Assembly: GCF_002163875.1 (NCBI RefSeq)
Contig: NZ_CP019333.1
Coordinates: forward strand, 1,928,864 to 1,992,863
DNA: 64,000 nucleotides
Source: Gilvibacter sp. SZ-19
GTDB taxonomy: Bacteria > Bacteroidota > Bacteroidia > Flavobacteriales > Flavobacteriaceae
Direction: 5' to 3'
Position numbers and translations under genes: made by a program. Positions 1 through 64,000 of the stretch are shown here, in pieces (the first letter of the stretch is position 1; the number at the start of each line of letters is the position of its first letter). The notes below the pieces were generated by a model. That model searched no databases and was not told the origin of the DNA. It saw only the letters and a program-made list of their open reading frames with translations.

Positions 1-2
1 TT

Positions 3-260
3 TGGGTTTGGTTCCCAAGCGCCCGTAAGGTGCTGCACGAGGCAAAAGCGTTCAATCGCCTAAACACCTCCCAACCTATATCGTTCGACCATATCTTGAA
101 TTCTAGACGCTTTAATGGTATAATCTATCGCGAGGACAATGTCCAAGGAGACCGACAGGTTAAGGATTATATTAGCGATAACGCACTCATGCAATTGCTT
201 GAGTCCGACAGAATCAAAGAAAGGATCCGCAATCTAGAAATGGATATGTGGAACTATTAA
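3..260 (+). CDS. gldN: C-terminal end of GldN-like gliding motility / type IX secretion protein (partial)
   Basis: The reading frame enters from the left edge with no start visible, so only the last 85 or so residues are present. The tail contains SQPISFDHIL, a KDYISDNALMQLLESDRIKE stretch and ends in DMWNY, which matches my memory of the GldN family C-terminus. GldN is a periplasmic component of the Bacteroidota gliding and type IX secretion apparatus (GldKLMN). The downstream FAD oxidoreductase and DUF983 order also fits what is often seen after gldN in flavobacteria. A GTG at 30 is an internal codon, not the start. A strong terminator follows 29 bp after the stop, so this is the last gene of its operon. 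Identification is from tail similarity only. Confidence 0.7.
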   Translation, partial: WVWFPSARKVLHEAKAFNRLNTSQPISFDHILNSRRFNGIIYREDNVQGDRQVKDYISDNALMQLLESDRIKERIRNLEMDMWNY

Positions 261-288
261 CAGAAGAATTTCCATTAGTAAATTAGGG

Positions 289-326
289 AAAAGCGCTGCT
301 CTTTATGAGTGGCGCTTTTATTTTTT
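289..326 (+). terminator. Rho-independent terminator after gldN
   Basis: The arms AAAAGCGC (289-296) and GCGCTTTT (312-319) are perfectly complementary, with a further CTC/GAG pairing in the loop, and are followed by a T-rich run. It closes the gldN transcript. Confidence 0.8.
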
Positions 327-333
327 ATAGTAG

Positions 334-341
334 TATTTTTG
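334..341 (+). promoter_or_regulatory. Bacteroidota -7 box for the FAD oxidoreductase gene
   Basis: TATTTTTG matches TANNTTTG. It lies between the gldN terminator and the ATG at 348, so the transcript would have almost no leader. It rules out the upstream GTG at 309 as a start, because that codon lies upstream of the promoter. Confidence 0.5.
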
Positions 342-347
342 CTGCGG

Positions 348-1397
348 ATGAAAACCGAAGTAGACTATATCGTAGTTGGGCTGGGCTTGGCCGGGATCAA
401 CTTTGTGGAGCTCTTGCAAAAGCAGGGCAAGTCCTTTGTGGTCTTTGACAGCGGTGAAAATTATTCCTCCTGGGTTTCTGGAGGTTTATATAACCCTGTG
501 ATCTTAAAACGGCTTACACTTTCTTGGAATGCTGCGGAGCAGTTAGACCGGGCTTTGCCGGTTTACTGTGAAATAGAAGCGCGATTGGGTAAGACCTTTG
601 ATCATAAATTGCCCGTACATAAAAAGTTTCAGTCCTATGAAGATCTGAACAATTGGACAATTGCCACCGACAAACCTCATTTAAAACCCTATTTGAATCC
701 TACTCCTATTAGCAATGCACCAAAAGGGGTCAAGGTTCCTTTTGGAATGGGACAGGTATTGAACACCGGGAAGGTGGATACTGCTGCACTCATGCAAGCT
801 TATGCAGAGAATTTGCGCGAGCGGGGTTTGCTAATCAGTGAACGCCTCGATTACAACCAGCTCGATCTGACTACAGGCGTTGGCTACAAGAATATCCAGG
901 CAAAGAAGATTGTTTTTGCAGAAGGATTTGGCTTAAAGCAGAACCCTTATTTCGACTCTTCTAAATTAAAAGGTAACAAAGGGGAATTGCTTATCGTTGA
1001 TGTGCCGGATCTCAAACTTGATTTTGTCTTAAAGACCGATGTTTTCATCATCCCCTTGGGTGGTACTCGATTCTCTGTTGGGGCTACTTACAATTGGCAG
1101 GATAAAACCCTGGACCCAACCGACGAAGGCAAAGAAAAGTTGCTTAAGGCCTTAGAAAAACTCATCGAACTAGAATATACGGTTGTAGAACATCGTGTTG
1201 GGATAAGACCCACAACTGCAGATCGCCGTCCGCTAGTGGGTGTGCATCCGGAGTATACACAAATAGCTATGCTTAACGGTTTGGGTACGCGCGGAATTAT
1301 GATTGGACCAACGGTTGCGCATCAGTTATATGAGCATCTGGAGCACGATCAGCCCTTACCAGAAGAAATAGATATTAAGCGTTTTTATCGTAATTGA
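348..1397 (+). CDS. FAD-dependent oxidoreductase (DAO family)
   Basis: Protein of 349 aa starting MKTEVDYIVVGLGLAG, with the dinucleotide-binding GLGLAG turn right at the N-terminus, followed by an acidic residue at the end of the second strand (VVFDS), as in D-amino-acid-oxidase-fold FAD enzymes. Near the C-terminus HRVGIRPTTADRRPLVG and NGLGTRG resemble the second FAD-contacting region of this fold. The substrate cannot be read from the sequence. The start at 348 is preferred over a GTG at 309, which sits inside the gldN terminator. The 3' end overlaps the convergent DUF983 gene by 23 bp. Confidence 0.8.
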   Translation: MKTEVDYIVVGLGLAGINFVELLQKQGKSFVVFDSGENYSSWVSGGLYNPVILKRLTLSWNAAEQLDRALPVYCEIEARLGKTFDHKLPVHKKFQSYEDLNNWTIATDKPHLKPYLNPTPISNAPKGVKVPFGMGQVLNTGKVDTAALMQAYAENLRERGLLISERLDYNQLDLTTGVGYKNIQAKKIVFAEGFGLKQNPYFDSSKLKGNKGELLIVDVPDLKLDFVLKTDVFIIPLGGTRFSVGATYNWQDKTLDPTDEGKEKLLKALEKLIELEYTVVEHRVGIRPTTADRRPLVGVHPEYTQIAMLNGLGTRGIMIGPTVAHQLYEHLEHDQPLPEEIDIKRFYRN

Positions 1398-1746
1398 AAA
1401 AGAAGTTGATCCAGATGTTTCTGGACAAGCGCAGAATAACAGGCAAGCCTAGTACCAAAACAGCCACAATTGCCAAGAAAGACTGCAAGCGATCCATCCC
1501 TAAGAAAACATAGGTTATGATAAAGGTGGCAACTGCAAAGGCAACGCCTACGCCATAACTGACATACATGGCTCCGTAAAAGAAAGAGGGTTCTATCTTG
1601 TATTTGGTGTTGCAATGGGAGCAGCGTTCGTTCATTTCCAAGGTCTTACCCGGAGCGTATAACTTACTGCTGCTATACATGCTTTCCTTTTGACAGACCG
1701 GGCAAGTGCCGGTTAATATGCTGTAGAGTTTAGTGCCTTTTAACAT
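1375..1746 (-). CDS. DUF983 family membrane protein with two CXXC motifs
   Basis: Protein of 123 aa. The N-terminal part has CPVC and CSHC pairs that would form a zinc-ribbon-like or metal-binding knuckle. Two hydrophobic helices follow (around residues 58-80 and 85-105). This is the DUF983 pattern. In many alphaproteobacteria DUF983 genes lie beside cytochrome oxidase assembly genes (established genomic association, from memory). Here the gene stands alone, converges with the FAD oxidoreductase, and has upstream a palindrome identical in type to those before the cbb3 genes at 19.7 and 22.2 kb, which suggests a link to respiration. The molecular function is unknown. Confidence 0.8.
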   Translation of the reverse strand: MLKGTKLYSILTGTCPVCQKESMYSSSKLYAPGKTLEMNERCSHCNTKYKIEPSFFYGAMYVSYGVGVAFAVATFIITYVFLGMDRLQSFLAIVAVLVLGLPVILRLSRNIWINFFFNYDKNA

Positions 1747-1772
1747 TGATGTCTGTAATTTTTTTAGCCCTG

Positions 1773-1816
1773 TAAAATTAAAGATATTTGCACTACCAAA
1801 AATGTGACTTAAGTCA
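1773..1816 (-). promoter_or_regulatory. CRP/FNR-type site with -7 box upstream of DUF983
   Basis: TGACTTAAGTCA (1805-1816), inside the 14-bp perfect palindrome 1804-1817, then 24 bp, then TAATTTTA (1773-1780, read on the minus strand). The layout matches seven other promoters in this window. On the plus strand the same site lies between a weak -7 box (GATATTTG, 1783-1790) and the ATG of the ABC-F gene at 1824, so binding could also hinder that transcript. Confidence 0.6.
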
Positions 1817-1823
1817 CTCTTCT

Positions 1824-3737
1824 ATGTTAAACGTACACAACTTATCGGTTTCTTTTCAGGGCGAGGATCTCTTTAGCGAACTTACCTTTAAATTGGGTGG
1901 AGGAGACCGCGTAGGTCTTGTTGGAAAAAACGGTGCTGGGAAGTCTACTTTGCTGCGGATCTTGGCCCAAGAGCAAGAATACGATTCTGGGCAGATAGCC
2001 ACAGACAAGGAACTTCGCATAGGATTCTTAAAGCAAGACATCGACTTTGAAAAGGGATGTACGGTTAAAGAAGAAGCCCAGAAGGCCTTTGTGAAGATCA
2101 AAGAATTGGAGGCGCGCTTGGAGCAGATCAATCTACAATTGGCAGAGCGCACCGATTACGAGAGCGAGAGTTACAATCAGCTTATGATAGATCTCAACGA
2201 CGTACAACATCAGTACGAATTGTTGGGGGGTTATAACTATCAGGGCGATACCGAACGCATTCTAAAAGGTCTTGGTTTTACTGCTGCGGATTTTGACAAG
2301 CTCACTTCCACTTTTTCTGGAGGATGGCGTATGCGTGTAGAACTCGCTAAACTGCTCTTGCAAGACAACGATGTCTTATTACTCGATGAGCCGACCAACC
2401 ACTTGGATATTGAATCTATTTTATGGCTGGAAGAGTTTTTAAAACAGTATACCGGAGCCGTTGTTATTGTATCCCACGATAAGGTCTTCTTAGATACTAT
2501 TACTAATCGCACCATAGAGATCTCCTTGGGCCGTATTTACGATTATCCGAAACCCTATAGCGAGTATTTAACGCTACGCAATGAGCTGCGTACCCAGCAA
2601 TTGGCGGCGCAAAAGAATCAGCAGAAACAGATCGCCCAAACAGAAAAACTAATTGAAAAGTTTCGAGCTAAGGCTTCTAAAGCGACCATGGCCCAGTCAC
2701 TGATCAAAAAGCTGGACAAGATAGATCGCATAGAAGTGGATCAAGACGACAATGCGGTGATGAGTGTTCGCTTTCCGGTCTCTGTTACTCCAGGTAAGGT
2801 AGTGTTAGAGTTAGAAGATGTAGCCAAGAGCTATGGCGAAAAGCGCGTATTGCGCCCTTTGGAAATGTTGGTGGAGCGCGATAGCAAGATCGCCTTTGTG
2901 GGTCAGAACGGACAAGGAAAGACCACTCTGGCCAAGATCATTGTGGGCGAGATCGCTCACGAAGGTAAGGTCAAGCTAGGACACAATGTACAACTGGGTT
3001 ATTTTGCCCAGGATCAAGCCGATCATTTAGACGGATCCAAGACGGTTTTAGATACCATGATCGATGCGGCCAATGAAAAGAACAGAACCAAGGTAAGGGA
3101 CATACTTGGGGCATTCCTCTTTAGAGATGAAGCTGTTGACAAATACGTGCGCGTATTGTCTGGAGGTGAACGCAATCGTTTGGCGTTGGCCAAGCTGCTT
3201 TTACAACCCTTCAATGTACTTATTATGGATGAGCCTACCAATCACTTGGACATCAAATCCAAGAATGTTCTAAAGGAGGCCCTGGCTAATTATGAAGGCA
3301 CTTTGATCTTGGTCTCGCACGATCGTGATTTTTTACAAGGCCTTACCAATAAGGTTTACGAATTTAGAGATCACAAGATCAAAGAGTATTTGGGCGATAT
3401 TGAGTATTTCTTGCAAGAACGCAACCTGCGTTCCATGCGAGAAGCAGAAAAGCGCAGCGAGGTCGCAGTGGCTAAGACAGCTAGTACAGCGTCCAAGAAG
3501 TCTTACGAAGAGCAAAAACAGCTCAAATCGCTTAAAAACAAGCTTAGCAAGGTGGAATCGCAGATCTCAGCTTTGGAGAAAGCCATAAAAGAGTCAGACG
3601 TCGCCTTAGAAGTGAATTACGACGAAACCGTGAAAGATCCTTCCTTTTTTGACGGATATCAAGCCAAAAAAGACGAACTTGAACAACTCATGCAACGCTG
3701 GGAAGACCTCAGCGAAGCTATAGATCAATTGAATTAA
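1824..3737 (+). CDS. ABC-F family ATPase (Uup-like)
   Basis: Protein of 637 aa with two ABC ATPase domains and no membrane segments. Walker A motifs are GLVGKNGAGKST and GQNGQGKTT. Signature motifs (FSGGWRMR and LSGGERNR) are each followed by LLLDEPTNHLDI or LIMDEPTNHLDI. The arginine- and lysine-rich linker between the domains and a charged C-terminal coiled coil (about residues 555-635) are typical of the ABC-F translation-factor family, the tail pointing to Uup or YheS-type members. ABC-F proteins act on ribosomes. The start at 1824 begins MLNVHNLSVSF; the longer ATG at 1788 would add 12 non-conserved residues. The terC gene follows after 13 bp, probably in the same transcript. Confidence 0.88.
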   Translation: MLNVHNLSVSFQGEDLFSELTFKLGGGDRVGLVGKNGAGKSTLLRILAQEQEYDSGQIATDKELRIGFLKQDIDFEKGCTVKEEAQKAFVKIKELEARLEQINLQLAERTDYESESYNQLMIDLNDVQHQYELLGGYNYQGDTERILKGLGFTAADFDKLTSTFSGGWRMRVELAKLLLQDNDVLLLDEPTNHLDIESILWLEEFLKQYTGAVVIVSHDKVFLDTITNRTIEISLGRIYDYPKPYSEYLTLRNELRTQQLAAQKNQQKQIAQTEKLIEKFRAKASKATMAQSLIKKLDKIDRIEVDQDDNAVMSVRFPVSVTPGKVVLELEDVAKSYGEKRVLRPLEMLVERDSKIAFVGQNGQGKTTLAKIIVGEIAHEGKVKLGHNVQLGYFAQDQADHLDGSKTVLDTMIDAANEKNRTKVRDILGAFLFRDEAVDKYVRVLSGGERNRLALAKLLLQPFNVLIMDEPTNHLDIKSKNVLKEALANYEGTLILVSHDRDFLQGLTNKVYEFRDHKIKEYLGDIEYFLQERNLRSMREAEKRSEVAVAKTASTASKKSYEEQKQLKSLKNKLSKVESQISALEKAIKESDVALEVNYDETVKDPSFFDGYQAKKDELEQLMQRWEDLSEAIDQLN

Positions 3738-3750
3738 CGCCCTTTAGATT

Positions 3751-4515
3751 ATGTGGGAATTATTGACCAGCACCGAAGCCTGGGCAGCCTTTTTGACCTT
3801 GGTGATCATGGAGATCATCTTAGGGGTCGATAACATTGTGTTCATTTCGATTCAAACCGATAAACTCCCGCCCGAGCAACAGAAAAAAGGGCGTAACCTC
3901 GGTTTGCTCTTCGCCTTGTTCACACGGATCGTTCTGCTGTTGTCCATCACCTGGGTAATGACTCTGACCACGCCACTATTCAATTTGGCGGATTGGTTTG
4001 GTATAGATGGTGAATGGCATGAAAGACTATCGATCTCTGGACGCGATCTTATTTTAATGATCGGTGGGATGTTTTTGATGTATAAGAGTATCAAAGAGAT
4101 CCACGAGAATGTCGAAGGCGAATCCCATTTGGCCACAGGCAAGAAAAAACCAACCACCTTTTTAAACACAGTGATCCAAATTGGACTTTTGGATATAGTC
4201 TTTGGGCTCGACTCTGTGATCACCGCTGTGGGTATGGCAGAAGATGTGGAGATCATGATAGCGGCCGTTGTGGTGAGTATGATCTTTATGGTCTTTAGTC
4301 TGAACTTTATTAGCCAGTTTGTGAATCAGCATCCGAGTGTGAAGATCTTGGCCCTTTCTTTCTTACTGCTTATCGGGATCTCCCTGATTGCAGAATCCAT
4401 AGAACAACCTATAGCTAAAGGGTATATCTATTCGGCCATGGCATTCTCTATTTTTGTGGAGTTCTTGGTGATTCGCGCAGCAAAGAACAAAGGGCAGAAG
4501 CGCGCTTCAAATTGA
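3751..4515 (+). CDS. TerC family integral membrane protein
   Basis: Protein of 254 aa with about seven membrane helices. Conserved acidic motifs are visible: EIILGVDNIVFI in the first helix and GLLDIVFGLDSVITAVG in the middle, which are TerC-family hallmarks. Members are implicated in metal (manganese) export and tellurium resistance; which applies here cannot be told. It directly follows the ABC-F gene (13 bp gap) and is likely cotranscribed with it. No terminator is obvious in the 96 bp after it. Confidence 0.85.
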   Translation: MWELLTSTEAWAAFLTLVIMEIILGVDNIVFISIQTDKLPPEQQKKGRNLGLLFALFTRIVLLLSITWVMTLTTPLFNLADWFGIDGEWHERLSISGRDLILMIGGMFLMYKSIKEIHENVEGESHLATGKKKPTTFLNTVIQIGLLDIVFGLDSVITAVGMAEDVEIMIAAVVVSMIFMVFSLNFISQFVNQHPSVKILALSFLLLIGISLIAESIEQPIAKGYIYSAMAFSIFVEFLVIRAAKNKGQKRASN

Positions 4516-4583
4516 TTTTTTAGATAGCCTTAGCCTCTCCTTTATTTATGAATCCTTTAACGCGAGGCCCTTTTTAGTTGCAG

Positions 4584-4591
4584 TAATTTTG
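4584..4591 (+). promoter_or_regulatory. -7 box of the RND efflux operon
   Basis: TAATTTTG, a full match to TANNTTTG, lies 20 bp before the ATG at 4612. No clear -33 box is visible. Confidence 0.45.
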
Positions 4592-4611
4592 CGTGTTAAC
4601 CAACCGGAAAA

Positions 4612-5754
4612 ATGCGTAAAATTCTATTATATCTCTTCGGAGCACTTTTGCTGGTAGCTGCCTTTTTTGGAGCCAAAGCGATCATAAGTGCGAACAAACA
4701 ACCCAAACCTGTAGCCAAGGAAGTTGTTAAAACCGTATTTGTAACTCCTGTTTCTAATACGACGGTTCCTATTACAGTTGCCGCCAATGGAACACTCATG
4801 GCTAAGAACAGGTTGTAGTTGTATGCAGAGGTTCAAGGTGTGTTCAACAGCAGCAGTCGCGACTTTAAACCCGGACAAGAGTACCGGCGTGGAGAAGTTC
4901 TTTTGCGTTTAGACGCAGATGAGTTTTATGCCTCTGTGCAGTCAGCACGTAGCGAGTTTTACAACCTGATCACCTCCTTAATGCCAGATCTGCGTTTGGA
5001 TTATCCGGAAGCTTATCCGGTATGGCAAGATTATCTCAGTAGTATAAGTATTGATAAATCCTTGCCAGCATTACCAGAGCTCAAGGATGATAAATTGGGA
5101 TATTTTATTAGCGGTCGAGGCATTACCACCGCTTATTACAACATTAAGAACCAAGAACAGCGCTTGGGCAAATACGTAATGCGCGCGCCCTTTGACGGAA
5201 TATTGACTGCTGCCTTGGTCAATAAGGGAACACTGGTTCGAACCGGACAACAATTGGGAGAATTCATTGATCCATCAAGTTACGAATTGGAACTCGCGGT
5301 AACTAAGGAATTTAGCGATCTGCTCAAACGAGGTGCGGCAGTGACCTTAGTCAACCTCAACAAGACCCGAACCTATACAGGTACTGTGAGTCGGATCAAC
5401 GCAAAGATTGATCAAGCCACACAGACCATTGCGGTTTTTGTCGATGTTGCTGCGCCAGATCTAAAGGAAGGTATGTACTTAGAGGCAGCACTAGCGGCTC
5501 GTGATCAGGAAAATGCGGTCCAGATCAGTAGAAAATTATTGGTCAACGAATCTGAGGTCTATGTGGTTCGCGACTCGGTGCTGGATCTTATTGCAGTAGA
5601 TCCTGTTCATTTTTCAGATAAGAATGTGGTCATTAAAGGACTAGAAGACGGTCTGCTTATGTTGTCTAAACCCATCCCAGGAGCCTATCCTGGCATGAAG
5701 GTCAAATACATAATGGATGAAGCCCAAGAGGCAAAAACTACAGCACAGCCCTAA
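4612..5754 (+). pseudogene. RND efflux periplasmic adaptor (HlyD/MFP family) interrupted by an in-frame TAG
   Basis: The 5' part (68 codons) encodes an N-terminal membrane anchor and the first barrel strands and ends at TAG 4816-4818. Reading continues in the same frame from 4819 for 311 codons: a helical hairpin, the lipoyl-like segment (LGKYVMRAPFDGILTAALVNKGTLVRTGQQLG) and the beta-barrel. Without the stop this is a normal adaptor of about 380 aa. A single change such as GAG to TAG would explain it. A TTG at 4819 could start the second part, but its product would lack an export signal. Alternatives are a sequencing error, suppression of the stop, or a real recent nonsense mutation. The next operon gene begins 2 bp later. 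Confidence 0.75.
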
Positions 5755-5756
5755 TT

Positions 5757-7262
5757 ATGAGAAAACTCATTAGTTACTTTATCAAGTTCGAGGTTGCTGT
5801 CAATGTCTTGATATTGGCCTTTATCATTTTTGGGGTGATAGGAATGCTGCGACTTAAGTCGTCGTTCTTTCCGCTGCAGGAATCGGAGATCATCAGTATC
5901 AATATAGCCTATCCTGGAGCAGCTCCGCAGGAGATAGAAGAAGGAGTTGTTCTAAAAATAGAAGACAACCTAAAAGGCCTTAAGGGTGTGGAACGGGTTA
6001 CTTCGGTCTCACGAGAAAATGGCGGAAGTATCACTGTAGAGATCGATTCAGACGAAGATATAGACGTCATGTTGGCCGAGGTCAAGAACGCAGTAGATCG
6101 CGTGCCTAATTACCCTACAGGAATGGAACCTCTGGTTGTTGCCAAACAAGAGCAGGTTAGACAGACCATTGACTTTGCCATTAGTGGCGAAAATGTAGAT
6201 CTGGCAACCTTAAAGCAAATTGGACGTCAAGTAGAAAATGACTTACGGGCGATCGAGGGAATTTCTCAGATCACGGTCTCGGGATATCCGGAAGAGGAGA
6301 TCGAGATCGCTGTGAGAGAGAACGACCTATTGGCATACAACCTGAGTTTTACCGAAGTTGCTAATGCCGTTGCACAAGCCAATATTTTAAGTAGCGGCGG
6401 AAACATCAAGACCGAGGCAGAAGACTATTTGATCCGAGCCAATAACCGGTCGTATTACGGCGACGAACTCAATGGACTCATTGTCAGAGCCAATCCTAAC
6501 GGAACTATTGTACGTTTAGACGATGTAGCCGATGTTAGAGATCGTTTTTCTGAAACCCCAAATGCGTCTTATTTCAATGGAAATGTGGCGGTCAATATTG
6601 GCATAACCAACACCAATAACGAAGATTTAATTTCTTCTGCAGAGGCTGTTAATGCCTATGTAGAGACCTTTAATCAGAAGTACAAAGCGGTGCAGATCAA
6701 CGTGGTGAGCGATTCGTCTATACGGCTAAACCAACGTACAGATCTCTTGCTAGAAAACGGGGCCATGGGAATTCTTTTGGTGCTGTTGTTCTTGTCCTTC
6801 TTTTTAAATACGCGTTTGGCATTTTGGGTTGCCTTTGGCTTGCCAATATCTTTTCTGGGGATGTTCATTTTTGCGGCGCAATTCGGAGTGACTATCAATG
6901 TGCTTTCGCTCTTTGGTATGATCATCGTGATTGGGATCTTGGTAGACGATGGGATCGTGATCTCTGAGAATATCTATCAGCAATACGAAAAGGGGAAACC
7001 CAGAATACAAGCGGCTATAGACGGAACTATGGAGGTGCTTCCTCCGATTCTATCGGCAATTCTAACTACCATTTTAGCCTTTTCAACTTTTATGTTCTTA
7101 GACGGTCGAATAGGGGATTTCTTTAGTGAAGTTTCTGTGATCGTAATGCTGACATTAGGAGTATCTTTAATCGAAGCACTTATCATCTTACCGGCGCATA
7201 TTGCACATTCTAAAGCTTTATTACCGCCAGAGGAGCAAGAGAAGGAAAGCAATCTGGAATAG
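5757..7262 (+). CDS. RND efflux permease, N-terminal half (gene split by frame change)
   Basis: 501 aa equal to the first half of an AcrB/CzcA-type permease: helix 1 at residues 15-35, the porter/docking region, then helices 2-6. The helix-4 signature GILVDDGIVISENI, with the paired aspartates of the proton relay, is present. The family is usually about 1,040 aa in one chain. The frame stops at TAG 7260-7262, but the expected continuation (GIGKFFAKLRSFNVYGDRF) is read without a stop in the -1 frame across 7256-7312. A one-base loss near 7245-7255 would explain the split. The break lies in the cytoplasmic loop between the two halves, so two working half-proteins are not excluded. Confidence 0.75.
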   Translation: MRKLISYFIKFEVAVNVLILAFIIFGVIGMLRLKSSFFPLQESEIISINIAYPGAAPQEIEEGVVLKIEDNLKGLKGVERVTSVSRENGGSITVEIDSDEDIDVMLAEVKNAVDRVPNYPTGMEPLVVAKQEQVRQTIDFAISGENVDLATLKQIGRQVENDLRAIEGISQITVSGYPEEEIEIAVRENDLLAYNLSFTEVANAVAQANILSSGGNIKTEAEDYLIRANNRSYYGDELNGLIVRANPNGTIVRLDDVADVRDRFSETPNASYFNGNVAVNIGITNTNNEDLISSAEAVNAYVETFNQKYKAVQINVVSDSSIRLNQRTDLLLENGAMGILLVLLFLSFFLNTRLAFWVAFGLPISFLGMFIFAAQFGVTINVLSLFGMIIVIGILVDDGIVISENIYQQYEKGKPRIQAAIDGTMEVLPPILSAILTTILAFSTFMFLDGRIGDFFSEVSVIVMLTLGVSLIEALIILPAHIAHSKALLPPEEQEKESNLE

Positions 7263-7294
7263 GAAAATTCTTTGCTAAACTCAGAAGTTTCAAC

Positions 7295-9001
7295 GTGTAT
7301 GGCGATCGTTTTATGCGCTATTGCCGCGATAGGATCTATAGCCCAGTTTTAGCCTTCTCTTTAAAGAACCGATTCTTGACCTTTTCGATCTTAATGGCAC
7401 TGATGATCTTAACCGTCGGAGCCTTCCAAGGAAATGTGATCAAGAGTTCGTTCTTTCCTAGAATTGCCAGTGATCAGGTAAGCATCGATCTGCTAATGCC
7501 AGAGGGTACCAATCCGCGCATCACGGATTCTATAATTACTATGGTAGAACGACAGGCTTGGAAGGTGAATGAGGATTTTACCGCACGTCAGACCGGCAAC
7601 AAGCAGGTGGTTGAAAATATCATAAAACGTGTGGGTCCAGGGAATAACAAAGCATCATTAGCCGTGAACCTATTACCTGGAGAAGAGCGCGATTTTAGCT
7701 CGCCAGAGATCACCAATGCTATCCGAAATGCGGTGGGCGAGGTATACGGTGTAGAGCGACTTACTTTTGGTTCCGGAGGAAATTTTGGAGGAAGTCCTGT
7801 CTCGGTCTCCCTGCTAGGAAATAATTCCACAGAACTGGAAGCCGCAAAGACAGAACTCCGAGAGTACATGGATAACAATCCATTGCTCGCAGATGTTACC
7901 GACACTGATCCGGAAGGTATCAAAGAGATCAATATAGAGCTCAACGAAAGTGCCTACGCCCTTGGCTTGAACTTAAGAGAGGTCATGAGTCAGGTACGCG
8001 CTGGATTCTTTGGCTTGCAGGCACAGCGATTTCAGCGCGGGCAAGACGAGATTCGGGTTTGGGTGCGCTATGACAGAACCAACAGAGAATCTATAGAAGA
8101 TCTTGACCAAATGCGGATCCTTACTCCGGCGGGCACGAGAGTTCCTTTTGGGGAGATAGCTAATTACAGCATAGCTCGGGGAGTGGAATCCATTAGCCAC
8201 TTGAACGGACAACGTGAGATACAACTCAATGCAGATCTGGCCGATCTGGAAACCAGTCCAACAGAGATCTTAGATGAGATCAAGAACGAAGTGATGCCAG
8301 ACATCCTCTCTAAATATCCAACTGTAGCGCCATTATACGAAGGGCAAAACAGAGAGGCTCTAAAATTACAGCGCTCTGCAAACGCGGTGATCCCGGTGGT
8401 CTTGTTTTTGATCTATGTGGTCATTGCATTTACCTTTAGAAGTTATAGCCAACCGTTTATGCTGATTTTGCTGATCCCATTCAGTTTTATAGCTGTAGCC
8501 TGGGGGCACTGGTTGCACAATTTCCCGATCAATATCTTATCGGCATTGGGAATCATTGCTCTAATTGGGATCATGGTCAACGACGGACTAGTACTCATAG
8601 GAAAGTTCAACAGCTATCTCAAAGAAGGGATGAAGTTCGACCAAGCTTTATACGAGGCCGGTCGCTCCAGATTCAGAGCTATTTTCCTTACCTCTTTAAC
8701 AACTATTGCGGGTATAGCTCCACTGCTTTTAGAAAAGAGCAGACAGGCGCAGTTCCTTATCCCGATGGCTATTAGTATTGCCTACGGAATTGCTATTGCC
8801 ACGGTACTCACACTTATCATTTTACCGTTGATGCTCTCTGTGGCCAACGATATTAAGACCAATGGTTTCTGGTTGATCTCAGGAAAGAAGATCCCAAAAG
8901 AGGCCGCAGAAAGAGCCATAAAAGAATTAGAAGTTGAACAGGGGCACAATCAGCCTGCAGCAATGACCGCAGCAGCTCCACAAACTGTTTCCGGTGAATA
9001 A
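7295..9001 (+). CDS. RND efflux permease, C-terminal half (gene split by frame change)
   Basis: 568 aa corresponding to helices 7-12 and the second porter domain. It includes the helix-10 region GIIALIGIMVNDGLVLIGKF and the following TSLTTIAGIAPLLL motif. The open frame extends upstream of the GTG at 7295 to about 7240, where it joins the N-terminal half in another frame. No convincing ribosome-binding site precedes the GTG, which favours a frameshifted single gene over a natural start. The 3' end overlaps the TolC start by 8 bp. Confidence 0.75.
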   Translation: MYGDRFMRYCRDRIYSPVLAFSLKNRFLTFSILMALMILTVGAFQGNVIKSSFFPRIASDQVSIDLLMPEGTNPRITDSIITMVERQAWKVNEDFTARQTGNKQVVENIIKRVGPGNNKASLAVNLLPGEERDFSSPEITNAIRNAVGEVYGVERLTFGSGGNFGGSPVSVSLLGNNSTELEAAKTELREYMDNNPLLADVTDTDPEGIKEINIELNESAYALGLNLREVMSQVRAGFFGLQAQRFQRGQDEIRVWVRYDRTNRESIEDLDQMRILTPAGTRVPFGEIANYSIARGVESISHLNGQREIQLNADLADLETSPTEILDEIKNEVMPDILSKYPTVAPLYEGQNREALKLQRSANAVIPVVLFLIYVVIAFTFRSYSQPFMLILLIPFSFIAVAWGHWLHNFPINILSALGIIALIGIMVNDGLVLIGKFNSYLKEGMKFDQALYEAGRSRFRAIFLTSLTTIAGIAPLLLEKSRQAQFLIPMAISIAYGIAIATVLTLIILPLMLSVANDIKTNGFWLISGKKIPKEAAERAIKELEVEQGHNQPAAMTAAAPQTVSGE

Positions 9002-10313
9002 GTCAACTTACATACTATTATTTATACTCTTGCCATTGTGCACTATAGGGCAAGAACTACCTCAATTGTCAAAAGAAATTGCGGTGGCAGAAGCTTTAGA
9101 GCGCAATTTTGGAATTGTTATCGCTAGAAATCAACTGGCCATTGCAGATGCCAACTCCAGTATTTTGAATTCTCGTTTTTTGCCAATTTTAAGCGCAACA
9201 GCAGGCTTTAATTACAGCAACGAAGATCAGGAGGTTACCTTTAGAAACGGAGAGGTTAATTCGGTAAATGGAGCCGAAACAGAGCGTTATAACGCAGCGC
9301 TTAATTTGAATTACACCCTTTTTGATGGTTTGGGAAGATGGTATGACTACAAGCGTTTCAAAGAACAGTACAATTTGAGTGAATTACAGGTCCGGCAGAC
9401 CATAGAGACTACCTTGCTGCAGTTGTTTACCGTCTATTATGAAGTTGCAAGGTTGCGCGAGAATGTTTCTGTGCTAGAACAGACCTACGCCAATACACAA
9501 GACAGACTTACGCGGGCTCAATACCAGTTCGATTACGGACAAGTAAACAAATTGGAGGTTCTCAACGCAGAGGTCGATCTGGTTACTGATAGTATTAATC
9601 TTATCAATGGAAGACAGCTATTGCGCAATGCGAAACGCGATCTTACCGTGGTGCTCAACAGTGAGCTAGACAGGGAGTTTACAGTAGACACAGCGGTGAA
9701 TTTTATTAATCCCATCCGCATGGAGGAGTTTTATACAGCTGCTCCACAGAACAATGTCGAATTGTTGATCGCTAAGAGCAATATCCAATTGAGTGATTAC
9801 AGTTACAAGGCTGCAAAAAGTGTTTTCTTGCCAAGTCTGAATCTCAATGGTTCCTACGGATGGAACGAAGGACAGTTCCCGGTAACCAGTTTTGCCACTA
9901 GTAGTACTAGTACAGGACTCTCTGTTGGTTTAAGTTTGAATTGGAACCTCTTTGATGGAGGAACAGGAATCACCAATGTAAAGACAGCGCGTATTCTAAG
10001 AGATAATCAGGAGTTGGTCGAGAAGCAGTTAGAGGTAGAGACCGCTAGAAATTTAGCGAACGCTCGCGGAAACTATCAGAATAGTTTAGAGATATATAGG
10101 CTGCAAAGACAAAATGTACTGACCGCTCAAGACAATTATGAGCGCTCCGCAGAGCGTTATAAATTAGGGCAAATATCTTCAGTAGAACTCCGACAAGCCC
10201 AGATCAATTTGCTCAATAGTCAGACCAATCGAAATTTGGCCAAGTACCAGGCTAAACTGGCAGAACTTGAGCTCTTGCAGCTTTCTGGTCAGATCCTTAA
10301 TGTAGATTTCTAA
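8994..10313 (+). CDS. TolC family outer membrane efflux protein
   Basis: 439 aa with a cleavable signal peptide (to about residue 19, LPLCTIGQ) and two repeated halves of long amphipathic helices, as in TolC outer-membrane channels (for example SSTSTGLSVGLSLNWNLFDGG followed by a long helical stretch ending LAKYQAKLAELELL). It starts at GTG 8994, overlapping the permease stop, so translation is coupled to the RND operon. It would be the outer-membrane exit duct of the pump. Unlike its two partners it is intact. Confidence 0.88.
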   Translation: MNKSTYILLFILLPLCTIGQELPQLSKEIAVAEALERNFGIVIARNQLAIADANSSILNSRFLPILSATAGFNYSNEDQEVTFRNGEVNSVNGAETERYNAALNLNYTLFDGLGRWYDYKRFKEQYNLSELQVRQTIETTLLQLFTVYYEVARLRENVSVLEQTYANTQDRLTRAQYQFDYGQVNKLEVLNAEVDLVTDSINLINGRQLLRNAKRDLTVVLNSELDREFTVDTAVNFINPIRMEEFYTAAPQNNVELLIAKSNIQLSDYSYKAAKSVFLPSLNLNGSYGWNEGQFPVTSFATSSTSTGLSVGLSLNWNLFDGGTGITNVKTARILRDNQELVEKQLEVETARNLANARGNYQNSLEIYRLQRQNVLTAQDNYERSAERYKLGQISSVELRQAQINLLNSQTNRNLAKYQAKLAELELLQLSGQILNVDF

Positions 10314-10318
10314 TAGTT

Positions 10319-10498
10319 ATGGAAGAGCATTTGTTTCAGTGTCCGTATTGCTGGGAAACAATCTCTATGTTGCTCGATCCTTCCGTTTCTCAGACCTATA
10401 TAGAAGATTGCGAAGTTTGCTGTAATCCTATTGAGATCAGCGTTCGCTTTGACGATCAGCAGCTTAGCAGCTTCGAAGCAAATAGCATAGAACAGTAG
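10319..10498 (+). CDS. CPXCG-motif cysteine-rich small protein
   Basis: A 59-aa protein beginning MEEHLFQCPYCWETISMLLD. Two cysteine pairs (CPYC at residues 8-11 and CEVCC at 31-35) form a small zinc-ribbon-like fold, followed by VRFDD. This is the pattern of the Cys-rich CPXCG family (Pfam family from memory). Function is unknown. It starts 5 bp after the tolC stop and is probably the last gene of that transcript. Confidence 0.72.
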   Translation: MEEHLFQCPYCWETISMLLDPSVSQTYIEDCEVCCNPIEISVRFDDQQLSSFEANSIEQ

Positions 10499-10519
10499 TA
10501 AAAAAAGGCCCTACAGCCC

Positions 10520-10550
10520 TTTGCCAGTTTTTAAAAGCGTTGTATATTTG
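10520..10550 (+). promoter_or_regulatory. Promoter of the initiator tRNA gene
   Basis: TTTG at 10520-10523 (-33), 19 bp spacer, TATATTTG at 10543-10550 (-7). It is a textbook Bacteroidota promoter placed 10 bp before the tRNA 5' end. Confidence 0.75.
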
Positions 10551-10560
10551 CAGTCCACAT

Positions 10561-10633
<73 letters not shown>

Positions 10634-10638
10634 CAAAG

Positions 10639-10668
10639 AAAACCAGAAGCATCGCTTCTGGTTTTTTT
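10639..10668 (+). terminator. Terminator of the tRNA-fMet gene
   Basis: A perfect 10-bp stem, AACCAGAAGC (10641-10650) with GCTTCTGGTT (10654-10663) around a 3-nt loop, followed by a run of T. Confidence 0.85.
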
Positions 10669-10986
10669 ATGCCCTGAAGCCACGAGCTTGCTCGATGGCT
10701 TAAAGGGGCATAAAATAAACCGATATCGCGCAGCGATATGGTTTTCTTTGTAAAGCTACCCCACTCAGGACCATTTTTTGCGGATGCAAAAAATGAATCC
10801 TGCCTTCTGCTTGTAAGGCAAAGAAATAAGCCATCATCGCAAAGCGATGAGGCTTTCTTCGTGAAGCTTCCCCCTAGGACCACTGCAGCAGAGCAAAGCG
10901 CGCTGCAGTGAATCCTGCTCCCGCCAAAATAAGCGCAACCCTCACCGGAGGTGAATAGTTCAATACTGAGTTTGCGAGCAAACTTG

Positions 10987-11049
10987 TTTGCGTAAGCAAA
11001 CGAGGTATTGAAATATAGTTGCGAAGCAACTGAGGGTTGCGCTTTCAGC
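10987..11049. repeat. 63-bp direct repeat, copy 1
   Basis: Identical over 63 bp to 11094-11156 (offset 107 bp). It contains two small hairpins, GTTTGC/GCAAAC-type and AGTTGC-GAA-GCAACT, and ends in a TGAGGGTTGCGC block that is the reverse complement of 10933-10944. Confidence 0.9.
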
Positions 11050-11093
11050 ATCGGCGTGAAAGGAAGATTCATAAAGTGAATCAATCCTGTAGT

Positions 11094-11156
11094 TTTGCGT
11101 AAGCAAACGAGGTATTGAAATATAGTTGCGAAGCAACTGAGGGTTGCGCTTTCAGC
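11094..11156. repeat. 63-bp direct repeat, copy 2
   Basis: Second identical copy of 10987-11049. Only two copies exist, and the 44-bp spacing is not that of a CRISPR array. Confidence 0.9.
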
Positions 11157-11465
11157 GTTGACTCTGAACGATCATTTACGCAGTAAATGAATCCTGCCAC
11201 TAAGTTTAGTTTATAAGCTGCCCGCGCTAGCGATCGCAGATATCTTCATCAAATGTCTATTAGACGTTTGGTTTTACTGTTGTAAAACTACATTTCGATA
11301 GCCTCTAAGCAACGCGAAGAGATAAAGCGGAGAGCGCGGTGCTGTAGAGTGCAAAGTGCTACTACGGCAAGCGCCCAAAAAAGCACACAAATCACAAGGC
11401 TCTTAATTTTCTTTAAAAAGAATTAAATTCGATATAGTTAATTATTAAACCTTGTAGAGTAACTG

Positions 11466-12854
11466 ATGAGAGCTGTATTTGTCTTAATGCTTCTTTGTGG
11501 AATTCTTTCTCCATCTATTGCCCAAACTGATGATTATGAGCTTGGGATGATTATTGATTCTGTAAGGGTGTCAGGTACAGAAAATGAGACCTTTGCCCTT
11601 TATTTGCCTACTTCCTACAGATCAGAGGTCTTGTCTCCTATTGTCTTTATTTTTCACCCTGGGGGTTCTGGTAGCCATGGAGTGAGCCTCTTTGTAAAAG
11701 CAGCAGAAAAATATGGTTATGTCCTGGTGTGTTCGAACAACAATAAAAATGGTCCTCAACAACAGAATTTCGATTATACCAACAGGCTCTTTGAGCATAT
11801 TTTTTCCAACTTCAACATAGACAATAATAGAATTTACACGGCTGGCTTTTCCGGTGGATCTAGATTGGCCACAGCCATAGCAGTACTCACCAAACGTATA
11901 CAAGGCGTTATAGCCTGTGGGTCCGGATTTCCTGGGAATGTGGCTCCGGTAGGAATCGAGAGCTTCTCCTATGCCGGAATCGTAGGAGATCGAGACATGA
12001 ACTATATGGAAATGAAGAACAACAAAAAGCTGCTCAGTGCCTTAGGGGTATCCAATGAGTTGTTCACCTACGGAATTGCTCATCAATGGCCTACGCAAGA
12101 CCAGCTTGTTGTGGCTTTTGATTGGTTGCAGTTGGAGGCTCATAAAAAGGGATTGGTGGAATTGGATCTTTCTGAATTGGAAGAACTGTACCAGCAAGCA
12201 CTAAAGCGTGCGGAATTGAATTATGACCCGAAGAATTTAGTTCGACTACATGAACGTTACGAGCGGGCCGCGAACAATTTTAGCAGCTTTTTCGGTGTAG
12301 ACAGTATTGTTCAAAAAGCCAGATCCCTGAGGGCCACGGAAGCATTCAAAACTCAGCAGCGTCAGTATACTGAAGCTTTGATAAAAGAGCAGGAATTGGC
12401 CGAGACTTATACCCAAAAACTATTGGAGGATATTGAGAAGTCAAAGCCCAATGCCCAACCTTGGGAAAAGCGGATTGCGAAGATCTTACAGCAGATAGAG
12501 GAGACTTCGGATCCTTTTGAAAAGCGTATGTTTCAAAGAATAATCGCTCAGTTGGCTGTAACCTCCTACGAAGCGGCCTACAGCAGAAGCGACTCTTTAA
12601 CTTTACAACAACTTATGTTCTGTTTTGATGTCTGGATCTATACGGCGCCCGATCGGCCTTACGGTTATTTTGTTCAGATGAGAAATGCTATGAAGATCCC
12701 AGATCAAAAGTTAACACTCAATTACCTAGAACGCCTTATTGCCAGTGGTTACAAGGACTACAAATCCATAGCCAATTTTGAACCTCTAGATCCGCTCAGA
12801 AATTCGGCAGAATATCAAGAAATCATTCAAAAAATAAAAAACGATAATAAATGA
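11466..12854 (+). CDS. Secreted esterase / PHB-depolymerase-like alpha/beta hydrolase with helical C-terminal region
   Basis: 462 aa. Signal peptide to about residue 20 (LCGILSPSIAQ). An alpha/beta-hydrolase domain occupies residues 25-225: HPGGSG oxyanion loop, nucleophile elbow GFSGGSR, a likely acid in GDRDMNY and a catalytic His in GIAHQWP. This resembles LpqC/polyhydroxybutyrate-depolymerase and feruloyl-esterase-type enzymes. The remaining half (230-462) is charged and helical, with no family I recognise. The substrate cannot be assigned; a role on an extracellular ester is an inference. The gene stands alone and ends before a shared terminator. Confidence 0.72.
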   Translation: MRAVFVLMLLCGILSPSIAQTDDYELGMIIDSVRVSGTENETFALYLPTSYRSEVLSPIVFIFHPGGSGSHGVSLFVKAAEKYGYVLVCSNNNKNGPQQQNFDYTNRLFEHIFSNFNIDNNRIYTAGFSGGSRLATAIAVLTKRIQGVIACGSGFPGNVAPVGIESFSYAGIVGDRDMNYMEMKNNKKLLSALGVSNELFTYGIAHQWPTQDQLVVAFDWLQLEAHKKGLVELDLSELEELYQQALKRAELNYDPKNLVRLHERYERAANNFSSFFGVDSIVQKARSLRATEAFKTQQRQYTEALIKEQELAETYTQKLLEDIEKSKPNAQPWEKRIAKILQQIEETSDPFEKRMFQRIIAQLAVTSYEAAYSRSDSLTLQQLMFCFDVWIYTAPDRPYGYFVQMRNAMKIPDQKLTLNYLERLIASGYKDYKSIANFEPLDPLRNSAEYQEIIQKIKNDNK

Positions 12855-12887
12855 TAAATTTCTGCCTTACTGTGAAATGCCAAAACA

Positions 12888-12935
12888 AAAAAACCACAAC
12901 AGATTTAAGAATCCATTGTGGTCTTTAGGTTTTTA
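12888..12935. terminator. Probable bidirectional terminator
   Basis: CCACAA (12894-12899) pairs with TTGTGG (12916-12921). An A-rich run precedes and a T-rich run follows, so it can serve both the esterase gene and the convergent small membrane protein gene. Confidence 0.6.
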
Positions 12936-12945
12936 GTGTTGCTTT

Positions 12946-13233
12946 TTAGAAGAGCAGATTCATTGCTATGAGTAGGATACAGATAGCCAGACTACCCAAT
13001 AGCGTATTGAGCACTACTTTAGGTTTTTGAACCGTCAGAATAGAAGCTAGCACTCCAGTACACATTACCACTGCCATAAATACCTGAGCCATTTGCCAAA
13101 ATGAGCTGCCGTTCAAAAATATCGTATATACGGCTATTCCGCCCAAACAGGTCGATACAATGATCGCCGTTGAAGCGTAGAGCATAAAATTTTCTGTCCA
13201 GTCTTGATTCAGTTTAGCATATAGTGCACTCAT
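12946..13233 (-). CDS. Small three-helix membrane protein of unknown function
   Basis: 95 aa beginning MSALYAKLNQDW, then three hydrophobic helices (about residues 15-37, 45-65, 74-94). No recognised motif. The upstream Met at 13263 is rejected as the start because a -7 box (TAGTTTTG, 13261-13268) covers it, so the message begins further down. The promoter has the same CRP/FNR-type palindrome as the cbb3 and universal-stress genes, so it is probably induced together with them. A respiratory or membrane-stress role is inferred from regulation only. Confidence 0.65.
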   Translation of the reverse strand: MSALYAKLNQDWTENFMLYASTAIIVSTCLGGIAVYTIFLNGSSFWQMAQVFMAVVMCTGVLASILTVQKPKVVLNTLLGSLAICILLIAMNLLF

Positions 13234-13260
13234 GGTATTTGATTTTAATTGTTTACACCA

Positions 13261-13303
13261 CAAAACTAAAGGGCTAGAAGCGGCTAGAATATGATATTGG
13301 TCA
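13261..13303 (-). promoter_or_regulatory. CRP/FNR-type activated promoter of the small membrane protein
   Basis: On the minus strand TGACCAATATCA (13292-13303), then 23 bp, then TAGTTTTG (13261-13268), a perfect -7 box. There is no -33 box; the palindrome centre would lie near -41. Confidence 0.72.
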
Positions 13304-13486
13304 GCTCGACAAATTCCTTTTGAGGATTTTTGGCACGAGAGTTGTTATATATTAAACGACACTCATTTTAATGATTGTCAAGGAATTGAAACATAAAGTA
13401 AATGCCCGAGCATCCCTAAAAAGAAACAATTCCATGCCTTGAAATCTGTCTTTACTAACGTATACTTGCAGATAAGAAATACAATC

Positions 13487-13520
13487 AAAAAAGCGCGACT
13501 TATACAAGCCGCGCTTTTTT
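13487..13520 (-). terminator. Terminator of the cco operon
   Basis: AAAAAAGCGCG (13487-13497) pairs with CGCGCTTTTTT (13510-13520). It overlaps the stop codon of the TauE-like gene and ends the minus-strand cco transcript. Confidence 0.8.
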
Positions 13521-14220
13521 AATGACACTCTATTTTAGCCTCTATTTTCTGCGGATTTAATTTAGGAGAGACATAGGGGATTCCCAAGCCCAATCCTCGA
13601 AGGATAAACAAACAAGCTATTAAAGCGACCATAACCGGAATTGCTTTGCGAATTTTGAGCTGTATGGTTTTGTTCAAGAAATTTCCGGCATAGATGGCTC
13701 CTGTCATTAGGGGTAAGGTACCCAGACCAAACAGCACCATATACAGGCTTCCTTGCCATGGATTGGCCAAAGCCAAAGAACCGAACACAGCCATATACAC
13801 CAGACCACAGGGTAAGAACCCGTTGAGGAGTCCAAGGGTTAAAAAGGTGTCCGGGCGTTTGGATTTAAGGGCTTGTCCTAAGGCAGACTTAAGTTTGCCA
13901 ATTGCTAGCGCCAAAGGTTTGGAAAGACTGTGTTTAAAGAGTATTCGCTGTGGAATCGTCACTGTTAACAACAGGAGCACTCCGGCTATGATGCTCAAGT
14001 ATTGTTGCGCCCCGAATAAAGAGAGTCCTTTTCCTAAGAATCCGAAGACAAGTCCTAAGAGTCCGTAAGCAGTGAATCGGCCTAAGTGATAACTGCCTAT
14101 CTGTACCAAGCGAAGGCTGTGGTTGTCTCGACTGACAGGTAAAAGAAAGGCAATAGGGCCACACATGCCAATGCAATGCAGGCTACCCAATAAACCTAAT
14201 ATTAAGCCGGAAACTAGCAT
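13519..14220 (-). CDS. Sulfite exporter TauE/SafE-type membrane protein in the cbb3 operon
   Basis: 233 aa with six or so membrane helices. The first helix carries the conserved LGSLHCIGMCGP motif, with Cys and Met residues suited to copper handling. This subgroup (UreH/TauE-like) is regularly the last gene of cbb3 assembly clusters in Bacteroidota. It abuts ccoH with no gap (stop of ccoH at 14221, start at 14220) and is the terminal gene before the terminator. A role in copper supply or cytochrome maturation is inferred from context and the HCxxMC motif. True sulfite export is unlikely to be its job here. Confidence 0.78.
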   Translation of the reverse strand: MLVSGLILGLLGSLHCIGMCGPIAFLLPVSRDNHSLRLVQIGSYHLGRFTAYGLLGLVFGFLGKGLSLFGAQQYLSIIAGVLLLLTVTIPQRILFKHSLSKPLALAIGKLKSALGQALKSKRPDTFLTLGLLNGFLPCGLVYMAVFGSLALANPWQGSLYMVLFGLGTLPLMTGAIYAGNFLNKTIQLKIRKAIPVMVALIACLFILRGLGLGIPYVSPKLNPQKIEAKIECH

Positions 14221-14676
14221 TTAATACTGTATAGTGGTTTCGTATAGAAATGGTTTTCCTTGGTACTCCCACGATACTTTAATGTTCCAGCGACCGTCCA
14301 ACAAGCGGGTTTCAGGTATGAGCAAATTGGATTCCGATAGAACTAATGGAAAGTCGGAATCGAGATGCTTGTCAGACGGTCTGTATAGGAACACTGTACC
14401 TTTAGTATTTTCTTTATTGAGTTCTTCTGGAAACTCTAGGATCCAGCCCTGCGGAGCTCTTTTGCTCACTATTGGCCCAGAGAGGGTAGCTAGATTCTGT
14501 TTGGCTTCCAGCTGCTGATTCAAGACCAGCTCTTGTTTATAATAATCTTCTACCACCAATTCGTGGTCGTATTTGGAATCGGTCATCATGGTGATGACAA
14601 AATACAGGATGAACCCAATGAACAGCAGCATGCCGATCACCAGTCCTGTTCCCCAATTCAATTTTACAGTGCTCAT
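14221..14676 (-). CDS. ccoH: FixH/CcoH family cbb3 oxidase assembly protein
   Basis: 151 aa: one N-terminal membrane helix (residues 9-31, GLVIGMLLFIGFILYFVITMM cut by the family Y/D-H motif after it) then a periplasmic beta-sandwich. The segment YDHELVVEDYYKQEL after the helix is typical of FixH. The protein is needed for stable assembly of cbb3 oxidase in proteobacteria. It is 12 bp after ccoG. Confidence 0.85.
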   Translation of the reverse strand: MSTVKLNWGTGLVIGMLLFIGFILYFVITMMTDSKYDHELVVEDYYKQELVLNQQLEAKQNLATLSGPIVSKRAPQGWILEFPEELNKENTKGTVFLYRPSDKHLDSDFPLVLSESNLLIPETRLLDGRWNIKVSWEYQGKPFLYETTIQY

Positions 14677-14688
14677 ACCGTTTGAATT

Positions 14689-16110
14689 TTATTGATAACT
14701 GATAGGGCCTAAAAAGGTGGTTTTAGCCGTTTCGATCAGCTCGTCCCCACTGTAGACCCCGATTTTTAATTTGATATTGTCTGCATCTACTTCCCTTCTT
14801 GGGATGTCGATGTATAAGGTTCCTTCTGCCAAGCCTTGTCTGGGCACATCAAAGGTGTCCATACTCACAATGGTCACTGTTCCATCGTGAGAAAGCAGTT
14901 TAAAAGTAATATCGGCCACCTGGTCGCTGGTTTTGTTCACCAGTTTGTAGGTGTATACATTGCTGATGATGTTATTCTCCTTCTTCTGATACAGCTGTCC
15001 AGGCAGTCGAAGAATAGTAGCCTCCAAGTCGTTTCTCAAGAACAGCATCCCGCTAAAGATCCCGATCAAGATCAGTAGTACTGCAGAATAGCCTTTAAGA
15101 CGCGCATTGAAGGTGAATTTGGCCTTCTTTTCTATATTGTCCTCGCTAGCGTAGCGAATAAGCCCTTTAGGCAGATTTACTGCCTCCATCATGGAATCGC
15201 AGGCATCTATACAAGCCGTACAGTTCACACATTCCAATTGGGTACCGTTCCTAATGTCAATTCCGGTAGGGCATACGTGCACGCATTGAAAGCAATCGAT
15301 ACAATCGCCCTTGCCACTAGCTGCGCGATCTTCGTTCTTTTTAAACTTGGCCCTACCAGCCTCTTTTTCTCCCCGCTTGTGGTCGTAAGCTACTACTATG
15401 GACTTGTTGTCTAGCAAAACACCTTGTAAGCGGCCATAAGGACAAGCGATAACACAGACCTGTTCTCTAAACCAGGCGAACACAAAGTAGAATACCGCAG
15501 TAAAGATCAGCAGCGATATAAAAGTGCTCATGTTCTGCAGCGGACCTTCTGTGATGTATTCCAAAAGTTTGTCACTGCCAATTAAGTAAGCCAGAAACAC
15601 ATTGGCTATCAGAAAAGAGATGATAAAGAACACTGTCCATTTGGTCACTCTTTTTCTGATCTTTTCCGCATTCCAAGCTTGCTTGTCCAGGCGGATCTGT
15701 TTCCCTCGATCGCCTTCTATCCAATACTCAATACGTCGAAAGACCATCTCCATAAAAATGGTCTGAGGACATATCCATCCGCAGAAAAGTCGGCCAAAGG
15801 CCACTGTAAAAAAGATCACAAAGACCACCCCAATGATCATCATTATTACAAAGAGGTGAAAGTCTTGTGGCCAAAATGGAAACCCAAAGATGTTGAATCG
15901 ACGCTCCAGCACATTGAGCAAGAGGAACTGATTCCCATTTACTTTTATAAAGGGAGCGGAGAACAAAAAAGCCAGTAGCACATAGCTTACAATTTTGCGG
16001 TACTCGTAAAAGCGACCGCTGGGTTTTTTAGCAAATATCCAAGCGCGCTTGCCCTTATCGTCAATAGTGGCAATGCTGTCTCTGAATACTTCGTTCTCCG
16101 GGGTTTCCAT
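14689..16110 (-). CDS. ccoG: CcoG/FixG/RdxA polyferredoxin, cbb3 oxidase accessory protein
   Basis: 473 aa. Four or five membrane helices, the NapH-like CGWICPQTIFMEMVF motif, CPYGRLQ, and two 4Fe-4S clusters (CIDCFQCVHVCP and CVNCTACIDACD). The C-terminal 120 residues form an immunoglobulin-like periplasmic domain. CcoG of proteobacteria acts in reduction of copper during cbb3 maturation. It starts 10 bp after the ccoP stop. Confidence 0.92.
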   Translation of the reverse strand: METPENEVFRDSIATIDDKGKRAWIFAKKPSGRFYEYRKIVSYVLLAFLFSAPFIKVNGNQFLLLNVLERRFNIFGFPFWPQDFHLFVIMMIIGVVFVIFFTVAFGRLFCGWICPQTIFMEMVFRRIEYWIEGDRGKQIRLDKQAWNAEKIRKRVTKWTVFFIISFLIANVFLAYLIGSDKLLEYITEGPLQNMSTFISLLIFTAVFYFVFAWFREQVCVIACPYGRLQGVLLDNKSIVVAYDHKRGEKEAGRAKFKKNEDRAASGKGDCIDCFQCVHVCPTGIDIRNGTQLECVNCTACIDACDSMMEAVNLPKGLIRYASEDNIEKKAKFTFNARLKGYSAVLLILIGIFSGMLFLRNDLEATILRLPGQLYQKKENNIISNVYTYKLVNKTSDQVADITFKLLSHDGTVTIVSMDTFDVPRQGLAEGTLYIDIPRREVDADNIKLKIGVYSGDELIETAKTTFLGPISYQ

Positions 16111-16120
16111 GATAGTGGTC

Positions 16121-17086
16121 TTAGTTCATCGAGATCCCAGCCGTAGCGGTGGAATCATTGATCACTTCGGATGCTTCCAGTTCGGACTCTACTGCTTCGG
16201 AGCCGGCATTTGGATCGACCCATAACTCGCCATCAGCCGGCAAGGCATCTGGTGGATTACTACCTTGCATGCTCAGTACATAACTGGCTAACTGTGCAAT
16301 TTCATTTGGCGTAAAGGTTCGGTTCCAGTTTACCATACCTTTCCCGGGGCGACCTCCTTTAGAAATGGTGGTAAATACATTGCTAATACCTCCGCCCAAG
16401 ATCCAATATTCGTCTGTAAGGTTAGGGCCAGTAAGTCCACCACCGTCTGGTTTATGGCATACGGCGCAGTTCTTCTCAAAGCGATTCTTACCGGCACTTA
16501 GGTCTGCTGCATCGGTTAGCATGACTACTGTAGATGCATCTACCAGGTCTTTTGCTTGTGCCTTATAGGCTTCTACGGCGATACGAGCTTCTTCCATCTG
16601 AATTTCGAATTCTGTGGCCTGATCCGCTCCTTGAAAAATGTGGTATTTGGCCATGTAGATCACTCCAAAAATGATGGTCACATAGAATCCGTACAACCAC
16701 CAAGGCGGAAGTTTGTTATCCAGTTCTTTTATACCGTCGTAATTGTGATCTAGAATGATCTCGCCTTCTTCTTCTATAGGGCGACTGCCCAATAGTTTCT
16801 TGTAAATACGCTTAAGGCCAGCAAATTGGTTGGCTTTTGCCTCTGCAGTTGCTGCGTCGTATTTAGCGCGTTTTTCTTCGTCCATGGCGCGGTAGAGGAT
16901 ACTATTCAAAGCCTCCACGCTGTATTCAATTGCCATGGCGAATAAGAAAACAAACACCACTACTCCCCAAAGAATTGGGTGTTCGGCATAAGTGTATTCG
17001 GTTCCTGTGTCCACTACCCAATCCAGTACAAAGTAGGCCAGAATAGTGACCAGAGCGATTCTTAAATAAGCATATGTATTTTTCAT
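16121..17086 (-). CDS. ccoP: cbb3 cytochrome oxidase subunit CcoP (single heme c)
   Basis: 321 aa. Two membrane helices near the N-terminus, a charged linker, another helix (LPPWWLYGFYVTIIFGVIYM) and a C-terminal cytochrome c domain with one heme site NCAVCHK and GPNLTD. Proteobacterial CcoP normally has two CXXCH motifs; only one is present here, which may be the usual Bacteroidota form. An acidic Ala/Glu-rich tail follows. The start overlaps the ccoQ stop by 4 bp. Confidence 0.88.
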   Translation of the reverse strand: MKNTYAYLRIALVTILAYFVLDWVVDTGTEYTYAEHPILWGVVVFVFLFAMAIEYSVEALNSILYRAMDEEKRAKYDAATAEAKANQFAGLKRIYKKLLGSRPIEEEGEIILDHNYDGIKELDNKLPPWWLYGFYVTIIFGVIYMAKYHIFQGADQATEFEIQMEEARIAVEAYKAQAKDLVDASTVVMLTDAADLSAGKNRFEKNCAVCHKPDGGGLTGPNLTDEYWILGGGISNVFTTISKGGRPGKGMVNWNRTFTPNEIAQLASYVLSMQGSNPPDALPADGELWVDPNAGSEAVESELEASEVINDSTATAGISMN

Positions 17087-17277
17087 GATGTAGCGTTTTG
17101 TTGGTTATCGTCATCCTCTAGCGGAATGTTGCTGACTTCTCTGATGTGCTCTTTCTTGGCAGTGAAAACCCACCAGAAAAGCAACGAAAAGAACACGAAG
17201 AAGATGAGCAGTGAAATGATTGGGTAAACCTGTACCCCGTCAATTTGTTCTAAAGATCCTTTTACAAATTTTAGCAT
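17083..17277 (-). CDS. ccoQ: cbb3 oxidase small subunit CcoQ/FixQ
   Basis: 64 aa: one membrane helix (residues 20-40) with the LLFWWVF pattern, then a hydrophilic tail with acidic residues. Position between ccoNO and ccoP and the size identify it. It lies 2 bp after ccoNO and overlaps ccoP by 4 bp. Confidence 0.85.
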   Translation of the reverse strand: MLKFVKGSLEQIDGVQVYPIISLLIFFVFFSLLFWWVFTAKKEHIREVSNIPLEDDDNQQNATS

Positions 17278-17279
17278 GA

Positions 17280-19490
17280 TTACGGTTGGTTTTTAGCGGT
17301 TACGTCTTCTGCATTCTCGATCTTAATGTCCGTACCCAAACGCTGCAGATATGCGATCAAGGCGACTACTTCACGATCTTTCATTTCTATAAATTCCGGA
17401 TTGCCGGCATTCTTAGCTTCTGTATAGCTCTCCTTAAAGTCCGGATCGTTCATCAAGTTGCTCTCAATTTGAGCTCCTTGCTCGTCCATCCAAGTCTGAG
17501 CGCGGGCAACATCCTCATCAGTGTAAGGCACGCCTAAACTGATCATAGCACGCATTTTAGCCTCAGTCTTAGATTTGTCTAAACCGTTTCTTATAAGCCA
17601 GGTGTATTTAGGCATGATAGAACCTTCTGATACTGACTGCGGATTGTTGAAGTGACGCAAATGCCAACTGTCGTTGTATTTGCCTCCAATACGCATAAGG
17701 TCTGGCCCGGTGCGTTTGGATCCCCAAAGGAAAGGGTGATCATATACGTATTCTCCAGAACGCGAATACAAGTTATTGCCTGTCCAATCGTAGCGTTCTA
17801 CCTCCGAACGGAACGGACGAATAAGTTGCGAGTGACACGCATTACAGCTTTCTCTGATATAGATGTCACGACCTTCTAATTCCAATGGAGTGTAAGGCTT
17901 CACTGTGGTAATGCGCGGCACATAATCGTCTACCAAAAGCGATGGAATGATCTGTACGATACCTCCAATAAGGATCGCAACAGTTGCATAGAGTGTCAAA
18001 CGAACCGGACGACGCTCCAACCAAGTGTGGTAGCCTTCTTTAGCGGTGCGTTTTGCAGTTACGCGTTGCAGCGGAGCAGCCTCAGCTAACTCATCGGTTA
18101 CTTTACTTCCTTGTTTTACGGTCTGAACAATATTGTAGATCATCACGATCACCCCAAGGATGTACAAACTACCCCCAATGGCACGCATCCAATACATCGG
18201 CATGATCTGGTCTACAGTTTCCAAGAAGTTACCGTAGGTCAATGAACCGTCTGGATTGAATTGCTTCCACATAGAAGCCTGAACAAATCCAGCTACGTAC
18301 ATCGGCAAGGCGTAGATGATAATCCCCAAGGTTCCGATCCAGAAGTGGGCATTGGCCAAACGAATAGAGAACAAGGAGGTTTTAAACAGTTTTGGAAACA
18401 ACCAGTAGATCATACCAAATGCAAGGAAACCGTTCCAAGCCAAGGCGCCAATGTGCACGTGAGCAATAATCCAGTCGCTAAAGTGAGCTACTGCATTGAT
18501 GTTCTTTAGCGAAAGCATTGGACCTTCAAAAGTTGCCATCCCGTATCCGGTAATAGCCACTACCATGAATTTCAATACCGGGCTGGTGCGTACCTTATCC
18601 CAAGCACCTCGCAAGGTCAAAAGTCCGTTGATCATCCCACCCCAAGAAGGTGCTATTAACATGACCGAAAAGGCCACCCCAAGGTTTTGTGCCCAATCTG
18701 GCAGTGCAGAATAGAGCAAGTGGTGTGGTCCCGCCCAGATATAAATAAAGATCAGTGACCAAAAGTGAACTATAGATAAGCGATAGGAATAAACCGGTCT
18801 GTTTGCGGCTTTAGGTACAAAATAGTACATCAGCCCTAAGAAAGGTGTAGTTAAAAAGAAGGCTACTGCATTGTGGCCGTACCACCATTGTACCAGCGCA
18901 TCTTGAACTCCTGCGTAAGCAGAATAACTTTTAAGCGCTCCAACGGGCATTCCAATGCTGTTTACAATATGCAATACAGCAACGGTAACAAAGGTTGCCA
19001 GGTAAAACCAGATCGCCACATAGAGGTGACGCTGTCTTCTGCGCAATATCGTCCCGATAAGGTTGGCCCCAAAGACCACCCAAACCAAGGCAATGGCAAT
19101 ATCAATGGGCCATTCCAATTCGGCGTATTCTTTAGAGGTGGTGTAGCCTAGCGGAAGCGTTATCGCTGCAGATACGATGATCAGCTGCCATCCCCAGAAA
19201 TTGATCTTACTGAGCAGATCGCTAAACATTCTGGTCTTGAGCAGGCGTTGAGTAGAGTAATAGACCCCCGCGAAGATCGCATTACCCACAAAGGCAAAGA
19301 TCACCGCATTGGTGTGTAAAGGTCTCAATCTACCAAAGCTCAGCCAGGAAATGCCATCTGTCAGGTTGGGGAACATAAACATAAAGGCCAGTAGGAGTCC
19401 TACGGCCATCCCTATGATACCCCAAAAAATACAGGCTATCAGGAAATTCTTGACAATTTTGTTGTCGTAATAAAACTGTTGTGTTTCCAT
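17280..19490 (-). CDS. ccoNO: Fused cbb3 oxidase subunits CcoN and CcoO
   Basis: 736 aa. Residues 1 to about 480 form the twelve-helix catalytic CcoN subunit, with heme/copper ligand region AHFSDWIIAHVHIGALAWNG and GHNAVAFFL. After a short linker, a helix (VRLTLYATVAILIGGIVQII) begins the CcoO part with heme c site ESCNACHSQ and GPDLMRIGGKY. The N-O fusion is a feature I associate with Bacteroidota. The enzyme reduces O2 with high affinity under low oxygen. It follows ccoS after 4 bp. Confidence 0.93.
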   Translation of the reverse strand: METQQFYYDNKIVKNFLIACIFWGIIGMAVGLLLAFMFMFPNLTDGISWLSFGRLRPLHTNAVIFAFVGNAIFAGVYYSTQRLLKTRMFSDLLSKINFWGWQLIIVSAAITLPLGYTTSKEYAELEWPIDIAIALVWVVFGANLIGTILRRRQRHLYVAIWFYLATFVTVAVLHIVNSIGMPVGALKSYSAYAGVQDALVQWWYGHNAVAFFLTTPFLGLMYYFVPKAANRPVYSYRLSIVHFWSLIFIYIWAGPHHLLYSALPDWAQNLGVAFSVMLIAPSWGGMINGLLTLRGAWDKVRTSPVLKFMVVAITGYGMATFEGPMLSLKNINAVAHFSDWIIAHVHIGALAWNGFLAFGMIYWLFPKLFKTSLFSIRLANAHFWIGTLGIIIYALPMYVAGFVQASMWKQFNPDGSLTYGNFLETVDQIMPMYWMRAIGGSLYILGVIVMIYNIVQTVKQGSKVTDELAEAAPLQRVTAKRTAKEGYHTWLERRPVRLTLYATVAILIGGIVQIIPSLLVDDYVPRITTVKPYTPLELEGRDIYIRESCNACHSQLIRPFRSEVERYDWTGNNLYSRSGEYVYDHPFLWGSKRTGPDLMRIGGKYNDSWHLRHFNNPQSVSEGSIMPKYTWLIRNGLDKSKTEAKMRAMISLGVPYTDEDVARAQTWMDEQGAQIESNLMNDPDFKESYTEAKNAGNPEFIEMKDREVVALIAYLQRLGTDIKIENAEDVTAKNQP

Positions 19491-19494
19491 AGAT

Positions 19495-19698
19495 TTACAG
19501 TTGCTCGTTGGTTGAATCTTTTATAGTTGTAGTTGATGTTTCTGGTCGTTCCTTGACCAACTCATCTTCGAATAACATGCGTACGGCAGGTGTATAAGTG
19601 TCGTCGTATTGTCCGCGCTTCACAGAAATGATAAAAGCGATGAAAAAGACTATCGCCACGCAGATGCTCACACTTAATAAGAGAAAAATAATACTCAT
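19495..19698 (-). CDS. ccoS: cbb3 oxidase assembly protein CcoS
   Basis: 67 aa, a single N-terminal helix (SIIFLLLSVSICVAIVFFIA) followed by SVKRGQYDDTYTPAVRMLFED, the CcoS hallmark. CcoS is needed for cofactor insertion into cbb3. It is the first gene of the ccoS-NO-Q-P-G-H-tauE run and has its own promoter inside the end of ccoI. Confidence 0.85.
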   Translation of the reverse strand: MSIIFLLLSVSICVAIVFFIAFIISVKRGQYDDTYTPAVRMLFEDELVKERPETSTTTIKDSTNEQL

Positions 19699-19718
19699 AC
19701 CTGATTAGAATATTGGTG

Positions 19719-19761
19719 TAAAAGTAGCGGTGGGCGAGGGCGGAAAATATGACATTGGTCA
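19719..19761 (-). promoter_or_regulatory. CRP/FNR-type activated promoter of the ccoS-NO-Q-P-G-H operon
   Basis: Minus strand TGACCAATGTCA (19750-19761), 23 bp, then TACTTTTA (19719-19726) as -7 box. The palindrome overlaps the ccoI stop codon, so the oxidase structural operon can be switched on separately from ccoI. Confidence 0.75.
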
Positions 19762-22161
19762 GTTTCGATTTTTTCTGTTGGATTTTAGCAGGCGCATGCC
19801 AAAGTATCGCGTGCTAATGGTGGTGAAGATCACTATGCTAATAGAACTAAGCGGCATTAAAATAGCAGCAACCACAGGCTCCAGATGTCCAGTGACCGCA
19901 AAGCCCAAACCGATCAGGTTGTATAAGAGCGAGATGGCAAAACAGCTGTATATGATCTGCTTACCTAACTTTGCCAGACCAAAGAAAGCTGCAAGTTTTT
20001 CAAAGGAATCAGCTTGCAAAATGGCATCGGATGCTGGAGTGAACACATTGGTGTCTTCTGCTATAGCGATACCGATATCGGATTGCGCCATTGCCCCTGA
20101 ATCGTTGAGGCCGTCGCCTATCATCATCACCTTATGACCTTGGTCTTGTAGAGATTTTATATAATCGAGTTTGTCTTGAGGCGATTGCTGGTAGCGGACC
20201 TCAGTTCCAGCGGGGATCAAAGCGTTCAAATGACTGGCCTGGCTGTCATTGTCTCCCGTTAGCACCGCTAATTTCTTATTTGTAGCTAAGCGCTGCAGTA
20301 GTTCTTTAAGACCTTGGCGATATTCGCTTTGAAATACATAATGCCCTTTATACTGCGCTCCGCTGCTAATATGTACTACTGCACCTTGGGCCGTTGCACT
20401 AGCCTGATTGTGAACAAAACTAGAAGCACCTATCTTCATGCTTTGTTCGTTCTTGGAGGCTCTGATCCCCTGGCCAAGCGTTTCGGAGAAATCGTCTAAA
20501 CTCACGATCTCTTGCTCTTCCAAGGTGTTGTATAAACTGCGACTCAAAGGGTGATTAGAAGCTCTGAGCGAACTGTATAGTAAGCGTTGTTCTTCTACAC
20601 TTAAAGGTAAACCGTGATAAGAGAACGCACTTTGGGCTGGCGTACTCAGTGTACCTGTCTTGTCAAAAACTACGGTATCGATACTGCTCCAATTTTCTAT
20701 GGTTGCACTGTTTTTAACGTAGCAGTTATTGCGCCCAAAAAGACGCACCAGGTTTCCTAAGGTAAAAGGTGCACTCAAGGCTATAGCACAAGGGCAAGCA
20801 ACTATGAGTACTGCAGTGATCACATTGAACATCATACTCGGGTCTAGAAACCACCAGATCAAGCCGCTCAGTACTGCGATGCTAACAATGGTAATGGTAA
20901 ATCGTTTGCTGATCTGATCGGTCAAGCTGTTAAAGCGCAAGCTTTTCCCCTTGTCAAAGGCCGCATTACCCCAGAGCTGGGTCAAATAGCTTTGACTTAC
21001 CGTTTTAGTTACCTCAATTTCTATGGCTGCCCCACATTGTTTACCACCGGCATAAAGGGTTGCTCCTGCACTTTTGTGAATGGGTAAGGCCTCTCCCGTA
21101 ACAAAGCTATAATCTATTAAAGCCTCACCTTGTTGAAGTTTTCCGTCTACAGGGATGATCTCGTTAGAACGTATAAGTAAGTGATCACCTTTTTGAATGT
21201 CTTTTAGTGGGATCTGTGTTTCCTTTAATTTGCCTTTATGTTTGCTTAGGCGAGTAACTCCGAGTGGAAAATAGGACTTGTAGTCCCGTTCAAAGGAGAG
21301 GTAAGAATAGGTTTTCTGTTGGAAGAACCTGCCTAATAGTAGAAAGAAGACCAAACCACTGAGGCTGTCAAAGAATCCCGGACCCCAATCCATGATCACA
21401 TCGATCACTGACCTTAAAAATAACACACTTACTCCAAGAGCTATCGGTAGGTCTATATTGAGCATGCCAGATCGCAAGCCCTTAAAGGCCGCTTTGAAAT
21501 AATCCGAAGCCGCATAAAACACCACTGGTAGTGAAAACAGCAGCATTATGGTTCTAAACATGGGCTTGTAATGTTCTAGCCAGATCTCATCGAAATCAAA
21601 ATACTCCGGAAACGACAGGAACATAATGTTGCCAAAGGCAAATCCGGCTATCCCCAATTTATAGATCAGACTGCGGTCTTCTTTGTGCTGATCTTTCTCT
21701 GCGGAGGCCAGGTTGATCTTGGGCTGGTAACCAATGCGACTCAGCAATACTACAAGCGCCTTTACAGACAACTCCTTTTCGTTGAACTGAATCTGCGCTT
21801 TCTTGGCCGGAAAGTTCACTGTGCTACTGTACACCCCGGGATGTAATCGACCAAGATTTTCCAAGACCCAAATACAGGAGCTGCAATGAATGGCAGGAAT
21901 TTCAAAACTGATAAGCTGTCGATCTCCTTCGCTGAATTGCAAAAGACTGGCAGCGATCTCAGGGTTGTCGAGATAATCGAAATGTGTTGTTGCTTTATTT
22001 TGGGAGGTGCCCGGAGCTTTTTCGAGCTCGTAATAAAACTCCATGCCGTTCTGATGCAAAATGTCATAGACCGTTTTGCAGCCGTTGCAACAGAATGATT
22101 TTTGTTGATGTATGATGGGCGATCGTCCGCAGGGATCTCCGCAGTGATAACAGGCTTCCAT
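19759..22161 (-). CDS. ccoI: Copper-transporting P1B-type ATPase CcoI/FixI
   Basis: 800 aa. N-terminal Cys-rich knuckles (CYHCGDPC, CCNGC), an HMA domain with HCSSC, eight membrane helices, the CPCAIAL metal-transport motif, DKTGTL phosphorylation site and GDGLND hinge. It supplies copper for the cbb3 active site. It is divergent from the universal stress gene at 22279, and the two share one palindrome. Confidence 0.93.
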   Translation of the reverse strand: MEACYHCGDPCGRSPIIHQQKSFCCNGCKTVYDILHQNGMEFYYELEKAPGTSQNKATTHFDYLDNPEIAASLLQFSEGDRQLISFEIPAIHCSSCIWVLENLGRLHPGVYSSTVNFPAKKAQIQFNEKELSVKALVVLLSRIGYQPKINLASAEKDQHKEDRSLIYKLGIAGFAFGNIMFLSFPEYFDFDEIWLEHYKPMFRTIMLLFSLPVVFYAASDYFKAAFKGLRSGMLNIDLPIALGVSVLFLRSVIDVIMDWGPGFFDSLSGLVFFLLLGRFFQQKTYSYLSFERDYKSYFPLGVTRLSKHKGKLKETQIPLKDIQKGDHLLIRSNEIIPVDGKLQQGEALIDYSFVTGEALPIHKSAGATLYAGGKQCGAAIEIEVTKTVSQSYLTQLWGNAAFDKGKSLRFNSLTDQISKRFTITIVSIAVLSGLIWWFLDPSMMFNVITAVLIVACPCAIALSAPFTLGNLVRLFGRNNCYVKNSATIENWSSIDTVVFDKTGTLSTPAQSAFSYHGLPLSVEEQRLLYSSLRASNHPLSRSLYNTLEEQEIVSLDDFSETLGQGIRASKNEQSMKIGASSFVHNQASATAQGAVVHISSGAQYKGHYVFQSEYRQGLKELLQRLATNKKLAVLTGDNDSQASHLNALIPAGTEVRYQQSPQDKLDYIKSLQDQGHKVMMIGDGLNDSGAMAQSDIGIAIAEDTNVFTPASDAILQADSFEKLAAFFGLAKLGKQIIYSCFAISLLYNLIGLGFAVTGHLEPVVAAILMPLSSISIVIFTTISTRYFGMRLLKSNRKNRN

Positions 22162-22183
22162 AGTTTTGCTCTAATACCTACAG

Positions 22184-22258
22184 CAAAGATGCGCAGCACG
22201 GCTTTGTAGAACTATGACGAATGTCATTCTTGTAGTTTGGCAAACTGTGGTATCTTTA
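22184..22258. promoter_or_regulatory. Shared CRP/FNR-type site for divergent ccoI and universal stress gene
   Basis: TGACGAATGTCA (22215-22226). Leftward: 23 bp to CATCTTTG (22184-22191) for ccoI. Rightward: 24 bp to TATCTTTA (22251-22258) for the stress gene. One site can therefore serve both directions with almost equal geometry. Confidence 0.72.
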
Positions 22259-22278
22259 ATCCAATTCAAATCAGAACT

Positions 22279-23130
22279 ATGACACGCATATTGCTGCTCA
22301 CCGATTTTAGTGAAAACGCGACCCAAGCCATACATTATGCCTTTGCATTATGGAGTGGCCAGCCTTGCGAATTCTATGTGCTCAATGTGCAGAAGTCTTC
22401 TGATTTTACTACAGATGACCTACTCACCGCTAAGCCGCATGAGAGCATATTTGCCAGTATAATTGCAGATAACAAAGCGGCATTAGATACCTATATCAAA
22501 GGTTTGGAGCAATTTATTACAGACGAAGATTTTAAGCTGATCCCCAAGGTGGATTACGATGTCTTTACAGATTCTGTAAACCAAGTGATTGCTGGCAACG
22601 CCATAGACTATGTGGTGTTGGGAACCAATGGCGCCAGTGATGCTAAGGAGGTTATTTTTGGGAGCAATGCCCTGCAAGTTATTCGCAATGTTGCTTGTCC
22701 AACACTGATAGTACCAGAAGGGTTCAATTATCGTCCTTTGGCTGAGGTATTATACACGCAAACCGAACAGTTCAATCCAGATGCAGAGCAGCTTAAGCCC
22801 CTGGTGCAATTACTTGCAGATCGTTCTAGCAGAGTGCATTTGTTGGCCATTCATACTCCAGACAGTTCAGATTTAAAACAATTGGAAGAGACCTTAGCCG
22901 CTTTAGCAGAAGATCCGTTTGGCGTTTTAGAGACCGAAGCTGTTGTGGAGACCTTAGAAGGCTTGCCAGTGCCTCAGGCCGTGAATGCCTACGAGCAGCT
23001 CAATGAGGTCGATCTGCACGTTTTTGTGGTGCAGAAAGAATCGTTCTTGAAACGTTTTCTCTTCGGATCCGATACCGGTCAGATCAGTCATAAAACTAGA
23101 GTCCCGCTCTTAGTCCTCCACCAAGAGTAG
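22279..23130 (+). CDS. Universal stress protein, tandem UspA domains
   Basis: 283 aa starting MTRILLLTDFSENATQAIHYA. The first UspA domain ends in the nucleotide-binding pattern VVLGTNGASDAKEVIFGS and then TLIVPEG. The second domain (160-283) is more degenerate. The downstream ATG at 22279 is chosen because the earlier one (22237) lies upstream of the -7 box. Three paralogues lie within 9 kb, all with the same promoter type. The 3' end overlaps the convergent lipoprotein gene by 21 bp. Confidence 0.85.
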   Translation: MTRILLLTDFSENATQAIHYAFALWSGQPCEFYVLNVQKSSDFTTDDLLTAKPHESIFASIIADNKAALDTYIKGLEQFITDEDFKLIPKVDYDVFTDSVNQVIAGNAIDYVVLGTNGASDAKEVIFGSNALQVIRNVACPTLIVPEGFNYRPLAEVLYTQTEQFNPDAEQLKPLVQLLADRSSRVHLLAIHTPDSSDLKQLEETLAALAEDPFGVLETEAVVETLEGLPVPQAVNAYEQLNEVDLHVFVVQKESFLKRFLFGSDTGQISHKTRVPLLVLHQE

Positions 23131-23748
23131 TTGTTCTTTTTCTAAGGCATTGAGCAGTAGCTCGACATAGTCGTTGATATTGCGTTTAAAATTGCCGTCA
23201 ACCACATCGATCTTCCCGCTCCACAAGAGTTCTCGAGCTTCCCCCGGACAAATACAATACAAATTGGTTTCGGTATGATAGAGTTTATATTGTTGCGGTA
23301 CCGATCGGGTTTCGTAATACTTCTGCGATTGCATATAGTCTTGCGCAAAATCATCGAAGGTTTCGCCTATATCTCTAAAGGATTGCACCATGGTCACTTT
23401 TTCTGTAACCCCTAGGATCTTGGTAAAGAGTATGGCGTCAAAACCTGCGTCTAGCAGCTGTTGTTCGATAGCGTCTAGATCTTCTTCGGATTGTTCATTT
23501 TGCAAAAAGGCAGACTCAAAGAAATCTACCGAACGCACGGCTATCACACCTTTGGACTCTAAACGAGTACTCAGAGTGCCTTCGTAGATTCGTCGGTTGT
23601 TCAGATCGTCCGAGAGGCCTATGACCAAGACCTTGTTGGCTTCGTAGACTGGTGTTTCTTGGCTTTTCCAACTGCTAATGAGTTGCGTTGAACGACAAGA
23701 TACCATCAGCAGAAAAACAAAAATTACAAGTGCAGAATTTTTCATCAA
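23110..23748 (-). CDS. Putative lipoprotein of unknown function next to stress genes
   Basis: 212 aa with a lipoprotein signal (FVFLLMVSC, Cys about residue 18). The mature part looks like an alpha/beta domain: strand KVLVIGLSDDLNNRR, helix, VRSVDFFE, helix, FDAILFTKILG. A Rossmann-like or TolB-N-like envelope fold is possible but I do not recognise the family. It follows the universal stress gene at 23785-24630 by 36 bp and is probably cotranscribed, so it should share that induction. Confidence 0.7.
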   Translation of the reverse strand: MMKNSALVIFVFLLMVSCRSTQLISSWKSQETPVYEANKVLVIGLSDDLNNRRIYEGTLSTRLESKGVIAVRSVDFFESAFLQNEQSEEDLDAIEQQLLDAGFDAILFTKILGVTEKVTMVQSFRDIGETFDDFAQDYMQSQKYYETRSVPQQYKLYHTETNLYCICPGEARELLWSGKIDVVDGNFKRNINDYVELLLNALEKEQLLLVED

Positions 23749-23784
23749 ATTTTAAATTTTGTGCTTATTTCATAGCGTTAAGGC

Positions 23785-24630
23785 CTAAGATTCGGTGTGT
23801 AAGGTAAGTACCGGAACCTTAGAGTGATAGTTGAGTTCTCTAGCCAATGGTCTTCTAAACCAATTGGAGAAGATACCGTGTTTAGGATTTATAAAGGCCA
23901 CCATGCTACTATCGCGACTTTGAACAAAGCAGTTCAAACCTGTAGGAATGTCCACATTTTCCAAAAGGTGGAAACTGTGTTCTACTCCTTGCAGCATAGT
24001 CGTTAGGAGTTTCTTTTGATTTTTCTGATCCGAATCCAAAGGCTCATCGCTAATGTGCAAGACCCTGATCGGTGCTTTGCACAAATGCGCCATAGTGGTC
24101 AAATGCTGCATTTGCTGCTTTTTATATCCTTCTCTAAAACTGGTCGGAAAAACGATCTCTTCCATGCGTCCAAAAATTGCCGATTTGGGAATTGCCAAAA
24201 CCGGGCAACAGCGAATCTTTTCCATTACAGCCAAAGTGTTACCTCCTAAGAGCACATCTATGGCATCCGTCGCACCTTTGGTCCCCATTATGACCAGATC
24301 AATGTCCTTGTCGCGACATACATTGGCAATAGCCTCTGTTAAAAAACTGTATTCCGAGATATAATGAAATCGGTGTTGTGTGGATTCATCTCTAAAGGCC
24401 AATTGGCGTGAGAGTTTTTTTAAACCAACTGCCGAAGCCTCCTTGAGCTCATCTAGCTGTGGCAAGCCGAGTTGTGAGGCCATAAGGTTTTCGGTTATTT
24501 GTGTACTCGGTGTGTAGGCGTGCAATACATAAAAGTCGCAAGCTTCTTTGTCAAAGAGTTCTATGGCGTATGAGATCGCATTCCAGGAGTTCTTTGAAAA
24601 ATCTGTGGGTAGTAGGACACGTTTGTTCAT
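23785..24630 (-). CDS. Universal stress protein, tandem UspA domains
   Basis: 281 aa, start MNKRVLLPTDFSKNSWNAISYA. First domain carries LVIMGTKGATDAIDVLLGGN and CPVLAIPK. The second is divergent. Paralogue of the genes at 22279, 24698 and 30104. Its promoter carries the TGAY-N4-RTCA site. Confidence 0.85.
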   Translation of the reverse strand: MNKRVLLPTDFSKNSWNAISYAIELFDKEACDFYVLHAYTPSTQITENLMASQLGLPQLDELKEASAVGLKKLSRQLAFRDESTQHRFHYISEYSFLTEAIANVCRDKDIDLVIMGTKGATDAIDVLLGGNTLAVMEKIRCCPVLAIPKSAIFGRMEEIVFPTSFREGYKKQQMQHLTTMAHLCKAPIRVLHISDEPLDSDQKNQKKLLTTMLQGVEHSFHLLENVDIPTGLNCFVQSRDSSMVAFINPKHGIFSNWFRRPLARELNYHSKVPVLTLHTES

Positions 24631-24647
24631 AGTCGATGAATTTGATA

Positions 24648-24690
24648 TGAAACTACACTACCAGAGCTACTAAAACTATGATATATGTCA
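24648..24690 (-). promoter_or_regulatory. CRP/FNR-type activated promoter of the universal stress gene at 23785-24630
   Basis: Minus strand TGACATATATCA (24679-24690), 23 bp, then TAGTTTCA (24648-24655) as weak -7 box, 18 bp before the ATG. Confidence 0.68.
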
Positions 24691-24697
24691 GCAGCGA

Positions 24698-25522
24698 TTA
24701 CTCGTGAAGCAGCAGTACAGGGAGTTGGTTCTCAAAAACCGAGGCGTGTCCATTGCTTATAGGGTTAAAAAGCAATTGTTCGCAAAAACTGCGATTTTTA
24801 GCCAGTAAGCCCAATACACCTATAGGGTGTTTTTGCTGATACTCATCTAAAGCGGCATAAAGTGCTCCGCCGTGAATCTCGTCAAAAGCCTCAGGATCTT
24901 CAATGAACTCGTTTAAAAATTCGCGGTTGGCCAATTGAATCGCATTGAGCTCCGGGTTGTTCTTACTAAAGTGCAATACTTTAAGGCGCAGCGCATTGGT
25001 TCCTGCAAAACCCATCAAGGTATTGAGAACGCTACTCTGATAGTAGTTGTTGTAATTGGTCGCAAAGGCCAGGGTAGCCGTTGGTTCTAAATTAGCTTTT
25101 GGAGGTACTATCAAGAACGGACACTGCACTCTAATGATAACATCTTGCGCAAAACGTCCGAGTTGCGGCTGTTTCTCTTCCGAACAACACCCAATGACAA
25201 TTAATTCAATATCGTGTTTAAGGACCATTTTACGCAAGGCCTCTACCGGAGGCAAATCCAAAAAGTGGACATCAGCACGATGCCGTTTTGGATCGAGATG
25301 TTTTTGAAAATTGACGTTGAATTGTTGAAGTTTTATCCGATTAGAAGCGCATTTTTCTCCTTTACAGGGTAGCTTGGGTGGTTTTCTGCCGGGTTTAGAA
25401 TGGCAGTCGGATACGTAGACCAAATGGTAGTGCACAGATTCATTGGCAAAGCACCGCGCCGCATACTGGGCGGCATGTGCTGCATTTTTTGAAAAATCCG
25501 TTGCAATTAGAATCTTGCGCAT
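24698..25522 (-). CDS. Universal stress protein, UspA family
   Basis: 274 aa. The start at 25522 (MRKILIATDFSKNAAHAAQYA) is preferred because the ATG at 25543 lies in the -7 box. The nucleotide-binding pattern is LIVIGCCSEEKQPQLGRFAQDV, less canonical than in its neighbours. A cysteine cluster (CHSKPGRKPPKLPCKGEKC) is inserted after the first strand-helix unit and could bind metal or respond to redox; this is unusual for UspA. Confidence 0.8.
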   Translation of the reverse strand: MRKILIATDFSKNAAHAAQYAARCFANESVHYHLVYVSDCHSKPGRKPPKLPCKGEKCASNRIKLQQFNVNFQKHLDPKRHRADVHFLDLPPVEALRKMVLKHDIELIVIGCCSEEKQPQLGRFAQDVIIRVQCPFLIVPPKANLEPTATLAFATNYNNYYQSSVLNTLMGFAGTNALRLKVLHFSKNNPELNAIQLANREFLNEFIEDPEAFDEIHGGALYAALDEYQQKHPIGVLGLLAKNRSFCEQLLFNPISNGHASVFENQLPVLLLHE

Positions 25523-25540
25523 AATACCTATAGATTGCTC

Positions 25541-25583
25541 CAAAGGTAAGCGGACACTTTGCGCTAAAGAATGACAAAAGTCA
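25541..25583 (-). promoter_or_regulatory. CRP/FNR-type activated promoter of the universal stress gene at 24698-25522
   Basis: Minus strand TGACTTTTGTCA (25572-25583), 23 bp, then TACCTTTG (25541-25548), a perfect -7 box. It sits 6 bp after the stop of the REC-CRP regulator gene. Confidence 0.75.
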
Positions 25584-25589
25584 GTTTTG

Positions 25590-26654
25590 CTATTCCATCT
25601 GCTCCAAAGCGATCAGATCGAGGATCTTTATGTTGCGTCCTTCTATGGCGATCCAGCCATTTTTCTTGAACTGAGATAAGGTTCTGATAAGACTTTCTGT
25701 AGCAATTCCGGCAACGCTGGCCAGGTCGTGTCTAGAAATTCGGATCTGTTGTTCAGAATCATCATTCAAGATGGCCGCGAACTGTAAGATGGTCTGGGCA
25801 GTTTTTCTGCGGACCGAACCGTAGGCCATTTGCAGTAGCTGTTCTTTGATGTTGTTTATGTCGTCTGCGAGCAAGTTAATAAGCTCTAAGGTCAGTTGCT
25901 GATTCTCTTCGAGTATGTTGACAAACTCTTGTTTAGAAACGGCCAGTAGTTCTGCATCTTCTAGGGCAGTTGTAGACTCGTGATGCGCTCCGTTCTCCAA
26001 GATCTGCTCCAGACCTAGAAAGCTTCCTTCTTTTCGTAAAGAGGTGATGAGTTCTTTGCCGTTCTCGTCCATGGTAAAGCACTTTACCACTCCGGAGTTT
26101 ATCAGGTAGATCTGATGAATTCTGTCTCCTTGTTCATAAATGGACTCGCCCTTCTCGTAGCTTTGAATTTCACCCTTGTCTCCTAAAAAGGCGATGAGCT
26201 CGGGTAAGTTTTTGAGATTGCCTTCTTCTTGCTGCGGATTTGCCTCTTGCTGTTTTTCACTTACCTGATTCAACAAAGTGGATTTGGCTAAACGGCTCTT
26301 AATTGCGCTGAGCAATTCATCCTCATCGCAGGGTTTGGTCAAGTAGTCGTCTGCTCCCATATCCATCCCCATACGGACTTCCTTGTGCTCAGTTTTAGCA
26401 GACAGAAATATAAACGGGATGTGCTGCGTCTTGTGATGATCAGACAGCGCTTCCAGAACGCCGTAACCATCTATTTCTGGCATCATAATGTCACAGATAA
26501 TCAAGTCTGGAACTTCTCTTAAGGCTTCTGTGATGCCTCGTTTTCCGTTTGGAGCTGTAAGGACCTTGTAGCCATCTAGCTCTAATAGTTCTGCGGTGTT
26601 CTCTCGCAGTACCGTATCGTCTTCTATCAATAAGATAGTTTTAAGCTCATCCAT
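25590..26654 (-). CDS. Response regulator fused to CRP/FNR-type transcription factor (FixJ-FixK-like in one chain)
   Basis: 354 aa, start MDELKTILLIEDD. Receiver domain (1-125) with E11-D12-D13, phospho-acceptor D55 (CDIMMP) and K107 (LTKP). A linker rich in Glu/Gln follows, then a cyclic-nucleotide-binding beta-roll (about 155-270, EKGESIYEQGD, GSFLGLEQIL), a dimer helix and an HTH_CRP domain. The recognition helix ATESLIRTLSQF has E320 and R324 in the positions that contact TGA/TCA in CRP and FNR. There is no N-terminal Fe-S cysteine cluster as in FNR. It overlaps the kinase gene by 8 bp, so it is the cognate regulator. Its sites are probably the TGAY-N4-RTCA palindromes nearby. Confidence 0.88.
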   Translation of the reverse strand: MDELKTILLIEDDTVLRENTAELLELDGYKVLTAPNGKRGITEALREVPDLIICDIMMPEIDGYGVLEALSDHHKTQHIPFIFLSAKTEHKEVRMGMDMGADDYLTKPCDEDELLSAIKSRLAKSTLLNQVSEKQQEANPQQEEGNLKNLPELIAFLGDKGEIQSYEKGESIYEQGDRIHQIYLINSGVVKCFTMDENGKELITSLRKEGSFLGLEQILENGAHHESTTALEDAELLAVSKQEFVNILEENQQLTLELINLLADDINNIKEQLLQMAYGSVRRKTAQTILQFAAILNDDSEQQIRISRHDLASVAGIATESLIRTLSQFKKNGWIAIEGRNIKILDLIALEQME

Positions 26655-27882
26655 GATTCTCTTTCGTTGGAATTTGAATAGTAAAAACTGTGCCTTCTCC
26701 GGGCTCACTGCTAAAGGAGATCTGACCTCCCAAGTTTTCCAAATGGGTTTTTGCGATATTGAGACCAATACCGGTTCCCTGGGTCAGTAAGGCATTTTCC
26801 GCTCTAAAATAGCGATTAAAAATATGTTTTTGATCGGCCTTGGGTATCCCTATCCCTTGGTCTTTGATGTGTAAGGTCAAGAGATCGTTCTCGTGTTCCC
26901 CTTCTATGGTCACCCGAGTGCCCTCACCTGAATACTTCACCGCATTCCCAACCAGATTAGATAGTACCAGTTCTAAAATCTTTTCGTCGAATAGGAGTTC
27001 TACTTCTTCTAAATTGTCTGGATAATTGATGCGCTGGCCTTCTTTAAGTAGGGTGCTAGCATCATAAACTACCTCGTTAAGCACTTTGCTCAAGGGGAAT
27101 CGGCTGTAATTGTAGCTCACTTTGCCGGTTTCTAGTCTTTCTATAGATAAGAAATCGTTTAAGATATTGTTGAGGTATTTTACCTTGCTTTTAATGGTGT
27201 TGAGGTGTTTGTCACGCTTGTCTTGCTGCTCGGAGGTCTTGTATTTAGAGATCAGGGTCGCAGAACTCAAGATTCCGCTTAACGGGGTTTTAAACTCATG
27301 CGATACCAAAGACAAGAACTTTGTTTTTAGTTCTCCGAGTTCCCGCTCCTTTTGCAAGGCTTCCTTGGTTTTGGCCTCTGCTTCAATTCGTTTTGCGACT
27401 TCTTTGCGGAGCACCTTTACCGCATCGTCGAGTTCTTGTGTACGCTCTTTGATCTTGTCTTCGAGCTGTTCGTTGAGTTCCAAGATCTGACGCTGGTGTT
27501 CCACCCGTTCCGATATGTCGATCACAATGGCCATTACGTAACGCTTTCCGTGTAATTCAAAAGGATTTAGACCAGCTTCTAAGGGGAACTTACTTCCGTC
27601 TTTCCGTTGGCCGTATAGCTCACGGCCTTGCCCCATAGTACGTTTAGAGCTTTGGTGCATAAAGCCGTCCACATAACCAATATGGGCCTTGTGGTATTCC
27701 ATTGGGATGAGAATGTTTAGCGGTTCGCCCATTAGGTGTCCCGGGGGATAGCCAAACATTTGGTGCGCTGCTGTATTTGCCGAGGCGATGCGTTGATCCG
27801 GAGCCACTACGATTATTCCTTCGGAAACCGCATTGAAGATGGTTTCCACTATATTGATATCTCCGGGGTTGCTCATGTTCAT
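26647..27882 (-). CDS. FixL-like PAS histidine kinase (putative heme O2 sensor)
   Basis: 411 aa (ATG at 27876 is an equal alternative start). One PAS domain (10-125), coiled coil (128-185), HisKA with phospho-acceptor H195 (LVSHEFKTPLSG), HATPase_c with GNAVKYS, DQGIGIP and GTGIGLNIAK. There are no membrane helices. In the PAS domain, AHIGYV aligns with the FixL heme-binding helix (His67 at the heme-ligand position) and Arg87, 20 residues later, aligns with the distal Arg of Bradyrhizobium FixL; YGQRKDG also matches. Heme binding is an inference. The gene is first in a two-gene operon with the REC-CRP regulator. Confidence 0.85.
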   Translation of the reverse strand: MNMSNPGDINIVETIFNAVSEGIIVVAPDQRIASANTAAHQMFGYPPGHLMGEPLNILIPMEYHKAHIGYVDGFMHQSSKRTMGQGRELYGQRKDGSKFPLEAGLNPFELHGKRYVMAIVIDISERVEHQRQILELNEQLEDKIKERTQELDDAVKVLRKEVAKRIEAEAKTKEALQKERELGELKTKFLSLVSHEFKTPLSGILSSATLISKYKTSEQQDKRDKHLNTIKSKVKYLNNILNDFLSIERLETGKVSYNYSRFPLSKVLNEVVYDASTLLKEGQRINYPDNLEEVELLFDEKILELVLSNLVGNAVKYSGEGTRVTIEGEHENDLLTLHIKDQGIGIPKADQKHIFNRYFRAENALLTQGTGIGLNIAKTHLENLGGQISFSSEPGEGTVFTIQIPTKENHG

Positions 27883-27979
27883 TGCACTAAAAATAAGGAT
27901 TTTTTAGCCCCTTTCGCTGCTGATATTTATCATTATTTTAAAGGGGAACTTATTCTAGTTTTACCTAAATTTAATCGAT

Positions 27980-28387
27980 ATGAGCACAAAAGAACCCTTA
28001 GCCCCTTTTTATCAGCATCTTGGGCATCTGTTTTATGCCGTTGCTGCTAGTGATAAGGTGGTCAGAAAATCAGAAATGGAAACCCTGCAGGCCATGGTAT
28101 TATCCAAATGGGTGCCTTTAGGCGAAGCGGAAGACGAATTTCACACCGATCTGGCGTATCATATTGAGATCGTGTTTGACTGGCTCAAGCACAACGCCAA
28201 GGGTGCCGAAGAGTCCTTTGAAAGATTCGCCACCTATGTGGAAGCCCATCCGCAGGAGTTTACCCGCAAACGCAGACAGATGATCTGGCAGACGGCCAAT
28301 GATATCGCAGAAGCCTTTAGCGGCACCAATAAATCAGAACTCATCATGCTTTCTAAGTTACGATTGCTTCTCAATAAAATCGAGTAG
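27980..28387 (+). CDS. TerB-like domain protein
   Basis: 135 aa, all helical. FYAVAASDKVVRKSEMETLQAMV resembles the first helices of the TerB/DjlA-type domain, which carries acidic residues thought to bind metal. There are no membrane segments. A -7-like TAGTTTTA (about 27955) precedes it. It abuts the thioredoxin gene (stop and next ATG are contiguous). Function is unclear. Confidence 0.65.
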   Translation: MSTKEPLAPFYQHLGHLFYAVAASDKVVRKSEMETLQAMVLSKWVPLGEAEDEFHTDLAYHIEIVFDWLKHNAKGAEESFERFATYVEAHPQEFTRKRRQMIWQTANDIAEAFSGTNKSELIMLSKLRLLLNKIE

Positions 28388-28687
28388 ATGAAAAGTTCCT
28401 TTAACGAGCTTGTCTCAAGCCATCCTTTGGTTCTGGTAGACTTCTATGCTACCTGGTGTGGCCCCTGCAAAGCCTTAGCGCCCATATTGAGTGAGGTCAA
28501 AGCGGATTTGGGCGACAGTCTTAAGATCGTTAAGATCGATGTAGATCAACATCCAAAACTCGCTGCAGCACAGCAGGTACGAGGTGTACCGACCATGGTT
28601 CTTTTTAAGAATGGAAAAGCGGTTTGGAGACAATCCGGTCTGCTTCAAAAATCCGCAATAATTCAAACTGTAAATCAGCACAGCTAA
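28388..28687 (+). CDS. Thioredoxin
   Basis: 99 aa cytoplasmic thioredoxin with active site WCGPCK, cis-Pro region RGVPTMVLFKNG and no signal peptide. Length is that of a classical thioredoxin. Contiguous with the TerB-like gene upstream and one base before deoC downstream, so probably in one operon. Confidence 0.9.
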   Translation: MKSSFNELVSSHPLVLVDFYATWCGPCKALAPILSEVKADLGDSLKIVKIDVDQHPKLAAAQQVRGVPTMVLFKNGKAVWRQSGLLQKSAIIQTVNQHS

Positions 28688-28688
28688 A

Positions 28689-29330
28689 GTGAACCTAGCG
28701 TCTTATATAGATCATACATTATTAAATCCTACCGCTACAAAAGCGGAAATAACGGCCCTTTGTGAAACGGCCATCGAACATCAATTCAAAGCTGTTTGCA
28801 TCCCTGAATCTTATTTAGAGCTAGGGAGTCAAGTCTTGGGCGATTCTTCGGTTGCACTGTGTACAGTTATCGGGTTTCCCTTAGGATACGATTCTACAGC
28901 AGTAAAGGTCTTTCAAACAAAAACCGCCGTTGCCAAAGGAGCTACAGAAATCGATATGGTGATCAATCAAGGTTGGTTTCAAGCCGGCGACTACAATGGA
29001 GTGACGGCAGAGATCGCTGCAGTGAAACAAGCGACCCAAGGGAATTGCTTAAAAGTGATTATAGAAACGGCCAATCTCGATCCGACTCAAATTGCTCGCG
29101 CTGCGAGCTGCGTTCTGAGCGCAGGAGCAGATTTTGTCAAAACTTCAACGGGTTTTGCCTCTAGGGGTGCTTCTTTAGAAGATATTGCCATTTTGCAAGC
29201 CCAGGTTGGTGGAAAAATCGGGATCAAAGCCTCCGGAGGAATCAAAACCCACAGTCAGGCTATGGCTATGATCGAGGCTGGTGCTACACGTATAGGGACC
29301 TCCAATGGGGTGGCCTTACTAAAACCTTAA
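28689..29330 (+). CDS. deoC: Deoxyribose-phosphate aldolase
   Basis: 213 aa. Class I aldolase with the Schiff-base lysine in FVKTSTGF, GATEIDMVINQG and CTVIGFPLG. It cleaves 2-deoxyribose 5-phosphate to acetaldehyde and glyceraldehyde 3-phosphate. It starts at GTG, one base after the thioredoxin stop. Paired with deoD, it forms a deoxynucleoside salvage unit. Confidence 0.93.
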   Translation: MNLASYIDHTLLNPTATKAEITALCETAIEHQFKAVCIPESYLELGSQVLGDSSVALCTVIGFPLGYDSTAVKVFQTKTAVAKGATEIDMVINQGWFQAGDYNGVTAEIAAVKQATQGNCLKVIIETANLDPTQIARAASCVLSAGADFVKTSTGFASRGASLEDIAILQAQVGGKIGIKASGGIKTHSQAMAMIEAGATRIGTSNGVALLKP

Positions 29331-29333
29331 ATT

Positions 29334-30032
29334 ATGAGTACACATATAGCGGCAAAAGCCGGAGAAATTGCAGAAGCAGTGCTTTTGCCTGGCGACCCTA
29401 TGCGCGCCAAATGGATTGCAGAGACCTTTTTAGAAGATGCCTACTGTTATAACGAAGTCCGGGGTATGCTTGGTTTTACAGGCACTTATAAGGGTAAGCG
29501 CGTATCTGTTCAGGGCACAGGAATGGGAATACCCTCTGCACTTATTTACTGTCATGAGTTGATCAATGATTACGGCGTTAAAAAACTCATCAGAGTGGGC
29601 AGTGCCGGATCTTATCAGCCAGATATTAAACTCTACGACATTGTGATCGCCATGGCGGCTTCTTCGACTTCTGGCATAAACAACTCCAGATTTATAAATG
29701 CGGACTATTCGCCTACGGCCGATTTTGAATTGTTCTACAAGGCGGCAACCTATGCCAAAAAAGCCAACATCCCTATTAAAGCGGGCAATGTGCTCTCTGC
29801 GGATGAGTTCTACGAAGATGATCCGGAGGCCTACAAGCAATGGGCAAATTTTGGAGTGCTTTGTGTGGAAATGGAAGCGGCCGGGCTCTACACCGTTGCC
29901 GCAAAACACCAAGTTCAAGCTTTGGCCATACTCACTATTTCGGACTCTTTGCTCACTAAGGCTCAGACCAGTGCAAAACAGCGCGAGCAGACGTTTTCTA
30001 CCATGATAGAGATCGCCTTAAATACCTTGTAA
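29334..30032 (+). CDS. deoD: Purine-nucleoside phosphorylase, DeoD type
   Basis: 232 aa. The hexameric PNP pattern is clear: LLPGDPMRAKWIAE, VQGTGMGIPSA, RVGSAGSYQPD, CVEMEAAGLYTVA and SDSLLTKAQT. It releases deoxyribose 1-phosphate from purine deoxynucleosides, feeding the deoxyribose pathway that ends with DeoC. It lies 3 bp after deoC and is closed by a terminator. Confidence 0.93.
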   Translation: MSTHIAAKAGEIAEAVLLPGDPMRAKWIAETFLEDAYCYNEVRGMLGFTGTYKGKRVSVQGTGMGIPSALIYCHELINDYGVKKLIRVGSAGSYQPDIKLYDIVIAMAASSTSGINNSRFINADYSPTADFELFYKAATYAKKANIPIKAGNVLSADEFYEDDPEAYKQWANFGVLCVEMEAAGLYTVAAKHQVQALAILTISDSLLTKAQTSAKQREQTFSTMIEIALNTL

Positions 30033-30036
30033 AACA

Positions 30037-30070
30037 AAAGAGCGAATCTGCAGTAAGATTCGCCCTTTCT
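30037..30070 (+). terminator. Terminator after deoD
   Basis: GCGAATCT (30042-30049) pairs with AGATTCGC (30056-30063) and the stem extends through AAAG/CTTT; a T-rich tail follows. Confidence 0.75.
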
Positions 30071-30103
30071 TCGATTGAAAAACATACTAAATCAAAAATA
30101 CCA

Positions 30104-30937
30104 CTACATTTTTTGAGTAAGTACGGGTAGTACCGAATGGTTAACCACATCTTCACCTATACTGCCTGCGAAGAAGTGAGCCAATCCGCTTCTACCGTGG
30201 GTTGGGATAGCAATAGCATCTGCTTTATTAGAGAAGCTATAGTTGAATATCCCGTCTTCTACCGTGTAATCACTGTAGTGATTCACGTCGCTAGGTCTGA
30301 GGTCTTCTATCCCAGCCTGAGCAAAGAATTTAAAGATGCGATCCTCAATCTCTATGCTGGATCTAAAGCGCTCTCCAGGTAAGTTGATATATACCAACTC
30401 CATTTGAGCACCAAGCACATTGATCAAATTGCGGATTCTTTTAAAAGCATCGATGTTTTCGGTTTTGAAATCACAAGCAAAGACCACTTTATCGATGGTA
30501 AAATCTGCCATATGTTCTTTGATCACCAACACTGGAGTACTTGCAGTTCGAACCACTTTTTCTGTGTTAGATCCTACGAAAACCTCTTTGAGTCCAGTGC
30601 TCCCGTGAGAACCCATTACTATCAGATCGGCGTCACAAGAAATCGCGACATCATTGATCTCGGTGAAATTGGTGTAGTTCTTTACGTTCTGGTGAACTGT
30701 GACCCCATTTAAATAAGGGGCAGACAGCAATTCGTCAAAACGTTTTTCTGTCAATTTCATATGGTACATCGCTTCAAAGACTTCCTGAGACTCGTCTTTG
30801 GTAAGGACAGCATCTGTTAAGCCCATCATATGGACTACATGGATAGAAGCGCCGTGCTTTTTAGCGATAGCAGCAGCTACTTCCATAGCGTATTTAGAAT
30901 AATCCGAAAAGTCTACGGGTACTAAGATATTTTTCAT
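30104..30937 (-). CDS. Universal stress protein, tandem UspA domains
   Basis: 277 aa starting MKNILVPVDFSDYSKYAMEVAA. First domain has the complete ATP-type pattern LIVMGSHGSTGLKEVFVGSNTEKVVR and PVLVIKE; the second ends AIPTHGRSGLAHFFAGSIGEDVVNHS, also complete. It is the most canonical of the four stress paralogues. Convergent with deoD; own CRP/FNR-type promoter. Confidence 0.9.
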   Translation of the reverse strand: MKNILVPVDFSDYSKYAMEVAAAIAKKHGASIHVVHMMGLTDAVLTKDESQEVFEAMYHMKLTEKRFDELLSAPYLNGVTVHQNVKNYTNFTEINDVAISCDADLIVMGSHGSTGLKEVFVGSNTEKVVRTASTPVLVIKEHMADFTIDKVVFACDFKTENIDAFKRIRNLINVLGAQMELVYINLPGERFRSSIEIEDRIFKFFAQAGIEDLRPSDVNHYSDYTVEDGIFNYSFSNKADAIAIPTHGRSGLAHFFAGSIGEDVVNHSVLPVLTQKM

Positions 30938-30969
30938 GGTTTATCAGTTTAATTTGCTCATTAATAGTT

Positions 30970-31012
30970 CAAATATACCGGGCAGTTCAACAATAAAATA
31001 TGACCATTGTCA
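30970..31012 (-). promoter_or_regulatory. CRP/FNR-type activated promoter of the universal stress gene at 30104-30937
   Basis: Minus strand TGACAATGGTCA (31001-31012), 23 bp, then TATATTTG (30970-30977), a perfect -7 box. Confidence 0.75.
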
Positions 31013-31071
31013 TACAGCCCTAAGGCCTGTTGTGACTGGGGTGAACTGATATAACCTTAAACGAAAAGTAA

Positions 31072-32457
31072 TTAGGAGACTATTTCTAGTCCTTCTTGTC
31101 TGATGGCTCCGAAGCCACCTGCTACATCTATTACGTTGTGATAACCTCTGCGTTTTAAAATGGAAGCTGCGATCACAGATCGATAGCCACCCGCGCAATG
31201 CACATAGAACTTTCCATCTTTTGGGAATTCACTGTAATGATCGCTAATGAAATCCAATGGTGTTAAATGTGCGTCAGGTAGGTGAGCCGTATTGTATTCG
31301 TTCTCTTTGCGCACATCAAATACCACTGCATCTTTGTCGGCAATGGCTTTTTTAAGTACTGCCGGACTTACAGATTCCAGGTCGTCTGTCGCCCGACCTG
31401 AAGCCGCCCATGCAGCTACTCCTCCTTTTAAATATCCCAGCGTATTGTCAAAGCCTACTCGCGAGAGTCGGGTAACAGCCTCTTCTTCTTTGCCTTCGTC
31501 TACCACCAATAATATCGGTAAGGAGATGTCGGCTATCAAGGCGCCGACCCAAGGTGCAAAACTACCGTGTAAACCTATAAAGATAGACCTCGGAACATGG
31601 CTCTTAATGAAATCTTGTTGATGTCTTACATCCAAGACAATGGCCTGATGTTGTTCTGCTAATTGCTCAAACTCTTCTGGACTCAAAGGAGTGGTCCCTT
31701 GTGCTACAATGGTGTCTATGGATTCGTAGCCTTCTTTGTTGAGTTTTACGTTTAGTGGAAAATACTTCGGAGGCGGGAGTAGTCCGTCCGTCACTTCTGC
31801 AATGAACTCATCTTTGCTCATATCTGCGCGAAGTGCGTAGTTCATTTGTTTTTGATTCCCCAGAGTGTCTACTGTTTCTTTAGACATGTTCTTTCCACAA
31901 GCAGATCCCGCTCCGTGAGCTGGGTATACTATTACCTCGTCAGGAAGCGTCATGATCTTAGAGCGCAAACTTTCGTATAGTAATCCGGCTAAATCCTCTT
32001 GGGTCATGTCTGCCGCTTTTTGAGCTAGGTCTGGTCGGCCTACATCTCCTAAAAAGAGGGTGTCGCCACTAAAAATGGCATGTGGTCTGCCAGCTTCATC
32101 CTGTAGCAAGTAAGTAGTACTTTCCATAGTATGCCCCGGAGTGTGTAGCACTTTTATGGTACAATCACCTAATGGAAATTCTTGCCCGTCTTGCGCAATC
32201 AAGGCGTCAAAACTCGGATTGGCCAAGGGTCCATAAATTATTGGAGCTCCGGTTTTTTCAGATAAGGTTAAATGGCCACTGACAAAATCCGCATGAAAAT
32301 GAGTCTCAAAGATGTATTTGATCTCACCAACAGCTTTTGCCTTTTCAATGTAAGGGGCTACCTCTCGCAGCGGATCAATAATGGCAACTTCACCATTACA
32401 TGAGATCATATAAGCGCCCTGTGCCAGGCAACCTGTGTATATCTGTTCAACCTTCAT
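31072..32457 (-). CDS. CstB-like persulfide dioxygenase-rhodanese fusion
   Basis: 461 aa in three parts. Residues 1-245 form a metallo-beta-lactamase domain of the ETHE1 group (ETHFHADFVSGH metal motif, HTPGHTMEST, SGDTLFLGDVGRPDL). Residues 260-350 form a rhodanese fold with no catalytic Cys in the active loop (LLVVDEGKEEE). Residues 365-461 form a rhodanese domain with active Cys (VHCAGGYRS). The order dioxygenase, inactive rhodanese, active rhodanese is that of Staphylococcus CstB. The protein should oxidise persulfides to sulfite or thiosulfate. It stands alone, preceded by a structured leader with a terminator 31 nt before the ATG. Confidence 0.83.
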   Translation of the reverse strand: MKVEQIYTGCLAQGAYMISCNGEVAIIDPLREVAPYIEKAKAVGEIKYIFETHFHADFVSGHLTLSEKTGAPIIYGPLANPSFDALIAQDGQEFPLGDCTIKVLHTPGHTMESTTYLLQDEAGRPHAIFSGDTLFLGDVGRPDLAQKAADMTQEDLAGLLYESLRSKIMTLPDEVIVYPAHGAGSACGKNMSKETVDTLGNQKQMNYALRADMSKDEFIAEVTDGLLPPPKYFPLNVKLNKEGYESIDTIVAQGTTPLSPEEFEQLAEQHQAIVLDVRHQQDFIKSHVPRSIFIGLHGSFAPWVGALIADISLPILLVVDEGKEEEAVTRLSRVGFDNTLGYLKGGVAAWAASGRATDDLESVSPAVLKKAIADKDAVVFDVRKENEYNTAHLPDAHLTPLDFISDHYSEFPKDGKFYVHCAGGYRSVIAASILKRRGYHNVIDVAGGFGAIRQEGLEIVS

Positions 32458-32487
32458 GGAGTTCTAAATTTATGAGCGGTAAAAATA

Positions 32488-32535
32488 CAAAATAAAAAGG
32501 CCTCCCCTGAACTACCTATGAAAATCGGGGAGGCC
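32488..32535 (-). terminator. Terminator hairpin just upstream of the CstB-like gene
   Basis: GGCCTCCCC (32499-32507) and GGGGAGGCC (32527-32535) form a perfect 9-bp G+C-rich stem. Read on the minus strand it is followed by TTTTTATTTT. It lies 31 nt before the start of the gene it precedes, so it either ends a small RNA or acts as an attenuator. Confidence 0.75.
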
Positions 32536-32616
32536 AATTGCCGCTGTGCAGTTGCACAGCAACCCAGTGCAGCTAAGTTAAATCTCAAATACGGAACAGC
32601 AGCACTGAGCCCCCAG
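32499..32616 (-). ncRNA. Candidate structured RNA (small RNA or attenuator leader), minus strand
   Basis: Three hairpins in a row: 32563-32574 with 32598-32609 (12 bp with one mismatch and one wobble), 32543-32550 with 32553-32560 (8 bp), and the terminator. Upstream on the minus strand, a GGGGGC tract (about 32609-32614) could pair with the terminator's CCTCCCC arm and would then compete with it. The 5' end is not defined; a weak TCAATTTG box is about 40 nt upstream. Candidates to test are 6S-Flavo or another flavobacterial RNA; RNase P RNA and tmRNA signatures are absent. Confidence 0.4.
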
Positions 32617-32744
32617 TATATACTTATTTCTCATCGTTTATAAAATATGATTGACCAAATTGAATAATAGTAAGGATTGTATTTTTATGGATCAAAAAAC
32701 TTCACATTATGGCCAGCTTTTCCTAACTCTAGGAATAAATTTTA

Positions 32745-32853
32745 AAACCCCGAATAACGCAGGGATGCACAGTCAGATCGTCTTTTTTTGTCTGCGAGGT
32801 TTAACAACTTACAAATACTAGACTCTCATTCTGTGACGTCGTGTTCGGGGTTT
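32745..32853. repeat. Long-range 10-bp inverted repeat in a 460-bp gene-free stretch
   Basis: AAACCCCGAA (32745-32754) and TTCGGGGTTT (32844-32853) are perfect complements 89 nt apart. A CGCAG/CTGCG pair and a small GCAG/CTGC hairpin lie near or inside. The gap 32617-33073 has no open frame of note on either strand; apart from this element I see nothing in it. It may be a second structured RNA. Confidence 0.4.
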
Positions 32854-33073
32854 GAGCAGCTTTTCTGCGAAAATCTAAAACCAGCAACTACTTGGTATTC
32901 TAGAATTCACATCAAAGCCTATTTTCAAAATCACTATAGTACTTAAATCATTGATTTAGTCTAATTTGCTCGATTCAAAAATATTGTTTTAGGTTATACT
33001 TCGGAATGAAAATAGGTAAAGTGACACTTCTTAGCGGTCAATAAATGCTTTAAAGAGGTGAGTGGAATTATCG

Positions 33074-33081
33074 TACCTTTG
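33074..33081 (+). promoter_or_regulatory. -7 box of era
   Basis: TACCTTTG, a full TANNTTTG match, ends only 4 bp before the ATG at 33086, so the message is leaderless or nearly so. Confidence 0.45.
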
Positions 33082-33085
33082 TCCC

Positions 33086-33970
33086 ATGGCACATAAAGCA
33101 GGCTTTGTCAATATAATTGGGAACCCCAATGTGGGTAAGAGTACGCTGATGAACGCATTGGTGGGCGAGAGGCTATCTATAATCACCTCTAAAGCGCAGA
33201 CCACGCGCCACCGTATATTGGGAATTGTCAATGGCGATGACTTTCAGGTGATCTTAAGCGATACCCCGGGAATTATTAAGCCGGCTTATGAATTGCAGAC
33301 TGCCATGATGGATTTTGTGAAGTCTGCCTTTGAAGATGCCGATGTATTGCTCTATTTGGTCGAATTAGGGGAGAAGTCGCTTAAGGACGAGGCCTTTTTT
33401 AACAAGATCAGCAATAGTAAGATCCCTGTGCTCTTATTGATCAATAAGATAGATACCGGAGACGAAGAAAAGCTCAAAGAGGCCTTTGCACTTTGGTCAG
33501 AGCAGCTTCCCAATGCGGAGATCTTCGCTATTTCTGCTTTAGAGAACTTCGGAGTGGAACAGGTCTTTAAGCGTGTCTTGGAACTTTTGCCAGAATCTCC
33601 GCCTTTCTACCCTAAAGATGCGTTGACAGACAAGCCAGAGCGCTTCTTTGTCAATGAGACCATCCGAGAGAAGATCCTATTGCATTACAAAAAAGAGATC
33701 CCGTATTCGGTAGAGATCGAAACCGAAGAATTCTTCGAAGAAGATGACATTATCCGCATGCGCTCGGTGATCATGGTAGAGCGCGACTCTCAAAAAGGGA
33801 TCATCATTGGGCATAAAGGTGCCGCCATCAAGCGCGTAGGTATGGAAGCCCGCAAAGACCTGGAGAAATTTTTTGGCAAGCAAGTTCATTTAGAACTCTA
33901 CGTAAAAGTGAATAAGAATTGGCGGTCTAGCGAAAGGCAATTGAGACGCTTTGGGTACAATCAGTCTTGA
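33086..33970 (+). CDS. era: GTPase Era
   Basis: 294 aa. G domain with GNPNVGKST, the T of QTTRH, DTPG and NKID; C-terminal KH domain with GIIIGHKGAAIKRVG. Era binds 16S rRNA in 30S assembly. The start MAHKAGFVNIIG at 33086 fits the family length; an upstream ATG (33062) lies before the -7 box. The last 10 bp overlap the convergent membrane protein gene. Confidence 0.95.
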   Translation: MAHKAGFVNIIGNPNVGKSTLMNALVGERLSIITSKAQTTRHRILGIVNGDDFQVILSDTPGIIKPAYELQTAMMDFVKSAFEDADVLLYLVELGEKSLKDEAFFNKISNSKIPVLLLINKIDTGDEEKLKEAFALWSEQLPNAEIFAISALENFGVEQVFKRVLELLPESPPFYPKDALTDKPERFFVNETIREKILLHYKKEIPYSVEIETEEFFEEDDIIRMRSVIMVERDSQKGIIIGHKGAAIKRVGMEARKDLEKFFGKQVHLELYVKVNKNWRSSERQLRRFGYNQS

Positions 33971-34464
33971 TTGATTAGCTCCCACATGAACTTGTGAAGT
34001 TCGAGCATCTGGCCACGCCCGGTCGCCTTTCCCATCCGACCTAAAAAATACAACACAAACCAGCTGAGCACCATTAATAACATTAGTGCAACGGGTACGG
34101 CGATTGATTCTTCTAAGGCAAAATTAGAATAGGCCCATACACCAAAAGTCAGAAACAATACAGCGACCATAAAATGCAAGAACATAAATAAGGTCCAGAC
34201 GGTACTTCTTGGGCCGAACAAGCCTCGTATCTCTGCGGTAGTATCGCTCAGTGGATTGATTACAAGATCTAGCTGTGGGGACCAATATTGCTGTCTGGCC
34301 TTGGGAATTTTAATGAACACATGTGCGTCCACTTGTGTAGTGATAAATCCCTTTGGGTCGCTAGCAGCTTTAAAATCTGCGAGTAATTTTTCTGCGGATT
34401 TTTCCACGCTCAGCTTGAACCTAGGCCTTAATACTATGTCTTGATTAACTTTCACAGCCTCCAA
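33961..34464 (-). CDS. Membrane protein of unknown function
   Basis: 167 aa. N-terminal 85 residues are soluble and mostly beta ([22 protein letters not shown]), then two helices (about residues 90-112 and 120-142) with a short loop, and a cytoplasmic amphipathic tail. I do not recognise a domain; homologues beside era are sometimes labelled GTP-binding, but no nucleotide-binding motif is visible. Convergent with era. Confidence 0.65.
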
Positions 34465-34550
34465 AGTCTGGTATTTTGATCAGAACAAATATGATTTTGA
34501 TCAGCTGGGAATCAATCCTAAAAGCGACTATCTTTATACAAACTGCAATT

Positions 34551-35111
34551 ATGACCGAACGCGAAAAGATGTTAGCAGGCCAGATGTACGATCCCTTGGA
34601 TCCGCAACTGTTAAAAGAAAGAGAGGCTGCAAGGGTGCTTTTTAAAAAGATCAACGACTTGCCGGAAGAGCGTAAACCAGAACGCGACAAACTGTTCTAC
34701 AAGCTCTTTGGATCTGCCGGAAAGGGCCTGTGGATCGAGCCGCCTTTCTATTGCGATTACGGCAACAACATCCATGCAGGAGACAACGTATTTATGAATT
34801 TCGACTGTGTGATCTTAGATGTATGTGAAGTTCGTCTAGGCGATCGGGTGATGTTCGGGCCCAAGGTTCAACTCTACACGGCGACTCATCCGCTAAATGC
34901 CAGAGCTCGCTCAAGCGGCGAGGAGTTGGGCAAGCCCATTACCATAGGGAACGATGTTTGGTTGGGAGGTGGAGCCATAGTTTGCCCTGGGGTAACCATA
35001 GGCGACGGAGCTGTAATAGGTGCGGGCGCTGTTGTGACTAAGGATATTCCTGCCAATGTCTTTGCTGGAGGGAATCCGGCAAAAGTTATTGCACCTATCG
35101 ATAATAAATAG
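34551..35111 (+). CDS. maa: Maltose/sugar O-acetyltransferase (Maa/LacA family)
   Basis: 186 aa. N-terminal Mac domain ([14 protein letters not shown]), then a left-handed parallel beta-helix of hexapeptide repeats ([31 protein letters not shown]) and the catalytic His in TATHPLN. It acetylates sugars from acetyl-CoA; the true substrate is unknown. The start at 34551 is favoured by family length and by TATCTTTA (34529-34536) just upstream. Confidence 0.88.
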
Positions 35112-35168
35112 GTCGCAGGGCTGGTAGCCCCGAAATAAAGTCTATTTTTGCAGCCTAAATCCGTAGCG

Positions 35169-36470
35169 ATGAGTATTGTAGCCATAGTTGGACGTCCAAA
35201 CGTAGGAAAATCAACCTTCTTTAACCGCCTCATTCAGAGACGCGAAGCGATCGTTGATGCTGTTTCCGGAGTTACCCGTGACCGCCATTACGGCAAGAGC
35301 GACTGGAACGGCAAGGAATTCTCTTTGATCGATACGGGTGGCTATGTAAAAGGGAGCGACGATATCTTTGAAGCTGAGATCGATAAGCAGGTAGAACTCG
35401 CAATCGATGAGGCCGATGTGATCATTTTTATGGTCGACGTAGAAACAGGAGTGACCGGAATGGACGAAGAAGTTGCCCAATTGCTTCGCAAGTCGAAAAA
35501 ACCTGTTTTTCTAGCGGTGAACAAAGTAGACAATTCTAAACGTGTCAACGATGCGGTAGAATTTTATTCCCTCGGATTTGAAAAGTACTATACCATTGCA
35601 GCTACAAACGGCAGTGGAACAGGGGAGTTATTGGATGATCTGGTAGAGGCCTTGCCGGATGATATTGCCAAAGATGAAGACGAACTACCGCGCTTTGCAG
35701 TAGTTGGGCGCCCGAATGCAGGGAAGTCTTCCTTTATCAATGCATTGATAGGTGAGGATCGTTATATCGTGACAGACATTGCTGGAACAACCCGTGACGC
35801 CATTGACACCAAGTACAACCGCTTCGGATTCGAGTTCAACTTGGTAGACACAGCTGGGATCCGCAGAAAATCAAAGGTGAAAGAAGACCTTGAATTTTAT
35901 TCGGTCATGCGATCTGTTCGTGCATTAGAGCACTGTGATGTGGCACTATTGGTCATAGATGCGACCCGCGGTTTTGAAGGGCAAGATCAGAACATCTTTT
36001 GGTTGGCGCATCGCAACAACAAAGGAGTGGTGATCTTAGTTAACAAATGGGATTTGGTTGAAAAGGACCATATGACCACCAAGAAGTTCGAGCAGTACAT
36101 CCGCAAGCAATGTGAACCATTTACCGATGTGCCTATCGTTTTCATGTCTGCGCTTACCAAGCAGCGTATATTTAAAGCTATAGAAACCGCTGTTCAGGTG
36201 TACAAGAATCGTTCGCAACGCATCAAGACCAGTGAGCTCAACGATGTGATGCTGCCTATCATTGCTGCAACACCACCACCGGCCTACAAAGGAAAATATG
36301 TAAAGATCAAGTTTTGTACGCAGTTGCCAACGCCGCATCCCACCTTTGCTTTCTTTGCAAACCTACCGCAATACGTTAAGGATCCTTATAAGCGATTTAT
36401 CGAGAATAAGCTGAGAGAAGAGTTTGACTATAACGGAGTGCCGCTTACCATTTATATGCGTAAAAAGTAA
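35169..36470 (+). CDS. der: GTPase Der (EngA)
   Basis: 433 aa with two tandem G domains (GRPNVGKST with DTGGY, and GRPNAGKSS with DTAGI) and a C-terminal KH-like domain. Der is essential for 50S assembly. Start [13 protein letters not shown] at 35169; a TATTTTTG -7 box (35143-35150) precedes it. It converges with the TPM-domain gene (2 bp gap). Confidence 0.95.
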
Positions 36471-36472
36471 GC

Positions 36473-37297
36473 CTACCAGCTTCCGCTAGCGCCACCACCG
36501 CCAAAAGAGCCACCACCAAAGGTGCCTCCTCCAAAGCCACCGCCGCCAAACGATCCGCCTGAGCCAAAGCTGCCGCTAGAGCGTCCGCCGCCACTAAGAA
36601 TAATGTATTCCAAAAAGGAATCGGCTACAAATTCGCCACCGCCTCCACGACCACCGCGGCCTCCGCGATTTCTGTATTGCAGGTATTTCAGTAAGATGAA
36701 AATGATGAAAAATATCAGGAAGGGAGCGTATTGCGCCCAGTCGACAATTTTCTTTTTTCCAGATTCGGTCCCCTCAAATTCCCCTTCAATAGCTTGAAAT
36801 ATTGCAGAAACTCCAGCGTCTAGACCATTGTAATAACTCCCTTTCTTAAATTCGGGAATGATCACTTGATCTATAATGGTCTTGGTTTCCAGATCGGTCA
36901 TGCGGTATTCTATACCATAACCTGTAGCAATGTCGATCTTTCTGTCTCCTGTTGAAAGCAATATAAAGATCCCATTGTCTTCTGAGGCCTGGCCAACACC
37001 CCAGGCAGCACCCCAACGAGACCCTAAGAGCGAAATGTCTTCTCCATTCAAATCCTTAATGGTCACAATAACGATCTGGGTTGAGGTAGTGTCTGCATAA
37101 CCGATAAGTCGTCGGTTAAGCAGTTGTTCCTGAGTTTTACTCAATATTTCTGCCTTGTCGTAAACGCGTTTAACGCGCATGCTATCTTTAGCGGGAGGTG
37201 GAGGTATGGTGTACTGCGCCCAGAGTCCAGTGGAACTCAGCAGTAAAAGAAAACCTGCAATGAGCAGTCCTAAAACCTTATCCTTTGGAGATCTCAT
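36473..37297 (-). CDS. TPM-domain membrane protein with Gly-rich tail (YgcG-like)
   Basis: 274 aa: signal peptide (to about residue 27), TPM domain (45-165, with TQIVIVTIKDLNGEDI and DNGIFILLSTGDRKIDIATG), a membrane helix (about 190-207), then a low-complexity tail of Gly, Ser and Phe. This fits the YgcG/Psb32 family. It overlaps the next upstream TPM gene by 20 bp. Together with LemA it forms a three-gene operon. Confidence 0.83.
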   Translation of the reverse strand: MRSPKDKVLGLLIAGFLLLLSSTGLWAQYTIPPPPAKDSMRVKRVYDKAEILSKTQEQLLNRRLIGYADTTSTQIVIVTIKDLNGEDISLLGSRWGAAWGVGQASEDNGIFILLSTGDRKIDIATGYGIEYRMTDLETKTIIDQVIIPEFKKGSYYNGLDAGVSAIFQAIEGEFEGTESGKKKIVDWAQYAPFLIFFIIFILLKYLQYRNRGGRGGRGGGGEFVADSFLEYIILSGGGRSSGSFGSGGSFGGGGFGGGTFGGGSFGGGGASGSW

Positions 37298-37715
37298 TGG
37301 GTAGTTCGTTGGTGTCGTTATCCTTAAATGGAAAGTACTGCGCTAAGGCCTTACCGGCTTCGGTTACCCCAGCTATAAGTCCTTGAGCGAAATCTCCAGC
37401 CTTAAAATGCGAAACGATCTGATCCTTGGTGGAATCCCAAAAGCCTTGACCTACAAGCTCGTTTATACCGCGATCGCCCAAAATACTGAAGGTATGATCG
37501 TGAACAGCTACATAAATGAGCACGCCATTGGCTTCTTGGGTTTGGTCCATGTTCAGCGCGTGGAAAACTTCCTTTGCCCGCTCCATCGGGCTCAGGTCTG
37601 TATGACCTTCCAGATGCACTCGGATCTCTCCAGAGGTGCGCTCCTCCGCAATATGTATGGCATCTATAATAGCCTGTTCCTCTGCAGCGGTTAAGAAGGA
37701 TTCAACAATTCCCAT
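37278..37715 (-). CDS. Cytoplasmic TPM-domain protein
   Basis: 145 aa with no signal peptide. The TPM domain fills the protein: SGEIRVHLEGHTDLSPMERA, NGVLIYVAVHDHTFSILGDRGI and a C-terminal helix. It looks like a soluble paralogue of its neighbour. Start and LemA stop overlap by 1 bp. Confidence 0.8.
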   Translation of the reverse strand: MGIVESFLTAAEEQAIIDAIHIAEERTSGEIRVHLEGHTDLSPMERAKEVFHALNMDQTQEANGVLIYVAVHDHTFSILGDRGINELVGQGFWDSTKDQIVSHFKAGDFAQGLIAGVTEAGKALAQYFPFKDNDTNELPNEISKG

Positions 37716-38296
37716 TAGTCAAAGTCTACTACAGGGGCGGTTTCTGTACCTGCCGCAGCTTCAAAATATTCTTTTTGGTCAAAACCAAGAACGCCCGCTA
37801 TCAATGAGGTAGGGAAAGATCGGACTTTGGAGTTGTAAGGGTTCACCACTTCGTTATAGCGGTTGCGTTCCACATTGATCCTGTTCTCGGTGCGCTCCAG
37901 CTCTGTGATCAGCGCCTTGAAATTCTCATTGGCCTTTAGGTCTGGATAGCGTTCAAAAACAGCCAGTAACCTTGCCAAAGCAGAATTAAGACTTCCCTGA
38001 ACTTGTTCAAATTGCGCCAATTGCTCCGGCGTTATATTACTCGGGTCAATGGTAACGGCAGTCGCTTTGCTACGGGCCTCAATGACCTGTGTTAAGGTCT
38101 CTTGTTCAAACTCTGCATAACCCTTGGCGGTATTAACAATATTCGGAATTAGATCAGCGCGTCTTTGGTAAGAGCTTTCCACATTGGCCCATTGGGCGTT
38201 AATGTCTTCTTCTTGGCTAACTAGGGAGTTGTTCGTAGAAATTCCCCAAATAGCTATAGCCGCTACGATTATAATTGCGGGTATCCATTTTTTCAT
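37715..38296 (-). CDS. LemA family protein
   Basis: 193 aa. N-terminal membrane anchor (residues 4-22) and helical-bundle body with the family motif VESSYQRRADLIPNIVNTAKGYA and VERNRYNEVVNPYN. LemA genes are often beside TPM proteins, as here. Biological role is unknown. Confidence 0.88.
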   Translation of the reverse strand: MKKWIPAIIIVAAIAIWGISTNNSLVSQEEDINAQWANVESSYQRRADLIPNIVNTAKGYAEFEQETLTQVIEARSKATAVTIDPSNITPEQLAQFEQVQGSLNSALARLLAVFERYPDLKANENFKALITELERTENRINVERNRYNEVVNPYNSKVRSFPTSLIAGVLGFDQKEYFEAAAGTETAPVVDFD

Positions 38297-38307
38297 AGTT
38301 AGTTGGT

Positions 38308-38637
38308 TTAAAGTTGATCTTTTATTTTGAGCAGTTCGGCCTTTATGCCTTCTAGCTTGCGAACGATCTCGAACTTGTCGAGTGTTTTCTTTTTATTCTC
38401 TTTGAGATGCGTTTTGGCTCCCTCCAAGGTAAAGCCACGCTCTTTGACCAAATGGTAAATGAGCTCCAGGTTCTTAATATCCTCCGGAGTGAATTTTCGG
38501 TTGCCTTTAGCGTTCTTTTTGGGTTGGATGATATCGAACTCCTTTTCCCAAAATCGGATCAGCGAAGTATTGACCCCAAAGGCGTCGGCAACTTCTCCTA
38601 TGCCGTAATATCGTTTTTCAGGTAAGCTGATCTGCAT
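38308..38637 (-). CDS. MerR-family transcriptional regulator
   Basis: 109 aa. N-terminal winged helix (YYGIGEVADAFGVNTSLIRFWEKEF) then the dimerisation helix. No metal-binding Cys or C-terminal sensor domain, so it belongs to the short CarA/MlrA-like group. It starts directly at the M23 peptidase stop (1-bp overlap). Confidence 0.85.
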   Translation of the reverse strand: MQISLPEKRYYGIGEVADAFGVNTSLIRFWEKEFDIIQPKKNAKGNRKFTPEDIKNLELIYHLVKERGFTLEGAKTHLKENKKKTLDKFEIVRKLEGIKAELLKIKDQL

Positions 38638-39614
38638 TAGTCAAGCGATTCGTTTTCTTGCTGAGAAGCTTTGAGTAGTTCGTTGAACTCTTCGGCTGTG
38701 AGGTTTCCGTAGTAGAAATGAATCGGATTGATCTTGTCTCCATCTTTAAAGATCTCGTAGTGGAGGTGAGGCGCTTCCGAACGTCCAGTACTCCCAACAA
38801 ATCCAATAAGGTCTCCACGTTTTACACGTTGACCTACGCGTACATTGTATTTGTACAAGTGCGCGTAAAGGCTCTCGTAACCGTAACCGTGTTCTATTCT
38901 AATGTGCCTTCCGTATCCTGCGGCTGTAGCATCCGCTCGGATTACCACGCCGTCGCCAGAAGCGTAAACCGGGGTACCTCTAGGAGCGGTAAAGTCCATA
39001 CCGTAGTGAAATTTTCTCGCCTTGGTAAAAGGGTCTGTACGGTATCCGTAACCAGAAGCCATACGAGTTAAGTCTTCGTTGCGCACAGGCTGAATAGCAG
39101 GTATAGCTGCCAGCAGTTTTTCTTTTTCTTCTGCGAGCTCCGCTATTTCATCCAACGATTTAGACTGCACTACGATCTGTTTGGTAATAACGTCCAATCG
39201 TTTTGCTGCGGAGATGAGCAGGTTCGAATTGTCAAAGCCTTCCCATTCCTTGTAACGGTTTACTCCCCCAAATCCGGCCAAGCGCTGCTCGTCTGGAATT
39301 GGGTTGGCTTCAAAATAAACCCGATATAAGTTATTGTCGCGCTCCTGCAGCTCCGTAAGCACAGCTTGCGCCTGATCCATTTTTCTGTTGAGCAATTCTA
39401 AGCGGAGTTCTGCATTGGCCAATTCACGAGCCAAGGCCTTTTCCTTTGGAGTTTCTATGTAAGGCAAGTTGAGGTAAAGTAAAAAGAAGAACAAGCCACT
39501 CAAGAAAATACCTAAGAATGACAAGAGAATAAAACCAAAGGTGCGACCCTTTTTAGGTTCTATTTTTCGATAGGATAAAGTCTCGCTATCGTAGTAATAT
39601 TTTACCTTCGACAT
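38637..39614 (-). CDS. M23 family metallopeptidase
   Basis: 325 aa. One N-terminal membrane helix (about 28-50), a coiled-coil-like region (60-165) and a C-terminal LytM/M23 domain with zinc ligands in HYGMDFTAPRG and HLHYEIFKDG. Acts on peptidoglycan or anchors a divisome regulator. Divergent from alaS, whose -7 box TATTTTTG lies at 39629-39636. Confidence 0.9.
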   Translation of the reverse strand: MSKVKYYYDSETLSYRKIEPKKGRTFGFILLSFLGIFLSGLFFFLLYLNLPYIETPKEKALARELANAELRLELLNRKMDQAQAVLTELQERDNNLYRVYFEANPIPDEQRLAGFGGVNRYKEWEGFDNSNLLISAAKRLDVITKQIVVQSKSLDEIAELAEEKEKLLAAIPAIQPVRNEDLTRMASGYGYRTDPFTKARKFHYGMDFTAPRGTPVYASGDGVVIRADATAAGYGRHIRIEHGYGYESLYAHLYKYNVRVGQRVKRGDLIGFVGSTGRSEAPHLHYEIFKDGDKINPIHFYYGNLTAEEFNELLKASQQENESLD

Positions 39615-39757
39615 AAGTTAAAATGTGCTATTTTTGCCCTTGATAATTGGGGTGTTACAAGGCGCTAACGCAATACAAAGATAAAAATTGTTTGCTGCCT
39701 ATCCTAATACAAGGGTTGACTGAAGTAAGTTGGCCTAACTCATTTAAAATAAAGCAA

Positions 39758-42370
39758 ATGAAGTCTCAGGACATTCGTAAGACATTCTTAGAATTTTTCA
39801 ACTCCAAACAGCACGCTATAGTGCCCTCTGCGCCTATGGTGATCAAAGATGATCCAACCCTTATGTTCACCAATGCGGGGATGAATCAGTTCAAGGAGTA
39901 TTTCCTGGGAAATAAAAAAGCGAACGATCCTAGAGTTGCAGATACGCAAAAATGTTTGCGTGTAAGTGGAAAGCACAACGACCTGGAAGAGGTAGGGAAG
40001 GATACCTATCACCACACCATGTTCGAAATGTTGGGCAACTGGAGTTTTGGTGATTATTTTAAAGAAGAAGCCATTGCTTGGGCATGGGAGTTGCTCACCG
40101 AGGTCTTTAAAATTGACAAAGATTGCCTTTATGTTACCATTTTTGAAGGCGATAAGGCAGAAGGTCTTGACCGCGATACAGAGGCTTATGATTTTTGGGC
40201 TAAACATATCGACCCAAGCCGTATTCTAAACGGTAGTAAAGCTGACAACTTTTGGGAGATGGGAGACCAAGGGCCTTGCGGACCTTGTAGTGAGATCCAC
40301 GTTGACATCCGCAGCGATGAAGAGAAAGAAAAAGTATCTGGAGCGGAACTTGTGAATATGGACCACCCGCTAGTGGTAGAGATCTGGAATCTGGTATTCA
40401 TGCAGTTCAACAGAAAAGCAGATGGTTCTTTGGAAAAACTTCCGGCGCAACACGTAGATACCGGGATGGGCTTTGAGCGTTTGTGCATGGTGTTGCAAGA
40501 CAAAAAAAGTAATTACGATACCGACGTATTCACCCCGTTAATTAGAGAGATCGAGGCTATTGCCAACTCCAAATACGGCCAAGAAGAAGATATTGACATC
40601 GCAATTCGTGTAATTGCAGACCACCTGAGAGCGGTTGCCTTTGCCATTGCAGATGGGCAGTTGCCTTCTAATACGGGAGCGGGTTATGTGATCCGCAGAA
40701 TTTTGAGACGTGCCATCCGATATGGCTTCACCTTTTTAGATCAGAAAGAACCCTTTATTTATGAATTGGTAGCAACGCTTACCAATCAAATGGGCAGCGC
40801 TTTCCCAGAATTGAAAAAGCAAAAGAATCTGATCACTAATGTGATCAAAGAGGAAGAGCAGTCCTTTTTAAGAACCTTAGATCAAGGACTATTGTTGTTA
40901 GACCAAGTGATCTCCAATGCTAAGGACAAGTCGATTTCTGGAGCTAAGGTGTTTGAACTATACGACACTTATGGGTTCCCTAAAGATCTAACCGCTCTTA
41001 TCTTAAGCGAGCGTGGTTATACTATGGACGAGGCTGGCTTTGATAAAGAGCTTCAAAAGCAAAAAGAACGTTCACGCGCCGCTACCAAGGTAGAGACCGG
41101 CGATTGGGTAGAATTGCGCCAAGACGATGAAGAAGAGTTCGTAGGTTACGACACACTTTCGGCGCCTGTGACCATTACGCGCTATCGCGAAGTGGCCAGC
41201 AAAAAAGAAGGAAAACTATATCAGTTGGTCTTTAATGTGACTCCTTTTTATCCGGAAGGAGGAGGGCAAGTGGGTGACAAAGGGTATCTGGAAGCTGCAA
41301 ATGGAGAGGTGGTCTACATCATCGATACCAAAAAAGAGAACAACCTTATCGTACATTTTGCAAAGAATTTGCCACGCAATCCGGAAGCAAATTTCAAAGC
41401 GGTTGTTGATGAAAAACAACGCGCACGTACTGCGAGCAATCATACGGCAACACACTTATTGCATCAAGCCTTAAGAAACATTTTGGGTACTCATGTTGAG
41501 CAAAAAGGCTCCATGGTACACAGCGGAAATCTGCGTTTTGACTTCTCTCATTTCTCTAAGGTTACTGCAGAACAATTGGAAGAAGTCGAAGCTTTTGTCA
41601 ATGCTCGAATTAGAGAGAGTTTGCCTTTAGAGGAACAGCGTGGTATCCCTTATGACACCGCCATTGAACAAGGCGCTATTGCGCTTTTTGGTGAGAAATA
41701 CGGAGATGCTGTTCGCACCATTCGCTTTGGAAAGTCTATGGAACTCTGCGGAGGTACACACGTTAGCAACACCAGCGATATCTGGCATTTTATCATAACT
41801 TCAGAATCTGCTGTAGCCGCAGGAGTGCGTCGTATTGAAGCAATAACTAGTGATGCTGCTAAGGCGTATTTTGAAGAGACCTCTAAAGAACATCAGCAGT
41901 TAAAACAACTGCTTAATAACGCCAAAGATCCAGTTGGTGTACTAGAAGGCATTCAACAGGAGAACGCGCAGCTTAAAAAGCAGCTGCAACAACTACTCAA
42001 AGAAAAGGCCAAACATCTTAAATCACACTTGGTAGACCAGTTAGAACAAAAGGATGGGGTCGCATTTCTTGCTACAGAAGTTGATCTTGACGCGGGAGGG
42101 ATGAAAGATCTCGCTTTTGAAATGGGCCAGAACCGTACGGATCTTTTCCTTTTGTTGGCTTCTCGTCAGAACGGAAAGGCATTGTTGAGCTGCTATATTT
42201 CTAAGGAACTTGCTGCTCAGGGTAAACTCAATGCAGGGACCATAGTGCGCGAGTTAGGTAAACACATCCAAGGAGGTGGCGGTGGACAACCGTTCTTTGC
42301 CACAGCCGGAGGCAAGAATCCCGATGGAATTCCAGCGGCTCTAGAAGCTACCTCGGCTTATCTGAACTAA
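39758..42370 (+). CDS. alaS: Alanine-tRNA ligase
   Basis: 870 aa. Class II catalytic core ([29 protein letters not shown]), editing domain ([23 protein letters not shown]), C-terminal DHHA1-like domain (QGGGGGQP). The start at 39758 ([14 protein letters not shown]) is the family one; an ATG at 39647 would add 37 unrelated residues in a probable 5' leader. Confidence 0.96.
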
Positions 42371-42371
42371 G

Positions 42372-43319
42372 GTGAATCGGAGTACGACCATATCGCTAAC
42401 TCCGCAATCTCCTTCGGTAGATCACAACCATAACAGTCTATTTCTAGGCTCCTGCTTTGCAGTCAATATGGCTCAAAAGTTTGAGCACTATGCTTTAGCG
42501 CAGTCGGTGAATCCTTTTGGAGTTATATTTAATCCTGTAGCACTAGAAACCTTGGTGTTGCGAGCCTTGGATGAGCGAGAATTTACGGCTTCTAATCTAG
42601 ACAAACGCGAGGATATTTGGTTTTGTTATGAGGCGCATACCAGCCTAAGTGGCTTGAACCAAGATGAGGTCTTGAACCGATTGAATGAAGCACTGTCTGA
42701 TTTAAAGTTGGCCTTAAGCAGTGCGAAGCATCTTATACTTACCTTAGGTACAGCTAGGGCTTACCGTCTTAAGCAAACCGATAGAATTGTGGCGAACTGT
42801 CACAAACAGCCAAGCGACAGATTCAGCAAAGAAATGTTGTCTCCGGCGCAGATAGAAGCAAGCGCAAGGAATCTATCCGAAGCAATAAAAAAAGTCAACC
42901 CTGAGCTTACAATAATATACACAGTATCGCCTGTGCGTCATATTAAAGACGGGATTGTGTCCAATGGGCAAAGCAAGGCTCATTTGTTAAGCGGTGTTCA
43001 TGCTTATATTGCTACTGATGCCAATGCACATTATTTCCCGGCTTATGAGCTAATGATGGACGAGTTGCGCGATTATCGTTATTACAGTGCAGATCTGATC
43101 CATCCCAATCAGCTAGCCATTGACCATATATGGGAACGATTTTCTCAGGTCTGGCTTAGCCCTCAGACGCAGGAGCTCAACATGACCATTGGAAAACTCC
43201 GAGCTGCGATGAATCACCGCTCACAGTTCCCGGGAAGCAAGGCAGATTCAGACTTTAAACGCAATCTACAAGAGCGTTTGTCTGCCTTTAAAACAGCGCA
43301 TCCACACATCAAACTGTAA
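42372..43319 (+). CDS. GSCFA domain-containing protein
   Basis: 315 aa. The name motif appears as LGSCFAVNM at residues 26-34 (from the GTG start), with LTLGTARAYRL and SPVRH following; this is an SGNH-hydrolase-like fold of unknown function found in Bacteroidota. GTG start at 42372, 1 bp after alaS, so likely cotranscribed with it. Confidence 0.85.
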   Translation: MNRSTTISLTPQSPSVDHNHNSLFLGSCFAVNMAQKFEHYALAQSVNPFGVIFNPVALETLVLRALDEREFTASNLDKREDIWFCYEAHTSLSGLNQDEVLNRLNEALSDLKLALSSAKHLILTLGTARAYRLKQTDRIVANCHKQPSDRFSKEMLSPAQIEASARNLSEAIKKVNPELTIIYTVSPVRHIKDGIVSNGQSKAHLLSGVHAYIATDANAHYFPAYELMMDELRDYRYYSADLIHPNQLAIDHIWERFSQVWLSPQTQELNMTIGKLRAAMNHRSQFPGSKADSDFKRNLQERLSAFKTAHPHIKL

Positions 43320-43334
43320 TCAAATACGACATCT

Positions 43335-43371
43335 GCCCTATTGATTATCAGGGCTTAAGTGTTCACTTTTG
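43335..43371 (+). promoter_or_regulatory. GCCCTA-type inverted repeat and -7 box before a lipoprotein gene
   Basis: GCCCT (43335-43339) and AGGGC (43350-43354), then CACTTTTG at 43364-43371 as a likely -7 box. Almost the same layout recurs at 44030-44070. Confidence 0.5.
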
Positions 43372-43399
43372 CTAACAGTTAAACATTAAAACTAGCGAC

Positions 43400-43927
43400 A
43401 TGAACACACTAAAAGTATTGAGCCGATACGCCTTTATATTTATGGCCCTATTGGTAACCGCCTGCGATAAAGATGACGATTCTTCGGGCGGAGGAGATGA
43501 TCCCGCAGCCAGCGGCGATGAATTTGTAACCGCCAAAGTAGACGGCGCTAATTTTGCTGCAGCACAAGATCCGGCAGTAATTGTTGGAGCCGTAATTGAC
43601 AGTGGCGTTTTGAACGTACAAGGGGGGACCAACAGCGGAGACACTATCCGAATTACAATTGTTGGTTATGACGGCCCTGGAACCTACACCTCAGGAGACA
43701 ATGCTACCAATCCGAACTTAATGGGATATTTTACCGTATCTCCAGTGGCCGGATGGTTGAACAATGGAGTAACATCTTTGGTAGACGGTGTGGGGGCCGG
43801 AACCGTGGAGGTTACTTCTGATGCCGATGGCGTGGTAGAAGGTACCTTTTCCTTTAAGGGATATAATGCAGAGGACATGACCATGAAAACTATTACAGAA
43901 GGTCAATTCAAAGCGATCGTAGACTAA
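43400..43927 (+). CDS. Putative surface-exposed lipoprotein (DUF6252-like)
   Basis: 175 aa. Lipobox ALLVTAC with Cys at residue 22, followed by DKDDD, which fits the Bacteroidota surface-export signal (K followed by D/E). The mature domain is beta-rich with ITIVGYDGPGTYT and ends in ITEGQFKAIVD; I associate this with the DUF6252 family. Function unknown. Its promoter shares an operator-like repeat with the PQQ-like gene downstream. Confidence 0.72.
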   Translation: MNTLKVLSRYAFIFMALLVTACDKDDDSSGGGDDPAASGDEFVTAKVDGANFAAAQDPAVIVGAVIDSGVLNVQGGTNSGDTIRITIVGYDGPGTYTSGDNATNPNLMGYFTVSPVAGWLNNGVTSLVDGVGAGTVEVTSDADGVVEGTFSFKGYNAEDMTMKTITEGQFKAIVD

Positions 43928-43958
43928 GCGAATCTCTATGTTGAGGTTTTTATGTGGA

Positions 43959-43998
43959 AAGTCGGGATACCCAGTGTGTCTCGGCTTTTTGCTTTTTG
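43959..43998 (+). terminator. Terminator after the lipoprotein gene
   Basis: AAGTCGGGA (43959-43967) pairs with TCTCGGCTT (43979-43987), nine pairs including two G-U, followed by TTTGCTTTTTG. Confidence 0.65.
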
Positions 43999-44029
43999 CA
44001 TCTTAACTGTTTGATTGTCAGAATACGGC

Positions 44030-44070
44030 AATTGCCCTATTGAATCGCTAGGGCAATTATTTCACTTTTG
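44030..44070 (+). promoter_or_regulatory. GCCCTA-type inverted repeat and -7 box before the PQQ-like gene
   Basis: AATTGCCCTA (44030-44039) and TAGGGCAATT (44049-44058) are a perfect 10-bp inverted repeat with a 9-bp spacer, followed by CACTTTTG (44063-44070). The repeat would lie over the -33 region. Confidence 0.55.
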
Positions 44071-44095
44071 AATAACACTAAAAACTAATCAAATT

Positions 44096-45955
44096 ATGAG
44101 ACCAACAGCTTCACTTTTAACCGCGATCCTATTCTTTTTGTGTGCTGTCACAACTGGATGGGCTCAGAAGGCGGAGACCCCGGATTGGCAATACGATACC
44201 GGAGCCAAGATCAACGAGATGACCATAACACAGGGTGGAACCGTAGTTGTCGCTACCAATGACGGCTTGGTTGGAATTAAACCTGGTTCAAACGACCTAC
44301 TCTTCAACTTCACCGATTACGGACGTGTGAAACCAGAAGAGTTGACCTTTATTCCTAATGCGCCCTATGTAGTGGTTGGGCAAACGGGCTTTGGTGCCAT
44401 GACCACCAAAAAAGCAGTTATTGATTATATGTCTGGGAAGACCTTGTTCAGCACCGAAAACAACGGTTGGAAACTGGTTTGGACCTGCCATGTGATGATG
44501 CCTCAGAATAAACTGGTAGTAAGCGGTCAACGCCGTGCTAGTGAGAAATATACCAATGCCGTAGCCATTTATGACTTAAATACTGGAGAGCAAGAGAGCT
44601 TCTTTAAGTTCAAAGGATCTGAGATGGTAAGTGGTCGTCCGTTATTATTAGACAACGGCCTGATCATTCCTACCAGTAAAGGATTAACTAAAGTAGATAT
44701 GAACAGTGGAACCATTGCATGGAAGGCCGACCTAAAGAATGTTGGTTGGATGGTAGCCGATGAGTCCGGACAAGAAATATACGGCTTTGTGGGTAAGCCC
44801 AACGGTGGATCCACCAAGGTGTTCAAAATTAGCGCAACTGGCCAAATGCTGTGGGATGATGGGCATAAGGTCAAGGGGAATGTGGTTAATTTTGAGATCT
44901 TACCCCAAGGCCTTGCTATTGTGAGCAATGTGGACAATTCTGGTAAGAAAGGAATTATGAAGTTGGCCTCGGGTCGCTCGGAGTCTAAAATTGCTTTTTT
45001 AAGTGCGCAAAATGGAGAAGATCTATGGGAAAAGGCACCTAAGACCAAAGGTTATGTTCAGCATTTCTATATCATGGACGACGGTATTCTCTTCGGAATC
45101 TATGAAGGAGGGATCAACAAGATATCCTTTGATGGTCAAACCTTGTTTAAAAAACCGCTTAAGACCGGCGAAAATATCCTGACTATGGCTTCAACTCCTC
45201 AAGGCTTGATCTATATCACCTCAGAAGACGCGAACATCGTAAATCTGGAAACAGGAGATCAAGTGTGGAACAAGCCATTAAAATACAAACGCGCCGATGC
45301 GGTGAGTTCCACCTTTGATAGCAAGAACAACCGCTATTTGATCGGTGCAGACGAAAAGGTATTTGCAGTCGATGCCAATAGTGGAGAGGTAGCGGATTTC
45401 GCCGAAGTTTCTTTTGAAGGAAAAGAAGATCCCACAGGAATTGAGTGCAGAGATGGCGGTGTTTTACTTACCAGTGATCAGAATATGATGCTTTTGGACT
45501 GGGAGGGCACAACCAACTGGCATGAATACAAACGAGCTCCAGGTAAGAGTGCCTTTGGTGCTATCTTGGCAGGAGCAATGGCAGTAGCTACTGCGGCCAC
45601 AGCGGCCGCAAGTTATGCCGAAGCCAACAACAATCGCAACCGATTGGGAAGTTACACCTCTCGCGGACAGGCTTATGCAGATTTAGGAGATGGTATGGCT
45701 ATGGCTAGTGGCGCATCCGTAGCAGAAATGCTTAGACGTTTTAAGGCTACGGCAGCAACGCAAGATGCACAGTTCATCCTTACCAAATTAGAAGAGGGCG
45801 TGGGTCTGGTTAAGATAGACAAAGACAGCGGAGAAGTTGAAAAAGAGATCATCTTAAAAGACAAAAAGCCGGAATATCAAGTAGACGATTTTGGTGGAAT
45901 TCTTTATTACAAAGCGAACAACAGTACCATTTACGCCTACGATTTATCTAAATAG
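44096..45955 (+). CDS. Secreted PQQ-like beta-propeller protein
   Basis: 619 aa. Signal peptide to about residue 23 (AVTTGWAQ). The body is a run of WD/PQQ-like blades (for example MNSGTIAWKADL, LETGDQVWNKPL, NSGEVADFAEV). An Ala-rich, possibly membrane-associated segment (AFGAILAGAMAVATAATAAA, about residues 485-505) interrupts the last blades, followed by a polar Asn/Gly/Ser loop. No catalytic site is evident; probably a scaffold or binding protein in the envelope. Confidence 0.72.
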   Translation: MRPTASLLTAILFFLCAVTTGWAQKAETPDWQYDTGAKINEMTITQGGTVVVATNDGLVGIKPGSNDLLFNFTDYGRVKPEELTFIPNAPYVVVGQTGFGAMTTKKAVIDYMSGKTLFSTENNGWKLVWTCHVMMPQNKLVVSGQRRASEKYTNAVAIYDLNTGEQESFFKFKGSEMVSGRPLLLDNGLIIPTSKGLTKVDMNSGTIAWKADLKNVGWMVADESGQEIYGFVGKPNGGSTKVFKISATGQMLWDDGHKVKGNVVNFEILPQGLAIVSNVDNSGKKGIMKLASGRSESKIAFLSAQNGEDLWEKAPKTKGYVQHFYIMDDGILFGIYEGGINKISFDGQTLFKKPLKTGENILTMASTPQGLIYITSEDANIVNLETGDQVWNKPLKYKRADAVSSTFDSKNNRYLIGADEKVFAVDANSGEVADFAEVSFEGKEDPTGIECRDGGVLLTSDQNMMLLDWEGTTNWHEYKRAPGKSAFGAILAGAMAVATAATAAASYAEANNNRNRLGSYTSRGQAYADLGDGMAMASGASVAEMLRRFKATAATQDAQFILTKLEEGVGLVKIDKDSGEVEKEIILKDKKPEYQVDDFGGILYYKANNSTIYAYDLSK

Positions 45956-45976
45956 CCTCCAAAGCTACCATTATAG

Positions 45977-46010
45977 AAGTACCTCCTGCCCACTGGAGGT
46001 ATTTCTTTTT
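45977..46010 (+). terminator. Terminator after the PQQ-like gene
   Basis: AAGTACCTCC (45977-45986) and GGAGGTATTT (45995-46004) form a 10-bp stem followed by CTTTTT. Confidence 0.78.
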
Positions 46011-46108
46011 AAATTCCTAATAATTATTAACTTAGGGAAATAGTAAGTTTTAACTAGCGCCTAACAGGGGTTTTACCCCACAGCAGGCCATTACCAAACA
46101 ACAAGATT

Positions 46109-47683
46109 ATGAAGTTTCTAATCCCCTTTTTGGCCTTCTTGATGTCCACCACCGCGCTTTGGGCACAAGTGCCAGAACCCGTTAGTCCCCTCTTGACCCG
46201 AACGGTGCAGAAGCAACCTACCTATTTGAACAGTGTCTCTTGGCTCAAAACAGGAGATGATACCTATAGCATCACTAGCGATGGCGGTATAGAATTGAAT
46301 GAGCTGCAGTATTTGTCGCAGTTGAGTTCGGCCTCTATAGCTACTTTACACCTGCCGTCTAGAACAATCATTCTCTTGCCAGATTTTGATGATGTTGCCG
46401 TTGGTAGCAGACACGATGGTAGAATTCTTCTTAGAAACACATCTAAGAACTTTTATCTGACCAATCCGAATTCTTATATCACCTATGTAGACGACAAATC
46501 GTATACGGTTGAGGTTACTCGAGTAGCAGATAGCTATGTAGCCTATGTGCCTGAGTTGGATAAAACCTATTTTGAGAAAGATATCCGAAAGTTCTCCGGT
46601 TGGGGTGCAGACAATCTGATCGATATGGGCTACGCGCCAGACAACACTTATTGGTATCGCGATTACGAGAACAAGAAATACGGGATTATCATAAAAGGTC
46701 AAAGTATGGATTATACCAATGTCACTTCGGAGGTGCGCGGGAACGATCGTTTGATCTTCGACAATGGCAAGCCGGTATACCTGCTCAAAGATTACGAGAA
46801 CACGACTACCATAAAAATGCGTCCGGTGAGTACTAAAGTAGAACAGTTCATTACAGAAAGCAGTGGCTCCTCTAACTGTGTTCGTGGCAATTGTCAAGAT
46901 GGATTCGGAAAGTACGAGTACAACAACGGTTATTACGACGGCTTTTGGTCTGGCGGGAAAAAATCCGGCTATGGTCTTTACTCTTGGGATAGCGGTGCAA
47001 CTTATATCGGCAATTGGGAAAATGACAATATGAACGGCTACGGGGTTTTTACCGATGAGGATGACAACATGCAAAAAGGCCTTTTTAGAAATGGTAAACT
47101 TCACGGCAGAGCTGTTAAGAACTACGACGAAGATTGGGAGCAAGGGGTTTTTGACAGTGGGACCTTAGTGGACGCTTTCACTTTTTACGGGAACGATGTG
47201 ACCAGTGGCTGTACCATTGGTGATTGCAAGAACAAATACGGAAAAATGGTATTTGGCAACGGCGATACCTTTGTTGGTTTCTTTAGAAATGGCAACCTGC
47301 AAATGGGTACCTACAGTTTTGCTTCTGGCGCTAAATACAGTGGGGAATTTGATAGCACCGGACCTTTTAAGGCAATTGCCCTATTGCCTGCCTCTATTGA
47401 TCTACCTAGTTTTACTCCAGTTTTATATGTACAAATGGAGAACGGCATTTACCTTATAGCTGCGGTAGTTGTCTGTATTGCTTGTTTGCTGTTGCTTATG
47501 TTTTACAGGTCTGTCAAGTCCTTAAAGCTGCAACATAACGAACGTTGTGATACATTGAATAATTGCTTTTTAGCGCATCGCAGGCAACTCAAAGAAAGAA
47601 ATGATTCTTTGAGTGCTTACGATTTTGAACGCTATAATCTGTCACAGGTGCTACAGTCGCAACCGCTTGTTCGCTGCCCGTGA
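46109..47683 (+). CDS. Exported MORN-repeat protein
   Basis: 524 aa. Signal peptide (to about residue 20, TTALWAQ). Residues 25-250 have no recognised fold. MORN repeats follow at about 265-440 (GFGKYEYNNGYYDGFWSGGK, GYGLYSWDSGATYIGNW, GYGVFTDED and more). A membrane helix at 452-472 and a basic tail end the protein, so the repeats face the periplasm and the tail the cytoplasm. Downstream by 16 bp is the TPR histidine kinase gene, probably in the same transcript. A GGGGT/ACCCC hairpin lies in its leader (about 46067-46079). Confidence 0.72.
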   Translation: MKFLIPFLAFLMSTTALWAQVPEPVSPLLTRTVQKQPTYLNSVSWLKTGDDTYSITSDGGIELNELQYLSQLSSASIATLHLPSRTIILLPDFDDVAVGSRHDGRILLRNTSKNFYLTNPNSYITYVDDKSYTVEVTRVADSYVAYVPELDKTYFEKDIRKFSGWGADNLIDMGYAPDNTYWYRDYENKKYGIIIKGQSMDYTNVTSEVRGNDRLIFDNGKPVYLLKDYENTTTIKMRPVSTKVEQFITESSGSSNCVRGNCQDGFGKYEYNNGYYDGFWSGGKKSGYGLYSWDSGATYIGNWENDNMNGYGVFTDEDDNMQKGLFRNGKLHGRAVKNYDEDWEQGVFDSGTLVDAFTFYGNDVTSGCTIGDCKNKYGKMVFGNGDTFVGFFRNGNLQMGTYSFASGAKYSGEFDSTGPFKAIALLPASIDLPSFTPVLYVQMENGIYLIAAVVVCIACLLLLMFYRSVKSLKLQHNERCDTLNNCFLAHRRQLKERNDSLSAYDFERYNLSQVLQSQPLVRCP

Positions 47684-47699
47684 TCTTTAAAAGACCAAC

Positions 47700-49658
47700 A
47701 TGAAGTTCAAGATCTCTGTTCTCCTAATTTGTTGCCTGGGTATCTATTCCATTCAGGCTCAAGAACTCCAAAAAAACATAGACAGTCTACTTGCGCAATA
47801 CGCCAAGCCAAAACAAGATACGACTAGAGTGCGCCTGCTTGAAAAATTGAGCTCTCACTACAATGTTGCTGCCCTAGATAGTGCTAAGGCTTTTGCTGTA
47901 GAAGGGGTCGCATTGGCAGAAAAACTTAAAGATGTTAGTGGTCGTTGGCGATTGCGCAACGTGCTAGGAACCTATTACGAGCGCAAAGCCGAATACGACA
48001 GTGCTCTTGCTCAGTACAATGATGCCCTAAAGATCATTGATTCCTTGAATAGCACCCGTGGTTATGCAATCGTATTAAACAACAAGGCTACGGTTTTCAT
48101 AAGGCAAGCCAAGTATCAGGAGGCATTAGAATTACTTTTTCGAGCGCTTGAGGCCGAACAAGACTTAGAAAACAGGGAAGGTATTGCACAGGCCTACAAC
48201 AATATCGGGGTGGTTTATTACTACACTCAAAACTTTGACAAGACCACAGAATACCTTACCAAAGCCTTAGAGATTCAAGAAGAGCTCGGTAAACTGGACG
48301 GGCTTATCCTAGGTTATAATAATGTTGGTGCGATTCGAGACTATCAGCAGAAATACAAAGAAGCAATAGGCTCATACCAAAAGGCCTTAGCCATAAGTGA
48401 GCAGCTGGGCGATGTAAAGCAGGAGGCCATTGCTTGGTCTAATATTGCCTTGGCACAGGTCAAGTTAGGACAATTGAATCTTGCCGAATCTTCCATAACC
48501 AAAGCCCTAGAACTGCGCGATAAAGCCAGCGATCCTCAAGGGAAAGTGCAGAGTCAGATCACTTTTGGGCGCGTGTTGCAGGCTCAAGAGAGGAATGCTT
48601 TGGCCAAGTCTTATTTTGAGATGGGGCTAAAGGCTGCTCAAGAGAATGAGCTGCTATTATTGGAGCGAGAAGCGCTGACAGGTTTAGCAGAACTTGCGAC
48701 AGCCAATAGGAATTATCAAGAGGCCAATACCTATTTGAGTCAGGTCATTGTAGTTAAAGATAGTATTACCAACAAGGAGAATGCTCAGGCCATGGCAGAA
48801 ATGGAAGCCAAGTACCAAACTCAGCAAAAGGAGAATCAGATCCTTGCGCAGCGCGCAGAATTGGCCGAGGCTGAATTGATCAACAGAAGAAGAACAGCCT
48901 TATTCGCCGGGAGCTTAGGCTTGGCCTTTCTCTTTGGGTTGATCGGTTTTTTGGTATATAAACAACAGCGTTTAAAGAATCAGCAGCTGCAAAAGGAAGC
49001 CGAGCTCAGAACAGCCTTAGCCAAGATCGAGACGCAGAATCGTCTGCAAGAACAGCGCTTAAGGATCTCTAGAGACCTGCACGACAATATTGGAGCTCAA
49101 CTTACCTTTATCATTTCTAGCTTGGACAACCTCAAATACGGTTTCAAAGAGATGGAGACCAAACTCAAGGATCGACTCACGGGAATCAGCAGTTTTACTA
49201 GCCAGACCATATACGAACTGCGAGACACTATTTGGGCTATGAACAAGGACAGTATCAGCCTAGAAGATCTCAAGACACGGATCACCAATTTTATGGATCA
49301 GGCTAAGGCATCTACCCAAGGCATCACCTTTAACTTCAATTTGGATCAAGACCTAGCGGCCGATCACAGCTTTAAAGCTTTGGTTGGCATGAATCTGTAT
49401 CGCATCATTCAAGAGTCTGTCAATAACAGTTTAAAATACGCCGATCCGGACACGATAAGCTTGGACTTTAAAAAGACCGCTGCTGGCTTTGAACTACAAA
49501 TTGCCGATAATGGAAAAGGATTCAATGAGAGCGAAATAGAGGCAGGAAATGGTTTGAGCAATATGCGTAAACGCGCTAAAGAGCTTCAAGGTAGCCTACA
49601 GATCAATAGTGAGGCTGGGCAAGGAACAACGTTGATTCTCAGCATCCCAGAACAATAG
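47700..49658 (+). CDS. TPR-containing sensor histidine kinase (HisKA_3)
   Basis: 652 aa. Signal peptide (to about 20), six or seven TPR repeats in the periplasm (about 45-330, such as GIAQAYNNIGVVYYYTQNFD), a membrane helix (400-418), coiled coil, HisKA_3 domain with phospho-acceptor His in RDLHDNIGAQL, and HATPase (NGKGFNESEI, GNGLSNMRKRA). This is the NarX-like type that partners LuxR-type regulators; the next gene is one. The ligand is unknown. Confidence 0.87.
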   Translation: MKFKISVLLICCLGIYSIQAQELQKNIDSLLAQYAKPKQDTTRVRLLEKLSSHYNVAALDSAKAFAVEGVALAEKLKDVSGRWRLRNVLGTYYERKAEYDSALAQYNDALKIIDSLNSTRGYAIVLNNKATVFIRQAKYQEALELLFRALEAEQDLENREGIAQAYNNIGVVYYYTQNFDKTTEYLTKALEIQEELGKLDGLILGYNNVGAIRDYQQKYKEAIGSYQKALAISEQLGDVKQEAIAWSNIALAQVKLGQLNLAESSITKALELRDKASDPQGKVQSQITFGRVLQAQERNALAKSYFEMGLKAAQENELLLLEREALTGLAELATANRNYQEANTYLSQVIVVKDSITNKENAQAMAEMEAKYQTQQKENQILAQRAELAEAELINRRRTALFAGSLGLAFLFGLIGFLVYKQQRLKNQQLQKEAELRTALAKIETQNRLQEQRLRISRDLHDNIGAQLTFIISSLDNLKYGFKEMETKLKDRLTGISSFTSQTIYELRDTIWAMNKDSISLEDLKTRITNFMDQAKASTQGITFNFNLDQDLAADHSFKALVGMNLYRIIQESVNNSLKYADPDTISLDFKKTAAGFELQIADNGKGFNESEIEAGNGLSNMRKRAKELQGSLQINSEAGQGTTLILSIPEQ

Positions 49659-49672
49659 GGCAAATGCCCTAT
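49655..49672. promoter_or_regulatory. ATAGGGC/GCCCTAT inverted repeat upstream of the response regulator
   Basis: ATAGGGC (49655-49661), AAAT, GCCCTAT (49666-49672): perfect 7-bp arms overlapping the kinase stop codon. The half-site TGCCCTAT is shared with the promoters at 43.3 and 44.0 kb, though the arms face the other way here. Confidence 0.4.
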
Positions 49673-49732
49673 AGGACCAAAGGACTTTTTTTCTGACCTT
49701 GAGGGCAAGCGATAATTCCTATCTTTAATATC

Positions 49733-50383
49733 ATGAAGCGCAAACTGGCCATCGTAGACGACAACTCCTTTTTAATCAACGCCGTAAAGGAGAAACTCTC
49801 CTTTTTTGATGATATGGCTGTGCGTTTTACTGCTTCGGATGGAAGCGATCTTCTGGCCAAGTTAGAGGACAATCACAATTTGGACCTGATCTTAATGGAT
49901 ATTGAGATGCCTGTGCTTAACGGCATTGAAACCACGGCTGTGGTCAAGCAGAAATACCCGCATATCAAAATCATCATGCTCACGGTTTTCGACAATGACG
50001 AGAATATCTTCAATGCTATAAAAGCTGGGGCCGATGGTTATTTGCTAAAGGATGTGAACCCAGACGATCTGCACAACGGTATAGAAGAAACCTTGAGCGG
50101 TGGCGCTGCCATGAATCCGTCTATCGCTTTGAAGACTTTAAAATTGCTTCGCAATCCAATTGCAGTGACCAATAGTGCAGATAAGGAGCAGATCTCGCTA
50201 TCTGGCCGAGAAATAGAGGTCTTGGAACAGCTCAGTACCGGACTGAGTTATACAGCCATAGCAGACAATTTGATCCTTTCGCCTAGTACCGTGCGCAAGC
50301 ATATCGAGAACATCTACAAAAAATTGCAGGTTCACAGCAAAATAGAAGCGGTTCAAAAAGCGAGAAACCACAATCTTATCTAA
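49733..50383 (+). CDS. LuxR/NarL-family response regulator
   Basis: 216 aa. Receiver domain with D8/D9-type acids (IVDDNS), phospho-acceptor Asp in LILMDIEMP, LLKD; C-terminal HTH LSGREIEVLEQLSTGLSYTA with recognition helix SPSTVRKHIENIYKKL. It is the likely partner of the TPR kinase 74 bp upstream. TATCTTTA (49720-49727) is a likely -7 box only 5 bp before the ATG. Confidence 0.9.
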   Translation: MKRKLAIVDDNSFLINAVKEKLSFFDDMAVRFTASDGSDLLAKLEDNHNLDLILMDIEMPVLNGIETTAVVKQKYPHIKIIMLTVFDNDENIFNAIKAGADGYLLKDVNPDDLHNGIEETLSGGAAMNPSIALKTLKLLRNPIAVTNSADKEQISLSGREIEVLEQLSTGLSYTAIADNLILSPSTVRKHIENIYKKLQVHSKIEAVQKARNHNLI

Positions 50384-50451
50384 TTTTCAGAGGCTTACCA
50401 AATCCCGCGATATTACAGAAAAAACGTACCTTAGGGACAAGACTTTGAGCC

Positions 50452-51063
50452 ATGCGTAATTTCTTATTTGGAGCTTGTTTTGCTTTACTGATCGTCTTTG
50501 TCTATCAGTATTGCGATTACCGTCGTGAAGGGAGTCAGCAGCGTTTACAGAGTTCGGCCATGTTACAACAGCAACTTCAGAACGTGGGCAAGTTGGTTGT
50601 TACAGAAGGTAGTTTCACGCAGATCCACAATTACGAGGATTCCAAAAGCTATTATTTCGACTTTTTCTCCTCAAAAAAGAAGGCGCTCATTGTTGTGGAT
50701 GCTCAGGCGCAAGTGAGCTATGATCTTCGCAAAATGGAGATAGACATTGACAGTATGGCCAAAACATTGACCGTTACCTATCTTCCGGAGCCTGAATTGA
50801 AGATCGCACCGCATATAGAGTATTATGATGTAGAACAAGGGATCTTCAACGATTTTGATGCTGAAGCGCTAAACACCATCACCAAAAAAGTCACGGACAG
50901 CTTAAGAGTACAAGCCCTGCAAAGTGAACTAATGACCAATGCACAAAACAGACTGATCTCAGAACTGCAGCAGCTATTTGTGCTTACCGAGAGCATGGGT
51001 TGGACCTTGATCCACAAAGAAAAGACCATAAAAATACCAGAAGACTGGCAGCTTCTAGATTAA
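50452..51063 (+). CDS. DUF4230 family protein
   Basis: 203 aa with one N-terminal membrane helix (residues 4-20), then a mixed fold: KLVVTEGSFTQIHNYED, KKALIVVDAQAQVSYDL, TVTYLPEPELKIAPHIEYYDV. This fits DUF4230, function unknown. It lies between the two-component pair and the TetR gene, from which it is separated by 15 bp, so it may be cotranscribed with the regulator. Confidence 0.75.
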   Translation: MRNFLFGACFALLIVFVYQYCDYRREGSQQRLQSSAMLQQQLQNVGKLVVTEGSFTQIHNYEDSKSYYFDFFSSKKKALIVVDAQAQVSYDLRKMEIDIDSMAKTLTVTYLPEPELKIAPHIEYYDVEQGIFNDFDAEALNTITKKVTDSLRVQALQSELMTNAQNRLISELQQLFVLTESMGWTLIHKEKTIKIPEDWQLLD

Positions 51064-51078
51064 TTAAACCACCGCATA

Positions 51079-51651
51079 TTGAAAACCCTTAGCCGAAAAG
51101 AAGAGATAATTGAAAAGGCCGCCAAGTTGTTCCTAGAGCGGGGTTATAGCGCAGTTACCATGCGCGATCTGGCCAAGGAACTGGGCATAAAAGCGGCGAG
51201 CTTATACAATCATATTTCTTCTAAGCACGAGATCTTAGAGTCGCTTATTATCAGTGTGGCGGAGGAGTTTACCGTAGGAATGAATCGAATCTTTATTTCT
51301 GACATGCCTACCCTAGATAAGGTAGAACAGGTTATTCATTTGCACATAGACGTAACGGTAAAGAATCAGGATGCATTAGGATCACTCAATAATGATTGGA
51401 TGCATTTAGAAGGCAAGGCCTTGCCTTATTTCGAAGAAATGCGCAATCAATACGAGGAGAATTTTAGACAGATCATCAAATCGGGAATTGCAGAAGGTGC
51501 CATAGCCAATCGGGATCCGGAGATATTGTTGTTCTCGGTCTTGTCCACTCTTAGAACCCTTTATTTGTGGTATCCTAAAAAGAATAGTATTGATATGCAG
51601 ACACTTAAGGATGATATGACTGCCACCATGTTGGCAAGCATAAAAGCCTAG
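51079..51651 (+). CDS. TetR-family regulator, probable repressor of the paa operon
   Basis: 190 aa from a TTG start (MKTLSRKEEIIEKAAKLFLE). The TetR HTH is clear (SAVTMRDLAKELGIKAASLYNHISSKHEIL). The C-terminal ligand domain is typical helical. It lies directly upstream of paaE in the same direction, and a TetR-sized operator overlaps the paa -7 box, so it is probably the phenylacetyl-CoA-responsive repressor (PaaR-like). Ligand identity is inference. There is an alternative: no other start codon lies close by, so TTG appears to be used. Confidence 0.82.
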   Translation: MKTLSRKEEIIEKAAKLFLERGYSAVTMRDLAKELGIKAASLYNHISSKHEILESLIISVAEEFTVGMNRIFISDMPTLDKVEQVIHLHIDVTVKNQDALGSLNNDWMHLEGKALPYFEEMRNQYEENFRQIIKSGIAEGAIANRDPEILLFSVLSTLRTLYLWYPKKNSIDMQTLKDDMTATMLASIKA

Positions 51652-51679
51652 ATAATTGGCAAAAATTTAAATATTGGCT

Positions 51680-51711
51680 CTTGTAAATGTAACTAACAAA
51701 CGTTAGTTTTG
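51680..51711 (+). promoter_or_regulatory. paa operon promoter with overlapping TetR-type operator
   Basis: CTTG at 51680-51683 (-33-like), 20 bp, then TAGTTTTG (51704-51711), a perfect -7 box. The inverted repeat AACTAAC (51691-51697), AAAC, GTTAGTT (51702-51708) covers the first part of the -7 box, so binding should block polymerase. Confidence 0.72.
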
Positions 51712-51727
51712 TCTTATAAATTCAGGT

Positions 51728-52786
51728 ATGGCAAAGTTTTTCGACATCCGCGTCGCAGAGGTGTATAAGGAAACCAAGGACACTTCCGTAGTTACTTTCG
51801 AGATCCCAGATGATCTTAAAGAGGCCTTTGCATTCACGCAAGGGCAGCACCTGACCTTAAGGGCAGTCATCAACGGCAAAGACGAGCGTCGTTCTTACAG
51901 CTTGTGTTCGAGTCCGCTAGATGGAATTTGGCGTGTAGCCGTTAAGCAGATACCAGGGGGTGTTTTTTCTACCTATGTCAACGAATCATTAAAGGCTGGT
52001 GATACGATCCAGCTGATGCCTCCTAGCGGTCGATTTTTTGTTCCCATAAGTGACACGCCCAAAAATTATATCGCTTTTGCAGCAGGAAGTGGGATCACAC
52101 CTATTTTGTCTATCATAAAAACGCATTTGGCCCAAGAACCAGATAGCAGCTTTAAGTTGTTCTACTTGAACCGTACGGTCAAATCCATTATCTTTAAAGA
52201 AGAGATAGAAGCGCTTAAGAATCAATACTTTGATCGGTTTGAGATCTTTTACTTTTTAACCAGAGAGCGCAGAGATATACCCTTGTTCAACGGACGTTTT
52301 GACGAGGAGAAAATGCAAGCACTGACCAAAACATTTATCGATGTGCCCGATACGCATGGATGTTTTATTTGTGGGCCGCAGGAAATGATCTTTTTGATAA
52401 GAGATGCATTGCAAGACCAAGGCATGAACTTAGAAAACATCCATTATGAATTGTTTTACTCAGGAGACGCTCCGGCGCCTGCCGTAGAACTTAAAGAAGT
52501 ACAGGAAGGAACAGAGGTCGTCATTATCGATGGTGGGAAGGAGTTCCACTTTGTCATGGGAGACGACCACGACAACATCCTGGATGCTGCATTAGCAGCA
52601 GGAGCAGACTTGCCTTACGCATGTAAAGGCGGAGTTTGCAGTACCTGTAAATGTAAAGTATTGCATGGCGATGTAGCCATGAAAATCAATTACGCTTTAG
52701 AGCCCGACGAAGTAGCGCAAGATTTTGTACTCAGCTGTCAAGCGGTTCCGCAAAGCGATAAAGTCACCGTCGATTTCGACGTATAA
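51728..52786 (+). CDS. paaE: Phenylacetyl-CoA epoxidase reductase subunit PaaE
   Basis: 352 aa. Ferredoxin-NADP reductase-type FAD domain (RRSYSLCSSP), NAD(P) domain (AAGSGITPILS) and a C-terminal plant-type 2Fe-2S ferredoxin domain (YACKGGVCSTCKC, LSCQ). It passes electrons from NADPH to the PaaABC oxygenase. First gene of the operon; usually it is last (paaABCDE), so the order here is the Bacteroidota one. Confidence 0.93.
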   Translation: MAKFFDIRVAEVYKETKDTSVVTFEIPDDLKEAFAFTQGQHLTLRAVINGKDERRSYSLCSSPLDGIWRVAVKQIPGGVFSTYVNESLKAGDTIQLMPPSGRFFVPISDTPKNYIAFAAGSGITPILSIIKTHLAQEPDSSFKLFYLNRTVKSIIFKEEIEALKNQYFDRFEIFYFLTRERRDIPLFNGRFDEEKMQALTKTFIDVPDTHGCFICGPQEMIFLIRDALQDQGMNLENIHYELFYSGDAPAPAVELKEVQEGTEVVIIDGGKEFHFVMGDDHDNILDAALAAGADLPYACKGGVCSTCKCKVLHGDVAMKINYALEPDEVAQDFVLSCQAVPQSDKVTVDFDV

Positions 52787-52798
52787 AAAACCGAAATT

Positions 52799-53761
52799 AT
52801 GAGTGAAAAAGAAATCAAAAACCTAGAAGAGATCTTTGAGCAGCGCATTGCCAATGACGAAAAGATCGAACCTAAAGATTGGATGCCAGAGAAGTATCGC
52901 AAGACACATATTCGTCAGATCTCTCAGCACGCACATTCAGAAATTGTTGGGATGTTACCAGAAGGCAATTGGATCACCCGCGCCCCTTCCTTGAGACGCA
53001 AGGCTGCTTTGTTAGCAAAAGTTCAAGATGAAGCAGGCCACGGATTGTATCTATACAGTGCTTGTGAGACCTTAGGGATCAGTCGTGAAGAATTGTACGA
53101 TCAACTTCACACCGGAAAGGCCAAATACTCCAGTATCTTCAACTACCCAACAGTAACCTGGGCAGATATAGGAGCCATTGGTTGGTTGGTAGACGGTGCT
53201 GCGATCATTAACCAAGTGCCGCTTTGTAACACCTCTTTTGGACCATACGCCAGAGCAATGGTTCGCGTTTGTAAAGAGGAGAGTTTCCACCAGCGTCAAG
53301 GGTACGAGATCATGCTCACCCTGTCTAAAGGAACTCCGGAGCAAAAGGCAATGGCACAAGATGCGCTCAACCGTTGGTGGTGGCCAAGTCTTATGATGTT
53401 CGGCCCTACAGATGCCGAGTCTGTGCATACCGAGCAATCCATGAAGTGGAAGCTCAAGCGTAAAACCAATGACGAATTGCGCCAGCAGTTCATAGACCAG
53501 ACCGTGCCGCAAGCGGACTTGCTTGGATTAACTGTACCGGACCCAGATCTTAAATGGAACGAGGAGCGAGGTTCTTATGATTTTGGTGAGATCGATTGGG
53601 ACGAATTCTGGCAGGTGGTAAAGGGTCACGGACCTTGTAATAAGGAGCGCATGAACACACGTGTTTCTGCCTGGGAAAACGGAGCTTGGGTACGCGATGC
53701 AGCTGTCGCCTATGCAGAGAAAAAAGAAAAAGCAAAATCAGAAGTGGCTCAGGCCAGCTAA
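52799..53761 (+). CDS. paaA: Phenylacetyl-CoA epoxidase catalytic subunit PaaA
   Basis: 320 aa. Ferritin-like di-iron oxygenase with two EXXH motifs ([14 protein letters not shown] and [11 protein letters not shown]). With PaaC it makes the ring 1,2-epoxide of phenylacetyl-CoA. The C-terminal 20 residues are a Lys/Glu/Ala tail. It is 12 bp after paaE. Confidence 0.95.
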
Positions 53762-53771
53762 ATTGAAAGTT

Positions 53772-54059
53772 ATGGAAAAAAAGAACTGGCCATTATGGGA
53801 AGTCTTTGTCCGATCCAAGAACGGATTGGAACACAGACATTTTGGTAGTTTACATGCTGCGGATGCCACGATGGCTTTAGAAAACGCTCGTGATGTTTAC
53901 ACGCGACGCAATGAGGGAGTGAGCATATGGGTTGTGGAGTCCAAACACATCACAGCCTCTAATCCGGAAAATCACGGCGAGCTGTTCGAACCAGCTCAAG
54001 ATAAGGTTTACCGTCATCCTACCTTCTACAAGCTACCCGATGAGGTAAAACATATGTAA
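53772..54059 (+). CDS. paaB: Phenylacetyl-CoA epoxidase subunit PaaB
   Basis: 95 aa, start MEKKNWPLWEVFVRSKNGLEH. PLWEVFVR, HFGSLHAADA and VYTRRNEGVSIWVV are the PaaB pattern. It bridges PaaAC heterodimers. An upstream in-frame ATG (53661) lies inside paaA and is rejected. Its stop overlaps the paaC start by 1 bp. Confidence 0.93.
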   Translation: MEKKNWPLWEVFVRSKNGLEHRHFGSLHAADATMALENARDVYTRRNEGVSIWVVESKHITASNPENHGELFEPAQDKVYRHPTFYKLPDEVKHM

Positions 54060-54820
54060 TGGCAATGGAGAAACAATCTTTATACGCATACATGCTCACC
54101 TTGGGAGACAATGCGCTGATCTTAGGACAGCGACTGGGCGAACTTTGTGGGCACGGGCCAAGTTTGGAGACCGACATTGCGCTGACCAATATCGCCTTGG
54201 ATCTACTTGGGCAAACCCGCAGTTGTTTTCAATATGCGGCTTCTCAGCTCGAGGGCAAATCAGAAGACGATGTCGCTTTTTCTCGCAAGGAAAACCAGTA
54301 CACCAATGTTCTTTTGGTGGAGCAACCCAATACCGACTTTGCTTATGTGATCACACGCCAGTATTTCTTTGATGTGTATCATTTAATGCTGATGGAATGG
54401 TTAGCGGTTAATTCTGCCGACGAGACTATTAAAGCGATTGCCAATAAAGCGGTAAAGGAGGCTCGTTATCACCGCCGATTCTCTTCGGATTGGATGCTGC
54501 GCCTGGGCGACGGAACTTCAGAAAGTCATCAGCGTGTGGTTCAAGCTGTAGAAGACCTATGGCCTTATACCCAAGAGTTCTTTGTGCCTTCTGAGGCAGA
54601 AACCTTGGCCGCCCAAGCTGGAATAGGCCCTGAGCTCTCTTCTTTTAAAGAGCATTACTACAACGATGTAGTATCGCTATTGCAGAAAGCCACCATTGCT
54701 GTACCAGAGAATCCGTACTTCCAAAAAGGGGGTAAACAAGGAGTTCATACCGAACATATGGGCTACCTCTTGGCCGATCTGCAATACATGCAACGCACCT
54801 ATCCAAACATGACCTGGTAA
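54059..54820 (+). CDS. paaC: Phenylacetyl-CoA epoxidase structural subunit PaaC
   Basis: 253 aa. Ferritin-like helices (GDNALILGQRLGELCGHGP, TNIALDLLGQTRS, EARYHRRFSSDW). PaaC is the non-catalytic partner of PaaA that keeps some of the fold's ligands. Start ATG at 54059, with a second Met at codon 3. Confidence 0.93.
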   Translation: MAMEKQSLYAYMLTLGDNALILGQRLGELCGHGPSLETDIALTNIALDLLGQTRSCFQYAASQLEGKSEDDVAFSRKENQYTNVLLVEQPNTDFAYVITRQYFFDVYHLMLMEWLAVNSADETIKAIANKAVKEARYHRRFSSDWMLRLGDGTSESHQRVVQAVEDLWPYTQEFFVPSEAETLAAQAGIGPELSSFKEHYYNDVVSLLQKATIAVPENPYFQKGGKQGVHTEHMGYLLADLQYMQRTYPNMTW

Positions 54821-54821
54821 G

Positions 54822-55325
54822 ATGACCATTAAACTGCATCCTAATATAGAGGCCGATCTGATCCCGATTCTGGAAACTGTTCCAGACCCGGAAATTCCCG
54901 TTTTAACGGTGCTAGACCTAGGTGTTGTAAGAGAAGCAGTGCGAACGCCCGAAGGCGTTCATATAAAACTCACTCCAACTTATACTGGCTGTCCTGCTAT
55001 GGATGTCATTGGCGACGACCTAAAAGCGGCATTTGCCAAAGAGGGAATAGTTGCAACAGTAGAACTGATCTTAGCTCCTGCCTGGAGTACTGATTGGATC
55101 AGCGAAGCGGGTCGTGAAAAAATGCGCGACTATGGTATTGCACCTCCACTGAGTGAAACTGCAGACAAGGCTGCACTTTTGGGAGACCAGCGTTTGGTGC
55201 CTTGCACCAACTGTAAATCAACGAATACTAAAATGATCAGTCAATTCGGCTCCACAGCTTGCAAAGCACTATTTCAGTGTATGGATTGCCAAGAACCTTT
55301 TGACTATTTTAAATGTCTTAAATGA
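54822..55325 (+). CDS. paaD: Phenylacetate degradation protein PaaD
   Basis: 167 aa. N-terminal MIP18/DUF59-like domain (VPDPEIPVLTVLDLGVVR, YTGCPAMDVI) and C-terminal zinc ribbon (CTNC, QCMDC). PaaD is involved in maturation of the epoxidase, probably its metal cofactor. It ends 4 bp inside paaG. Confidence 0.92.
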   Translation: MTIKLHPNIEADLIPILETVPDPEIPVLTVLDLGVVREAVRTPEGVHIKLTPTYTGCPAMDVIGDDLKAAFAKEGIVATVELILAPAWSTDWISEAGREKMRDYGIAPPLSETADKAALLGDQRLVPCTNCKSTNTKMISQFGSTACKALFQCMDCQEPFDYFKCLK

Positions 55326-56104
55326 GCGATTTTATTCAAGCCCGACGGGCAGCAGATGTGCAGTACATCTACTTGAACAGACCGGAAGTCTTTAACAGTT
55401 TCAATCGAGAAATGGCTTTGGCCATGCAAGATGAACTTGACGCCGCTGCAGAAGATAGTAGTGTGCGAGCCGTAGTTATTACTGGAATCGGGAAGGCCTT
55501 TTGTGCCGGTCAAGACTTGAAAGAGGTCACCATACCAGAACTCAATCCAGGCTTTAAAAAGATCCTCGAAGAGCATTACAATCCCATCATCCAACGTATA
55601 AGAATTCTTGAAAAGCCAGTTATCGCTGCTGTAAATGGAGTGGCTGCTGGCGCAGGAGCCAATATTGCATTGGCTTGTGATCTCGTTGTGGCTGCAGAAG
55701 AGGCCAGCTTTATCCAGGCATTCAGTAAGATCGGATTGGTTCCAGACAGCGGAGGAACCTTTTTCTTGCCGCGATTGATTGGAATGCAACGAGCAACAGC
55801 CCTGATGTTTCTGGGCGACAAGGTCAGTGCAACGGAGGCTGAACAAATGGGTATGATCTATCAGGCAGTACCAGGTTCCACTTTAGAGGAAAGCGTGGCG
55901 CTATTGGCAGAAAAATTAGCGGCTATGCCTACCCAGGCTCTAGCGCGTACTAAGATGTTGCTCAATGCATCTTACAACAGTTCTTTAGAAGGACAATTGC
56001 ATATGGAATCTGAACAACAGATCGCTGCCGCTCAGAGCTTGGACTACGCAGAAGGGGTAGCGGCCTTTATAGAGAAAAGAAAACCCAATTTTATAGGACG
56101 ATAA
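55322..56104 (+). CDS. paaG: Epoxyphenylacetyl-CoA isomerase PaaG
   Basis: 260 aa crotonase fold. FCAGQDL and HYNPIIQRIRILEKPVIAAV, and SKIGLVPDSGG with the catalytic Asp typical of PaaG, distinguish it from ordinary hydratases. Crotonase Glu144 and Glu164 are not conserved, as expected. It converts the ring epoxide to the oxepin-CoA. Closely linked to paaD and paaH. Confidence 0.9.
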   Translation: MSDFIQARRAADVQYIYLNRPEVFNSFNREMALAMQDELDAAAEDSSVRAVVITGIGKAFCAGQDLKEVTIPELNPGFKKILEEHYNPIIQRIRILEKPVIAAVNGVAAGAGANIALACDLVVAAEEASFIQAFSKIGLVPDSGGTFFLPRLIGMQRATALMFLGDKVSATEAEQMGMIYQAVPGSTLEESVALLAEKLAAMPTQALARTKMLLNASYNSSLEGQLHMESEQQIAAAQSLDYAEGVAAFIEKRKPNFIGR

Positions 56105-56105
56105 T

Positions 56106-57266
56106 ATGATACATCGGGTAGGGATTATAGGAGCCGGAACCATGGGGAGTGGCATTGCACAAGTTGCTGCCACAGCGGGTTGTGAGGTTGTACTTTGCGA
56201 TCTGAACCAAGAAGTCTTGGACCGCTCCGCAGCAAAACTTGAACAAGTTCTGAGCCGTTTGGTGGTAAAAGGCCGAATCGAATCCGAAGAGAAGAAAAGA
56301 ATCCAAGCTTTGATCAGCTATTCCACATCCTTAGGAGACCTGGGTGGGTCCAATCTGGTTATCGAAGCTATCGTAGAGTCCCTAGAGATCAAGACCAAGC
56401 TGTTTCAGCAATTAGAACCGCTGCTCGGAGACGATTGTATCATAGCCACCAATACCTCATCTTTATCTGTAGCGGCTATAGCTGCGTCTTTACAAAAACC
56501 GGAACGCTGTTTGGGAATTCACTTTTTCAATCCAGCTCCGCTGATGAAATTGGTGGAGGTCATTCCGGCAGTACAAACCACCAATCACAATACTGATCTA
56601 GTTGTCCAAACCATTAAGGATTGGGGTAAGGTGGTTGCCTTAGCCAAGGACACTCCAGGATTCATAGTAAATCGTGTGGCCAGACCTTTCTATGGCGAGG
56701 CGCTGCGGATATTGGAAGAAGGAATTGCCGATGTCCCAACCATCGATTGGGCATTGAAGAGCAAGGGAGGTTTTCGTATGGGGCCTTTTGAGCTAATGGA
56801 TTTTATTGGCAACGATGTTAACTACACCGTAACCGAAACTGTTTTTAAGGCTTTCTATTACGACCCGCGCTACAAACCTTCTTTTACGCAAAAGCGCTTG
56901 AGCGAAGCCGGTTATTTAGGAAGAAAGTCGGGTAGAGGTTATTACAATTATGCCGAGGGAGCTGTAAATCCAGAACCTCAGACAGATGATGCCTTGGCAA
57001 CAAAAATATTGAACCGTGTTTTGGTGATGTTGATCAATGAGGCTGCGGATGCTTTATATCTAAACATTGCCAGCGCTGAAGATATTGATCTGGCCATGAC
57101 CAAGGGTGTAAATTACCCCAAAGGGCTTTTAGCTTGGGCAGACGAATTCGGTATAGCCAATTGCGTGGATCAATTAGATGCACTTTACGATACCTATCGT
57201 GAAGATCGCTACAGAACATCGCCGATACTTAGAAAAATGGCCGAGGCCAATCAAACCTTCTTTTAA
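56106..57266 (+). CDS. paaH: 3-hydroxyadipyl-CoA dehydrogenase PaaH
   Basis: 386 aa. Rossmann NAD motif GAGTMGSGIAQ, catalytic His in GIHFFNPAP, and NRVARPFYGEAL. It is shorter than proteobacterial PaaH (about 475 aa): the duplicated C-terminal domain appears reduced. It oxidises 3-hydroxyadipyl-CoA. Starts 1 bp after paaG. Confidence 0.9.
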   Translation: MIHRVGIIGAGTMGSGIAQVAATAGCEVVLCDLNQEVLDRSAAKLEQVLSRLVVKGRIESEEKKRIQALISYSTSLGDLGGSNLVIEAIVESLEIKTKLFQQLEPLLGDDCIIATNTSSLSVAAIAASLQKPERCLGIHFFNPAPLMKLVEVIPAVQTTNHNTDLVVQTIKDWGKVVALAKDTPGFIVNRVARPFYGEALRILEEGIADVPTIDWALKSKGGFRMGPFELMDFIGNDVNYTVTETVFKAFYYDPRYKPSFTQKRLSEAGYLGRKSGRGYYNYAEGAVNPEPQTDDALATKILNRVLVMLINEAADALYLNIASAEDIDLAMTKGVNYPKGLLAWADEFGIANCVDQLDALYDTYREDRYRTSPILRKMAEANQTFF

Positions 57267-57673
57267 TGCAGGGCGAGAAGATTCCATACAAAATGCTTTC
57301 ACTAGATCCTTTTAGCCAATGGCTGGGGATAGAGATCTTGCATTGTGAAGTTGGTCGGGTTCGATTAGGCCTAAAGGTAAGACCAGAGATGCTAAACAGT
57401 ATGGGTTTTGCCCATGGCGGGATTACGTACGCTTTGGCGGATACTGCTTTTGGTTTTACCAGTAATACCCACGGTAAATATGCCGTGTCCATAGAAACCT
57501 CCATTAATCATATAGAAGCATTGAACGAAGGCGATTATTTGGTGGCCGAATGCACCTTGGACCACACCAAGAATAAAGTGGGTTTTAATATCGTGGAGAT
57601 ACACCGCGGAGACGAATTAGTAGCGCTGTTCAAAGGCGTGGTTTACAGAACATCAAAAGATTGGGAAGAATGA
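57266..57673 (+). CDS. paaI: Phenylacetyl-CoA thioesterase PaaI
   Basis: 135 aa hotdog-fold protein with NSMGFAHGGITYALADTAFG, the family motif. It is thought to release CoA from ring-hydroxylated dead-end intermediates. Start overlaps the paaH stop; 3' end overlaps the next start by 4 bp. Confidence 0.9.
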   Translation: MQGEKIPYKMLSLDPFSQWLGIEILHCEVGRVRLGLKVRPEMLNSMGFAHGGITYALADTAFGFTSNTHGKYAVSIETSINHIEALNEGDYLVAECTLDHTKNKVGFNIVEIHRGDELVALFKGVVYRTSKDWEE

Positions 57674-58149
57674 AAAAATTAGCAGTCCTACTATTTATTA
57701 TAAGCCCTTTGTTCGTCTTTGGACAAGAGGATAGTAATCCACCAAACGAATTGGGAGCTATTGCTGTGAACTTTGAGGTAGACGAGGATTACTTTCCTAT
57801 AAAAACCCCTGATGGGCAAGCTTTTTACAGCGAGGATTACAAAGCAGCTATTATGGGACAATTACTCCCGATCTCCTTTGAGCAAATGGAACTGGAATAC
57901 AACACAGGCTCGCTTGAACAAGGTGGAGAGGTTGTAGAAAAAGATATTCTCACACTAGATGGAAAGCGTTTTTTGTTTGTTAAAATGATACTTAAGGATA
58001 AAGGGGACACCTATTTAACTATGTATGCACGCCAGAATGACGATTCCACCAGCATTTTGGTTTCAGGATTCTACGGTCCTGGACATGATGCTGAAAAAAT
58101 GGATGCTTACACAAAAACAGCGGCATTGAGTGCTGCGGTAAAAGAATAA
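57670..58149 (+). CDS. Secreted protein of unknown function within the paa operon
   Basis: 159 aa. Signal peptide to about residue 19 (ISPLFVFGQ). Mature part is mixed alpha/beta: NELGAIAVNFEVDEDYFPIK, LLPISFEQMELEY, KRFLFVKMILKDKGDTYLTMYARQ. I do not recognise a family. The ATG at 57670 (ATGA overlap with the paaI stop) fixes the start. It is translationally coupled to paaI and 1 bp before paaJ, so it is a true operon member. A periplasmic role in phenylacetate use is conceivable but not shown. Confidence 0.75.
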   Translation: MKKLAVLLFIISPLFVFGQEDSNPPNELGAIAVNFEVDEDYFPIKTPDGQAFYSEDYKAAIMGQLLPISFEQMELEYNTGSLEQGGEVVEKDILTLDGKRFLFVKMILKDKGDTYLTMYARQNDDSTSILVSGFYGPGHDAEKMDAYTKTAALSAAVKE

Positions 58150-58150
58150 T

Positions 58151-59362
58151 ATGAAGGAAGCCTATATCATAGACGGAGTCAGAACTCCCATTGGAAATTA
58201 CAAGGGAACTTTAAGCGCGGTGCGTACCGATGATTTGGGAGCCCACGTTATCCGGGAATTAACGGCGCGTCATCCAGAAATTCCCCTCGATGCTTATGAT
58301 GACGTGATCATGGGTTGTGCCAATCAGGCCGGAGAGGATAATAGAAACGTGGCGCGTATGGCATTACTTTTAGCTGGTTTGCCTTTCACTGTTCCGGGGG
58401 AGACCATCAATCGCTTGTGCAGCAGTGGTCTTTCTGCAATTGTTCAGGCCAATCGTGCCATTAAAGCTGGAGATGGAGATCTTTTCATCTCTGGAGGTGT
58501 AGAGAACATGACCCGCGGCCCATATGTAATTGCGAAGCCTACTTCTGCTTTTGGGAATGATGCTAAAATGTACGATTCCAGCTTCGGTTGGCGATTCGTA
58601 AATCACAAGATGCACGAACTTTACGGCACTGACGGCATGGGAAATACCGCAGAGAACCTTGTGGCTAAGTACAACATTTCCCGTGAGGATCAAGATGCCT
58701 TTGCTTATTGGAGCCAAATGAAAGCTGCAGCAGCTCGCGAGAGCGGTAGACTTGGTATGGAGATCGTGGATGTGGTGATTCCGCAGCGCAAAAAAGACGA
58801 TATCATCTTTTCGCAAGACGAATTCATAAAACCAACTACTTCTAAAGAAATACTAGCCAAATTACGTCCGGCATTCAAGTCAGACGGTAGTGTAACGGCC
58901 GGAAACTCTTCTGGTCTGAACGATGGAGCAGCAGCAACCATTGTCGCTTCAGAAGAAGCCGTGAAACAATATGGCCTTAAACCGCTGGCTAGAATTGTGA
59001 GTTCGGCAGTGGTAGGGGTAGAACCTCGAATCATGGGTATAGGCCCGGTAGAGGCAACCTACAAAGCACTCCAGAAAGCCAATTTGAGCCTAGAAGATAT
59101 GGATGTCATTGAGCTCAATGAAGCCTTTGCTTCCCAAGCTTTGGCCTGTATTAGACAGTGGGGCTTGGCCGATGACGACCCAAGAATTAACCCGAACGGA
59201 GGTTCTATAGCTATCGGGCATCCGTTAGGAGTTACGGGAACGCGAATCGCTTATTCCGCAGCATTGGAATTGCAACAAACGGATAAACGCTATGCGCTTA
59301 TTACCATGTGTGTTGGTGTGGGACAAGGATATGCGGCCATCATAGAAAATGTAAACCTTTAG
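58151..59362 (+). CDS. paaJ: 3-oxoadipyl-CoA / 2,3-didehydroadipyl-CoA thiolase PaaJ (PcaF-like)
   Basis: 403 aa thiolase with acyl Cys in NRLCSSGL, GHPLGVTGTRI and MCVGVGQGYAAI. Family pattern YIIDGVRTPIGNYKG at the start. It cleaves 3-oxo-5,6-dehydrosuberyl-CoA and 3-oxoadipyl-CoA in the pathway. Confidence 0.92.
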   Translation: MKEAYIIDGVRTPIGNYKGTLSAVRTDDLGAHVIRELTARHPEIPLDAYDDVIMGCANQAGEDNRNVARMALLLAGLPFTVPGETINRLCSSGLSAIVQANRAIKAGDGDLFISGGVENMTRGPYVIAKPTSAFGNDAKMYDSSFGWRFVNHKMHELYGTDGMGNTAENLVAKYNISREDQDAFAYWSQMKAAAARESGRLGMEIVDVVIPQRKKDDIIFSQDEFIKPTTSKEILAKLRPAFKSDGSVTAGNSSGLNDGAAATIVASEEAVKQYGLKPLARIVSSAVVGVEPRIMGIGPVEATYKALQKANLSLEDMDVIELNEAFASQALACIRQWGLADDDPRINPNGGSIAIGHPLGVTGTRIAYSAALELQQTDKRYALITMCVGVGQGYAAIIENVNL

Positions 59363-59367
59363 GTCAG

Positions 59368-59967
59368 ATGAAAGTAGTAGTCATAGGAGGAAACGGAACC
59401 ATAGGTAACCATGTAGTTGCTGCGCTTAAGCAAGAACATGAGGTGGTTGTTGTAGGTCGAAACTCTGGCGATATTCAGGTGGATATGGCAAACGAGGCCG
59501 ACTTGATCCGTCTCTTTAAAACTACAGGAACTGTAGATGCTGTTGTGGTAACTGCCGGAGATGCTAAATGGGACAAGTTTGACAACTTAAGCGAAGACGA
59601 CTTCTACATAGGTATAAACAGCAAACTTATGGGGCAGGTCAATGTGGTTCGCATTGCCAAAGACTATTTGAGCCAGGGAGGCTCCATTACCTTATCTACA
59701 GGTATTCTAGCGGACGATCCTGTGGATATGACTACTTCCGCAGCCATGGTCAATGGTGCTATTCACAGTTTTGTAAAGGCTGTAGTTCTTGAATTGGACG
59801 CGGTGCGTGTCAATGTGGTATGTGCCGGTCTGGTAGAAGATGCCTACGAAAAATATAAAGACTATTTCCCCGGACACGATCCGGTGTCTATGGCTAAAGT
59901 CACGAACGCTTATCTAAAGAGTGTTCTCGGAAAGATCAACGGACAAATAATACGCGTAAACGCATAA
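59368..59967 (+). CDS. SDR-fold protein with degenerate active site
   Basis: 199 aa, start MKVVVIGGNGTIGNHV. The nucleotide-binding GGNGTIG is present, but where classical SDRs have YxxxK this protein has SAAMVNGAIHSF, lacking both the Tyr and Lys. It is short for the family. It may bind a nucleotide without classical catalysis. Lies between paaJ and paaZ; the longer frame from 59308 is rejected because it lies inside paaJ. Confidence 0.75.
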   Translation: MKVVVIGGNGTIGNHVVAALKQEHEVVVVGRNSGDIQVDMANEADLIRLFKTTGTVDAVVVTAGDAKWDKFDNLSEDDFYIGINSKLMGQVNVVRIAKDYLSQGGSITLSTGILADDPVDMTTSAAMVNGAIHSFVKAVVLELDAVRVNVVCAGLVEDAYEKYKDYFPGHDPVSMAKVTNAYLKSVLGKINGQIIRVNA

Positions 59968-59976
59968 AAGAGCAGT

Positions 59977-62472
59977 ATGAATAAGACCCAACATTATGTT
60001 TTAGGATCCTGGATGGACGGGGCCGGAGACGGTAACCCAATTGCCGATTCAGTTACCGGAGAAATTTTTACTGCAGTTTCTGTAGAAGGTCTTGCGGTGC
60101 CAGATATTCTTCAATACGGCCGTGATAAAGGTGATGTGCTTAGAAAGATGACCTTTCAAGAGCGCGGGAATATGCTCAAGAAGCTCGCTTTGCATCTAAC
60201 TAAAAAGAAAGAAGCCTTTTATGAGCTCAGTTACAGAACTGGAGCCACGCGCATTGACAGTTGGATCGATATAGAAGGCGGATTCGGAAACCTCTTTGCC
60301 AATGCATCCTTGCGTAAGCTATTCCCGAACCAACCGTACCACGTAGAAGGAGATCCTATTGACCTTTCTCGCGGCGGACGTTTTATGGCCCATCACATCA
60401 TGGTGCCACGACAAGGAGTTGCTGTTCATATCAACGCCTTCAACTTCCCGGTTTGGGGCATGCTAGAGAAATGCGCCGTAAACTGGATGGCCGGAATGCC
60501 CGCTGTAGTCTTGCCTGCGCCGCAAACCGCCTATTTAGCAGAAGCTGTAGTACGTGAGATAATCGCCTCAGGAATTTTGCCTGAAGGAAGTTTACAACTC
60601 ATCAGCGGTACAGCCAAGAACATTTTAGATACCGTACAATCTCAAGATGTGGTGACCTTTACGGGTTCTGCCAGTACTGGTCGTTTGTTAAAGAACCATC
60701 CGCAGCTACTTGCAGAATCTGTGCCTTTTACTATGGAGGCTGATTCCTTGAACGCTTCTATCTTAGGAGCTGATGCGGTTCTGGGTACTCCAGAATTCGA
60801 TCTCTTCATCAAAGAGGTTCGCAAGGAAATGACCGTAAAATGTGGTCAAAAATGTACCGCGATCAGAAGGATCATAGTTCCGGAGCCTTTAATAGAAGAT
60901 GTGCAGATCGCTCTAGGCAAAGCATTAGACAAGGTGACTGTTGGTGATCCACGCCTTAAAGAAGTGCGCATGGGTGCCTTGGTAAGCACGCAGCAACGTG
61001 ATGCTGTAAAAGAACAAGTAAGCAAGATCGCCGAAACCGCCAGCTTGGTATATGGTGATCTTGAAACTGTCAATACTACTGGAGCTGATGCAGCTGCTGG
61101 AGCATTTATATCGCCCATCCTTTTGCGTGAGGATGATCCATTTAAAAATCAAGCGGCACACGTTACAGAAGCCTTTGGTCCTGTAAGTACGCTGATGCCG
61201 TATAAAGATCTGGACGAAGCCATTACCTTGGCTCGTATGGGTAAAGGTTCTTTGGTGAGTTCCATTGTTACCCATGACGATAGTGTTGCCAGAGATTATG
61301 TAGTAGGTGCAGCAAGCCACCACGGACGTATTTTGGTGCTCAACAGAGAGAATGCCAAAGAAAGTACTGGTCACGGTTCTCCGCTGCCAAACCTTATCCA
61401 CGGGGGTCCGGGTAGAGCAGGAGGTGGTGAAGAAATGGGTGGCATGCGCGGTGTAAAGCATTATTTGCAGCGCTGTGCGGTGCAAGGTTCACCAACTACG
61501 CTAACTGAGGTAACCGGGATCTATCAGCCTAAAGGTGCCTATAAAGAAATTGACAAGCATCCTTTTGCTTACCATTGGGAAGATATCGAGCCGGGCATGT
61601 CTTTAAAGACGCACAAGCGTACCATTACCGATGGTGACATTGTGAATTTTGCCAACCTAACTTGGGATCATTTCTATGCGCATACGGATATTACTTCTTT
61701 AGATGGATCCATCTTTGAAAAGCGCACGGCACACGGGTATTTCATCTTGGCTGCCGCAGCAGGTTTGTTTGTCTATCCGAACAAAGGACCAGTAGCTGCA
61801 AACTACGGTTTAGAGGAATGCCGCTTTTTACGACCTATTTATCACAACGATACCGTTTATGTACGCCTGACCTGTAAGCAGAAGATCGACAGAGATTCTC
61901 GTGGTAAGGAATTGCCAAGCGGAATTGTAAAATGGTACGTGGAAGTTTTTGATACTGCGGATGAGTTAGTGGCCATTGCGACCATCTTGACCATGGTACA
62001 AAAGAAGCAGACGGTCTTTACAGAAATGACCGATAGCAGCATAAAAAGTTGCTTGAACAGACTTCAGGCCAACGATAAACCCGCTTGGGGAACCATGTCA
62101 GCTCAGGCTATGGTAGAACACTTGGAGTATACCTACCGCATTGCCAGCGGAGAGATCCAAGATTTTGAGATCGCCACGCCAGAAAAGATATTAGAAAAGG
62201 TCAATGAGACCTTATACAACTACAAGAAAATGCCTAGGGAATACGATTTTCCATTGGCTGCGCAGTCAAAGATCAATGAGCATTTGCATGCTGATCTAGA
62301 AACTGCAAAAATTAAAATGCTAGAAGCGCGCGAGGCGTATCTGCAGTTCTTTAATGAGAACCCAGACGCCATTACCAACAATGTTGTTTTTGGACCCCTA
62401 AACAAGTTTGAATGGTACTTACTGGAGCGCAAGCATTTGAATCATCATTTTGAACAATTTAATTTATTGTAG
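59977..62472 (+). CDS. paaZ: PaaZ ring-opening bifunctional enzyme with C-terminal DinB-like (DUF1569-type) extension
   Basis: 831 aa. Residues 1-520: aldehyde dehydrogenase with FTMEADSLN and KCGQKCTAIRR (catalytic Cys). Residues 530-680: MaoC-type enoyl-CoA hydratase with DGDIVNFANLTWDHFYAH, which opens the oxepin ring. Residues 690-831: a helical domain with MVEHLEYTYRIA and ERKHLNHHFEQF, matching the three-His DinB/DUF1569 fold. Known PaaZ (E. coli) ends near 681 aa, so the third domain is an addition. The reading frame is continuous with no sign of a frame change. The C-terminus is encoded by one arm of a 17-bp inverted repeat. Confidence 0.88.
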   Translation: MNKTQHYVLGSWMDGAGDGNPIADSVTGEIFTAVSVEGLAVPDILQYGRDKGDVLRKMTFQERGNMLKKLALHLTKKKEAFYELSYRTGATRIDSWIDIEGGFGNLFANASLRKLFPNQPYHVEGDPIDLSRGGRFMAHHIMVPRQGVAVHINAFNFPVWGMLEKCAVNWMAGMPAVVLPAPQTAYLAEAVVREIIASGILPEGSLQLISGTAKNILDTVQSQDVVTFTGSASTGRLLKNHPQLLAESVPFTMEADSLNASILGADAVLGTPEFDLFIKEVRKEMTVKCGQKCTAIRRIIVPEPLIEDVQIALGKALDKVTVGDPRLKEVRMGALVSTQQRDAVKEQVSKIAETASLVYGDLETVNTTGADAAAGAFISPILLREDDPFKNQAAHVTEAFGPVSTLMPYKDLDEAITLARMGKGSLVSSIVTHDDSVARDYVVGAASHHGRILVLNRENAKESTGHGSPLPNLIHGGPGRAGGGEEMGGMRGVKHYLQRCAVQGSPTTLTEVTGIYQPKGAYKEIDKHPFAYHWEDIEPGMSLKTHKRTITDGDIVNFANLTWDHFYAHTDITSLDGSIFEKRTAHGYFILAAAAGLFVYPNKGPVAANYGLEECRFLRPIYHNDTVYVRLTCKQKIDRDSRGKELPSGIVKWYVEVFDTADELVAIATILTMVQKKQTVFTEMTDSSIKSCLNRLQANDKPAWGTMSAQAMVEHLEYTYRIASGEIQDFEIATPEKILEKVNETLYNYKKMPREYDFPLAAQSKINEHLHADLETAKIKMLEAREAYLQFFNENPDAITNNVVFGPLNKFEWYLLERKHLNHHFEQFNLL

Positions 62473-62489
62473 AAATTAAATTGTTCAAA
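62449..62489. repeat. 17-bp perfect inverted repeat at the end of paaZ
   Basis: TTTGAACAATTTAATTT (62449-62465) and its exact complement (62473-62489) around a 7-nt loop that contains the paaZ stop TAG. It is A+T-rich with no T-run terminator tail. It borders the GIY-YIG insertion-like segment. Confidence 0.85.
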
Positions 62490-62490
62490 C

Positions 62491-62508
62491 TTCCCACGAA
62501 GGTGGGAA
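62491..62508. repeat. Hairpin left of the GIY-YIG gene
   Basis: TTCCCAC (62491-62497), GAAG, GTGGGAA (62502-62508). One of two 7-bp-stem, 4-nt-loop hairpins flanking the gene. Confidence 0.7.
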
Positions 62509-62522
62509 TCTAAAACTTGAGT

Positions 62523-62807
62523 ATGAAACACTGCGTTTACATGATTTCAAATAAAAAAGATGGTGTTTTATATGTCGGAAAAACTAAAAGACTGAAACAA
62601 CGGATATATCAACATAAGAGCAAAGCGCATCCAAATACATTTTCTGCGAGATATAATTTGGATAAGCTGATGTATTTCGAGGAGTTTCAGAGTCACGAGG
62701 ATGCTCTTCTTCGAGAGAGAAGAATAAAGAAATGGAAGAGAGCATGGAAAATAGAATTAATCGAGAAATCTAATCCTAATTGGAGGGATTTGTACGAAGA
62801 AATATAA
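62523..62807 (+). CDS. GIY-YIG nuclease family protein
   Basis: 94 aa: MKHCVYMISNKKDGVLYVGKTKRLKQRIYQHK has the GIY (as VYM) and YIG (as YVG) strands, an Arg in the first helix, a Glu in LLRERRIKKWKR and a final NPNWRDLYEEI. This is the small UPF0213-like GIY-YIG family. Start ATG at 62523; the TTG at 62517 is rejected. It sits in the paa operon between paaZ and a crotonase gene and looks like a passenger with no place in the pathway. It is flanked by short hairpins, which suggests mobility of a hairpin-linked element. Confidence 0.82.
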   Translation: MKHCVYMISNKKDGVLYVGKTKRLKQRIYQHKSKAHPNTFSARYNLDKLMYFEEFQSHEDALLRERRIKKWKRAWKIELIEKSNPNWRDLYEEI

Positions 62808-62829
62808 TTAGAGATTAACCTTAAAAAGA

Positions 62830-62847
62830 CACCCGATGTTTCGGGTG
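62830..62847. repeat. Hairpin right of the GIY-YIG gene
   Basis: CACCCGA (62830-62836), TGTT, TCGGGTG (62841-62847). It sits 7 bp before the crotonase start and may affect its translation. Confidence 0.7.
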
Positions 62848-62853
62848 ATAAAT

Positions 62854-63606
62854 ATGACGGCACCCTACGTTAAAACGAATATAGATGACGGGATAGAAAC
62901 CATTGAATTCTTTCATCCCGCGCACAACAGCTTACCGGGAGACATCTTGGCGCAACTTGCCGATGCTATTACTGCTGCTGGTGAAAATGAGGCTGTAAAA
63001 GTGATCATTTTAAAAAGCGGTGGCGATCGCACTTTCTGCGCAGGCGCCAGTTTTAAAGAACTCATCGCTATAGACGATGCTCAAACCGGGCAGGTGTTCT
63101 TTTCCGGGTTTGCCAATGTGATCAACGCCATGCGCAAATGTCCAAAGTTTATCATTGGTCGTGTGCAAGGAAAGACCGTTGGAGGCGGAGTTGGATTGGC
63201 TTCGGCTACTGATTACTGTATGGCGACCAAATTTGCAGCCATTAAACTCAGTGAACTCAACGTTGGGATCGGGCCCTTTGTAGTTGGGCCTGCTGTACAG
63301 CGCAAGCTTGGTTTAAGCGGCATGTCGCAGATCGCTATAGATGCCAATACTTTCTATCCTGCAGAATGGGCGAGACAAAAAGGATTGTTTACCCAGGTTT
63401 ACGATTCTACAGAAGAATTGGACGAGGCTGTCAATGGTTTTGCCAAGCAGCTCTGCGGATACAATCCAGAAGCCATGCGTGAAATGAAGCAAATGTTCTG
63501 GCAAGGAACTGAGCATTGGGACGAGCTCTTGGCCCAGCGAGCTGCCATTAGCGGACGCTTGGTATTGAGTGAATTCACCAAAGAAACTTTGAAACGATTT
63601 AAGTAG
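62854..63606 (+). CDS. Enoyl-CoA hydratase/isomerase family protein (PaaF-position)
   Basis: 250 aa crotonase fold with RTFCAGASFKEL and VGGGVGLAS. At the position of crotonase Glu144 it has Gly (GGGVGL versus GGGCEL), but Glu164 is kept (KLSELNVG). With one of two catalytic Glu missing it is not a textbook PaaF hydratase; it could be an isomerase or a hydratase with altered chemistry. Start ATG at 62854 is preferred over 62836, which lies in the hairpin. The stop overlaps the paaY start by 1 bp. Confidence 0.78.
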   Translation: MTAPYVKTNIDDGIETIEFFHPAHNSLPGDILAQLADAITAAGENEAVKVIILKSGGDRTFCAGASFKELIAIDDAQTGQVFFSGFANVINAMRKCPKFIIGRVQGKTVGGGVGLASATDYCMATKFAAIKLSELNVGIGPFVVGPAVQRKLGLSGMSQIAIDANTFYPAEWARQKGLFTQVYDSTEELDEAVNGFAKQLCGYNPEAMREMKQMFWQGTEHWDELLAQRAAISGRLVLSEFTKETLKRFK

Positions 63607-64000
63607 TGATCTATTCCTTTAAAGGACATATCCCAGTAGTGCACCGCAGCAGTTTTGTGCATCCTTTGGCGGCAGTGACCGGCAATGTGATCATTGGTAA
63701 AGACTGTTATATAGGGCCAGGAGCTGCTATTCGCGGCGATTGGGGTGAGATCGTTTTAGAGGATGGAGTCAATGTGCAGGAGAACTGCACCGTACATATG
63801 TTTCCGGGCAAGAGTATTACGCTGGCTGCCGGAGCCCATGTGGGCCACGGAGCAGTAATTCACGGGGCTAATTTGGGTCGTAATTGTCTTATTGGGATGA
63901 ACTCGGTGATCATGGATGATGCGGTCATCGGTGATGAATCCATAGTCGGAGCCATGAGTTTTGTCAAGGCAGAAACGGTGATCCCAAGACGCAGTTTGGT
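63606..64000 (+). CDS. paaY: PaaY, gamma-carbonic-anhydrase-like hexapeptide protein (partial, runs off right edge)
   Basis: 131 codons from a GTG at 63606 with no stop before the window ends. Left-handed beta-helix repeats (GNVIIGKDCYIGPG, IVLEDGVNVQENCTVHMF, VGHGAVIHGANLGRN) and His residues match PaaY. PaaY has thioesterase activity assigned to protection from CoA depletion. Start is set by overlap with the preceding stop. Confidence 0.88.
   Translation, partial: MIYSFKGHIPVVHRSSFVHPLAAVTGNVIIGKDCYIGPGAAIRGDWGEIVLEDGVNVQENCTVHMFPGKSITLAAGAHVGHGAVIHGANLGRNCLIGMNSVIMDDAVIGDESIVGAMSFVKAETVIPRRSL

Follow-up and report, generated by a model that had tools for sequence, protein, structure and literature searches.

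A predicted heme-PAS kinase overlapping a receiver-CRP regulator near the cbb3 oxidase genes of Gilvibacter sp. SZ-19, and its relatives in Bacteroidia

The window, that is, the whole 64,000-nucleotide stretch of Gilvibacter sp. SZ-19 DNA analyzed here (NZ_CP019333.1, positions 1,928,864 to 1,992,863), bears on its minus strand the genes of a soluble sensor histidine kinase of 411 aa (26647-27882) and of a fused response regulator of 354 aa (25590-26654). The kinase is built of the Pfam domains PAS (residues 12-125), HisKA (186-253, with the H-box SHEFKTPL) and HATPase_c (299-407), and is probably cytoplasmic, because the PAS domain begins at about residue 12 and leaves no space for an N-terminal membrane segment. 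The regulator carries in one chain a Response_reg domain (residues 7-119; 26298-26636), a cNMP_binding domain (164-251) and an HTH_Crp_2 DNA-binding domain (286-353; 25596-25799). Its ATG (26654) lies within the final codons of the kinase, giving an overlap of 8 bp (26647-26654). Both this overlap and the joining of a receiver to a CRP/FNR module had been proposed in an earlier note on this DNA, and both are borne out.

The N-terminal part of the kinase (residues 1-136; 27475-27882, minus strand) is predicted to be a FixL-type, heme-binding PAS domain, a reading supported by sequence and by a structural model. It matches SmFixL (1d06) with a phmmer E of 5e-18, and full-length SmFixL with 36% identity over 117 aa (2e-24). 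Its closest solved relatives by sequence are SmFixL, BjFixL and EcDosP, with a gap-free alignment at the heme site; heme PAS proteins head the sequence matches, and LOV domains score far lower. The predicted proximal heme ligand H67 (codon 27682-27684, minus strand) and the distal R87 (codon 27622-27624, minus strand), 20 residues apart, align with H194/R214 of SmFixL, H200/R220 of BjFixL and H77/R97 of EcDosP, as the earlier note had claimed for FixL; these numbers follow the numbering of the known proteins and for BjFixL and DosP agree with the chain ranges of the structural matches. The alignment also holds in the AlphaFold (AF2) model of the domain (pLDDT 89), in which H67 is situated on helix 61-77, the helix F position of the proximal His. 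The model matches BjFixL 1dp6 (Z 16.5; residues 154-269) with a constant offset of 133 (H67=H200, R87=R220) and EcDos 1vb6 with a constant offset of 10 (H67=H77, R87=R97), where the range ends alone are reported and the same offset at either end means that there is no net gap.

The best structural match of the model is the heme PAS domain of FG214 (10jx, Z 17.4), and LOV and NifL PAS folds match it too (Z about 15). Around R87 the window domain reads TMGQGREL, of the FG214-like RxMGx flavour, in contrast to the IIGIGRxV of FixL; judged by this motif, it is nearer to FG214 than to FixL (IIGIGR) while retaining the FixL Arg. M83, aligned to M172 of FG214, is a possible sixth heme ligand. The His at the heme position is absent from all other PAS domains of the window's genome recovered by the same profile. 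In other genomes, it is retained by members of this PAS subfamily that lie away from the regulator, often with Leu replacing the Arg. The His is therefore a hallmark of the subfamily and not of the pair, and H67 alone was rejected as proof of O2 sensing by the window kinase.

The receiver of the regulator keeps the residues of working receivers: the acidic pocket E11/D12, the predicted phospho-acceptor D55 (codon 26490-26492, minus strand) and K107. D55 is invariant across the aligned regulators (sets of 18 and 30), as are D12 and K107, together with E320 and R324 of the recognition helix (reading head ATESLIRTL). The CRP/FNR superfamily features, i.e., the cNMP-binding fold and HTH_Crp, are present, and the N-terminal cysteine cluster of FNR-type proteins is absent from the regulator, whose only cysteines are at positions 54, 109 and 192. 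The regulator alignment shows no phosphate-binding motif like that of CRP, which makes cAMP an unlikely ligand. Four further cNMP-binding proteins are encoded in the window's genome, none of them pairing a full HTH with the reading head of the regulator.

The pair is no single case. Full-length fusions are found in 14 of the 37 genomes of the window's family and, in a phylum sample of 296 genomes, are confined to its class, Bacteroidia, over which the system is spread; carriers include Aquimarina, Arenibacter, Aequorivita, Winogradskyella, Flavobacterium, Mucilaginibacter, Dyadobacter, Chitinophaga and Sphingobacterium, as well as plasmids of Hymenobacter, Runella and Spirosoma, whose records label the proteins merely as “response regulator” and “PAS domain-containing sensor histidine kinase”. 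The search for such fusions beside PAS kinases, suggested in the earlier note, returned a PAS kinase immediately upstream on the same strand at 91 of 101 loci, a set that includes some redundant loci, a few at contig ends and some second copies. Two second copies without an adjoining PAS kinase (loci L049 and L050) likewise lie beside universal stress protein (Usp) genes. Among 88 distinct PAS domains of partner kinases, the His is kept in 82, the Arg in 60 and both in 59, the Arg87 position being Met, Leu or other residues in about a third of the kinases. Near-textbook FixL PAS domains (IIGIGRE) account for 17 of the 88, all 17 with His and Arg, and a cco gene lies inside the retrieved neighbourhood at 9 of 18 FixL-like loci. 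Position 85, the equivalent of DosP Met95, is variable (18 His, 17 Ile, 8 Lys, 7 Gln), which suggests differing heme ligation states beside the same regulator. The conserved adjacency and the invariant receiver residues support, at the level of sequence, the direct wiring from the kinase to the CRP-type protein that the earlier note had put forward.

The cbb3 genes, also expected nearby, lie 3.4-12 kb from the regulator, all on the minus strand: a CcoI-type P-type ATPase (19759-22161), a ccoS-like ORF (19495-19698) preceding a fused CcoN-CcoO (17280-19490), CcoP (16121-17086), CcoG (14689-16110), FixH/CcoH (14221-14676) and a DsbD_2 protein (13519-14220). CcoN and CcoO form a single ORF of 736 aa (COX1 + FixO). 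The predicted targets are ccoI and ccoNO together with universal stress proteins at 22237-23130 (plus strand), 23785-24630, 24698-25543 and 30104-30937 (all minus strand), so that the predicted regulon reaches beyond cbb3. Further from the pair, a 103-nt repeat is present twice (10987-11196; the copies are 84% identical) in a long intergenic region on the downstream side of tRNA-Met (10561-10634).

The matching operators that had been announced for the cco genes are present and promoter-phased. One minus-strand site precedes ccoS-ccoNO (19749-19762, with TACTTTTA at 29 bp), and a perfect operator lies between ccoI and the Usp gene 22237-23130 (22214-22227), with a phased element in either direction (29 and 30 bp). 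On the minus strand, others precede the Usp genes 24698-25543 (25571-25584; TACCTTTG at 29 bp) and 23785-24630 (24678-24691; TAGTTTCA at 29 bp), a small membrane-protein ORF at 12946-13263 (13291-13304; TAGTTTTG at 29 bp) and, again as a perfect operator, the Usp gene 30104-30937 (31000-31013; TATATTTG at 29 bp). The remaining operator (27920-27933) is shared between the kinase and the plus-strand genes at 27980-28687, a conserved 135-aa protein with no Pfam match followed by a thioredoxin-like ORF, with a -7-like element at 29 bp toward the latter and at 31 bp toward the kinase, and makes autoregulation of the kinase possible. Sites matching ATGAY-N4-RTCAT with at most one mismatch are only modestly enriched in the window (17 vs. 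8 expected), and the 29-31 bp phased element occurs at these seven cluster sites only. Classic FNR or CRP palindromes were found at none of the cluster promoters.

In relatives, the operator precedes 77% of Usp, 75% of ccoI, 90% of 27980-like and 47% of kinase genes, vs. 2-3% in shuffles. Among 258 promoters, defined by a TGAY-N4-RTCA site 40-85 bp before the start, TAnnTTTR (one mismatch allowed) stands exactly 29 bp from the operator centre in 176 and at other offsets in about 5; exact TAnnTTTG is found at offset 29 in 44 promoters, and the reversed control gives none there. TAnnTTTG is the -7 element of Bacteroidota, and a distance of 29 bp from it therefore sets the operator near -41, the position of a class II activator; with starts inferred from TAnnTTTR, the fixed place near -41.5 would fit a class II activator of CRP/FNR type. 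Counted over whole genomes, the bare operator gives a weak signal (10 matches vs. 14 in the reversed control for genome G000), and the promoter-phased form alone is informative in such counts. Further phased sites in the window's genome precede genes for a CBS-domain protein, a ferredoxin/thioredoxin-reductase-like flavoprotein and a heavy-metal-binding protein, and in relatives genes for Hsp20-like, ribosome-hibernation-like, HemN-like and BON-like proteins, these names being readings of sequence and not of a family scan. The operator with TAnnTTTR at 29 bp marks a wide Flavobacteriales regulon (Usp, CBS, Hsp20-like, HPF-like, HemN-like), which by its content is reminiscent of hypoxia or dormancy regulons elsewhere.

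The number of phased sites per genome depends on which regulators are present. Genomes with the fusion only (n=5) have 6-10 (median 8) and those lacking both the fusion and any FNR-like homologue (n=16) a median of 0 (p = 0.0004 vs. fusion-only); the median is 6 with FNR-like proteins only (n=30) and 13 with both (n=9). Therefore, the operator belongs to the FNR-like family. Exclusive reading by the fusion was rejected, as cysteine-bearing FNR-like proteins accompany the same operators in relatives. These stand-alone proteins carry a CxxC near the N-terminus and a recognition helix almost as in the fusion, and are candidates for iron-sulfur O2 sensing within the same family. Their cysteines are C4, C7, C29, C53 and C106. 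In window-type lineages, the fusion is the sole family member detected that could read the operator. Its CRP part scores 288-311 against Bacteroidota FNR-like proteins vs. 138 against FixK, these relative scores being used instead of a tree in which support between the fusion and FNR-like groups was weak and the outgroup branches were long. The regulator output resembles a Bacteroidota FNR in which a receiver replaces the cysteine input.

We consider it probable that the pair constitutes a two-protein oxygen (or heme redox) switch, in which a heme-PAS kinase feeds a phosphorylated FNR-type activator. At low oxygen, the PAS heme would lose O2 or be reduced, and the kinase would autophosphorylate at the HisKA His; the phosphate would then pass to D55 of the overlapping regulator, and the phosphorylated regulator would bind the TGAY-N4-RTCA operators centred near -41.5, contacting RNA polymerase as a class II activator. 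The genes turned on would be those of the cbb3 oxidase and its assembly, the universal stress proteins, the 27980 gene and the kinase-regulator operon itself. With somewhat less assurance, we also lean toward a broader reading: throughout Bacteroidia, the control of an FNR-type regulon by oxygen would have been re-plumbed, with a receiver fed by a FixL/FG214-type heme kinase in place of the iron-sulfur cysteine input of FNR, yielding a one-step pathway for cbb3 and dormancy-type stress genes that would stand in for FNR in window-type lineages.

The nature of the signal can be read differently. It is rather unlikely, in our view, that the signal perceived by the PAS domain is heme redox state, NO or CO, by way of a hexacoordinate heme (H67 + M83, in the style of FG214 or DosP), and not O2 as in FixL, even though the best structural match of the domain is FG214, a heme PAS one-component regulator of Fimbriimonas ginsengisoli (PDB 10jx) for which a preprint gives H156 as the proximal and H175 or M172 as the distal ligand (PMC13060918). 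This one studied member of the RxMGx flavour is a redox/bis-His switch (PMC13060918), M83 aligns with its M172, and the 18 partner domains with His at position 85 would agree with such ligation; nonetheless, the Arg that stabilises O2 in FixL and DosP has its counterpart in R87 of the window domain and in 60/88 partners, and the predicted targets are the genes of a high-affinity O2 oxidase. We give little credence to an ordinary two-component system with a PAS domain that either lacks heme or binds some other ligand, in which case the linkage to cco would reflect how FNR-type proteins use the operator in general. PAS domains are promiscuous, and the LOV and NifL folds match the model well; yet the heme-position His is nearly universal among the partner domains and most keep the Arg, heme proteins and not LOV domains lead the sequence matches, and the near-textbook FixL PAS domains have related regulators as partners and, in half of the cases, cco genes as neighbours.

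The earlier note had also seen in the pair the rhizobial FixL/FixJ/FixK pathway reduced to two proteins. Of this, the FixL type of the PAS domain is supported and the history of reduction is not. A true evolutionary collapse of the rhizobial pathway, gained by transfer, would account for the same module functions, the same kind of target and the same operator core, TGAY-N4-RTCA being that of the FixK box. We judge it very improbable, since, by comparison with S. meliloti FixLJK from pSymA, the transmitter, receiver and CRP parts are no nearer to FixL, FixJ and FixK than to general families, and the CRP part, by the scores above, sits with the Bacteroidota FNR-like proteins. The transmitter is 22% identical to that of FixL, with SHEFKTPL vs. 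AHELNQPL in the H-box, and is not of FixL type; the receiver is 26% identical to FixJ and the CRP part 24% to FixK. The output is cNMP_binding plus HTH_Crp_2 and not the NarL-type HTH of FixJ. Only the PAS domain is close to FixLJK; the parts would therefore derive from Bacteroidota stock put together around a FixL-like sensor, or else that sensor would have been acquired, and the three-protein pathway does not look simply shortened.

To our knowledge, oxygen sensing and cbb3 switching in Bacteroidota are poorly described. No description of a receiver-CRP fusion, alone or with a FixL-like heme kinase, was found in the largely open-access literature searched; the parts are of known kinds, and their wiring, from a FixL-like heme kinase to a receiver-fused FNR-type activator, may be undescribed. 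The system offers a defined gene pair, a promoter-phased operator and a list of predicted targets spanning a whole class and, if the reading is true, a naturally occurring FNR-type factor under the control of phosphorylation. Furthermore, since the PAS domains beside the same regulator range from near-textbook FixL to FG214-like, the evolution of heme-sensing chemistry could be compared against a constant output.

Among known systems, FixL-FixJ-FixK of S. meliloti and B. diazoefficiens shares with the switch preferred here a kinase heme PAS with proximal His and distal Arg, an end regulator of CRP/FNR type and the cbb3 oxidase as target; it differs in that the window pair lacks a NarL-type FixJ and a step in which a separate fixK is transcribed, its HisKA comes from another family and its receiver is joined to the CRP module. 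By analogy, we propose that the pair would work like FixLJ-FixK minus one step. The S. meliloti fixLJK locus has Usp-like and pyridoxamine-oxidase-like neighbours (4526-5350 and 8860-9405 of that locus), and at another locus (L154) a phased operator precedes a protein similar in sequence to the product of a fixLJK-neighbour gene. FG214 is the nearest PAS by structure and in its RxMGx flavour, its H156 and M172 matching H67 and M83 by their spacing in the sequence, but it is an HTH-PAS single chain without a kinase, its H175 aligns with G86 of the window domain and R87 is Leu there. EcDosP aligns His77/Arg97 with H67/R87, whereas its output is a phosphodiesterase and the window domain has Gln at the Met95 position. 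FNR and the cysteine-bearing FNR-like proteins of Bacteroidota share the reading head (ATES.IR.LS.FKKEG) and the phased operator with the window regulator, which has a receiver and not an N-terminal cysteine segment. Finally, NmpRSTU of Myxococcus xanthus is a system in which a heme kinase governs cbb3 genes and universal stress genes when O2 is low (PMC11841059); the heme kinase (predicted in the window) and both kinds of target are alike, and it differs from the window pair in having a globin-coupled sensor, a phosphorelay and an NtrC-type regulator (PMC11841059).
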